From a virus: 34,199 nt of DNA. The notes under the pieces were generated by a model, which searched no databases, was not told the origin of the DNA, and was given only the letters and a program-made list of their open reading frames with translations. How positions within the stretch are numbered: the first letter of the stretch is position 1; every line of letters starts with the position of its first letter. Positions 1-34,199 of the stretch are shown in pieces. The translations under genes were made by a program, and so were the position numbers. The stretch covers positions 1-34,199 of IMG/VR virus record IMGVR_UViG_3300027833_000132; one strand, given 5' to 3'.

Positions 1-79
1 TTTCCATTATGTAAACAGACTAAATTATTTAATTGCATCTGAACCTTATGAAAAAGGACAAAGAGAATTTGAAGACTAA
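1..79 (+). CDS. C-terminal fragment of a protein cut by the left window edge
   Basis: An open frame runs in from the left edge in frame 2 and stops at TAA 77-79, giving a 25-residue tail that ends in KGQREFED. The next gene starts 5 bases later on the same strand, so this is probably the end of the preceding gene of the early operon. The surviving residues are charged and carry no recognisable motif, so no function can be given. Confidence 0.55.
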   Translation, partial: FHYVNRLNYLIASEPYEKGQREFED

Positions 80-84
80 GTAAT

Positions 85-267
85 ATGGAAAGTAATAAAC
101 ACGACCTAGTACTTAAATCAATTATGACAAGATATGGAGGTTTGGTAAATCTTATATGCCAACTAAGAGAGGATTCTGATGTTGCATATGTCAACATTGC
201 TGATGATACAGATATGGTAGTAAATGAACACGAAGTAGAAGATATAATTAATCAAATTATAACTTAA
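85..267 (+). CDS. Hypothetical small acidic protein (60 aa)
   Basis: The gene starts at ATG 85 and ends at TAA 265-267. The C-terminal half is acidic (DDTDMVVNEHEVED). No signal peptide, membrane segment or known motif is visible. It sits 5 bases after the previous stop and 5 bases before the next likely start, the spacing expected in a tightly packed phage operon. I do not recognise the family. Small acidic early proteins in phages are often host-takeover or regulatory factors, but nothing in this sequence identifies a target. Confidence 0.6.
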   Translation: MESNKHDLVLKSIMTRYGGLVNLICQLREDSDVAYVNIADDTDMVVNEHEVEDIINQIIT

Positions 268-272
268 AGAAA

Positions 273-374
273 GTGAAAAGAAAAAATAGTATAGGAGAAA
301 ACATATTCACGTTGATGATACTTGCGTGGATATGTTTTATAATAATCAAAGTATCGCATAATTTATTAAGATGA
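273..374 (+). CDS. Small single-pass membrane protein (33 aa, GTG start)
   Basis: A 33-codon frame starts at GTG 273 and stops at TGA 372-374. It begins KRKNSIGENIF, followed by one strongly hydrophobic stretch, LMILAWICFIII, and a basic tail KVSHNLLR. That is the profile of a one-pass membrane peptide. The stop overlaps the next gene's ATG by four bases (ATGA at 371-374), the same coupling used repeatedly in this operon, which supports it being real. An AAAGAAAG stretch just upstream of the GTG could act as a ribosome site. A shorter version from ATG 315 (19 aa) is possible. Its function is unknown; a membrane-acting early protein such as an exclusion or host-modulating factor is only a guess. 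Confidence 0.5.
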   Translation: MKRKNSIGENIFTLMILAWICFIIIKVSHNLLR

Positions 375-649
375 TGAATAATAATTTTTGGCAAATGGAC
401 AACTCAGATTTTAATGAGTTAGTCGAAGAAAAACAATTAGACCAAGGAAAATGGTACTTCTATTATAATGAAAAACTAGACCAATGGGAGGCTGTTATGC
501 ATGGAATTTATCTACATGTATTTAAAACTTTAGAAGACTTAATGTTCAGAAAAAATGAAATTGATTTTTTTGAGTATGACGAAATTGAAAGCGACAAGAT
601 TGGCGAGGAAGTGCTGACAAATTCTAAAGGACAAGCAAGAGAATATTAA
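371..649 (+). CDS. Hypothetical protein (92 aa)
   Basis: The protein starts MMNNNFWQ and is rich in aromatic and acidic residues (KWYFYYNEKLDQWEAVMHG, then a DFFEYDEIESD patch). It looks like a small soluble alpha/beta protein with a disordered charged tail. The start overlaps the end of the small membrane-protein gene by four bases. A second ATG directly follows the first, so the true start could be 371 or 374. I recognise no family; co-directional packing places it in the early operon. Confidence 0.6.
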   Translation: MMNNNFWQMDNSDFNELVEEKQLDQGKWYFYYNEKLDQWEAVMHGIYLHVFKTLEDLMFRKNEIDFFEYDEIESDKIGEEVLTNSKGQAREY

Positions 650-666
650 CTAATAAAAATTAAAAA

Positions 667-1023
667 ATGAAAGATCAAACTTATGTTGCAGTTGTGAAAG
701 CAAGTTTTTACGCACAACTTTTATTAGAGTCTTTAGACGAGTTGGAAGATACTAGAGTATTTAGACAATCATTAAAGTTTAAAGTAAAACAAGCACAACT
801 AGAATTGGAAAAACAAAACTCAAGATTCATTGAGACGATGTTTAAGAATGACGAGGAATTTCTAACCAATCTTCAGACTCATACAGATGAAATGTTAGAC
901 AAGATATCAAGACTTGGAATAGATGAGATACCATTGGTAAATAAAATACTAGAGGAGTATGAAAAAGATGCTGACCATTGGAAACAAAATTTAACTATAC
1001 AATTTCAAAAACTAAATTCATAA
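667..1023 (+). CDS. Hypothetical helical early protein (118 aa)
   Basis: The sequence is almost entirely predicted helix, with regular leucines and charged residues (LLLESLDELEDTRVFRQSL and KVKQAQLELEKQNSRF), consistent with a coiled-coil or helical bundle. Similar short helical proteins occur in early regions of Bacteroidota phages, but I cannot attach a function. It follows the previous gene by 17 bases and is followed 2 bases after its stop by the next gene, so it belongs to the same transcription unit. Confidence 0.6.
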   Translation: MKDQTYVAVVKASFYAQLLLESLDELEDTRVFRQSLKFKVKQAQLELEKQNSRFIETMFKNDEEFLTNLQTHTDEMLDKISRLGIDEIPLVNKILEEYEKDADHWKQNLTIQFQKLNS

Positions 1024-1025
1024 TT

Positions 1026-1268
1026 ATGGCGACTAATATAAAGATGGGTAAATTTTTAAAACAAAATGTTCTGGACACAATATCTAGAAAATACAAATTT
1101 AATCCTGCGAGGTCATTGCCATACTTAAAAGAAATCTCAACACAACTTAAAGAAGTACAAGAGTTGATAAACGAGACATCAAATTATATGTGTGAGGTTG
1201 AGAGAATAAAAGAGGAAGATGAAAACAAAGAATTTTTAAACAGACAAACAGATGAGCCATTTAAGTAA
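1026..1268 (+). CDS. Hypothetical helical protein (80 aa)
   Basis: The frame is open from ATG 978, but that start would overlap the previous gene by 46 bases. ATG 1026, two bases after the upstream TAA, is the better start and gives an 80-residue protein beginning MATNIKMGKFLK. The protein is basic at the N terminus and acidic and helical toward the C terminus (EVQELINETS, then KEEDENKE). No motif is recognised. Its 3' end overlaps the start of the next small gene by 17 bases. Confidence 0.55.
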   Translation: MATNIKMGKFLKQNVLDTISRKYKFNPARSLPYLKEISTQLKEVQELINETSNYMCEVERIKEEDENKEFLNRQTDEPFK

Positions 1269-1425
1269 AAAAGACGAGGAATTAAAAGCACAGATTAGAG
1301 GGATGTTTCCTAACGGGACAGACGAACAATTTATAAACAACATGTTTCATAGTATTAGAGGAAAGCAAATGTTATGGGATTTGTTAGATGATGGATCAAA
1401 TAACAAGTTACCTAACATCACATAA
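1252..1425 (+). CDS. Hypothetical small protein (57 aa)
   Basis: A 57-codon frame runs from ATG 1252 to TAA 1423-1425 and begins MSHLSKKDEELKAQIRGMF. It fills what would otherwise be a 170-base gap between two co-directional genes and overlaps the preceding gene by 17 bases, as usual in this operon. The composition is that of a small soluble protein (GTDEQFINNMFHSIRGKQ). No family is recognised. The alternative of non-coding DNA is less likely because the rest of the operon leaves almost no gaps. Confidence 0.5.
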   Translation: MSHLSKKDEELKAQIRGMFPNGTDEQFINNMFHSIRGKQMLWDLLDDGSNNKLPNIT

Positions 1426-1437
1426 AAAAAAGATCGA

Positions 1438-2022
1438 ATGAATAATAATACAAACCATTTTAAAGAGAAAGAAATGAGGACACTTAACAATGATATTGAA
1501 ATTATTTGTGATGCAGTAGCAGTTGTAACCAAAGCAGACCCAATGGCTAAAAACAGGATTAGGGAAAATGTTGATGCAAGAAGGATTGCCTATAAAATAT
1601 GTAGAGATGTTTTAAACATTACTTATATAAGAATAGCAAAATATTTTGATAAGAATCATGCATCTGTTCTGCATGGACTTAAACATTTTGATGATTTATT
1701 TCAGACTGAAAAAGATTTTAGAAATAATTATAACGCAGTAATGAAAGTCATAGGAAGTATAGAGTTTTCTGAAAATCCTATTATAGACCCTAACAATATA
1801 ATAGTTGACTATGTAAATCTACAAACTGAAACAATGAATATAAGACAGAAATATAACTTATTGTTAAGATCATTAAATATTAAAGTTATAGAGAAAATTG
1901 ACGAATTATTGAAACCAATACACAACGATCTTCTACATAAAATTCTACAAGATGATAACTGTTCAACGGATTTGCAAAAAACTTTACACGATATACTTGT
2001 ATTAAAAGTAAAAAATATTTAA
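1438..2022 (+). CDS. DnaA domain IV-like DNA-binding protein (194 aa)
   Basis: Residues about 45-90 resemble the C-terminal DNA-binding domain (domain IV) of the replication initiator DnaA. ARRIAYKICRDVLN matches the first helices, ITYIRIAKYFDK the helix-turn-helix, and KNHASVLHG the DnaA signature usually written DHTTVLHA. The AAA+ ATPase domain of true DnaA (about 450 aa) is absent, so this is a stand-alone domain followed by about 100 helical residues of unknown role. Such proteins are known from Bacteroidota phages and elements. It probably binds DnaA-box-like sites, to help start phage replication, to redirect the host initiator, or as a repressor; the sequence does not decide between these. 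ATG 1438 is used, but ATG 1474 in the same frame is possible. Confidence 0.7.
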   Translation: MNNNTNHFKEKEMRTLNNDIEIICDAVAVVTKADPMAKNRIRENVDARRIAYKICRDVLNITYIRIAKYFDKNHASVLHGLKHFDDLFQTEKDFRNNYNAVMKVIGSIEFSENPIIDPNNIIVDYVNLQTETMNIRQKYNLLLRSLNIKVIEKIDELLKPIHNDLLHKILQDDNCSTDLQKTLHDILVLKVKNI

Positions 2023-2033
2023 TTTAGTGTACT

Positions 2034-2044
2034 GGTGTTCAACC
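2034..2044 (+). repeat. Direct repeat GGTGTTCAACC, left copy
   Basis: An 11-base sequence lies in the 56-base gap before the gene at 2079 and recurs exactly at 3378-3388. The wider context matches as TAC-N-GGTGTTCAACC-N-A. The two copies bracket the small gene and the tyrosine recombinase gene. They may be recombination sites of that recombinase or shared operators/promoter elements. Confidence 0.5.
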
Positions 2045-2078
2045 GACTAACTAATTAAATAGAAAAAAACTATACAAT

Positions 2079-2324
2079 ATGAAAACCAAAAAAAGAAATA
2101 GATCAATTGATATCTTCAGAAAAAAAGCACATCAACTTTTACAAATTCCAGAAATTCCAACAACTGAAGTTTGCTTGTATATATACGGGACAAAAGCAAA
2201 AAAAAGTACGTTAAACCAAAAGAAAACTGGGGCTTCACCTCTGTTTTTTGAAGAGTCGTGTAAGATTATAGAATACTATGGTAATGTTTCAGATAAAATA
2301 GAGCAAATCATTAACGGAGAATAA
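2079..2324 (+). CDS. Hypothetical small basic protein (81 aa)
   Basis: The protein begins with a run of lysines and arginines (MKTKKRNRSIDIFRKKAHQ) and has a second basic patch (TKAKKSTLNQKK), so it probably binds nucleic acid. Residues FFEESCKIIEYYGNVSDKI suggest a C-terminal helix pair. It lies directly upstream of the tyrosine recombinase gene (41-base gap) inside the segment bracketed by the GGTGTTCAACC repeats. A directionality factor or repressor partner of that recombinase would fit the position, but no HTH or excisionase signature is clear, so this remains inference. Confidence 0.6.
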   Translation: MKTKKRNRSIDIFRKKAHQLLQIPEIPTTEVCLYIYGTKAKKSTLNQKKTGASPLFFEESCKIIEYYGNVSDKIEQIINGE

Positions 2325-2365
2325 CAAATCTTACAAATTTATTATACATTTTAAATAATATTCAT

Positions 2366-3316
2366 ATGAATACAGGAACCTTTTTATCTTTACTGAAACA
2401 AATTATATCTCTATTAGAGGATGGTTCAATCTTGAACTATGGTAAGAAATTTTCAAGTCTTACTATTACCTCCTACAGACAAGTTTACAATCAAATGTCT
2501 AATTATAAGTTTAACTTCAATATAGAAAGTTTAGACCTAAACAATGTTACTAACAGAAAGGATAGACTTAAGGTCACCCGAAATTTACAGACTCATGTAA
2601 ATAAATATTTGAATATGATGTTAGACGATTGTAAACATCACAACACAAGAAAGACACATTTAAAAATTATAAGAACTACTTTAAAGAAGGCAGAGAATTA
2701 TTATGGCTATTTGTTTCCTAAGTTACAAAGCATGAGAGAGTTGCAAACAGAAGTCATTGCTTTAGATCCTAAGCAAGTTGACTTAATACATAACAACAAT
2801 CCAGGAATCGAACTCGAAGATGTATGGTATTATACAAGACTAATGCTGTATTCTTGTATGAGGGTTAGTGATTTAGTGAATTTTCAAGCCTCATCAGATG
2901 ATAGTGTGGTTACTATTATAACAAAAAAAGGAGTCGGAGCAATATCTTCTTTTTATTTACCAAAAGATGTTCGTGTATTTCTTGAGGGAAAAGGTTCTTT
3001 TGCTCATTCACAACAACATTTTAGAGTAAGACTAAAGACACTACTTAAATCATATAAAGAATTACACGAAAAGAAAATTATCTACACATATGATCATAAT
3101 GGAAATCCTATTCATGAGGAAAAGTTTTTATATGACATCATAACACCACATAAATTAAGGGCAAGTGGAATAACTTATCATCTTTCAAAAGGTTTGAGTG
3201 AGATAGAGGCACGAAATATTAGTGGTCACTCCAATGGCTCTACTGCATTTTATAGGTACGTAAAACACTCTAATACAGACTCTATAGAAAAACAAAAACA
3301 ATATTCAATCGAATAG
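2366..3316 (+). CDS. Tyrosine recombinase (316 aa)
   Basis: The C-terminal half carries the catalytic set of the tyrosine recombinase/integrase family. These are Arg166 in SCMRVSDLV, His262 and Arg265 in PHKLRASG, His288 in SGHSNGSTAF, and the probable nucleophile Tyr296 in FYRYV (Tyr298 is the alternative). Residues about 1-130 are helical, as expected for the SAM-like core-binding domain. The length is typical of XerC/XerD-type or simple phage recombinases. All catalytic positions look intact, unlike the second recombinase at 10339. It lies within the replication operon, not next to an obvious attachment site, but is bracketed by two exact GGTGTTCAACC repeats. Possible roles are genome resolution, inversion or excision of a segment, or a second integration system. 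Confidence 0.85.
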   Translation: MNTGTFLSLLKQIISLLEDGSILNYGKKFSSLTITSYRQVYNQMSNYKFNFNIESLDLNNVTNRKDRLKVTRNLQTHVNKYLNMMLDDCKHHNTRKTHLKIIRTTLKKAENYYGYLFPKLQSMRELQTEVIALDPKQVDLIHNNNPGIELEDVWYYTRLMLYSCMRVSDLVNFQASSDDSVVTIITKKGVGAISSFYLPKDVRVFLEGKGSFAHSQQHFRVRLKTLLKSYKELHEKKIIYTYDHNGNPIHEEKFLYDIITPHKLRASGITYHLSKGLSEIEARNISGHSNGSTAFYRYVKHSNTDSIEKQKQYSIE

Positions 3317-3346
3317 GAATTACCTCATATAATATTATATACGAAT

Positions 3347-3371
3347 GTTGAAAACTAAGTAGTTTATCAAC
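3347..3371. promoter_or_regulatory. Imperfect dyad between recombinase gene and next gene
   Basis: The arms GTTGA-AAACT and AGTTT-A-TCAAC pair across a 4-base AAGT centre with one bulged base. A second short dyad, AACAC...GTGTT, follows at 3370-3383 and runs into the GGTGTTCAACC repeat. The 132-base gap 3317-3448 holds these elements and little else. They could be operators or recombinase-binding sites; as RNA the first would fold, but there is no T-run for a terminator. Confidence 0.4.
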
Positions 3372-3377
3372 ACTACA

Positions 3378-3388
3378 GGTGTTCAACC
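3378..3388 (+). repeat. Direct repeat GGTGTTCAACC, right copy
   Basis: This is an exact copy of the 11-base sequence at 2034-2044, here downstream of the tyrosine recombinase gene and upstream of the gene at 3449. It overlaps the end of a short AACAC...GTGTT dyad. About 15 bases downstream is TACATTTA, one mismatch from the Bacteroidota -7 consensus TAnnTTTG, so a promoter role is an alternative. Confidence 0.5.
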
Positions 3389-3448
3389 AAAGGTAAATTG
3401 TCATACATTTACTTTAAATAACCACGACATGAAATACAACATAAGCAC

Positions 3449-3715
3449 ATGGTCAGATTTGACTACGAGAACAAAGAAATTATTCATGATCGTAAAAGAT
3501 TTTCGCTAAGAGATTTTAAACTTTTCATGCTTACCTATCACGAAGATATTTGTATGGATAGGAGGATAAAAGACTGGCGATTTGACTGGGAATCCATCTT
3601 ATTTCACGCAAGAAAATACTATATAGTAAACTTTTATTTAAACAATTTAAAAAACACAAACCCGAATGAAACTGAAACGAAAACTAAAAAAAACATCAAT
3701 AGGAAGAGGAGTTAA
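3449..3715 (+). CDS. Hypothetical protein (88 aa)
   Basis: The protein is rich in aromatic and basic residues (MVRFDYENKEIIHDRKRF, RRIKDWRFDWESILFHARK) and ends in a strongly basic tail, KTKKNINRKRS, suggesting nucleic-acid contact. It is the first gene after the 132-base intergenic region, so it may open a sub-operon leading into the recombination genes. Its last 50 bases overlap the next gene in another frame, longer than usual here; the next gene could therefore start later, but no better start codon is seen. No family is recognised. Confidence 0.55.
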   Translation: MVRFDYENKEIIHDRKRFSLRDFKLFMLTYHEDICMDRRIKDWRFDWESILFHARKYYIVNFYLNNLKNTNPNETETKTKKNINRKRS

Positions 3716-4199
3716 TATAGTCCCATGGATCGAAAGGTTAAATTACTTTAATGATTACTTTAGAACTGAGGGCTACACTTTAGAAACTGACATTATCGAA
3801 ATGAACGATAGTTTTATAGTAATGACAGGAAAGGTTTATAACTCTGAAAGAATATTGGTTGCAGATGGAGTTGCACATAAGAGAACAACAGAACCATTTT
3901 CATTCCAAAAATGTCAGTCTGGAGCATTAAACCGAGCATTATTCATCCTCGGTATCGTAGATAGTGGAGAAGATTCTATAATGGATGAAGACGAAGCCAA
4001 AGAACTTCAACGAGTAAAAGCATCAAGTGGATCAGATGTTTATCAATCTATGTTAGCATACGTAACTGTTGATTACACCGCAGTAGAAAAACGTATACCC
4101 GCCAACAAATCACTTTTAACTAGTGAACAGATTAAGGAATTAAAGACCTTAATAAATGCCGAAAAATCTAAAAAGGCTATAACACAAGCGAGTAAATAA
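3666..4199 (+). CDS. Putative single-strand annealing protein (Erf/Rad52-like)
   Basis: Residues about 20-110 follow the pattern of a widespread phage family. An N-terminal helix (WIERLNYFNDYF) precedes a beta segment with an acidic centre (LETDIIEMNDSFIVMTGKVY) and a 'VADGVAHK' strand. Next comes 'SFQKCQSGALNRALFILGI', which corresponds to the ENAETSAIGRALAFAG motif. These proteins are usually linked to Erf/Rad52-type annealing recombinases. The C-terminal part is lysine-rich and may be flexible. The neighbouring YqaJ/lambda-type exonuclease downstream supports an exonuclease-plus-annealase pair like lambda Red. The annealing role rests on family resemblance and context, not on a catalytic motif. 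A terminator-like RNA fold follows 7 bases after the stop. Confidence 0.6.
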   Translation: MKLKRKLKKTSIGRGVNIVPWIERLNYFNDYFRTEGYTLETDIIEMNDSFIVMTGKVYNSERILVADGVAHKRTTEPFSFQKCQSGALNRALFILGIVDSGEDSIMDEDEAKELQRVKASSGSDVYQSMLAYVTVDYTAVEKRIPANKSLLTSEQIKELKTLINAEKSKKAITQASK

Positions 4200-4206
4200 T
4201 CATCTA

Positions 4207-4270
4207 GGGAGGACACAAACCAACAAGAATTATCAGTGAAGACATCCGTCTTTACCTGTCCTCCCTTTTT
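4207..4270 (+). terminator. Two-stem RNA structure ending in a T-run
   Basis: A GC-rich outer stem pairs GGGAGGACA (4207-4215) with TGTCCTCCC (4257-4265) and is followed directly by TTTTT. Inside it, GTGAAGAC (4236-4243) pairs with GTCTTTAC (4248-4255), with one G-U pair, around the tetraloop ATCC. The inner hairpin is separated by one base from the 3' outer strand, so the stems could stack. A plain intrinsic terminator needs only one hairpin; the 20-base unpaired 5' segment (4216-4235) suggests a riboregulator or attenuator. It separates the annealing protein from the RHH/exonuclease genes. Confidence 0.7.
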
Positions 4271-4283
4271 CTAAAATGAAACA

Positions 4284-4436
4284 ATGGAAAGAGGAATTAC
4301 AGAGAAATTATCAACTAGAATTACATTTAGGCTTACACCAAGCGAGGTTCATAATTTACATTACATAAGTCAATTAAAAAATAAAAATATCTCAGAAATA
4401 ATTAGAGAAGCACTTAAAAAAACCTGTAAAATATGA
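4284..4436 (+). CDS. Ribbon-helix-helix DNA-binding protein (50 aa)
   Basis: A 50-codon frame from ATG 4284 ends at TGA 4434-4436. TRITFRLTPSEVHNLHYIS gives the beta-strand and first helix, and NKNISEIIREALKK the second helix, of the CopG/Arc/MetJ ribbon-helix-helix fold. Such proteins bind DNA as dimers and are typically repressors. The stop overlaps the exonuclease start by four bases (ATGA), so the two are translationally coupled. Its position just after the structured terminator suggests local or auto-regulation of the recombination genes; that is inference. A competing 30-codon frame from ATG 4275 has no recognisable content. Confidence 0.75.
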   Translation: MERGITEKLSTRITFRLTPSEVHNLHYISQLKNKNISEIIREALKKTCKI

Positions 4437-5458
4437 GTAAGATAAAAAGAATACCAACAGCAAACCTACCATACGAAGAGTGGGTTGCATTAAGAAAAAC
4501 TTTAGTATACAAAGGAATGGTCGGAGGATCTGATGCCTCTACTCTATTAGGATTGAATCCATGGACATCTAAAATTACAAGATGGAATCAATCTGTAGGT
4601 ACTGCTAATATGAAAAACATTGACAATGAGGTAATGTTTCATGGAAGACTTCTAGAGGATTATGTTGCTGATTTATGGCAGTATTGGACAGGTGATCCAA
4701 TTGAAATGATTGACAACTACCAAAGTAAAACTAAGTTAAGAAAGTCTATCAGAAGGAACTCAATCTTTATTAATGAAAAGTATCCTTTTTTGTTTGCCAA
4801 TATAGATAGACAGATAACAAGTCACGATGAAATGTCTGGAAGAGGTGTATTAGAAATTAAAACTATTTCGGGATATAATGCTGACAAATGGGAAGGCGGA
4901 ATTCCTCCATACTACATTGCACAGATTCAATTGTATATGCTTGTATTGGAATATGACTATGGTCAGTTTGCTTTTTTAAAGGATGGTAGACATATGGATG
5001 TATTTACTGTAGAGGCAAATAAAAACATACAGGAAACTATTCTTATTGAAGGAGAAAAGTTTTACAATAGTGTTCAAGAAGCAAGAGGACTAATTGATAT
5101 TGAAGAAGTTCAATCAAACTCTAATGATGCTTATAGATTGGTATCACATTTAGAACCCGATGTTGACAGCGAGTATAAAGTAGATTTAGATCAATTTCTA
5201 TCTTTTAAACATAAGGCTATGCTTGATAGAGTTAAGATTGATTCTGATGAAGAATTGACTGAATTGACTCAACAATACATTCAGTTTAGAGATGAGGAAA
5301 AGATTTCTAAAGCCGGAAAACAATTAGCAATGCAACAAATAAAACAAATTCTATTACATAGAGGGGCACAAGAAGTTGACTTTGGTGATAGTGGAAAGAT
5401 CGTTTGGGGAAAGACCTTTAACGTAAGATATAAAGACACAAAAATATTAAACTTTTAA
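4433..5458 (+). CDS. YqaJ/lambda-type exonuclease
   Basis: This looks like the YqaJ viral recombinase family of PD-(D/E)XK nucleases, which degrade one strand of double-stranded DNA to leave 3' tails for annealing. The visible family marks are GMVGGSDASTLLGLNPW near residues 28-45, MFHGRLLEDYVADLW near 68-82 and FANIDRQI near 122-129. The catalytic GVLEIKTISGY lies near 139-149, and QIQLYMLVL near 164-172. The C-terminal 120 residues are helical. The length of 341 aa suits the family. It starts on the ATGA overlap with the ribbon-helix-helix gene and, with the upstream annealing protein, forms a Red-like recombination module. The next gene begins one base after its stop. Confidence 0.85.
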   Translation: MSKIKRIPTANLPYEEWVALRKTLVYKGMVGGSDASTLLGLNPWTSKITRWNQSVGTANMKNIDNEVMFHGRLLEDYVADLWQYWTGDPIEMIDNYQSKTKLRKSIRRNSIFINEKYPFLFANIDRQITSHDEMSGRGVLEIKTISGYNADKWEGGIPPYYIAQIQLYMLVLEYDYGQFAFLKDGRHMDVFTVEANKNIQETILIEGEKFYNSVQEARGLIDIEEVQSNSNDAYRLVSHLEPDVDSEYKVDLDQFLSFKHKAMLDRVKIDSDEELTELTQQYIQFRDEEKISKAGKQLAMQQIKQILLHRGAQEVDFGDSGKIVWGKTFNVRYKDTKILNF

Positions 5459-5459
5459 T

Positions 5460-5825
5460 ATGAAACTAGAGGATATAAAAATTGGCATCATACATAATTT
5501 AGCAGTAAAAAATAAACACACTCTGGAGGTTGACTCTGTACTTGAAGGTAACTCATATTTTGGCTTATGTATTTTTGTAGGTGTAGCAAGAATGTTTAAT
5601 TTTTCTCTTGAAGAAATACAAGATTACTTAAGAGAGCCAATGGATCACATTGAATTCCTTGAGGAAAAATTCTTAAATATTTTAGGCACATATTTTAGCA
5701 CTAAACAACCAAGCCTAACTACTAAAGGTTTTTATACTAAAACTAATTTAATACTAAACCACATTAGACTTGAGCACAGGAAAACTGTTTCTCTTGCAGA
5801 TATAATAAAAGACAAAATTAAATGA
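5460..5825 (+). CDS. Hypothetical protein, possibly helix-turn-helix (121 aa)
   Basis: It is a helical protein. The middle section, VARMFNFSLEEIQDYLREP followed by MDHIEFLEEKF, has the spacing of a helix-turn-helix and faintly recalls the DnaA domain IV pattern (LTNxSLxEIG...DHxxVLHA), but the signature is not conserved enough to be sure. The C-terminal half, FYTKTNLILNHIRLEHRKT, is basic and helical. It is packed between the exonuclease and the small OB-fold gene, with an ATGA overlap to the latter, so it likely works in replication or recombination. I do not recognise a family. Confidence 0.55.
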   Translation: MKLEDIKIGIIHNLAVKNKHTLEVDSVLEGNSYFGLCIFVGVARMFNFSLEEIQDYLREPMDHIEFLEEKFLNILGTYFSTKQPSLTTKGFYTKTNLILNHIRLEHRKTVSLADIIKDKIK

Positions 5826-6085
5826 ATATAACTGTATTAGGACAAATAAAATTTATGTCTCCTATTAAAGAAGTCAACGGAAGTGATGATAAAGAACATT
5901 CTTTTTTCACTATATGGTTAAAGACTCTTGAAGACTCATATATCGCAGTTAATTGTTGGGATGAACTAATAGATAAAACAAAGACATTTAAGTTAGGAGA
6001 TATAGTGACACTTGATTGCAGACTTGAATCACATAGGAACAAGAAGAAACCTACATTATTTTATCATAAAATATTATTAAGATGA
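5822..6085 (+). CDS. Small OB-fold-like protein (87 aa), possible SSB-like
   Basis: The order of strands suggests a short OB-fold. MNITVLGQIKFMSPIK is strand 1, HSFFTIWLKTLEDSYIAVNC gives strands 2 and 3 with the typical 'FFTI' core, TFKLGDIVTLDCRLES is the 'GD.V.v.GrL' strand, and KPTLFYHKILLR is the closing strand. This is how single-strand-binding proteins look, but the protein lacks the acidic C-terminal tip that recruits partners. A second, more typical SSB is encoded at 9113. It starts on an ATGA overlap and ends on another. Role inferred: ssDNA binding or an accessory to the adjacent initiator. Confidence 0.5.
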   Translation: MNITVLGQIKFMSPIKEVNGSDDKEHSFFTIWLKTLEDSYIAVNCWDELIDKTKTFKLGDIVTLDCRLESHRNKKKPTLFYHKILLR

Positions 6086-6696
6086 TTAGGTCAACAACTA
6101 TAATATATGAAGTATTAAGAAAACATGACCTTTCTCCTTTAGCATATATGCTGTGTGATTTAATATACAAATACACATCTATAGATGGATTTTGTGATAA
6201 AACACTTACAGATTTAGCAGAGGAATTAAACTCATCTTCTAGAACGATGAGCAGATATATAAATGAATTGACAGATAAAGGAACTCTTGAAAATATTGGA
6301 ACCAAAGCACACCCAAAATTTAGAACTACTCCTCTATGGTTTAGAGTAGCGGTTGCTGATAGCAATGAAACAATATCTCTTGAGTATCAAAAAGTATGTA
6401 GTGAAGTTATCTCATATTTAAATGAAAGATTTAAACACAAATACAATCCAAGAACTTATGAGAAAAGGTTTAAAAGCATCTTATCTAAAAAGTTTGATGG
6501 GAAGTTGATTACAGGATCACAAATGGTAGATGTGTTTGTTTGGTGTAAAGAGAATTGGAGTCAAAAGTATCAGTCCTCTGTAACACCCGAAGTAATATTT
6601 GGAAACAAATTCGTAGAGAAGTACCTAATACAATATAAAGAGTGGGAGACAATGAATAAGGTCGCCCCCAACAGAAAGAACGTAGCAATAATATGA
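6082..6696 (+). CDS. Phage replication initiator / DnaD-like helicase loader (204 aa)
   Basis: Residues about 1-85 look like a winged-helix domain (LAYMLCDLIYKYTSIDGFC, then LTDLAEELNSSSRTMSRYI as the recognition HTH). Residues about 125-190 resemble the conserved phage C-terminal domain (Phg_2220_C): VISYLNERFKHKYNP, then MVDVFVWCKENWSQKY, TPEVIFGNKFVEKYL. Proteins of this build bind origin DNA and load the replicative helicase. The gene overlaps the primase-helicase gene downstream by ATGA, which fits a loader made together with its helicase. Upstream it overlaps the small OB-fold gene in the same way. Confidence 0.7.
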   Translation: MIRSTTIIYEVLRKHDLSPLAYMLCDLIYKYTSIDGFCDKTLTDLAEELNSSSRTMSRYINELTDKGTLENIGTKAHPKFRTTPLWFRVAVADSNETISLEYQKVCSEVISYLNERFKHKYNPRTYEKRFKSILSKKFDGKLITGSQMVDVFVWCKENWSQKYQSSVTPEVIFGNKFVEKYLIQYKEWETMNKVAPNRKNVAII

Positions 6697-8417
6697 CTGA
6701 TAATTTATCTAAACTGCAAAACCTTGGCATTGAAGTCAATGGAAATAGTAACTCAGAGCCTCAAAAGACTAAATGTCCTAAATGCTCACACACAAGAAAG
6801 AAAAATAGAAATGAAAAATGCCTTAGAGTTTGGGTAGAAACAGGAACTTATTATTGTCATCATTGTGGAGACAATGGATCAGTTGCAGAATATGAGTCAG
6901 ATTATGAACTACCAAATGTAAAAGCATCTCCATTAAGCGAAAAAGTTTTAAAGTTTTTCAAAGATAGAGGTATAAACGAAAGTACAATAGAATATTTTGG
7001 AGTTACTGAAGGTCATGAATATATGCCTCAAGTTTCTGCTGAAAGACCTGTGATACAATTTAATTACATACGAAAAGGCAGAAGAATTAATATAAAATTT
7101 AGAGACTCACAGAAAAACTTTAAACTAAACAAAGGGTCTGAAATGATCATGTATGGTTTAGATTTAATAAAACCTGCTTCATGGTGTATTATAACTGAGG
7201 GAGAATTTGATGCTATGGCTTTTTATGAAGCAGGTATACAAGAAAGTAAACTTATGTTTGCTTGTTCTGTTCCAAACGGAGCATCTACAGGAAATCAAAA
7301 TTTAACATATTTAGACAATAGTATTGATGAGTTTGAAAATAAAGACAAAATATATTTGGCTTTAGATAATGACGCACCAGGAATTAAATTAAGAGATGAA
7401 TTATCGAGAAGGCTAGGAAAGGAAAGAGTCTGGTTAGTTAGTTTTCCGGAGGGATGTAAGGATGCCAATGATGTTTTGCTAAAGCATGGGTCAAAAGAAT
7501 TAGTTAACTGTATTGACAATGCAAAACCTTTTCCTTTAGAAGGGGTAAGTAAAGCATCAGATTCTCGATCTGAAATACATAACCTTTATAACTATGGAAT
7601 GCCTAAAGGTGATACCATAGGATATGAAAAGTTTGATGAATTAATGTCGTGGAGACCAAGTGAATTTACACTTGTAACAGGTGTCCCCGGTCATGGTAAA
7701 TCTAGTTTTGTTGACCAAGTAGCAATAGAACTTGCTAAGAAAGGTTGGAAGTTTGGAATATTTTCTGCTGAAAAACAACCAATAAAAGTTCATGTTGCAG
7801 AATTAATTGAAAAGTATGCAGGTAAAAGATTTGGTAAAGGTTCTGTAGATAATTTACAACCCGAAGAGTTAGACCCTGCTATTGATTTTATAAACAATCA
7901 TTTCTTTTTTATAAATCTTAAAGATAACGACTTAACAGTTGATGGGATTTTAAACAAGGGTAAGGAGTTGGTCAAGAAACTTGGGATAAACTGCTTAATT
8001 ATTGATAATTGGGCATTTGTCGAGCATAAGATTGAAAGAGGAATGAATGAGCATCAATACACAGGTATGCAATTGTCTAAGATTAAAATATTTAAAGAAT
8101 CTTATGATTGTGGTGTTGTATTAGTAGCACACCCTCAAAAACTAAAGAAGGAAAATGGGAAGGTTGAGGTCGCTTCAGGTTACAGCGTAAGTGGCTCTTC
8201 CCACTTCTTTAATAAAGTGGATAATGGCATTACCGTCTATAGAGACTTTGAAAAAGAACTTGTTGAAGTTCATATATGGAAAGTTAGATGGAGGTTCACA
8301 GGAAAGACAGGTATGCAAGAGTTTAAATACAATTTAACAACAACATGTTATACAGAACATAACGAGGATCAATATGAGACGACATCAGGGCAATTCCCGA
8401 AGTTTAGAGGACAATAG
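6693..8417 (+). CDS. Bifunctional primase-helicase (T7 gp4-like, 574 aa)
   Basis: This protein would unwind phage DNA and make primers at the fork. It has a zinc ribbon near the N terminus (Cys28/Cys31 in CPKC and Cys55/Cys58 in CHHC). A TOPRIM core follows, with ITEGEFDAMAFYEAG near residue 166 and ALDNDAPG near 225. A RecA/DnaB-type helicase domain has Walker A GVPGHGKSS near 329-338 and Walker B LIIDNWA near 434. The domain order and length match T7 gp4-like fusions. It starts on an ATGA overlap with the initiator/loader gene. Its last 44 bases overlap the next gene in another frame. Confidence 0.9.
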   Translation: MTDNLSKLQNLGIEVNGNSNSEPQKTKCPKCSHTRKKNRNEKCLRVWVETGTYYCHHCGDNGSVAEYESDYELPNVKASPLSEKVLKFFKDRGINESTIEYFGVTEGHEYMPQVSAERPVIQFNYIRKGRRINIKFRDSQKNFKLNKGSEMIMYGLDLIKPASWCIITEGEFDAMAFYEAGIQESKLMFACSVPNGASTGNQNLTYLDNSIDEFENKDKIYLALDNDAPGIKLRDELSRRLGKERVWLVSFPEGCKDANDVLLKHGSKELVNCIDNAKPFPLEGVSKASDSRSEIHNLYNYGMPKGDTIGYEKFDELMSWRPSEFTLVTGVPGHGKSSFVDQVAIELAKKGWKFGIFSAEKQPIKVHVAELIEKYAGKRFGKGSVDNLQPEELDPAIDFINNHFFFINLKDNDLTVDGILNKGKELVKKLGINCLIIDNWAFVEHKIERGMNEHQYTGMQLSKIKIFKESYDCGVVLVAHPQKLKKENGKVEVASGYSVSGSSHFFNKVDNGITVYRDFEKELVEVHIWKVRWRFTGKTGMQEFKYNLTTTCYTEHNEDQYETTSGQFPKFRGQ

Positions 8418-8697
8418 TCAAGATCTATATAAAGTGACTTGGGCTATAAATAGATGGGGAGGAAAAATAGGTAAGCAAGAAAAATATGAAAGTGGAGATC
8501 TTTTACGTCTTGCTAATATAGATGAGATTGTTCCCGGGAAAGAAGAATATTTTATGAGACCTAATGGACATGGAAATGATTATTATCTCATATATAAAGG
8601 ATTTGATAAATCAACAGAGTATAAGGATATTAAAAGTTTTGTAAAGCACAAAATGATTTATGTCTATAAAGATTTTAATAAATATGGCAAACACTAA
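8374..8697 (+). CDS. Hypothetical protein (107 aa)
   Basis: The frame starts inside the end of the primase-helicase gene, a 44-base overlap, and ends 14 bases inside the nuclease gene. Sequence features are a basic, polar N terminus and many aromatic residues (WAINRWGGKIG, EEYFMRPNGHGNDYYLIYKGF). No family is recognised. A later start is possible, since the first 20 residues (MRRHQGNSRSLEDNSQD) are low in structure, but no clear alternative ATG precedes the folded-looking part. Position suggests a replication accessory role. Confidence 0.5.
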   Translation: MRRHQGNSRSLEDNSQDLYKVTWAINRWGGKIGKQEKYESGDLLRLANIDEIVPGKEEYFMRPNGHGNDYYLIYKGFDKSTEYKDIKSFVKHKMIYVYKDFNKYGKH

Positions 8698-9031
8698 CAG
8701 AAACAAAGGTCACAATTACGAGAGACAACTAGTTAAGGATTTTAAAAAACTAGGATTTGAAAATTGCGTTACATCTAGATATGGTTCTAAGATGTTAGAT
8801 GACCAAGGCATTGACTTAATGAACACAGGAGACTTTGCTGTACAAGCAAAATGCTATAAGAGAAATCCACAGTATAAAAAAGTATTGGCAGACATGGTTG
8901 TTAAACCAACAGATGTCCCAATTATTTTTCATAAAGCACCAGGAGGCAAAGAATACTGCATCCTACATAAAGAAGATATGATGGAACTAATACAAATGTT
9001 GATTAGTAATAAAATTATAAATACACCATAG
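8684..9031 (+). CDS. PD-(D/E)XK nuclease, Holliday-junction-resolvase-like (115 aa)
   Basis: From ATG 8684 the protein begins MANTNRNKGHNYERQLVKDF, which is the N-terminal helix of Hjc/VRR-type resolvases with Glu13. DDQGIDLMN supplies Asp44, and FAVQAKCYKR supplies the Q-x-K pair (Gln54, Lys56) of the PD-(D/E)XK core. Small size and this layout fit a structure-specific endonuclease that cuts four-way junctions or branched DNA before packaging. The frame is open from ATG 8660, but that start would put eight non-conserved residues before the conserved helix and lengthen the overlap, so 8684 is preferred. It completes the recombination set of the operon. Confidence 0.65.
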   Translation: MANTNRNKGHNYERQLVKDFKKLGFENCVTSRYGSKMLDDQGIDLMNTGDFAVQAKCYKRNPQYKKVLADMVVKPTDVPIIFHKAPGGKEYCILHKEDMMELIQMLISNKIINTP

Positions 9032-9045
9032 GAAACTGAAAAAGT

Positions 9046-9081
9046 CCTAAAATATTTTTAGGCGAGGGGCTTCAAAACCTC
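9046..9081 (+). promoter_or_regulatory. Two hairpins in the leader of the SSB gene
   Basis: CCTAAAA-TAT-TTTTAGG (9046-9062) is a perfect 7-bp inverted repeat. It is followed at once by GAGG...CCTC (9064-9067 with 9078-9081). The 81-base gap before the SSB start ends in an AT-rich tract without a Shine-Dalgarno, normal for Bacteroidota. The hairpins may terminate upstream transcription weakly or regulate SSB expression. Confidence 0.4.
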
Positions 9082-9112
9082 TGAATATATATAACACTTT
9101 AATTATTTAATT

Positions 9113-9496
9113 ATGAGCAATTCATTAGAATTACAAGGACGTATCAAAGAAATCTCTGATGCACAAACCATTCAAACTCAAAAAGGAGACATTGAAAAAA
9201 GAGTATTAACAGTTGAATTAGGTGCTGATAGTCAGTATCCTGTGGACTATCCTGTTGAAGCAATTGGTGCTAAAGCAAACCTGTTTAGTGCATACAAAAA
9301 AGGAGACGAAGTATCAGTTTCTATTAACCTCAGAAGTTACAGAGATCGTAACGGAGAGTTAAGAACTGCTAATGCTAACGCATGGAAGATCACTTATGCA
9401 GATGGAAACATTCCAAATGGAAAGGCTAAATCTCATGAGCAAAAAGTTGAAAATTTTGTTAACGGAAAAGAAGAGGGATCTGATCTACCGTTTTAA
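9113..9496 (+). CDS. DUF3127-family single-strand-binding protein (127 aa)
   Basis: The protein begins SNSLELQGRIKEISDAQTIQ, followed by a 'KRVLTVEL' strand, YKKGDEVSVSINLRSYRDRN and ANAWKITYADG, the OB-fold pattern of DUF3127 proteins common in Bacteroidota. It ends in GSDLPF, the acidic/hydrophobic tip that SSBs use to recruit replication and repair enzymes. It would coat single-stranded phage DNA during replication and recombination. It has its own 81-base leader with two hairpins, so it may be expressed separately and strongly. The next gene starts two bases after its stop. Confidence 0.8.
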   Translation: MSNSLELQGRIKEISDAQTIQTQKGDIEKRVLTVELGADSQYPVDYPVEAIGAKANLFSAYKKGDEVSVSINLRSYRDRNGELRTANANAWKITYADGNIPNGKAKSHEQKVENFVNGKEEGSDLPF

Positions 9497-9498
9497 TA

Positions 9499-9834
9499 AT
9501 GGATACTAGAGAAAAAATTGAGAGGGTTGGTGCCGAAATCATCAGCCTTCTCATCTCTAAAAACACTGATTATGGTGATAGTGCTACATCACCTATAAAT
9601 GTTTTTAGTGAGGGCAACGCAGTGGCATCCTTATGTGCTAGAATAGATGATAAATTATCTAGAATAAAACAGAAGGGTATCTACGACAAGACTGAAGATA
9701 CTGTTAAAGATCTTACAGGCTACTTGATATTATTATTGATTGCTTTGAAAAATGAAAAACAACCAGAGATAGAAGAACAAAACAGAAACAAACCTTTTAG
9801 AGATCATTCTGGATGGTTTGAGACACGAACATAA
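9499..9834 (+). CDS. Nucleotide modification-associated domain 1 (Nmad1/DUF1599) protein
   Basis: The family signature is clear: SKNTDYGDSATSPINVF, then LCARIDDKLSRIKQKG and TEDTVKDLTGYLILLLIAL. This corresponds to the K.DYG..A...F / RI.DKl.Rl / ED...DLaGY pattern of DUF1599 (Nmad1). These small helical proteins occur in many phages and were named for their association with DNA base-modification gene clusters; the biochemical role is not settled. Placement directly after SSB fits nucleotide metabolism or DNA handling. No modifying enzyme such as a thymidylate-synthase homologue or a TET-like enzyme is seen in the window. Confidence 0.75.
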   Translation: MDTREKIERVGAEIISLLISKNTDYGDSATSPINVFSEGNAVASLCARIDDKLSRIKQKGIYDKTEDTVKDLTGYLILLLIALKNEKQPEIEEQNRNKPFRDHSGWFETRT

Positions 9835-9845
9835 AACTAAAAAAT

Positions 9846-10028
9846 ATGATTACTAAGCCAAACGCAATTGAAAGTGAAACATTCAATCATTTTAGACAGC
9901 AAGAAAACAGAATAAAAAAAGCAATTACACTATTAAAAAAAGATGGGTTCATCGTCTATAAAAGGTCAACAAAGAGTCCAAGAATTTACGATACATTGGG
10001 AATAAGCAAACTTATTAAAACAAAATAA
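9846..10028 (+). CDS. Hypothetical small basic protein (60 aa)
   Basis: The protein has a helical first half (FNHFRQQENRIKKAITLLKK) and a basic second half (DGFIVYKRSTKSPRIYDTLG) that looks like the wing of a winged-helix DNA-binding domain. It is the last clear gene of the early operon before the structured intergenic region and integrase. A regulator or excisionase-like role would suit both its size and its place but is not shown by a family motif. Confidence 0.5.
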   Translation: MITKPNAIESETFNHFRQQENRIKKAITLLKKDGFIVYKRSTKSPRIYDTLGISKLIKTK

Positions 10029-10063
10029 TAGTATGTCTGACAAAGTTATTCACAATAAAAACA

Positions 10064-10083
10064 AGGGACTAAATTGGGGACCA
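10064..10083 (+). repeat. GGGAC-type direct repeat, left copy
   Basis: The sequence has the form AGGGAC-T-AAATT-G-GGGAC-CA, that is, two GGGAC boxes 12 bases apart around AAATT. It matches 10320-10339 at 17 of 20 positions; the three differences are all transitions. It is a candidate arm-binding site for the integrase or one end of an attachment-type repeat. Confidence 0.6.
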
Positions 10084-10157
10084 ATTGATATTATTTGCAG
10101 TTTTAAATAATGTGTTTTATATCTGTTTTACAGGTTAAAATTAAAAAAAAATCAAGT

Positions 10158-10201
10158 TATCCCACGGGTATCCCAAGGGTATCCCATGGGTATCCCAGGG
10201 G
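10158..10201 (+). repeat. Four tandem 11-bp repeats TATCCCANGGG
   Basis: Four units follow each other without gap at 10158, 10169, 10180 and 10191. Ten of the 11 positions are invariant; position 8 reads C, A, T, G in the four units, so every base occurs once. CCCANGGG is dyadic around the variable base and GGGTATCCC nearly so, so the block is also a ladder of small inverted repeats. The 11-bp period places each unit on nearly the same helix face, as for a protein-binding iteron. It is strikingly GC-rich in an AT-rich setting and lies 138 bases before the integrase start. Confidence 0.9.
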
Positions 10202-10250
10202 CATTAAATCTCGCTTTTATTACAATAACTTCGTCCTAATGTTAATAACG

Positions 10251-10285
10251 TTTCCTCTGATTTTATGTGTTTGTGCATAACTTTG
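10251..10285 (+). promoter_or_regulatory. Candidate Bacteroidota-type promoter for the integrase
   Basis: TAACTTTG at 10278-10285 exactly matches the Bacteroidota -7 element TAnnTTTG. TTTC at 10251-10254 is one base from the -33 element TTTG, with a 23-base spacer, at the long end of the usual range. The integrase ATG lies about 50 bases downstream. This would allow integrase to be made independently of the early operon. Confidence 0.4.
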
Positions 10286-10319
10286 TATGAAACCACCTAA
10301 AAATAGTAAATAATATTTT

Positions 10320-10339
10320 AGGGACCAAATTAGGGACTA
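10320..10339 (+). repeat. GGGAC-type direct repeat, right copy at the integrase start
   Basis: The form AGGGAC-C-AAATT-A-GGGAC-TA repeats 10064-10083 with three transitions. The last base is the A of the integrase ATG, so a protein bound here would cover the translation start region and could repress integrase. Paired GGGAC boxes just upstream of integrase genes are, from memory, seen in other Bacteroidota elements. Confidence 0.6.
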
Positions 10340-11610
10340 TGGCTTTATCAATTGGAATAAGAAACGAAACTAATAAAGATGGAACTACACTATTACATGT
10401 TCGTTTTAAAAATAAACAGTTTGATAAAAAGATTTACACTCAAATAAAAGTATTAAAAAAACATTGGGATATAAAGAACAAAAGACTGAAACGTAACCAT
10501 CCCTTTTTTGAATTAAAAAACAAAGAAATAAGAGATCTAAATAATATTGTTGAAGATCTCTATATTCAAAGTGTTGTGTCTGCATTATCGTTTGAAGAAG
10601 CGAGAACTAGATTAACTAGTGGTTCTTATGTAAATAATATTGACTCTTACTTAGATCGTTATCTTAAAAGTCAAATGAAGGAAACAACCTTCTCTACTTA
10701 CAAAGGTAAAATGAGGTCGATTGCATTTAATTTTGGTATTAAAAACTTGACGTTTGAAGATATATGCAATAAAAATAATTGGTTAAAACTTAAGCAATTA
10801 CTTAATGAAAAAGGCAGAAGTCCACAAACATTTAATTCTTATAAGAAGGCTGCTAAAGGGGTTCATGGACATGCAGTAAAAGATGAAATTACTTATACTG
10901 TTTTTCCACACGTAAGAACTAATACTATAAATAATTACACCCCACAATGGATTAGATCAGACGAGTTGATTGAAGTCATTAATAATTTAGATACTGAAGA
11001 TAGAATGTTTAAAAACAACGGACTATGTATTTTAATTTATTTAATGATGTTCTCAATGAGAGGAATGTATTCAAAGGATATCGAAAAACTATCAATGAAA
11101 TCATTTGTGAATTCTACATACGACAACACATCAGAATTTAAGTTTGGGGAAAATAATATGGTTTACAAGCACTTTAGATCAAAAACTAATAAAATGGGTT
11201 TAGTATACATGGGATTAAATCCAATAAAAGACATAATAAAGTCAATAAACTACATCATTAATCCAGAGGTTAAATCTATTTTTCCTGTTGGAGGAGGTGA
11301 TAGTGTTATGAATTTTTTCTGGAAGTCTGAAGCAAGAAGGTTTAAAAAACTTACTAATCACAATTACAAATCAGCAAGAAAAGCATTTAATACAACAGCA
11401 TCTATACTTAGCGTTCCCGATGCTGATATTAGAGAACTTATGTTTCAAGGTGATAACACCATTTCAAAACATTACAAGGATACTCAAGCACCACTGATGT
11501 TAGAAAAGTATACAAAGTTCCACTCCGATATTTTAAAAAAATACAGAGTTTCTGAAATATTTACAATGTTAATTGATAAACTAAATAAAAACGGTATTGC
11601 TACTTCTTGA
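10339..11610 (+). CDS. int: Phage integrase (tyrosine recombinase, 423 aa)
   Basis: The layout matches the long integrases of Bacteroidota elements. Residues about 1-90 form an arm-DNA-binding-type domain (SIGIRNETNKDGTTLLHVRF, then KKHWDIKNKRLKRNHP). Residues about 105-190 form a SAM-like core-binding domain (YLKSQMKETTFSTYKGKMR). The catalytic domain has Arg241 in FSMRGMYSKDI, a lysine strand FRSKTNKMGLVYM, Arg347 in NYKSARKAF, and Tyr379 in SKHYKD as nucleophile. Two usually conserved histidines appear replaced: HxxR reads KSAR (Lys344) and the GH box reads GD (Asp372). The arm domain and the repeat-rich DNA just upstream make this the likely prophage integrase. The gene's end overlaps the convergent holin gene by 11 bases. 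Confidence 0.8.
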   Translation: MALSIGIRNETNKDGTTLLHVRFKNKQFDKKIYTQIKVLKKHWDIKNKRLKRNHPFFELKNKEIRDLNNIVEDLYIQSVVSALSFEEARTRLTSGSYVNNIDSYLDRYLKSQMKETTFSTYKGKMRSIAFNFGIKNLTFEDICNKNNWLKLKQLLNEKGRSPQTFNSYKKAAKGVHGHAVKDEITYTVFPHVRTNTINNYTPQWIRSDELIEVINNLDTEDRMFKNNGLCILIYLMMFSMRGMYSKDIEKLSMKSFVNSTYDNTSEFKFGENNMVYKHFRSKTNKMGLVYMGLNPIKDIIKSINYIINPEVKSIFPVGGGDSVMNFFWKSEARRFKKLTNHNYKSARKAFNTTASILSVPDADIRELMFQGDNTISKHYKDTQAPLMLEKYTKFHSDILKKYRVSEIFTMLIDKLNKNGIATS

Positions 11611-12061
11611 TTGAGTTATACTTTTCAAAACCTCTACTTCCAAAATATGCTACATAAATTGTAACTAAAAGTGTCTTTAAAAGTTCTACCCAACTTTCGT
11701 CAATTTCAAATGCAATATTTAAACTGTCTAGGATGATGTATAAAGACGTAATAACTGTTAAATAAATCAATGTCAAAGGACGTGTGTTTTTCGACAGCCA
11801 TGAGTCTGATTTCATATCTGAGTCCCATCTTTTACTAACTTCTTGTAATTCTATTTGATCCAATTCTAAAAGTTTTAGTGCTTTTTCTTTATCTTCTGGA
11901 GGTAGTATCTTAGGGTCTTCCTTATCAATTAAGTTTTTTACAATACCCAAAACTCCAGAACTAGGCAATAAATCACCTACGACATCTGCAATTTTTGATC
12001 CGCTTCCAAGTAAGAACTTCCCTACTTTAGTGTCTTTAAATTTCTTTTTTGGTTTACTCAT
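11600..12061 (-). CDS. Holin-like membrane protein (153 aa)
   Basis: The soluble N-terminal 85 residues include KFLLGSGSKIADVVGDLLP and a long helix (DKEKALKLLELDQIELQEV). They are followed by DSWLSKNTRPLTLIYLTV and two hydrophobic segments, LTLIYLTVITSLYIILDSL and LLKTLLVTIYVAYFG, then a basic tail GFEKYNSIKK. This W..K..RP plus membrane-pair pattern resembles the 3-TM holin family first described for gene-transfer-agent release (PF11351). A holin would open the inner membrane so the neighbouring amidase reaches peptidoglycan. It is the last gene of the late operon, overlapping the upstream small gene by 8 bases and the convergent integrase gene by 11. Confidence 0.65.
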   Translation of the reverse strand: MSKPKKKFKDTKVGKFLLGSGSKIADVVGDLLPSSGVLGIVKNLIDKEDPKILPPEDKEKALKLLELDQIELQEVSKRWDSDMKSDSWLSKNTRPLTLIYLTVITSLYIILDSLNIAFEIDESWVELLKTLLVTIYVAYFGSRGFEKYNSIKK

Positions 12062-12221
12062 CTCCTTCCCACCATTTAATGTGAATCATTATGAATATTA
12101 TATAAATATTCAACTCAAAGCAATCTTCTTCTTCATCAGGTGTAAAGAATGCCCAACCTAACAATGGACCGATTCTAAACCTTTCTGATATTGCTACAAC
12201 GTAGCCTAAATTATCGAACAT
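12054..12221 (-). CDS. Small hydrophobic protein of the lysis cassette (55 aa)
   Basis: The frame is open from 12338, but that would overlap the amidase gene by 128 bases. ATG 12221 gives an 11-base overlap and a protein beginning MFDNLGYVVAISERFRIGP. It has an acidic centre (PDEEEDCFE) and a very hydrophobic segment LNIYIIFIMIHIKWW. Similar 50-60 aa proteins recur beside lysis genes in Bacteroidota phages, from memory. Wedged between amidase and holin genes, it may be a membrane lysis accessory, such as an antiholin or spanin-like component, but no lipobox is seen and the role is inferred. Confidence 0.55.
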   Translation of the reverse strand: MFDNLGYVVAISERFRIGPLLGWAFFTPDEEEDCFELNIYIIFIMIHIKWWEGDE

Positions 12222-12636
12222 ATTTATCTTGTATTGATTTGTATTCTTCTTTTGCGTCATAACTAGGACAGGCTTTTGTAGAGAAATCTCTGTGACCATA
12301 AACCTCTGATCCTGGGTAACTAGCACACAGAAATCCAACCAAGTATTCTAGACTGTCAATTTGAGCATCTGTTCTGGTGTCTTTTGGATTCATATCTGCA
12401 TCACATCCTCCTACATAGGTAATACCTATACTGTATTTGTTATGTCCTTTTACATGAGCACCTGATATATTTATAGGTCGCCCCTGATTAATAGTTCCGT
12501 CAATTTGCACAACATAGTGATAGCCTATTTGTGACCATCCTCTTTGTTTGTGCCATGAGTCAATTTCCTCTACTGATACCGGTCTTCCCTCTGGTGTAGC
12601 AGTACAGTGTACTACAATCTTATTTATTTTTCTCAT
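12211..12636 (-). CDS. N-acetylmuramoyl-L-alanine amidase endolysin (T7 lysozyme-like)
   Basis: This Amidase_2 enzyme cuts the amide bond between N-acetylmuramic acid and L-alanine in peptidoglycan. The zinc ligands are visible as His10 (VVHCTAT), His115 (VYGHRD) and Cys123 (KACPSYD), with catalytic Tyr39 (GYHYVV) and Lys121. All five are offset by exactly seven residues from the T7 lysozyme positions (17, 122, 130, 46, 128), strong support for the assignment. There is no signal peptide, so it depends on a holin. The start overlaps the end of the 2652-aa gene by four bases (ATGA). Confidence 0.92.
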   Translation of the reverse strand: MRKINKIVVHCTATPEGRPVSVEEIDSWHKQRGWSQIGYHYVVQIDGTINQGRPINISGAHVKGHNKYSIGITYVGGCDADMNPKDTRTDAQIDSLEYLVGFLCASYPGSEVYGHRDFSTKACPSYDAKEEYKSIQDKYVR

Positions 12637-15600
12637 TTTTTTAATTTCTTGTAACCATCATAATAAAACAAATCATAAAGAGTATTATCTCTTGCCTCTT
12701 TCTTTAAATCTCTAACAGCCAGACCTAATTCTTCTCCTTTAAGATTTCTTAGATAACTTGAGTTTTCTCTTAATATTTTACCCACTGCTTTAGCGGACTC
12801 TATTTTATAAACTTGATATTCATCGTCTTTTAAATATCTTTCCTCTTCTAAATCATAATCTTCAATTTTTCTGTTAGATGCACTTCCAACATACACACCT
12901 TCACCAACAAAGTGTTTTGCTAAAGGATCTCCTTTTTCTCCCCATGTAAAGTCTAATGGAATAAGTTTTTGACCCTGTTCTGGAATTATAGGGTCTCCAT
13001 AATTATCTACCATATCGTAAAGACCAGAGTTTGCTATAGGAATATCTCTGTATAACTGATCTATTGCACCTGTAAGAGTTCCATTTCTCCTTGCTTTTAT
13101 AGGGTCATCCATGATTTCCATGTAACCTCTCACTAGTTGTTTGTGAAAATTAGGCATTGCAACAGCATTTAAAACTCCGAAAGTTTTGTTTGCAATTGCT
13201 TTTGCGGGATCATCTGAGTTTAAAATTCTACCAAGATCTGATAGTCCTTGTAGCCATGATTGTTGCAACATACTCATAGCGGTAGTTAATGTTACATAAG
13301 AGAATAAATCTGCGTTACCTTCTCCATCTATTGAGTTACCATATTTATCACTTTCATAAAGGGTTCCTGCGGCTGCAAGAATAAAATATAGTGGGTGATC
13401 TTGATATGAAAAACTTGCGTCTCCTATGGTCACTGTAAAAGGTTTCCATCCTGCTTTTTTTAACTCATATTTTTTATTAAAGTCTCTTGGACCGGATGCT
13501 GATATTTTAAGAACTGCATCTTCGTCATCTGCATGAGTCATAAGATATCCAACTAATCCCATTAAAGTAGAAAAACCCATAGAAGCCTTTATATATAAAT
13601 CGGCTTTTTCTTCTGAGGATAGAATTCTTGTTTTACCACTTGCCATTCTTACCTTACCTCTGGCTGCGGTAACTGCTCCAATAGGTGTATAATGTAAAAA
13701 CCTATTAAATACATTTGTTAATACTCTAGCAAATGGTATAAACGTAGTCATTACAGGACCAACATAATCCATCTGTCTTGATTGCACTATAAAATTATAC
13801 AAGTAACTCAACCCACCTTCTGGTTCGTAATTAAATGTTGTCTTTGCAGCAAAGTCCTCTGATTGTCCCTGAACAGTCATGTCTCTATTAGCCTCCATTA
13901 ATTCATGAACACGAATCTTAAACTGAGTCGTTCCGTCTTTGTAGTTTTCTAATCTTGCTTCTGCTTTTGCTCTTTCTAAAGACTCTTTTGGAGGATTTAT
14001 AATTGTTTCTGCTCTTTTTATGTCTTCTGGTGTTGCATTCTTTCCATTCTTTATTCTATAGGCAAGTGCTCTTGCTTGCATTTCTTTTGCAGAATGAAAA
14101 AACAATTGATCTCCTGCAACCATTGCTCTTTGAACATATTTTAAAAAGTTCGGAGACCAAGGAAGAAATTTAGAATTTAAAAGCCAATCTGCATTGTCTG
14201 TTACTTTTTTAGGTAAAAGTTTACCTATAACAGTATTGTTAGTACTAAACCTCCACCACTCTAGCAAAGTTGGGTTATCAAACTTATTTGATTTATCTGA
14301 TTTAACTCCTGTTTCTAAAATATGTTTTGCATTTAACCAACCTTTACTAAGTCCTTTTATCATCCCTAATGGTGCTTGAAAAATCGCAGCAGGGTTTCCT
14401 TTTATTCCTTCTCTTAATGACGTAACAAACAACTCATTACTGATAGACATTACATTTGCAAATATGTTTTTTATCTGAGTTGGTACACCTGATAATATAC
14501 TTGCATAAAAATATGCCACAAACACATCCTTAAAATTAGACCCTAGTAAATTCTGAATGTATTTATACTCAAGAGCCATTGCCTCAGATTTTGGCAAACC
14601 TTCTGCTGCATCTTCAGAATTATTTTTAAGTCTTTTTAACTCAGTTTCTTCATCTTTTGTTAATGGTTGTTTGCCCGCTTCTTTTAACTTTTTATTTACT
14701 AAGGAAACTGTTCTATCTGCACTTAATGCTTTTAGCAAACTAAACGCTTGAATAAATCGACCTGCTTTAGTTCCCTCTTTTGATATCTGCTCTACAATAT
14801 TATTTATAGATGCTGAAATCAAGTTAGCCTCAGAATCTTTACCTTCTGTCCTTAGTTTTTGAATTTCTGCTTCTAACGCTGTTATAACTTTATTAGTTAA
14901 AGCAATTCTAACTTCTGGAAGTAGCCAATCAGGATTAGACTTTATTATAACCACTGAATCCTCTAACCCTAATTTCTCAAACATAAAGTCCGCTTCAGCC
15001 TGAGTTATATTATTTCTCTTTGGGATATAAGTTTTTGCTTCGTCTGAAATCTGCTCAAATGTTTCTTCACTTAATACTTGTTCAAGTCTACTTGTATATT
15101 TTCTTTTTTCGGATCTAGGAGAATCTTCTGGAACTTTTCCTGTGTACATTTCACCTAATTCTTTTACAGAAATATCTGGAAATCTTTGGTTGAAATATTG
15201 TACAATCTCTCCTTCAGTAAATTTACCAAGTTGTTTAAATTTTGTTATAGCATCATATACCTGTTTTTTATTTGTGTCTCCATCTAGTTGAAAGGACAAT
15301 CCAGGGTTTTCTGATTTATTTAATATTCTTACGGGTGCATACGTTAATCCTACAGTTGTAGGTAGTATTTGAATGTAAGATCTTGCCTTACCATCTTTTT
15401 TTCTTGGTCTTCCTATTTCAATATTTGTATCAGTTTCTGGATCAGCGGTATGATCTCTCCAGTCTTTTCTGTCTTTTAATATATGTAATTTAGTTCTTGA
15501 ATTAGTTTTTTTAGGATCAACACCTATTGCTTTCGGATATGACTCATGTGCATCAGATTTAAATGTTTCTAATTTAGTGTCAATTTCTACTACAGCATAA

Positions 15601-18600
15601 ATCTTATTAGTTTCGGATTCACCTCTAAGTAATGGCTCACCTAACATGTATGATACAGCAGCAGTTAAATTGGCTTTAGAAATTCTTCCACCTGTACCTT
15701 TCATTTGATCATAACCAATTGTATCTTTAAAAAATTTAAATACCTGTGCATTGGTTTTAGTTGTTTTATCAGACTTAATAAACTTCATTTTACCTTTAGC
15801 ATCTAAGGCTTTAGGATTTACATTTTTTGAAAGCCTATCTAAAAAAGACTGAACAAAGAATTTTCTATCTTCAAAAGAGGATTTATCGTTTGCTAGTTTA
15901 GTTCTAATTAACTTTAAATTATCCTCAACTGATGACCTGTTTTTTGTATCTGCTCTAAGTCCTGTAATTTTATCAATCATCACAAACTTACCTTTTACTT
16001 TTATAGGGTTTCCTTCTTTATCTTTTTTCTTAGTCTTTTTAGTTGTAGTATCATTTGCAGCATTTACCAATGCTCTATTTACTTGTGTTTTATTTAAACC
16101 TAAACCATCTATAAAAGTTTTAGTTGTAAATATATCAACAACAGCGTTAGAGGCTGTAGTAGAGGAAAGAAGTTTGCTTGGTTTAGCAGTTACTAATCCC
16201 ATGTATATTTTACCATCTGGATTCTTTTTAAGAGATTCATTTAGTGTCTTTACTAGTGAGTCAGCACCTGATTCAGTCGAAGCCCAGAAAAAACCTTTTT
16301 CATGAAACTTTATAGGATAGTACATACCACCCTTTCCCTCTACAATTATTTCACCATTTTTAGCACTTATTTGACCAGAGAACGCAAAATCTGGAGTATG
16401 CAAAACCATATGCTTGTCTGCAAAATACTCAAGTTCTTTGTCTCTTGTGATATCTCCAAAGGCTTCTAATAATTTAAACTTTTTCCCATTCTTGTCATAT
16501 GAATACAGAAGTCCTGTTTGTGGATCTAAAAAGTTTGCTTGGAACAATAATGTTTGTCCATTATCATCTACCTTAACTTCAGGCTCTACCTTAGATTCTG
16601 TTGATACGATTTTTTCTCCTGTTAGTATCTCTGTACTAGCAAGTTCTATAAATTCTCTTAGAGTAAGGTTTTCTATATCACCTTCACTTTTTACATTAAA
16701 TTTGTTTTTAATAAAATCAAAAAACTCTTTTATCCAATTATCCCAAATACCTTGGGCTTCTTGACTTTCAAATATCTTAGCCCCACGTTGACCAATAGCA
16801 ATCGCTAATGCTTCATCTAATATCTTATCCTCTGTATATACTTTTTGTAAATCAGGGTCTTGTGCTATTTGTTTTCTTAAATTTTTAACTATATCACTAT
16901 CACCAATCAGAGACATACCTTTGTCCCACAATTCTTTTCTTTCTTGCTTTGCTAATCTTGTCCACACATGACCAAACTCATGGATAGGTGTATCCTTGTT
17001 TGCTGTTTTAGGATTTATTAATACCCTGTTATTTGTGGCATCAAATACACCTCTTGCAGTTTTGGCTCCTTCTGGTGACACACCTTGAGATAGGGCTAAA
17101 TCTTCTACCGCTTTTGAATCTACAACCACCTCAACACCAGGAAAGTTTTCTTTCAATCTTTTTACTAATGGTGTTAAATAATCTCCATCTGCTTTGGCTG
17201 TTGTCACCTCTTCTTTAGTGAATAAAGGTTTTGGATTAGTTACTTGGTCTCCCTTAACTTTTGGATTAGAGTTGGGTGTAATAATTTGACTAGAATCTAC
17301 CTTCCTTCCATCACCAAAAATATTTGCATAAGCAGGAGCGTTTGCAATTATATCCTTAGCGTCTTTCTTGCTATTAGCATCAACATTTTCACCAGTAACC
17401 TTATTAGATACAATCCACGCACCGGCATCAATACCCATTTCTTTTCCGTCTCTGTTGTCTATAATTTCAAAATCCTTAGACCAAGTTTTCTTGTCGGTCT
17501 TATTCATTTTATAAACAACCTCCCCTTGACTTTCAGCATCAGTCTTAGAGTTAGGTGCTACATCCATGCCTGCTTCTTTACGCTGACGATCAGACATTCT
17601 AGATTCTAACTTAGGATTTATTACAGTCTTAATATCTACCTCTTCAGTGCTTTTAACATCTCCTTCTGTACTAACACTAACATAATCTTCGTTTGTGAGT
17701 GTGTTATCTTTTGAAACTGTTTCCCTAAAAAAAACAGCACCTTTTTCATCTGAAATTTGCACCTTCCTGCTACCATCGAGTTGAGTGGTTACTGTAGCAA
17801 TGTTTGTTTCCCCATTACCATCTTCATATGTAATCTTTTGTTGCGATACAGGTACTTGAGAGTCTTTATATCTTTCTTCTTTTGTTTCTGTTTTCTGGTC
17901 ACCCTTTACTTTTGGGTCTGGCTTTACAGTTCCATTTAATTCTAATTCAGAATCGTTATCTAAAAAAGAATCCATTTCTGATTTTCTCTCTTCAGTTAGT
18001 TCTGTAGGCACTGAACTTTCACCTTCAGTTTTTGGTTCTACTTTAGGCTGTTTCTTATTATTTTCTAGTTCTTCAGCAATAGCGTCATTAGTGAGGGCAT
18101 ACTGTGCCTCTAATACTTTCATCAACGCAGGGTTTCCTTCTGCATTGTCCATTAATCTTTTTATATTATTAGAACTCTGAAACAAACTAAGTAATTTAGA
18201 TTCTGATTCTTCACTTAATTTATTTGTAGATAGTTTAGCCGCATCTAATTGCGTAAACAAATTTGAAAACTCTGCTTTTTTTGATTCGGCTTGTTCTTTT
18301 GTATAATAATACGTGTTGCCGCTTTCAGGATCTATGTATTGTTTACCTACTAAGTTATCTAGTCTTTCAAAGAATTTTTCTTTTGCTTTATACGAAGCGT
18401 ATGTTGCTTGTTGCTGTAAAGATGACTGAGTTGTAATATTCATTGGACCTGTTGAAGTTCCTGCTGCAAGACCAAATATTCCTGACTCTTCTATTTCTCC
18501 CCTAGACCATTTAATTTCAAATGATTTTTCAGGCGACATTACTTGGTTAAATCCACCACGAACTGCATTAACAGCAGGTATTTCTGCTAATTCTTCAAGG

Positions 18601-20591
18601 AATTCTCTTTTCCCTGCACCAAAAACCTCTTTCATAGCATACCTAAATGCTGTTTTTTTAGATTCTTTACCTCCTTGTGCTAAATACGCAATGTATCTTT
18701 CTGTTAATTTTGAGGCTGCTTTTTTTTCACCGATCAAATAGAACTGTGGATTTATCTGAGCCACTGCTGCAACAGCAAGAGATCCAGTAACTGCAAAAGC
18801 AGAGGCTTCAGCAGGTGTCATACCTTGTCTTATTGCCTCCCCATAAAGTTGGTTGTGAGTCTGTCCAGTTACAGCACCAGTTAGTGCAATTCTGTTTGCT
18901 ACAGTAGATTTACTTAAGTAGTTACCTGCTCTTGTTAATCCTGATCCTTTTGCTAGTGCTCCTGTTGCTTTAACTCCAGTACCTAATCCTTTTGTCCCAA
19001 ACATTAATACACCTAAGTCAGCCATAACTCCAACAAATTTTGGTAAGGCTCCTTCTAGATTGTATTGTTGTTCTGATACATACTCCTCTGGGTTTGCTTC
19101 GTACTTTTCTATTACTTGTTTAACTATTTCATTGTCTTGAACTAAATACCCATCCTTATCTCTAACTGTTTTTGCTGACCTGTACTCAGCACCTATATTG
19201 TCATCAACAACTAATTGATAATCATCAACCATAGCAACCCTTTCAGATAATCCTCTATCCTTATTACTAGATTGTCCAAGTTGAGCAACCATGTTTGGGT
19301 TTTTTTCTTTGCTAAATATTCTCTCTGATGCTTCTGCTAATGAATCTGTCCATCCATATTCGTCATTAAATGAAAGAGTTCTAGGAAGAGATAGTATATC
19401 ATTTACTCCCTTAGCAAGTGATGATACTATTGGTTTTGATATATTGTTTTTAAACCATTTTGGCTGTGGCATTTGTCCAGGAATTTCTGCGTCTGGAAGG
19501 TCATACTTATCCTTCATATCCACATATGCTTGAGCACTCTTTAGGTTTTTTTGATTCTCAACCCACTCAGGGTTTCTAGTATCAAAATTTTCACTTACAT
19601 CTCTAACATGACCTAATATGTTTATTGCTCTTTGATAGTTCTTAAATTCAGGTAAACTGTTTAGTTTAGAGAACCTTTCTTGCATATCTTCATATGAACC
19701 GTACTTGTATATTTTGTTTGATACACCTGTTTGTGTAGGTTTGTTAGACTTATAGTCTGCACCCTCGGACATTATATCATTTATTTCATCTATAAGGTCT
19801 TGTTTCCTTGTTGGATCAGTTTCTGTACCAAGTTGATCTTGTAGTATTTTTATTTCTTTTCCTTGGGAATTAAGTTGATTTATTAAAAATCCATATTCAT
19901 CTCCATAATCTTTCCAGACTTGACTATTTTCAGTATCATCTACAACAGAAAACATATCCTCTGAAAGAAAGTTAATTGCTTTCTGCTCAAAGTCTCCTTT
20001 AGCAACACCAGTTAATTTATCATTATTATAATCTAATTGACTAGCAAACAATTCATTTCCTGATGCATTAGAGTAGTTTCTTAAAACATCATAAAAATCT
20101 GCTTTTTGAGTTACTAAGTCAGAAGTAGTTGCTGCTGCAACTTTTGCTCTTTCTAATGATGCTTGTTTTTTTGCTTCTTCTTTTTTTGACTTGTTAGAGT
20201 CTATTATTGCTTGGGTTCTAGGACTTACTCTTCTTGAATTTCCTCCAGGTCCAGTACCTCCAGATAGTTTTGGATTGCTCGATTTTCTTGCAATATCTGT
20301 TGTTTGATCTACAAAAGTAGAAGATGAAGCATTAAATCTAGGTAAGTTATCTGCACTTTCAGGAATATTATTTATACTTAACTTAGGAGCATCTTGAAAT
20401 TTATCAGCATTGAACTGATCATAGTTATCATAACCCCAAACAGATTTAGCATTATCACCTAAATTATTAAATACTTTTTTTCTGTATTCACCAGATTGCA
20501 TTTGAAACTTAAACTCATCATAAGTTCTTTTTTGAGGACCATATATTTGCCCTATTTTTTCCCAGGCTGCAAGTAACTCTTTGTCTTCCAT
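12633..20591 (-). CDS. Giant polyvalent internal virion protein with zinc-protease motif (2652 aa)
   Basis: At almost 8 kb this is the largest gene. The first 500 residues are polar and helical. About 513-620 are glycine/alanine-rich and hydrophobic (MADLGVLMFGTKGLGTGVKA). About 850-1100 are low-complexity linkers with a repeated PKVKGDQ. HEFGH at 1204-1208, with DEALA (Glu1260) downstream, forms a gluzincin-type HExxH...E zinc site. Residues 1400-1750 form a globular region, followed by helices. About 2010-2050 and 2330-2350 are membrane-like, and GWKPFTVTIGDASFSYQDHP near 2380 is typical of large phage internal proteins. Such polyvalent proteins are packed in the capsid and ejected into the host, where protease and other domains may act. 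Location between tail and lysis genes supports this. Exact enzymatic functions are inferred. Confidence 0.7.
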   Translation of the reverse strand: MEDKELLAAWEKIGQIYGPQKRTYDEFKFQMQSGEYRKKVFNNLGDNAKSVWGYDNYDQFNADKFQDAPKLSINNIPESADNLPRFNASSSTFVDQTTDIARKSSNPKLSGGTGPGGNSRRVSPRTQAIIDSNKSKKEEAKKQASLERAKVAAATTSDLVTQKADFYDVLRNYSNASGNELFASQLDYNNDKLTGVAKGDFEQKAINFLSEDMFSVVDDTENSQVWKDYGDEYGFLINQLNSQGKEIKILQDQLGTETDPTRKQDLIDEINDIMSEGADYKSNKPTQTGVSNKIYKYGSYEDMQERFSKLNSLPEFKNYQRAINILGHVRDVSENFDTRNPEWVENQKNLKSAQAYVDMKDKYDLPDAEIPGQMPQPKWFKNNISKPIVSSLAKGVNDILSLPRTLSFNDEYGWTDSLAEASERIFSKEKNPNMVAQLGQSSNKDRGLSERVAMVDDYQLVVDDNIGAEYRSAKTVRDKDGYLVQDNEIVKQVIEKYEANPEEYVSEQQYNLEGALPKFVGVMADLGVLMFGTKGLGTGVKATGALAKGSGLTRAGNYLSKSTVANRIALTGAVTGQTHNQLYGEAIRQGMTPAEASAFAVTGSLAVAAVAQINPQFYLIGEKKAASKLTERYIAYLAQGGKESKKTAFRYAMKEVFGAGKREFLEELAEIPAVNAVRGGFNQVMSPEKSFEIKWSRGEIEESGIFGLAAGTSTGPMNITTQSSLQQQATYASYKAKEKFFERLDNLVGKQYIDPESGNTYYYTKEQAESKKAEFSNLFTQLDAAKLSTNKLSEESESKLLSLFQSSNNIKRLMDNAEGNPALMKVLEAQYALTNDAIAEELENNKKQPKVEPKTEGESSVPTELTEERKSEMDSFLDNDSELELNGTVKPDPKVKGDQKTETKEERYKDSQVPVSQQKITYEDGNGETNIATVTTQLDGSRKVQISDEKGAVFFRETVSKDNTLTNEDYVSVSTEGDVKSTEEVDIKTVINPKLESRMSDRQRKEAGMDVAPNSKTDAESQGEVVYKMNKTDKKTWSKDFEIIDNRDGKEMGIDAGAWIVSNKVTGENVDANSKKDAKDIIANAPAYANIFGDGRKVDSSQIITPNSNPKVKGDQVTNPKPLFTKEEVTTAKADGDYLTPLVKRLKENFPGVEVVVDSKAVEDLALSQGVSPEGAKTARGVFDATNNRVLINPKTANKDTPIHEFGHVWTRLAKQERKELWDKGMSLIGDSDIVKNLRKQIAQDPDLQKVYTEDKILDEALAIAIGQRGAKIFESQEAQGIWDNWIKEFFDFIKNKFNVKSEGDIENLTLREFIELASTEILTGEKIVSTESKVEPEVKVDDNGQTLLFQANFLDPQTGLLYSYDKNGKKFKLLEAFGDITRDKELEYFADKHMVLHTPDFAFSGQISAKNGEIIVEGKGGMYYPIKFHEKGFFWASTESGADSLVKTLNESLKKNPDGKIYMGLVTAKPSKLLSSTTASNAVVDIFTTKTFIDGLGLNKTQVNRALVNAANDTTTKKTKKKDKEGNPIKVKGKFVMIDKITGLRADTKNRSSVEDNLKLIRTKLANDKSSFEDRKFFVQSFLDRLSKNVNPKALDAKGKMKFIKSDKTTKTNAQVFKFFKDTIGYDQMKGTGGRISKANLTAAVSYMLGEPLLRGESETNKIYAVVEIDTKLETFKSDAHESYPKAIGVDPKKTNSRTKLHILKDRKDWRDHTADPETDTNIEIGRPRKKDGKARSYIQILPTTVGLTYAPVRILNKSENPGLSFQLDGDTNKKQVYDAITKFKQLGKFTEGEIVQYFNQRFPDISVKELGEMYTGKVPEDSPRSEKRKYTSRLEQVLSEETFEQISDEAKTYIPKRNNITQAEADFMFEKLGLEDSVVIIKSNPDWLLPEVRIALTNKVITALEAEIQKLRTEGKDSEANLISASINNIVEQISKEGTKAGRFIQAFSLLKALSADRTVSLVNKKLKEAGKQPLTKDEETELKRLKNNSEDAAEGLPKSEAMALEYKYIQNLLGSNFKDVFVAYFYASILSGVPTQIKNIFANVMSISNELFVTSLREGIKGNPAAIFQAPLGMIKGLSKGWLNAKHILETGVKSDKSNKFDNPTLLEWWRFSTNNTVIGKLLPKKVTDNADWLLNSKFLPWSPNFLKYVQRAMVAGDQLFFHSAKEMQARALAYRIKNGKNATPEDIKRAETIINPPKESLERAKAEARLENYKDGTTQFKIRVHELMEANRDMTVQGQSEDFAAKTTFNYEPEGGLSYLYNFIVQSRQMDYVGPVMTTFIPFARVLTNVFNRFLHYTPIGAVTAARGKVRMASGKTRILSSEEKADLYIKASMGFSTLMGLVGYLMTHADDEDAVLKISASGPRDFNKKYELKKAGWKPFTVTIGDASFSYQDHPLYFILAAAGTLYESDKYGNSIDGEGNADLFSYVTLTTAMSMLQQSWLQGLSDLGRILNSDDPAKAIANKTFGVLNAVAMPNFHKQLVRGYMEIMDDPIKARRNGTLTGAIDQLYRDIPIANSGLYDMVDNYGDPIIPEQGQKLIPLDFTWGEKGDPLAKHFVGEGVYVGSASNRKIEDYDLEEERYLKDDEYQVYKIESAKAVGKILRENSSYLRNLKGEELGLAVRDLKKEARDNTLYDLFYYDGYKKLKK

Positions 20592-20600
20592 GTCTTGTTT

Positions 20601-22382
20601 TTATTCAGTTGGTTGTCCCAATACTAGTATTCTCATCTTATCCTGGCTAATTGTTTTATCAGATCCGTCATTAAATCTTACCACAAACTTATCTCGCCCT
20701 GATCCTAAACCTCTAACACCTGTTTTTATAGATTTTATTGTTTTTGTCGTACTAACACCAGGTACTACTTGTCCAGACCATGATGTATTTAATGCCTTGC
20801 TCATTTCAGTTACATTATCATAATTCTGATTGTCATTATTCATTTGTTCAATAGAAAATCCTTCTATTTGAGCCAACGCTGAACCTGCTGTTTTTTGTTG
20901 ATTTCTTTCATTACTAGCATTTTCATCAGTCAATTGATACTTTTGATACTTAGTACCTGCTAGTGATTGGTTTGCAGGTGACCATTTTCCAGACTGTGCT
21001 TCAGCAGAAGTCAACTCAGAAATATTTTTAGTTGTTGTACCGTCTGTAACCGTTTGTCTGATATTAAATGATTTCGATGTATTATTGTATTCAGGTAGAC
21101 TATTAGCATCTTTCATATCAAACCCATTACCTGCACTTGAAGCCATAATCATTAAGTCATTAAATTGACTCTCGTCATATCTAACAACTCCACGACCTGT
21201 ATCTATGTAAAGTGCATCTTCGTTTATTGGTCTAAATATTTTAGTAGCAGGTCTACCTGGTGATTTTCCAATACCTGGAATAAGTTTAATATCTTTGAAC
21301 TGACTAGTTACATCAAACCCTTCTAATTTAGTATTCTGAAACATCATATATTCTTTAGATGTTTTTCCAATAATTGATTGATCACCTAGTAGTGCTCTAC
21401 TGATTTGTGTTGCTATAAGTGATGACGGATTTGGTTTATTGTTAGAACCACCACCATCAGTTGGTAGTGCACTTTCTCTTTTTTGAGATATACTTGCGTA
21501 GTCAGGAATTACTTTCTTCATTTGGTCTAAAACAAACTCTTTTTGAAATTTTAATTCATCGGCTTTTTCTTCTTCATCGGTTCTTGTTTTACCTACAAGT
21601 TTTTTATTTACATAGTTGTCCATCATAGCAACGTGAGCCTTACTAGATGTTCCCCATTTTTCTACTAAGTCCTCTGGTACTTGAGATGCGTCTGTATATA
21701 TAGGCACAGATACACCACTTTTTAGTTTATACATTTGTGTTCTTTCCCCTTGGTAACTACTATTTATCATGGTTTTTACACCACCGATTTCTCCTTCTTT
21801 TGTTTCACCACCACCACCAAACTTATACTTACCTAGTAACTCAACAAAATCCTCTCTTACAACATCTTCATTTATATTTTTTGTAGATTTTAAATAACCT
21901 TGGTAGGCTTTATTCATTCCTGGAGAATCCAAATCTAAAGAAGTGTTGTCTTCTAATAAAGCAAAGAAAGCATCCTTAGAATAGTATTTTTTATCTTCAT
22001 CTCCCTCAAACGCAGCACTAGTTCTTTCTAGTAGTTTAGTTACCTGTGCTTGTTTTTGTACGGTCATCCCCAACTCAGCGTTAGCCTCATTTAAAACCTT
22101 AGAATAGTTCTTTCCGTTTGGATTCATTTCAGTCATCCTGTCCAATGCTGCCTCAACTTGAGTAACCATATCGTCAGAAAAATGTCCTGAAACAATACCA
22201 TCTCTTAAAAGTTGTGCTTGTTGAAACTTTGTAGCCTTGTTTCTATTTGTTTGAGCAATAGAACCTTTTATCGCTGAATCTAATAACGCATCTCCTGAAT
22301 TATCATACCCATCAATACTTGATTTCCCTCCAAAATCTGGAGTTGTTTTGGCTCCCATTAAACCCGGAGTGAATTTTGCCAT
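20601..22382 (-). CDS. Putative internal virion/ejection protein (593 aa)
   Basis: The protein begins MAKFTPGLMGAKTTPDFGGK and is polar, with long helical stretches (KATKFQQAQLLRDGIVSG, then QVEAALDRMTEMNPNG) and a more beta-rich C-terminal half. There is no signal peptide or obvious membrane span. Its place between a glycine-rich ejection-type protein and the giant polyvalent protein, with only short gaps, parallels the T7 gp14-gp15-gp16 order of internal core proteins. The function is therefore inferred from synteny; no catalytic motif is seen. Confidence 0.55.
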   Translation of the reverse strand: MAKFTPGLMGAKTTPDFGGKSSIDGYDNSGDALLDSAIKGSIAQTNRNKATKFQQAQLLRDGIVSGHFSDDMVTQVEAALDRMTEMNPNGKNYSKVLNEANAELGMTVQKQAQVTKLLERTSAAFEGDEDKKYYSKDAFFALLEDNTSLDLDSPGMNKAYQGYLKSTKNINEDVVREDFVELLGKYKFGGGGETKEGEIGGVKTMINSSYQGERTQMYKLKSGVSVPIYTDASQVPEDLVEKWGTSSKAHVAMMDNYVNKKLVGKTRTDEEEKADELKFQKEFVLDQMKKVIPDYASISQKRESALPTDGGGSNNKPNPSSLIATQISRALLGDQSIIGKTSKEYMMFQNTKLEGFDVTSQFKDIKLIPGIGKSPGRPATKIFRPINEDALYIDTGRGVVRYDESQFNDLMIMASSAGNGFDMKDANSLPEYNNTSKSFNIRQTVTDGTTTKNISELTSAEAQSGKWSPANQSLAGTKYQKYQLTDENASNERNQQKTAGSALAQIEGFSIEQMNNDNQNYDNVTEMSKALNTSWSGQVVPGVSTTKTIKSIKTGVRGLGSGRDKFVVRFNDGSDKTISQDKMRILVLGQPTE

Positions 22383-22402
22383 TGTCTAGTTTTTATGTTA
22401 TT

Positions 22403-23005
22403 TTATTTAAAAAAATTTCCTGAAAGACCTGCTGCATTACCTGCTGTACCTAAGTTTGTCATACCTGCACCCATGGCTTTCATTCCACCTGTAATCATTT
22501 GTCTAGATGCGTTATTATTGTCCATTGTCATCTTTACTTTTTGATTATATGGATCTAATTCATTTAACTTAAACGCTTGATCTCTGAAGCCTGCTAGGTT
22601 TGATAACGCTTCGGACATTCCCTCACGTCTCGCTGATCTTTCTTGTGCTCCAGACACCCTGGCTTTCATCAAAGCATCTTGGGATTGTGCGTCTGCTGAA
22701 GCACCAACAGCCAACATATCTTCTAGTGAACCTGAAGATGACTGCACTCTATTTAAAGAATTTGCTTTATCTGTATTAATGTTATTGACTAAATCTTGTT
22801 GCTCATCTAAACGAGCATTTACAAGGTTTCGTCTCATTTCAACGTCTTGACCAACTTCCTTTGGTATCTCGTACTTTGGTCTTTGGGCTATAAGGTCATC
22901 AATTTCTCTTTGTCGTTTCTTTTTACCAAAAAGACCTTGACCCATTGATATTAATCCGCCTAATGCTTGCGTTCCCGCACCAATCATTCCTGCTGTTATT
23001 GCCAT
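22403..23005 (-). CDS. Putative ejection protein with glycine-rich N terminus (200 aa)
   Basis: The N terminus, MAITAGMIGAGTQALGGLIS, is glycine-rich and hydrophobic, followed by GKKKRQREIDDLIAQRP, long helices with many Gln and Arg (VNARLDEQQDLVNNINTDK), and a glycine-rich hydrophobic C terminus (MITGGMKAMGAGMTNLGTAG). This sandwich is typical of small internal virion proteins such as T7 gp14, which insert in the host outer membrane at DNA entry. It lies just before two larger putative internal proteins in the late operon. Assignment rests on composition and order. Confidence 0.55.
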   Translation of the reverse strand: MAITAGMIGAGTQALGGLISMGQGLFGKKKRQREIDDLIAQRPKYEIPKEVGQDVEMRRNLVNARLDEQQDLVNNINTDKANSLNRVQSSSGSLEDMLAVGASADAQSQDALMKARVSGAQERSARREGMSEALSNLAGFRDQAFKLNELDPYNQKVKMTMDNNNASRQMITGGMKAMGAGMTNLGTAGNAAGLSGNFFK

Positions 23006-23017
23006 ATTATTTATTTT

Positions 23018-24514
23018 TTAAGTTGTATGTCCTTTACTAGTTATAAACCCAATGTTAGAATGTTTAACCTCTAAGTCCTCTTGTCTAAAAGCCATAAACA
23101 CCTTTATATATTGTCCTCTTAATTTTGTTCCTCTCATCAATCTGTCTCCATATGTAGAGTTTTCACCTACATTCGGGTCGTTTGTATCCCCAAACATTTC
23201 TGAATAATAAGTGCCCTCTTTTCTAACATAATCATTAGTGTTTAGATCACTATTCATTGTCCAGTTATCAATTGTTTCAAATCTCGAAATTGTTGGACTT
23301 GCATTTCCTTCTACAGAATGTGTCATAAACACTTTAGGCTGAGATGGTTGTACATTCTCTACATACGATATTTGTGTAGGATATTTACCGTTGTAAAAAT
23401 AATTCTTATTATTGGAATCATCATGAATATATAACTGTCCCTTTACAAAGGAAGCAAAGGTTGTTTTATGTGTAGAAAAGTATTCTGGAGTAAATGAGTA
23501 TCTACTAACCCATCTCTGTGCCGCTTCACTCCATGCTATTGTTGTTCTACTTCCTGTTTTTATAACCTCAGCAATTTCTTCAACTTTTTTAAATACCCTA
23601 ACGTTTGTTTGCCATGTATAATTACCTGCATTACTATTTGAATAGTTAAAAGATATTTTTGGATTAGATCCATGAGCAGAAGTTATTGTCAACTCAACAC
23701 CTGAGTTAGAATATCCAGATGCTAAATTATTTTGTGATAATATATTTGTATCTGCATACCCTAATGTAATATCTAAATCTGCCTGAGCAGTTGTAGCGGT
23801 GTCAGAGTCAACTATTTTGTATATAATACCACCACCAAATATATCTCCAACAGAAACATTATCTGTGGTTGTCTGACTTCTAACTGCTCTAACTCTAAAA
23901 TTATGATGTTTTTCTCTACCAAACTGTGCCCCTCCCCCAGAATTAGGATTAAAAGACATACTAAAAACTGGTGTTCTTATTTGCAAATAACTTGCTTCAA
24001 GTGAAGCCCAGTAATTTTTTACAATAGCCCAAACATGATTTTTTCTAAGTTTTGAACCTCCGTTATTTGCGATAATAGGGTCTAATACAGACATTAAATT
24101 ATATAAAAGATATAACTCATAAACCGTAGGTAGATACCAATCATTATATGTTACTCCATCTACAGTTCTAGATATATCTGATGCAATCTTAGCGGCAGAC
24201 GATACGTGGTTTGTTTGGTTTATTATTTGAGTAGTATTGTATGCCCCATCTGTACTTGAAGCCCCCGCATAATAATTTTCATTAGTTTCACCATTACTTC
24301 CACTAACATTACTCCAATGAATGTTTTCTGATTTAATTGTTTGATAATCACCGCTTGTTATGTTTTCCTCTGCAACAGAATGAGGAGTTCCTTCCTGTAA
24401 ATCAACAATATACACTGTTTTATCTGTGGTAGTAGGAACCTCATTACTAATATCAAAAACTATCTTGATTTCGTCACCTGGTTTAAAGTCTGTATCTATA
24501 GTAAAATTGCTCAT
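23018..24514 (-). CDS. Tail protein with DUF1566/Lcl lectin-like domain (498 aa)
   Basis: Residues about 95-215 match the DUF1566 (Lcl) pattern: DWYLPTVYELYLLY at 125-138, YWASLE at 168-173 and FRVRAVRS at 206-213. This fold is related to the C-type-lectin/FGE group used as adhesins, including phage receptor-binding proteins. A GDIFGGGIIYKI segment at 223-234, which usually comes before the WYLP core in such proteins, here comes after it. The remaining 260 residues are beta-rich (SFNYSNSNAGNYTWQTNVRV). It follows the giant tail protein gene and probably lies at the tail tip or on a fibre, contacting the host. No reverse transcriptase or template repeat is seen nearby. Confidence 0.65.
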   Translation of the reverse strand: MSNFTIDTDFKPGDEIKIVFDISNEVPTTTDKTVYIVDLQEGTPHSVAEENITSGDYQTIKSENIHWSNVSGSNGETNENYYAGASSTDGAYNTTQIINQTNHVSSAAKIASDISRTVDGVTYNDWYLPTVYELYLLYNLMSVLDPIIANNGGSKLRKNHVWAIVKNYWASLEASYLQIRTPVFSMSFNPNSGGGAQFGREKHHNFRVRAVRSQTTTDNVSVGDIFGGGIIYKIVDSDTATTAQADLDITLGYADTNILSQNNLASGYSNSGVELTITSAHGSNPKISFNYSNSNAGNYTWQTNVRVFKKVEEIAEVIKTGSRTTIAWSEAAQRWVSRYSFTPEYFSTHKTTFASFVKGQLYIHDDSNNKNYFYNGKYPTQISYVENVQPSQPKVFMTHSVEGNASPTISRFETIDNWTMNSDLNTNDYVRKEGTYYSEMFGDTNDPNVGENSTYGDRLMRGTKLRGQYIKVFMAFRQEDLEVKHSNIGFITSKGHTT

Positions 24515-24519
24515 ATTTT

Positions 24520-27500
24520 TTATGGATTATAATTCGATGATGGTTGGCTTACGCTTCCGACTATACTTACAGGTGTTGATTGACCAGTTGCATTTGAAAT
24601 TCCACTGAAACCACTTGCTTTAAAAGTTATAGTTCTGGATCCTCCTAAAAAGTTTCCTGGAACATATACTTGAACAGAATCTATAGTTTGAGTATTTGTA
24701 AAAGCAACATCCACATCTTCTGATTCAATAATCATATTACTTACATCCATAACAATAGTTATCTGTCCTGATGCACTACCAGTCGTTTGGCTTTTACTAA
24801 CGTCTATCTGAACATAACCTCCATTACCTGATACTGAATTACTCTGTAATGTAAATCCTCCAATTCCAAAAGACGTGTCTTCTACTGTATAATTATAAAC
24901 AGTTCCGTAAGAAGTTCCAATATCATTTTTAGCGTATGCTCTCCAATAATACGTTGCTCCTTCTGCTAATAATCCTACACTAGCCTGATAATTGTATGGG
25001 AATGATGATATTGATGTTTGTGATGCGGTGATAGTGGTAACACCAGACTCACCAATTGTTGGAGTAGTATCAGAAATACTATGAACAAACCCTCTTTGAG
25101 TTATACCATTTGTACCTGCTGTAGAACCTCCGTTAGAAGTTATCGATCCATTGTAAACTCCTTGTGCTGATTTATAAAGACCTGTAACTACGGTTGGTGC
25201 TGTATTAGTTGACGATCCTGTTGACTGACTACTCACAGAACTATATCTTGTTCCAAAATTAGAAATCAAATATGTTTTAGCGTATACTGTTGTATCTGCA
25301 CTAAGACCTGTAATACTATGAGATATACTTGTAGTGTCACCCGTTATAACTTGTTTGGTCACCCCAGATGCTCCAATAACTGGATTTGTATCCGTTGTAG
25401 AGTAAACAAAACCAAACTCAGTTGCAGTTTCTCTATTTAAACTTATTGATGAATTTAATTCTATTCCTGTTGAAGTAATATTATCAAAATCTACAATTGA
25501 AATAACTGCTTTTTTTAACGGTCTTGAGTCCATGACAACACTGTCTATATCTTCAGTAATTCCTTGTATAACAATATTAAATGATCCAGGTTGGTAACCG
25601 ACTACAGAACCAGATTCCTGTATTTCTGTAGCAGATGTTCCTATTCTACTTGATGAAATATCACTACATACTCCTAAAGAGCACTCTGTAAAGTTAGTGG
25701 TGTTGTTATTCGAGTTTCCGAACTGCCATGGTACACTTGAGGAACATGCAATTGTTGCAGACCCATTTGATAAAGAAATTTCTTTCTCTTCAAACATCGG
25801 AAAAGTTCCTGTAGATGCTCCCGTAACTCTTATTGGAGTATTACCATCAGTTTGGGATCCATATAAATAAGATGTATCGTTTTGATAATTAACAACATTT
25901 GACACTATGATATCTCCAGTGTTAGATTGTATTTCTCTTGTTAATTGAATTTGAATAACACTGACATCACCAAATACGTTTGATATTGTTAACGAACCTG
26001 TTCCTGCTAAAAACTCACCCTCTGAGTTTGTGCTAAAACCTCCACTACTAGCGTTTACTACTGAAATTGTAGACCCAGAAGGTGATATAACTACATTAGA
26101 CGGTATTGTAAATGTGTACGGACTTGTAAAACTAAATGAACCGACTCCATCAATAACAGTCATCTCATTTATTATACTCCATGGTTTTATGATTGAAACT
26201 GACACTACTTTTGAAGTAGGCTGATCACCTGTATTTATAATATCTATTATAGGCTCATCTGGATAGTAAGGATCTTCTTGCAATACTACAACTGTCTCAC
26301 CTGTTTTAGGTAAACTTAAAATATACTCTGAGTTATAACCATCGTAAGTTCCTATAACAAAACTATTTAAACTGTCTGAAGTAATAATGTCAGACTTCTC
26401 CTTAAAATAAGTCTTCATTTTTACATCTCCAATCGCTGTTAAGCCATTAGTGTTATATTTGACTACGGTTTGGTTTTTTACATCAAACCAAAAAGCACTA
26501 CCCTCATTGATTGCAACTGACTCAGGATGTTTAGTTCCGTAAGAACCTTTTAAAGTATTTATTGTACCTATAACACCTGATGAAACTGCCAAAAACTGTC
26601 CACCACTTGATGACTGCTGTAGTTGTTGCTCTCCTAAGTAAATACTAGATGTTTCGTTTTCTGATATGGCTAACATTACTGTACCAGTTGACTGAGTTTT
26701 GCTAGTAACTTTTAATGACCTTAACGGTCCCGTTGCATCGTCTAACCTCTTCTCATCTAAAGCACTAAACTTAGATAAACCATTTATTTTACTACCTGGT
26801 ATTTTTGTTTCACTGAACACGATACCAGTAGTTTTTATTTGACTACTAACCTCTGAAGGTACTAGATTTGGTTTACCTGTTATTTGAATCCAGTTTAAGA
26901 AATAATCAGTACTAGGATTCATAGACTCTGCCGCATATAAATACTCATCAGGTAGATCAACTAGAATATCATTATTAGTATCCACCTTTGCCTCAGCGTC
27001 AGTGTTTTGAGTTAAGTCAGATTTCACAATCATATTGACTAAAGTTCCATCTGATTGGCTTACTTGAGTTGGGGTATTGTTATTGAACTCCGAATCAAGT
27101 ATGTACATTTTATTCTTACCATTATCACCTGTAGCATCAATTGTGCTTCTTCTAAAAAATATATGACCATCATTATGTACAGCACAAATTTTTTCTCCAA
27201 AATCACTTTCCCAAAACAATTCTTCTATTGTTGCAAAGTTTTTTGTTACCTCAGATTGTTCCATTGTTACGGTCCACTCATGATGTACATCTCCTCCTGC
27301 TAGCCATGTTTTATCTTGATACTCTTTATGATGTACTTTTACTTTACTCCCTGCTTGTATAACACCATTTGGCGGAGATAAATAATGTGAGTATGTTTTA
27401 CTGTTTACATTACCTAACCCTGCTCCGGATGTTTTACAATTAATAGCCCATTTATCATTTAAAGTGTGACCCGTTGTTGAATTAAACTGTACAGTTAATC

Positions 27501-29769
27501 CGTCTGATAAAGTTTGAACACCTCCTGTAATAGTAGTTGTATTACCCCATGCATGATTTATCATTCTTTGATTCGCTTGTCTTTTTCTCCATTGAAATTG
27601 ATCAGCCGAACCAGAAGTTGATGTTATTTTTATTTCAAATCTAAGGTCATGATTTGTGTAAGTAAAATTACCTAATCCTGTGTTAGCACTTAAGTCATTT
27701 AAACCAACTCCATGGTAATATGGAAACCCTATGTACGCTGAATGTCCTGCAAAAGGATCATTATATTTATTCTCGGATCTCGCTGAAGACGAAAAGAAAT
27801 GAGGCTCTAAGTCTGAAGTATCAGCCTTTAAAGATCTTAAATATACATCACCAATTAAATCTCCAGACATATTGGATAAAGTTGGTTGATTATCTTCTTC
27901 TCTTATTATTCTACCATTAAAACATTCGTAATAAAATTCGTTTGGTTGTATTTTGTGTGGACTGTATATCTCATACACAATAGTGTGATCAATATTAGCC
28001 AAGGAAGTTTGTCCTAAATAATTTACATCATTTAAGTTAACTAAGTTTGTTTTTACATATTTTCCTTCTTGCCCTATTATTGCAAATTCAGATACTTTAT
28101 TAGATGTTATAAGTTTTATACGGTCACCCTCTTGATAACTATAACCCTGTTTGTATGATGTCAAATCTCCGAGACCAATAGCAATGCCCTCATGATTAGT
28201 AGAGAAAGAAATAAATTCATTATCTGAAAAAGTTCCACTTGGTGTTCCTGATAAAGCCTGAATATCATTTGTGTCGTTTACGGGATATTTTTTCTCAACA
28301 TTTACAGAGAATCCTCCGTTAGAGTCTGTTTCAAAATATCTTATCTTATCTGAAAGATTAGAAATAGTAAAATCTTTAGTTAAATTTTTAGTTCTTACTA
28401 TAGCATAGTATTCTGCCCAGTCCGGGATTTTATTTATCAAAGACTGATTTATATTAAACCTTATTACAGAATTATAATTACTTAAATTAAGACCACGCTC
28501 AGGTGTTATTACTTTTAAACTATCATCTGTCAATACCCCTCCTGTTCTTCCTGCAAAATCATAAAAAGCAATACCTATTTGGTACGCAGAAGAGTGAGCA
28601 AAACCAACTTTACCTCCCTTATTTCTATCATACTGAGAAAAACTGTCGCTAAAGTTTTGATTTATTATTTCTAAACTTATATCGTTAGAATCTATTTGTT
28701 TTGGATTTAACCTTCCTTCTTTAATATTACCTAAAAACAATCTGTTTCTGGCTATACTTAATGCCTCAGCCTCATAAGGAACTGTATCGTACAACTTAAC
28801 AGAATTAGAGTCATCTACAGAAAAACCTAAAACATCATTGTAAAAGTCTGCTGTAATAACACCCTCTGTACTTTCTTTTTGTCCTTGAAATACAGTAGCA
28901 TGTGAAACGCTATCAAATTCTTTCCAAATAAAATACGATGTGTCTTTATCAAACTTTACAGCAAACTGTATTTTATGTACATCTTGAGATATTCCAGTCG
29001 AATCTGCCTCGTATAAAGGAAAATCTACCTTAATTTTTTTAGATGTTTTATGATTTTCATTATCCATATCCTGGTTAGGATAATGGTGTGATGTTGGTGA
29101 AAAAACACTGGTCTCACCGTCTTTATATACATATCTGTATGCAAAAGTATGTGCCCTAGATTTTAAGAATGACGTATCTCTTGTACTATCTTCTTGAACT
29201 GTTGTTTTTAAAGGTAGCATTGGAGGTTTACGAATCAAAGTAACTACAGACTTTTTCATAGGCTGTACATATGGTTCTGATTCGGTTTGATAACCTAAGT
29301 TGTTTGTCGCTATACCTCTCTCTACATTTATTCTAAATGGTTCCCTTTCTTCAACACCAGTCCAATACAGTATATCATCTATGTATGCTATACCTGTTAT
29401 TGGCTTATCTTTGTTAAAATTTAAACTGTAATTAGATTCTAAGTCATTGTCATTTAAGACTAGATATATATTTTCAAACTCAGGCTTATAACAATATATA
29501 GCACAGTTTGAAGTGACTTTGTTAATTAAAAAATAAAATATATTGTTTGTGGTAGGATCTTCATACGAGCCAATTACCTTTGTATCTTGATTTACTTGAT
29601 AATTTGGTATTTTAGTTGTACCATTTACATTAGAAAGCGACCCAGATTTACCTTCAGAAGATGATATTACTCTTGCGTTTAATGCATCTAAATTATCTTC
29701 ACCAGTATGGGCAAAATTAGAGTCATCAGTATTTAAACCTGCTATAAATGTTTTCTTTGTATTCTCCAT
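24520..29769 (-). CDS. Giant tail protein with FN3-like repeats (1749 aa)
   Basis: The start, AGLNTDDSNFAHTGEDNLDA followed by LNARVISSSEGKSG, resembles the 'stabilization' tail protein of crAss-like and other Bacteroidota phages. Residues to about 1150 are beta-rich with many aromatic and Asn/Asp/Ser residues and no membrane segment, as for a tail hub or tube. The C-terminal third holds Ig-like modules. Two FN3-like copies lie at about 1440-1630, with paired motifs GFVYSTTDTNPVIGASG and GFVHSISDTTPTIGESG, each ending in a 'TYYWRAYA...GT.YG' type strand. A final beta domain follows. Such repeats often bind surface glycans. The protein probably joins the tail body to host contact. Confidence 0.6.
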   Translation of the reverse strand: MENTKKTFIAGLNTDDSNFAHTGEDNLDALNARVISSSEGKSGSLSNVNGTTKIPNYQVNQDTKVIGSYEDPTTNNIFYFLINKVTSNCAIYCYKPEFENIYLVLNDNDLESNYSLNFNKDKPITGIAYIDDILYWTGVEEREPFRINVERGIATNNLGYQTESEPYVQPMKKSVVTLIRKPPMLPLKTTVQEDSTRDTSFLKSRAHTFAYRYVYKDGETSVFSPTSHHYPNQDMDNENHKTSKKIKVDFPLYEADSTGISQDVHKIQFAVKFDKDTSYFIWKEFDSVSHATVFQGQKESTEGVITADFYNDVLGFSVDDSNSVKLYDTVPYEAEALSIARNRLFLGNIKEGRLNPKQIDSNDISLEIINQNFSDSFSQYDRNKGGKVGFAHSSAYQIGIAFYDFAGRTGGVLTDDSLKVITPERGLNLSNYNSVIRFNINQSLINKIPDWAEYYAIVRTKNLTKDFTISNLSDKIRYFETDSNGGFSVNVEKKYPVNDTNDIQALSGTPSGTFSDNEFISFSTNHEGIAIGLGDLTSYKQGYSYQEGDRIKLITSNKVSEFAIIGQEGKYVKTNLVNLNDVNYLGQTSLANIDHTIVYEIYSPHKIQPNEFYYECFNGRIIREEDNQPTLSNMSGDLIGDVYLRSLKADTSDLEPHFFSSSARSENKYNDPFAGHSAYIGFPYYHGVGLNDLSANTGLGNFTYTNHDLRFEIKITSTSGSADQFQWRKRQANQRMINHAWGNTTTITGGVQTLSDGLTVQFNSTTGHTLNDKWAINCKTSGAGLGNVNSKTYSHYLSPPNGVIQAGSKVKVHHKEYQDKTWLAGGDVHHEWTVTMEQSEVTKNFATIEELFWESDFGEKICAVHNDGHIFFRRSTIDATGDNGKNKMYILDSEFNNNTPTQVSQSDGTLVNMIVKSDLTQNTDAEAKVDTNNDILVDLPDEYLYAAESMNPSTDYFLNWIQITGKPNLVPSEVSSQIKTTGIVFSETKIPGSKINGLSKFSALDEKRLDDATGPLRSLKVTSKTQSTGTVMLAISENETSSIYLGEQQLQQSSSGGQFLAVSSGVIGTINTLKGSYGTKHPESVAINEGSAFWFDVKNQTVVKYNTNGLTAIGDVKMKTYFKEKSDIITSDSLNSFVIGTYDGYNSEYILSLPKTGETVVVLQEDPYYPDEPIIDIINTGDQPTSKVVSVSIIKPWSIINEMTVIDGVGSFSFTSPYTFTIPSNVVISPSGSTISVVNASSGGFSTNSEGEFLAGTGSLTISNVFGDVSVIQIQLTREIQSNTGDIIVSNVVNYQNDTSYLYGSQTDGNTPIRVTGASTGTFPMFEEKEISLSNGSATIACSSSVPWQFGNSNNNTTNFTECSLGVCSDISSSRIGTSATEIQESGSVVGYQPGSFNIVIQGITEDIDSVVMDSRPLKKAVISIVDFDNITSTGIELNSSISLNRETATEFGFVYSTTDTNPVIGASGVTKQVITGDTTSISHSITGLSADTTVYAKTYLISNFGTRYSSVSSQSTGSSTNTAPTVVTGLYKSAQGVYNGSITSNGGSTAGTNGITQRGFVHSISDTTPTIGESGVTTITASQTSISSFPYNYQASVGLLAEGATYYWRAYAKNDIGTSYGTVYNYTVEDTSFGIGGFTLQSNSVSGNGGYVQIDVSKSQTTGSASGQITIVMDVSNMIIESEDVDVAFTNTQTIDSVQVYVPGNFLGGSRTITFKASGFSGISNATGQSTPVSIVGSVSQPSSNYNP

Positions 29770-29771
29770 TC

Positions 29772-30527
29772 TTAAGATTTGACAGCAGCATACGTATGAG
29801 ATCTTAAAGATTTAAGAACATCATCCATCGACAACTGATAATTTCTACTTCTATATCTTTTGTGGGAATGTATCCACTCCTCTTTTGCCATCAACTTCTG
29901 GTTCATTGGTATTACTCTGTCGTGTTCTGCAAATCGCCATAAAATATATCTTTCTACAGCCTCTGCCGCATAAGCAGGCATAGTTGTGGCATCTGTACTT
30001 GTTTCAGAAAAACCTGTTGTTATATAATCTATAACAATCTCTTTTGCCTTATTTAAAGAAGGATCTAACATTATTTTATTTCTTTCTGGTATTACCATAA
30101 AAGAGTTTTTATATGTCGGCTTATGTCCAAAATGCCCACCAGTATGTTCACCTTGATCGTTTGTATGTGTATCATTACTGTCCGAATAAATTAGACCTTG
30201 ATCAGTTTCAACATCAGGATATGGTATTTGATTCCCATCTGAGTCAAGATTCATTAACCTATTGTAAGAATCTCGTTCTATTAATTTTATTACAAACTGT
30301 CCCTTTTCCCAACCAACTCGAACATAATCTACAAAGTCATCAGGTAGGGTTATCTCTCTATTTTCGTCTACAGTTAATTTTGTAGACTTTATTTTATAAG
30401 GTGAATCGTATCCTATTTCTTTAACAGCCTTCAATGCATAGTGTAAGTAATGCATATAATAATGTATAGGCTTTCCTGTTGTCAATAGAGCAGAGCGTAC
30501 TATCTCATTTACTGTGTATATTTTCAT
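29772..30527 (-). CDS. Putative head-tail adaptor / ring protein (251 aa)
   Basis: MKIYTVNEIVRSALLTTGKP and the helix-rich first 50 residues, followed by TKLTVDENREITLPDDFVDY and VRVGWEKGQF, recall T7 gp11-like tubular/adaptor proteins, which have an N-terminal helical part and a 'lP.df....v' beta part. The C-terminal RYILWRFAEHDRVIPMNQKL suggests a helix bundle packing on the ring. The start overlaps the upstream gene by four bases. Position directly before the giant tail protein fits a portal-to-tail ring. Family assignment is by resemblance only. Confidence 0.55.
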   Translation of the reverse strand: MKIYTVNEIVRSALLTTGKPIHYYMHYLHYALKAVKEIGYDSPYKIKSTKLTVDENREITLPDDFVDYVRVGWEKGQFVIKLIERDSYNRLMNLDSDGNQIPYPDVETDQGLIYSDSNDTHTNDQGEHTGGHFGHKPTYKNSFMVIPERNKIMLDPSLNKAKEIVIDYITTGFSETSTDATTMPAYAAEAVERYILWRFAEHDRVIPMNQKLMAKEEWIHSHKRYRSRNYQLSMDDVLKSLRSHTYAAVKS

Positions 30528-31162
30528 ATCTGACTATTTGAATCTGATACTTTATCTACTACTTTAGGTAGAGCACCAATTAGTGTTAAAACTTCTTTTA
30601 CTACTGCTTCCTCCATTTCAACAGGTATCTGTAAATAATCATACTCGCCTTGTATAGTTGGATCAACTATTAATAACTGTATTCTTACTCTTGACTCGTT
30701 GTAAGGACTTTCTGTAATATCTGTTAAAAAATTTATTACATTTCCCTCAACCCAATAACCAACTTGTGTTTCTAAAAACTTCAGTTGATCTTGAGATGAT
30801 ATTAAAGATTGTTGACCAGTTTGCAATGGAATATATTCGTCTGCACAACTAGGACTTGAAACCGACCATACACCTATATTTCTAGGAAGGGATATCGGAA
30901 AAACAGGTAAGAAAGCATGTACATATGGATTATGAGACGAGTTGCTTGTTAAATCCACAAAGTAAGTTGTAATTAGAGTGTGTGGAGGAAACATCTCCCC
31001 TGACTGCATATTAACTGCTAAATGTTCAGTTTTTAGTAGTTTATTTATAGTTTGACCTACTAGTAAGTTAATATCATCTCTTGATATTTCTTTCTCATCA
31101 TTTGTGCTACCGCCTGAGTATAACCTTAATATTTGGTCTGTTAATTTTCCTTTTGTTATCAT
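30524..31162 (-). CDS. Putative virion connector protein (212 aa)
   Basis: The protein begins with helices (KGKLTDQILRLYSGGS, then SRDDINLLVGQTINKLLKTE) and continues with beta segments (PPHTLITTYFVDLTSN, SRVRIQLLIVDP). It ends in a helix YLQIPVEMEEAVVKEVLTLI. This helix-beta-helix order matches ring or connector proteins of Bacteroidota phages. It overlaps both neighbours by ATGA, so the three connector-type genes are translationally coupled. No catalytic motif is seen. Confidence 0.5.
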   Translation of the reverse strand: MITKGKLTDQILRLYSGGSTNDEKEISRDDINLLVGQTINKLLKTEHLAVNMQSGEMFPPHTLITTYFVDLTSNSSHNPYVHAFLPVFPISLPRNIGVWSVSSPSCADEYIPLQTGQQSLISSQDQLKFLETQVGYWVEGNVINFLTDITESPYNESRVRIQLLIVDPTIQGEYDYLQIPVEMEEAVVKEVLTLIGALPKVVDKVSDSNSQI

Positions 31163-32007
31163 AGTCCTGTTTGATTTTTACCTTCTGTGTACTGAATAAC
31201 ATTAACATCTTCTAGGTGAACACCTAAAAAGTTTAAGGCTTTATTTATAACATCGTTTATACAATCTTCTGCCCAATTTAATTCTACACTACCTGGTAAC
31301 GTATATGTTGCACCTGCGGAAACTGTTGTACCATCTGGCAATGTCAAAGCAGAACCTGCTGTAAATGTAGCGTTAGAACTAGAAGCATTATGAACTATCT
31401 TTCTACCATCAACCACATGACTAAACAAAGGTTTAATTGGTCTAGATAAGTACATAATATATCCTGAGTGTTGAACTTCAGGGAACAATTGAATCTTATT
31501 TCCAGAGTCGCCTAAGATACCTATAGGTGATGTTGTAGAGGGTGCAGCAACTTGAGATACTAATCTGTCTGCTAACTGATCCTCACTAACAACTTTAACA
31601 GGTTTTGCAAAAGTTCTACTTGTTGTAGACGTTGTATAGGCTACAGTTCCATCTGTAACAACATAAGAATTATTAGGTGTATTGTTTAAGGTCCCAACAA
31701 CATATACACCTAGTAGGTGTAAATATTCTGTTAGACCTGTGAAGTTTATTACTCCTGTTGAGTCGCTAGTAAACTGCTCCCTTTTTTTAAAATACCTTAA
31801 GTCATCAGAAATTTTCTGTGTTTGACCATAGGCAATAGGTGGAATAGGTCTACCGGGTTGATGTTGTTTAGGGTTACTATACAACTCCATAAACTTAGAC
31901 ATCTGACCCCTATCAATAGCAGCGTCAATATCTTTATGTGATACATACCCGGTAGTCTCTTTATTTAGAATAAAGACTATATAATCATGAATCTCCTTTA
32001 TTGTCAT
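31159..32007 (-). CDS. Putative virion structural protein (282 aa)
   Basis: MTIKEIHDYIVFILNKETTG then VSHKDIDAAIDRGQMSKFME is an N-terminal helix pair that I associate with a conserved structural protein of crAss-like and related Bacteroidota phages. The central part is beta-rich with many Thr and Ser (TDGTVAYTTSTTSRTFAKPV), and the C terminus is a helix (CINDVINKALNFLGVHLEDV). Together with the next two genes it makes a run of connector-type proteins. The start overlaps the coiled-coil gene by 23 bases. Confidence 0.55.
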   Translation of the reverse strand: MTIKEIHDYIVFILNKETTGYVSHKDIDAAIDRGQMSKFMELYSNPKQHQPGRPIPPIAYGQTQKISDDLRYFKKREQFTSDSTGVINFTGLTEYLHLLGVYVVGTLNNTPNNSYVVTDGTVAYTTSTTSRTFAKPVKVVSEDQLADRLVSQVAAPSTTSPIGILGDSGNKIQLFPEVQHSGYIMYLSRPIKPLFSHVVDGRKIVHNASSSNATFTAGSALTLPDGTTVSAGATYTLPGSVELNWAEDCINDVINKALNFLGVHLEDVNVIQYTEGKNQTGL

Positions 32008-32269
32008 CTTGCTCTACATTTTCAGTAGCAGGTTCGATGATTTCACCTGTTTGGATATCAATAGTAACTTCTCCATAAGACTCTTTAAGTCTATCTTGAA
32101 TTTCTTTTTGCTTTGCACTCACCTCATTCCAAGAAGCAAGTAACGCTTCCTTTCTTTGATCATACGACTGCTTCGCAATTACTAAATCACCCAGTGCAGA
32201 TTTAATCTCAAATTGCTTCTGGTTATTCTCTTGAACTTCTTTAAGTTCACTTTTTTTAATTGTTGCCAT
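31985..32269 (-). CDS. Small coiled-coil protein (94 aa)
   Basis: Residues 5-65 form one long charged helix (SELKEVQENNQKQFEIKSAL, then AKQKEIQDRLKESYG), followed by a YGEVTIDIQTGEI motif and an acidic tail ENVEQDDNKGDS. Proteins with this coiled coil plus 'YG.GtIDl.tGe' ending are common in Bacteroidota phage structural operons; the function is unknown. It may be a scaffold or an assembly factor. It is the first gene after an 81-base AT-rich gap. Confidence 0.6.
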   Translation of the reverse strand: MATIKKSELKEVQENNQKQFEIKSALGDLVIAKQSYDQRKEALLASWNEVSAKQKEIQDRLKESYGEVTIDIQTGEIIEPATENVEQDDNKGDS

Positions 32270-32350
32270 AATTGTATATATAATTTATGTTTGTTCATAC
32301 AAATAAAGAGAAATAATACAGAGTAGTTGTATTTTTTTACTGTTCAGTTT
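32270..32350 (-). promoter_or_regulatory. AT-rich gap with a possible late sub-operon promoter
   Basis: This is the largest gap in the late operon. On the minus strand TTTATTTG (32307-32300) differs by one base from the Bacteroidota -7 element TAnnTTTG, about 30 bases before the coiled-coil gene start. No good -33 element is seen, and there is no hairpin strong enough for a terminator. Confidence 0.25.
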
Positions 32351-33034
32351 TTAAGAGAAAATGAATGTTTTTTCGTGACCTAATTTTACAGACAAATCAA
32401 AGTTGATATCGTAGCCTGCTGCCTTTATTTTTCTAAAGAAAACAACGTCTTCTCCATAGTTTTTATCAGCCTGATCATCAAACCAAAGTGGCGGTGTAAG
32501 TTTAGCAAAAACTTCTTTTTTTATTAGACACCAACCTAGTCCACCAAAGTCACCTTGTACCATTTGATCTTTATGCTTTTTTACATATTCATCATTAATC
32601 CAGTTTCCACCACCACCTTCAGAGGGAACTTGACCATCATCACCACCAACCCATGCTGACCATGAGTCATCTGGTTTTATTCTGTATATTCCTGAAACAA
32701 CAGGAACATCCCTTGAAAGTAGATTCTCTAAGTCTTTAGGATGAAAGGTCATGTCAGAGTCAATAAGTAACATATAATCAAAATCAAACTTACCATCAAA
32801 AGGTTGTGCTGAATTATGAGACGTACCCATAACCTTGTCTCTTGATGTTTGTATAAGTGAACTGTAATCAATATTAGATGTAAACACATAACCGTTGTTT
32901 ACTATCCACATAATTAGGTTTGTCCAAGAATTTAAAAAATTGTTTGAGAATCTGTTTCCTGGGCACGCAATAAAAATCCTTGGTTTGTTTTCATCCCCGC
33001 AATCTACACAAGGCACTTCGTTGTTGTTTGTCAT
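32351..33034 (-). CDS. GT-A fold glycosyltransferase (227 aa)
   Basis: The protein looks like a family-2-type (GT-A) glycosyltransferase. RIFIACPGN is the first nucleotide-binding strand. YMLLIDSDMTFHPKDLE carries the DxD metal/sugar-nucleotide motif (Asp92, Asp94). VPVVSGIYRIK follows, then GDFGGLGWCLIKKEVF, the GED motif at 194-196 and GHEK at 219-222. An N-terminal CVDC pair is unusual and may bind zinc. There is no membrane anchor. Within the structural operon it might glycosylate a virion protein, such as the Ser/Thr/Asn-rich neighbour at 33061, or modified DNA bases; the target is unknown. Confidence 0.75.
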   Translation of the reverse strand: MTNNNEVPCVDCGDENKPRIFIACPGNRFSNNFLNSWTNLIMWIVNNGYVFTSNIDYSSLIQTSRDKVMGTSHNSAQPFDGKFDFDYMLLIDSDMTFHPKDLENLLSRDVPVVSGIYRIKPDDSWSAWVGGDDGQVPSEGGGGNWINDEYVKKHKDQMVQGDFGGLGWCLIKKEVFAKLTPPLWFDDQADKNYGEDVVFFRKIKAAGYDINFDLSVKLGHEKTFIFS

Positions 33035-33060
33035 TATTGTTTGTTTTAATTAAAATTTAT

Positions 33061-34116
33061 TTAAAGTAGCGGATCATAATAAGTATCTTCAATGTTTCCT
33101 GGGTCATGAAAAGCGTTGTAAAAAGCAATGATATTATAATTACCACCACCTGGAAAACCACTAGATGAAAAGGAACTGGTTGGATAACTTCCGCATCTCC
33201 ATCCTGTTCCATTAAAAGCAACCTCAGATCCTGCACTACTGTTTGTTTGATATATTGTGTTTCCTATAGTCCAAGAACTTCCTGCACATTGATGAATATA
33301 AGCAGTACTCCAAGATGAACTATTAAATCTTTGATTATAACCGGCACTCCAAGCACTTTGTTTAGAACCATATTGGTAAGCGGTTGAAGAACCACTTCCT
33401 AATATCGGTACTGCATACATTGTTCCATTATAAGAACAAGACCCGTTAACATAGAACTGATCAAATGAAGCATATCTTGTTGCATTTGCATTTGGGGTTG
33501 ATCCAAAATATATTGTTAAATCTGAACCAGAATTAAGGGTTCCTGTAAATGTTTGGTATCCTGTTGACGTATGAGTATGAACTAATGTTTGATTTATTAA
33601 AGTGTATCCTGTAGTTGAGGTCTGAGTTCCTTTATATATTTTTAATTCACAGTGATCGCTATATTGTCTGTAAACTCTAATATTATAAGTTACTGAACCA
33701 GTAGAATTGTTTCTATACCTACCAAACCTTGAGATGTAATCTAACGAATTTGAAGCACCTGTCATTATTGCTCCGGTCGCCCCCGCAATAGCGGTTGCAC
33801 TACTACAACCTGTTTGTGTTCCAGGGGTTAAAAAGGTAGTGTCTATAATTAATAAACATTTACCAGTTGAACCTGAAGCATCGTGATCATAACCGTACCA
33901 CTCACTCATAGCGTGAGGTGCAACCGAGTCAGGTTTATTTGCAGAATTTGTATTAGTAGCATCATAATCTTCACCATTAACAGTAGTCGCACCACCCAAA
34001 GTAATGTCTTTTAGACTATACGGACCGTAACTAGTGTCCACATCAGTATAGTCATTTTCTAACTTTTCTGCTGCTAAAGCAGAAATATTTAAGGTTCCAC
34101 TGCTAGGTACTGCCAT
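33061..34116 (-). CDS. Ser/Gly/Asn-rich virion surface or fibre protein (351 aa)
   Basis: AVPSSGTLNISALAAEKLEN then YGPYSLKDITLGG is an N-terminal pattern seen in structural proteins of marine phages, and PHAMSEWYGYDHDASG marks the end of that ~80-residue domain. The rest is beta-rich and very high in Ser, Thr, Gly, Asn and Tyr (TSTTGYTLINQTLVHTHTST, SSFSSSGFPGGGNYNII), as in fibres, decoration proteins or adhesins. The start follows directly on the upstream gene's stop. The Ser/Thr/Asn richness beside a glycosyltransferase gene suggests it could be a glycosylation substrate, which is inference. Confidence 0.6.
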   Translation of the reverse strand: MAVPSSGTLNISALAAEKLENDYTDVDTSYGPYSLKDITLGGATTVNGEDYDATNTNSANKPDSVAPHAMSEWYGYDHDASGSTGKCLLIIDTTFLTPGTQTGCSSATAIAGATGAIMTGASNSLDYISRFGRYRNNSTGSVTYNIRVYRQYSDHCELKIYKGTQTSTTGYTLINQTLVHTHTSTGYQTFTGTLNSGSDLTIYFGSTPNANATRYASFDQFYVNGSCSYNGTMYAVPILGSGSSTAYQYGSKQSAWSAGYNQRFNSSSWSTAYIHQCAGSSWTIGNTIYQTNSSAGSEVAFNGTGWRCGSYPTSSFSSSGFPGGGNYNIIAFYNAFHDPGNIEDTYYDPLL

Positions 34117-34199
34117 TTATTCTTCGTTTTGTGCATTCTGTGCATCTATTTCTTCTTGACCTGGAGGTAATTCTTCCCAAGGCATTTTTTCTGGTTTTA
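34117..34199 (-). CDS. C-terminal fragment of a late gene cut by the right window edge
   Basis: Reading leftward on the minus strand, an open frame enters from the edge and stops at TAA (34119-34117). It gives a 26-residue tail, KPEKMPWEELPPGQEEIDAQ plus a short acidic end. The stop abuts the ATG of the next gene with no gap. The acidic, proline-containing tail is typical of structural protein C termini such as a portal or scaffold, but too little is present to identify it. Confidence 0.55.
   Translation of the reverse strand, partial: KPEKMPWEELPPGQEEIDAQNAQNEE

Follow-up and report, generated by a model that had tools for sequence, protein, structure and literature searches.

Four tandem 11-bp units upstream of the integrase gene of this marine phage differ from one another at a single position, occupied by C, A, T and G in turn, and the same four bases fill this position, in permuted order, in every related array that we found. 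Our leading reading, held tentatively and at slightly less than an even chance, is that the array provides one direct-repeat site per helix turn for an attP protein that binds cooperatively, most likely an excisionase or recombination directionality factor (RDF), and that four different bases at the variable position have been favoured for stability. We infer the attP identity of the region, the nature of the binder and the selection for stability. RDF arrays in attP are of a known kind; the rule that all four bases are present is the unexplained part.

The array and its conservation among relatives

The window (the whole stretch of DNA analysed, 34,199 bp in length) is probably a fragment, because a relative with the same gene order measures 62.6 kb. 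The array, four copies of TATCCCANGGG, occupies positions 10158-10201 on the + strand, with N being C, A, T and G from left to right. Its units, all on the + strand, start at 10158 (TATCCCACGGG), 10169 (TATCCCAAGGG), 10180 (TATCCCATGGG) and 10191 (TATCCCAGGGG), so that the sequence and coordinates given in an earlier note on this DNA are exact. No further exact copies of the unit were found elsewhere in the 34,199-bp record. The early operon lies on one side of the array (its last small ORF at 9846-10028) and the integrase gene (int, 10339-11610, + strand) on the other. The earlier note had placed N at the dyad centre of the unit, but CCCANGGG is a true dyad solely when N is T, and the site is asymmetric. 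Inversion of a unit, by which CCCANGGG would become CCCNTGGG, was never observed. A coding role was also rejected: an ORF (10110-10280) spans the array, but the same frame hits a stop within 12 codons in one related contig (L007) and is without an ATG in another (L009).

An integrase search identified seven other viral contigs (L005-L011) whose integrases are 90-100% identical, and exactly four units stand in the equivalent place in all seven. The order of bases at N is CATG in the window and L011, CGTA in L005, and CTAG in L006, L007/L008 and L009/L010; L007 and L008 are identical to each other in the array region, as are L009 and L010. Every distinct related array contains all four bases at N, in three orders in total, and the claim that N covers all four bases is therefore true of every relative found. 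The ten strictly fixed positions described earlier hold within the window but not beyond it, since across the related arrays the invariant part is TCCCA-N-GG and positions 2 and 11 vary slightly as well. Viral scans with the array pattern and with the neighbouring conserved block returned no extra members of the clade and no exceptions to the rule.

A single random array has a 9.4% chance of carrying four different bases, and the window array was picked for its four different bases, so the probability has to be conditioned on it. The strength of the observation therefore comes from the relatives. We simulated neutral change at four free positions along a hand-scaled tree based on integrase distances, with the window array given as all-different; the chance that all other arrays would be all-different, with at least three orders, was at most ~4e-4 at every rate tried. 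If short tracts have been exchanged the tree is invalid, and a conservative figure is then 0.094 squared, or ~0.01, for two further independent orders. The logic of the earlier note, in which a binding protein ignores one base, does not account for the fact that no base ever recurs among the four units.

That note had also regarded relatives without the array, or with variation at all positions, as evidence against a protein-binding site. Close relatives keep the array strictly, whereas it is absent from more distant ones (integrase 56-68% identical). The array is dispensable for this phage type, because all early genes but ORF 85-267 have counterparts in some array-less relatives. All four array-bearing records that extend this far contain the ORF, which encodes an acidic product of 60 aa; it was not found in the array-less ones, which may be coincidence.

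An attP-like region around the array

Paired GGGACYAAATTNGGGACY repeats occur in the window solely at 10065-10082 (GGGACTAAATTGGGGACC, + strand) and 10321-10338 (GGGACCAAATTAGGGACT, + strand), with 0 expected in shuffled sequence. The former would be the left (P-like) pair of arm-type repeats, kept in array-bearing and array-less relatives, and the latter, directly before the int ATG, the right (P'-like) pair. Between them, at 10222-10249 on the + strand, lies a core-like block, ACAATAACTTCGTCCTAATGTTAATAAC, with imperfect inverted half-sites round a short centre, which we propose as the attP crossover core. This block is present with few mismatches in 13 of the 14 related records searched, array-less ones included. 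Array-less relatives (the group with 56-68% integrase identity) retain the flanking repeats as well, some of them degenerate, and among all array-bearing relatives the distance between array and core-like block does not vary. We infer from architecture only that the region is an attP, with arm sites, core and arm sites in that order and the array in the left arm. The array itself was rejected as the crossover core, as the core-like block persists where the array is absent.

Other features of the region include an A9 tract adjoining the array (10143-10151, + strand), which is A-rich in most relatives and not strictly kept, and a 16-nt inverted repeat. The left arm of the latter, ACAAAGTTATTCACAA (10040-10055, + strand), contains TTATTCACA, the DnaA-box consensus, and its right arm (10271-10286, - strand; TTGTGCATAACTTTGT on the + strand) contains TTATGCACA on the - strand. 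The -7 element of Bacteroidetes promoters has the consensus TAnnTTTG. A match to it, TAACTTTG (10278-10285, + strand), is likely the int promoter, and a second, imperfect match, TAACTTCG, is found at 10226-10233 on the + strand.

The product of int appears to be a divergent tyrosine recombinase with an arm-DNA-binding domain. It matches Arm-DNA-bind_5 (PF17293, 2.8e-6) and the PHROG 1 integrases (6.6e-6), and no Pfam catalytic domain matched at E 0.001. Its AlphaFold model is of low confidence (mean pLDDT 68), and the best structural matches of this model are lambda Int, XerA and Tn1549 Int; the fold match to lambda Int has a probability of 1.00 but an E of 1.4e-3 and comes from a poor model. 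Searches of the integrase against solved structures gave no sequence match, and searches of the integrase region against known phages gave no DNA or protein match. In our reading of the alignment, the usual HxxR motif is seemingly KxxR (K344, R347), the H/W position is Q or D, and Y379 is the likely nucleophile. A second tyrosine-recombinase-like gene (2366-3316; PHROG 1, 2e-13), in which no arm-binding domain was recognised, is found in every related record that extends over its position.

The phage group with this integrase probably infects Bacteroidetes. Neither one scan of 84,980 genomes nor a search of 396 genomes from one phylum yielded an integrated prophage, both being run without a positive control; we took this phylum to be Bacteroidota from the seed locus, a Paludibacteraceae metagenome-assembled genome (MAG).

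A candidate excisionase array

RDF sites usually take the form of direct repeats spaced by one helix turn. Excisionases occupy such repeats cooperatively in a head-to-tail arrangement, and they bend the attachment site (PMC7498355). The array has the same arrangement, with four units at 11-bp spacing. We propose that its four sites, lying between the putative left arm sites of the integrase and the proposed crossover core, would be occupied cooperatively and head to tail by a protein that would read TCCCA and GG and ignore position 8. The likeliest binder would be an RDF, which by bending the P arm would favour excision; positioned near the int promoter, the same factor may repress int as well. 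Repression by an RDF of an int promoter overlapping the att region is known for TorI of KplE1 (PMC2951348). The comparative data agree with the view of the earlier note that this is a protein-binding array which has an 11-bp helical period and leaves one base unread. Among the three functions which that note had left open, the excisionase site is the best supported, given the position of the array upstream of int, with arm-like repeats on one side and the conserved core-like block on the other; an int operator is possible and overlaps with it, and an iteron origin is weaker.

Several known systems resemble the array in part. In attP of phage 186, five Apl operators are found at 10-11 bp spacing, presumably with one monomer per operator, and these operators, like the Cox sites of P2 and WPhi, are direct repeats one helix turn apart that lie by integrase arm and core sites (PMC7498355). 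However, Apl operators are 6 bp long and loosely conserved, whereas here seven of the eight bases of the core never change and the remaining one takes a different letter in each unit. The X1-X1.5-X2 sites of lambda Xis likewise stand in tandem in attP at intervals of one DNA turn, with head-to-tail binding (cited in PMC7498355), but they are three sites of unequal sequence rather than four near-perfect GC-rich units. The attP region bound by RdfS of ICEMlSym R7A is similar in size to the array, ~40 bp being covered by a tetramer with one molecule per 10 bp (PMC11963761), although RdfS has no consensus motif and the array has a strict one. That the array is far more uniform than typical RDF operators argues against the RDF reading.

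None of the small early proteins matched an RDF family, and neither an RDF gene nor an Apl- or Cox-like gene was recognised in the phage. The 60-aa product of 9846-10028, which the earlier note had listed among possible binders, was rejected as an obligatory one, since three contigs (L006-L008) keep the array without it. The finding also draws attention to an attP-like region that carries an accessory array, in a group of phages with integrases, probably infecting Bacteroidetes, for which we recognised no excisionase.

Why the four units are all different

As a rule, protein-binding sites that stand in tandem are either degenerate or liable to slip. The relatives keep exactly four near-perfect units, with one base never repeated within an array. 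Under the proposed excisionase reading, identical 11-bp units would slip and the number of sites would change, and variants with an all-different free base would be favoured. With four letters, a mutually distinct set would contain at most four units, in agreement with the constant unit count of these arrays. All-different units limit exact direct repeats to 7-10 bp, versus up to 33 bp otherwise. In unrelated phages in which N is only C or T, exact direct repeats reach 19-66 bp and the arrays have 3-14 units, and these repeat lengths and unit counts support the stability idea. However, on the backbones of L009 and L011 about half of the assignments that are not all-different also keep repeats to 10 bp or less, and stability alone does not force the rule in these two, because other differences already limit the repeats there. 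If there is selection for non-identity, the array would be a natural example of a genome that stabilises a tandem repeat via the sole base its binding protein leaves unread, and limits on copy number would be predicted for other operator arrays.

A different account of the rule, which we consider rather unlikely, is that four different bases are required for the site to work, either because they are read as four distinct sites or because the phages actively reorder the units; the letters are permuted and never repeated.

Other explanations for the array

It is possible, though in our estimate somewhat unlikely, that the array is an operator on whose four sites a phage repressor or activator controls int at its promoter, or controls transcription reading through from the early operon, with no role in recombination. 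The array is flanked by the early operon and int, and its end is ~24 bp before TAACTTCG and ~76 bp before TAACTTTG; in unrelated marine phages, moreover, the motif is found on one strand only and often just past stop codons, like the stoperators of cluster A mycobacteriophages (PMC9283540). Stoperators (L5, TipsytheTRex) are asymmetric and have a fixed orientation to transcription, and it is the single motif copies in those marine phages that they resemble. They are, however, 13-mers dispersed genome-wide as many co-oriented intergenic sites, whereas the window motif is confined to one place as one array of four tandem units. The position within arm-like repeats suggests recombination instead, and no repressor gene was recognised in the phage.

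We regard it as doubtful that the array is a set of iterons in a replication origin, acting with the TTATNCACA boxes that a DnaA-domain-IV-like protein would bind. The phage does encode such a protein, as a stand-alone domain (Bac_DnaA_C, 1438-2022, 6.6e-9), the sole two copies of TTATNCACA in 34 kb (10046-10054 on the + strand, 10272-10280 on the - strand) flank the attP-like region in inverted orientation, and TATCC is common to the unit and the DnaA box TTATCCACA. However, two matches are no more than expected by chance for the window, and the unit and the DnaA box differ in their 3' part. The protein also fails to follow the array: array-less relatives have the same DnaA-like protein, with its NHASV recognition helix unchanged in most, and none was found in the partial records of other array-bearing phages. 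An initiator that co-occurs and co-varies with the array is therefore not seen, and binding tied to the DnaA-like protein was rejected.

Active shuffling, in which a recombinase or template switching reorders the units and the set of bases is kept by the mechanism and not by selection, seems improbable. What speaks for it is L005, which is 99.4% identical to the window over 9803-12061 (0.6% of positions differ) and yet has six differences packed into 79 bp (10142-10220), three of them inside the array, where they exchange A and G between units 2 and 4; the phage also has two tyrosine recombinases. However, this cluster is sufficiently explained by a short tract imported from another relative, since L005 is mosaic elsewhere too. 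Variation at positions 2 and 11 shows no sign that whole units have moved, and known recombinase sites are longer than an 11-bp unit. Mosaic blocks are found at 6500-8000 and 9000-9500 of the window, where divergence from L005 is far higher in otherwise near-identical phages, a sign of recent recombination.

We consider it very improbable that the array acts as an RNA or single-strand structure (a terminator, an attenuator or a hairpin) with N as a loop or pairing base. CCC and GGG runs are able to pair between units and a T-rich tract follows on the - strand, but fold z-scores are only -1.7 to -2.1, and the folding energy of the observed base sets is nothing special, being average for the 256 possible sets. 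There was no Rfam match and no terminator call at the array, and an intrinsic terminator or structured RNA, which would show a stable hairpin with a T run or belong to a known RNA family, was rejected. A mobile or slippage-made repeat that is functionless is equally improbable: the array is missing in more distant relatives and similar arrays exist in unrelated phages, but the number of units is strictly four in 7/7 relatives, TCCCA and GG do not vary, and neutral change would not easily produce the all-different rule.

Similar motifs in other genomes

A loosened three-unit pattern matched 36 stretches in the viral collection, and the same pattern reversed matched 1, which places the array well outside what chance would give; in bacterial genomes the array pattern gave only 4 matches, all unrelated. 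Arrays of this type are therefore concentrated in phages. Among the viral examples are TATCCCAYGGC arrays in marine phage contigs related to HMO-2011 and CRP-235, a relationship judged by one gene. Like the window array they have an 11-bp period and a near-identical unit; they differ in having 3-14 units, in lying at another genome position and in carrying only C (77 cases) or T (64 cases) at N, whereas the window array has four units and all four bases. No PF00589 integrase was found in the contigs with these arrays. Contigs L013-L045, which belong to this group, carry tandem TATCCCAYGG arrays together with single copies, on one strand per contig, and the copies often lie 5-30 nt past stop codons; they may represent a stoperator-like system or an RNA element. 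Finally, short arrays of the TTTCCCANGG type with an 11-bp period are present in Paludibacteraceae, Blastocatellia and Oscillospiraceae MAGs (L073, L074 and L075), one of them near an HNH gene, and may be unrelated or convergent.

Follow-up and report, generated by a model that had tools for sequence, protein, structure and literature searches.

The window (the whole stretch of DNA analyzed, 34,199 nucleotides) raises the question of what purpose is served by a protein of 2,652 residues encoded between the tail and lysis genes of a virus. The gene is a single open frame, as had been predicted, but lies on the minus strand; it is the last structural gene ahead of the lysis genes in a podovirus whose tail muzzle is of the crassvirus type (Table 1). 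The gene order is ring-like genes, a 1,749-aa tail protein, the muzzle, two unnamed genes, the giant gene, the amidase and the holin; the tail genes, giant gene, amidase and holin have the same order in a 62.7-kb relative (G002), which bears out the proposal of a late operon. A position among late virion genes is also a trait of polyvalent proteins. The virus is a marine podovirus, with hosts that probably belong to a flavobacterial group.

Table 1. Features of the giant gene and its neighbors in the window (residue numbers refer to the giant protein).
Feature	Position	Strand	Remarks
Holin	11600..12061	-	
N-acetylmuramoyl-L-alanine amidase endolysin	12211..12636	-	next downstream of giant gene
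Whole giant gene, 2,652 aa	12633..20591	-	stop codon 12633-12635
C-terminal domain, residues 2015-2618	12738..14549	-	common to podovirus ctQWt234; 2023-2470 gp16-homologous
Conserved segment, residues 1771-2014	14550..15281	-	also in L030
Undescribed virus-specific domain (mid domain), residues 1346-1766	15294..16556	-	PUA-like predicted shape
Zincin metallopeptidase domain, residues 1139-1328	16608..17177	-	profile, predicted model, structural matches
Glu1260	16812..16814	-	expected third zinc ligand; 28/28 in alignment
HEFGH, residues 1204-1208	16968..16982	-	expected zinc ligands His1204, His1208; expected base Glu1205
Second PKVKGDQ linker, residues 1110-1116	17244..17264	-	
Variable segment between linkers, residues 900-1109	17265..17894	-	
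First PKVKGDQ linker, residues 893-899	17895..17915	-	
N-terminal region, residues 1-890	17922..20591	-	conserved in near family and L027/L033
593-aa gene, directly upstream	20601..22382	-	position of gp15
200-aa gene	22403..23005	-	position of gp14
Muzzle-type tail protein	23018..24514	-	crAss_MUZ_C, E 4e-8

We consider it somewhat probable that the giant protein is a large ejection protein whose zincin most likely cuts its own chain or its partners, freeing cargo. A gp16-type C-terminal domain would hold the protein in the head and would help to pass first the protein and afterwards the DNA down the tail and into the host. The chain would carry the zincin protease together with a set of cargo domains that can be exchanged, one of which is PUA-like. 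Acting on its own chain or on the ejection proteins that accompany it, either while still in the head or immediately upon entry, the zincin would release these cargo domains into the host cytoplasm.

About 450 C-terminal residues (about 2023-2470) are homologous to marine T7-like gp16 (P-SSP7, 9515-10a, S-CBP42, HTVC200P, and CRP-227; profile match by hhalign 99.3%, E 6e-21), with matches also to the cyanophage (98.5%) and pelagic (97.5%) gp16 subsets alone; the gp14 and gp15 profiles used as controls scored 0.2-0.5%. The score against a single T7 gp16 sequence was 0.2%, and the likeness to T7 gp16 in the original prediction thus holds for the marine branch but not for T7 gp16 itself; we therefore class the domain only as related to the C-terminal domain found in the marine branch. 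The same domain occurs in podovirus ctQWt234, in the gene preceding its endolysin. The giant gene follows two smaller genes that match gp14 and gp15 in position and order, as in the gp14/gp15/gp16 block; with profile scores at noise, no homology was detected between the 200-aa gene and gp14 or between the 593-aa gene and gp15. Unlike marine gp16, the giant protein is about twice as long, having the zincin and mid domain added. The C-terminal homology supports packaging and ejection, and judging from sequence the protein is probably packaged in the head and ejected into the host along with the DNA. That it is instead a non-ejected component of the tail or head (e.g., tape-measure-like or scaffolding) that merely resembles polyvalent proteins is highly improbable, given its gp16-type C-terminus and gene position and given that the ART and methylase domains of its relatives make little sense in a scaffold. 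The C-terminal domain had no match in the C-terminal region of the elemo-like group, so the family would not have one common ejection module; the records of the elemo phage and Gundel_1 homologs label them 'structural protein'.

Membrane-type segments had also been proposed for the giant protein, but its highest 19-residue Kyte-Doolittle means were 1.40 (596), 1.39 (514), and 1.24 (2277), below the mean of about 1.6 that is usual for a transmembrane helix. Hydropathy therefore does not support a membrane-channel role via transmembrane helices.

Scans of the whole protein against Pfam, PHROG, and NCBIfam gave no matches above a cut-off; with regard to a possible likeness to the crassvirus virion RNA polymerase, no polymerase family came up in them. 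Pfam scans of near relatives returned weak names alone, except for DUF3293 in the elemo protein. Such a match does not define polyvalent proteins, but with no curated model matching the protein itself above a cut-off, its assignment to them rests on fold and relatives. The predicted HEFGH...DEALA site is present, with HEFGH at residues 1204-1208 and DEALA at 1259-1263, and HEFGH is the sole HExxH in the protein (0.009 expected from composition). It lies inside a predicted zincin protease fold, the placement on which the original prediction had staked its protease claim: a three-stranded sheet, the HExxH on one helix and Glu1260 on a later helix, as in the zincin core. The best structural matches of the model were zincins of the lethal-factor, IrrE, and PPEP-1 types, including IrrE/PprI proteins, one solved with ssDNA (8sln). 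Foldseek against the PDB gave no E below 0.001 for the zincin or mid-domain model, and a PDB sequence search with a profile of both domains gave a designed protein as its best match (E 0.044), with IrrE at E 0.46. Among the 28 aligned family members, Pfam matched Astacin and Peptidase_M78 in 5 members each (best E 0.0034 and 0.059) and nothing in the window protein itself; SprT-like and Peptidase_M78 models were each matched by 1 of 15 relatives.

His1204, Glu1205, His1208, and Glu1260 are kept in all 28 aligned relatives, of which only Glu1260 is an independent test of conservation, since the rows were picked for having an HExxH upstream of the mid domain. This alignment (A4) omits 13 of 40 mid-domain loci, which were duplicates, had cut ends, carried an insert separating the two domains, or had the domains in reversed order. 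Glu1260 is conserved in relatives down to 23% identity, HExxH is kept in 46 of the 48 zincin matches that do not run into the end of a contig, and zincin dN/dS was 0.06-0.27 in six comparisons, indicating purifying selection. The retention of HExxH and Glu1260 argues against the notion that the HExxH fold serves structure or packaging only, without proteolysis, which we regard as unlikely. Natural variants do exist, however: L030 has HQFSH in place of HExxH, the match of L034 is without HExxH, and no HExxH occurs in the 2,475 aa of L127. Such a role is also consistent with the N4 vRNAP, which has a zincin-type domain and yet is packaged unprocessed, the region with this domain being needed for packaging (PMC5512222), and with an N4 structure preprint (PMC12633501) which, in its accessible portions, names the HExxH motif without demonstrated protease activity. 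PMC5512222 also gives the proposal that polyvalent zincins process their own chains, and describes P1 DdrB as processed.

The zincin profile matched 50 of the 51 proteins in our set, a figure that partly reflects selection because the set was recruited by zincin and mid-domain searches, plus the window protein and ctQWt234. A fairer figure is that every one of the 37 mid-bearing proteins has a zincin profile match (zincin upstream of mid in 35), a count which takes in the window protein and some near-duplicates. In 15 further mid-domain loci an HExxH was found upstream in 13, the exceptions being L127, whose frame has no HExxH, and L138, which is truncated where its contig ends. Profile A8 comprised the 35 rows of A7, from which near-duplicates (L036, L063) and fragments or duplicates (L037, L040, L066, L067) were omitted, and 13 of the 15 second-scan loci (L127 and L138 dropped); A9 comprised 15 of the 51 proteins, full-length or partial. 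Domains in relatives include ART-PolyVal (3/15), LPD23 (2/15), C5 methylase (1/15), and a GNAT match. Together with the zincin fold and its metal ligands, and with the presence of several unrelated domains along a single chain (zincin, PUA-like, and gp16-type), these support the name polyvalent protein.

The repeated PKVKGDQ noted earlier is present in two copies, at residues 893 and 1110, and the segment between them is where near relatives diverge. Residues 1-890 have 86-99% identity to L035, while alignment of residues 900-1109 with L035 and L038 is mostly lost (16-45% identity in stretches of 100 residues); L035 is strongly unlike the window protein in this segment only, apart from one 210-aa insertion. 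In L044 the mid domain has a dS of 1.47, versus 0.15-0.19 in its flanks. Further afield, the N-terminal region scored 44.8% (E 2e-4) with one other family group and at most 5.8% with three. Whole segments have thus been swapped or inserted between near-identical phages with the zincin retained, and such natural swaps show which segments are cargo. Because segments exchange while the zincin stays, we favor a zincin that serves its own protein over one that destroys host defenses, as had been suggested originally. A zincin that, once injected, at once cleaves host proteins such as defense proteins or RNA polymerase is possible but doubtful. In its favor, the zincins matched by structure are of effector-like or regulatory kinds, conflict systems are known to employ zincin effectors (PMC5512222), and the exchange of neighboring segments is arms-race-like; the zincin, however, is nearly constant across the family and under purifying selection, whereas arms-race effectors usually come and go. 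A constant zincin beside exchanged segments is easier to reconcile with internal processing or a hub function than with an arms-race effector, though host targets are compatible with it as well.

The globular region that the original prediction had placed near residues 1400-1750, with no family recognized, is compact and predicted at high confidence (pLDDT 88.7 for 1346-1766), and it has no counterpart among the families of Pfam, PHROG, or NCBIfam. The best 24 structural matches (VIA) of this mid domain were all PUA-like (YTH, EVE, and ASCH), though weak (Z 6.3-4.2), and those ranked below were unrelated (Z 3.9 and lower). It differs from these domains in its helical insertion of about 170 residues (about model residues 130-305) and in having no sequence match to them: its profiles found no solved YTH domain among PDB sequences at E 10, and EVE (PF01878) and ASCH (PF04266) had no matches in the window record, with controls matched in 7 of 14 and 5 of 14 genomes, respectively. 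Foldseek gave no E below 0.48 for the mid-domain model, and the PDB sequence search yielded nothing credible; a match of its N-terminal half to Nup155 (E 0.009) and weak matches to phage ModA ADP-ribosylases (E 8-10) were rejected as chance. The domain was found in 58 viral contigs and, by the pattern scan used, which overlooks divergent copies in genome contigs, in no bacterial or archaeal contigs (16 pattern matches, none a relative). Trp1436 is invariant (48/48), and the segment around it may resemble the base-binding cage of YTH domains. From its predicted shape, the mid domain may bind nucleic acid.

A more speculative proposal, which we hold to be rather improbable, is that the zincin and PUA-like domain form a single working unit, a protease that nucleic acid (perhaps its modified bases) switches on or directs and that is delivered with the genome. 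Such a protease would cut DNA- or RNA-bound proteins, e.g., restriction enzymes or RNA polymerase. The co-occurrence of the two domains (37/37), the IrrE/PprI structural matches, one with ssDNA, the SprT-like and Peptidase_M78 matches in relatives, and the invariant Trp1436 support such a unit.

The giant protein shares with phage-type polyvalent proteins (Iyer et al., 2017; P1 DdrB, N4 vRNAP) a very long chain, a late-gene position, a zincin HExxH with a later Glu, and enzymatic domains that are exchanged among relatives; the zincin profile aligned in register, weakly, with the N4 and DdrB sites (5.0% and 8.5%). It differs in adding a gp16-type C-terminus, and no PUA-like mid domain is named in the available parts of Iyer et al. 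(2017). Judged by title among the matches listed, a literature search found nothing on this domain combination, and nothing linking polyvalent protein, YTH, and phage. The general kind of protein is known, but the combination of zincin, PUA-like domain, and interchangeable pieces looks new: it unites in a single chain the themes of gp16-type ejection proteins and of polyvalent effector proteins, and it contributes a virus-specific domain family, so far undescribed, that resembles readers of modified bases. The 3,694-aa structural protein of the elemo phage (QMP85251.1) shares the zincin and mid domain (36% identity over 1143-1721), but has HEIFH rather than HEFGH, other N- and C-terminal parts, and its own DUF3293 domain. 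Since these elemo phages are cultured, with Flavobacterium sp. BAL314 as their laboratory host, the injection of a phage protease and its targets are directly testable.

The giant gene of this 34,199-base IMG/VR virus record is followed 3' by genes for an amidase and then a holin, while 5' of it are two genes encoding proteins of 593 and 200 aa, the gene for a muzzle protein (crassvirus muzzle C-terminal domain, E 4e-8), one whose product is 1,749 aa long, and ring-like genes. An identical gene order is present in G002, a related 62.7-kb record that also encodes a terminase (phrog_6681, 9e-98), a portal (phrog_6547, 1e-90) and an SU10-type capsid gene. The muzzle, the ring-like genes and the amidase/holin order, all kept in G002, place the giant gene at the end of the structural genes in the late operon of a podovirus, consistent with the location originally predicted. 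Passages of PMC10172136 describe the muzzle of the crassvirus phi-crAss001 as a likely gatekeeper of cargo-protein ejection. The elemo and Gundel_1 homologs of the giant protein are labelled "structural protein", labels for which the text searched gave no mass spectrometry basis.

Coordinates of the giant gene and other features of the window
Feature	Positions	Strand	Description
Giant gene	12633-20591	minus	open frame, 2,652 aa
Tail protein gene	24520-29769	minus	1,749 aa; last ~500 residues resemble repeated immunoglobulin/FN3-type domains by eye; zero matches above cut-off in Pfam scan
Gene within virion gene block	32351-33034	minus	phrog_1574 (E 1e-37, labelled unknown); phrog_34859 (glycosyltransferase, E 7e-8)
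Tyrosine-recombinase-like gene	2366-3316	plus	
Tyrosine-recombinase-like gene	10339-11610	plus	
Small protein gene	1438-2022	plus	DnaA C-terminal DNA-binding domain (E 7e-9); not full-length DnaA

The proposed analogy to T7 gp16 held for the marine branch of gp16 proteins, but not for T7 gp16 itself. A profile of the C-terminal domain from eight relatives matched a profile of six marine gp16 proteins at 99.3% (E 6e-21, residues ~2023-2470), and the cyanophage and pelagic subsets singly at 98.5% and 97.5%, versus 0.2% for T7 gp16 alone and 0.2-0.5% for gp14 and gp15 profiles. By tblastn, residues 2015-2618 matched ctQWt234, a podovirus from Manatee Spring (E 2e-26), and T7-like cyanophages gave sub-threshold matches (E ~0.5) between the C-terminus and their internal virion proteins. 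The gp16 of P-SSP7 was itself "assigned by synteny and size". Based on its gp16-type C-terminus and gene order, the giant protein would be ejected; the membrane-type segments once suggested for it were not borne out, as hydropathy revealed no strong transmembrane segment.

The HEFGH site (residues 1204-1208) is the sole HExxH in the protein (0.009 expected from composition) and is followed by DEALA (1259-1263), as originally noted. In an alignment of the zincin and mid domain of 28 sequences, the relatives coming from viral contigs, His1204, Glu1205, His1208 and Glu1260 were conserved in all 28, although HExxH, and not Glu1260, was required for entry. The zincin model (pLDDT 69.8 overall, ~75-85 in the core) has a helix, three strands, the HExxH helix and a later Glu helix, a predicted order that agrees with that of polyvalent-protein zincins in the portion of Iyer et al. 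consulted (PMC5512222). Its top solved matches were catalytic domains of lethal factor (Z 8.0, rmsd 4.4, 147 aligned), with IrrE (Z 7.0, rmsd 3.2, 88 aligned) and PPEP-1 (Z 6.5, rmsd 4.1, 133 aligned) also matched; Z values of ≤8 alone would be merely suggestive, yet motif, ligand and predicted fold agree. The zincin profile aligned exactly, albeit weakly, on the HExxH of N4 vRNAP (5.0%) and P1 DdrB (8.5%), versus 0.1-0.4% for five control proteins. Among the relatives, L034 has no HExxH within its match and L127 none at all, and in L030 (match at aa 2209-2385) the motif is HQFSH, the catalytic Glu being replaced by Gln. L032 has two matches (aa 659-801 and 1678-1859), and in L068 (aa 868-1213, 1584-1647) and L069 (aa 586-931, 1073-1133) the order is reversed, with the zincin match downstream of the mid domain.

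The giant protein is 86-99% identical to its relative L035 throughout, save for residues 901-1100 (17-45%), and lacks a 210-aa insertion that L035 carries at 1765. The two PKVKGDQ copies (at 893 and 1110), noted originally, are in linkers flanking this first variable segment, their DNA being similar, not identical. The L044 mid domain is only ~44% identical (dS 1.47), whereas its zincin and C-terminus have dS of 0.15-0.19, and L038, L039 and L041 have ~200 additional residues near 1336. Pfam searches of 15 full-length relatives identified ART-PolyVal in three, LPD23 in two, and C5 methylase, GNAT, SprT-like and Peptidase_M78 in one each. As judged from these sequences, the swapped segments and varied enzymatic domains are the polyvalent-protein pattern, upholding that assignment. 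The constancy of the zincin, set against the exchange of segments in the rest of the chain, favors a predicted protease that would process the giant protein itself. Self-processing by such zincins was already proposed in the sections of Iyer et al. (PMC5512222) available, where P1 DdrB is a supporting precedent and N4 vRNAP, packaged whole, an opposing one; possibly, the zincin instead cuts host targets.

The mid domain, in which the original prediction recognized no family, indeed has no identity in PHROG, Pfam or NCBIfam and appears undescribed in these libraries, but it is a real family with 58 loci among viral contigs. In isolated phages it was found at good E-values only in the elemo group, and a pattern scan of genome_contigs, which spans 84,980 species of bacteria and archaea, found no relative. 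The confident model from 48 sequences (pLDDT 88.7, pTM 0.84) gave nothing significant by Foldseek alone; its best 24 VIA rows were all PUA-like (Z 6.3 to 4.2), the next (3.9) being unrelated. These matches include YTHDF1-3 (YTHDF3, rmsd 3.7 over 145 residues), yeast MRB1, MJECL36 (an EVE protein), EOLA1/CXorf40A (EOLA1 being of ASCH type) and VcaM4I. Sequence profiles reached no YTH or EVE; the mid domain is called PUA-like in predicted shape, and not a YTH or EVE member. According to excerpts of PMC7641849 and PMC7897488, modified bases are the ligands of EVE and YTH domains, and VcaM4I clamps the flipped base between Trp and Tyr.

While polyvalent proteins are already a known general kind, the literature searched, mostly by listing, yielded no protein joining a gp16-type C-terminus to a zincin and a PUA-like domain, and neither did the parts of PMC12633501, PMC7886860 and PMC7824862 covered. 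Elsewhere in the window, the tyrosine-recombinase-like genes (Phage_integrase, E 4e-4, under cut-off; Arm-DNA-bind_5, E 3e-6) suggest that this phage may be temperate.
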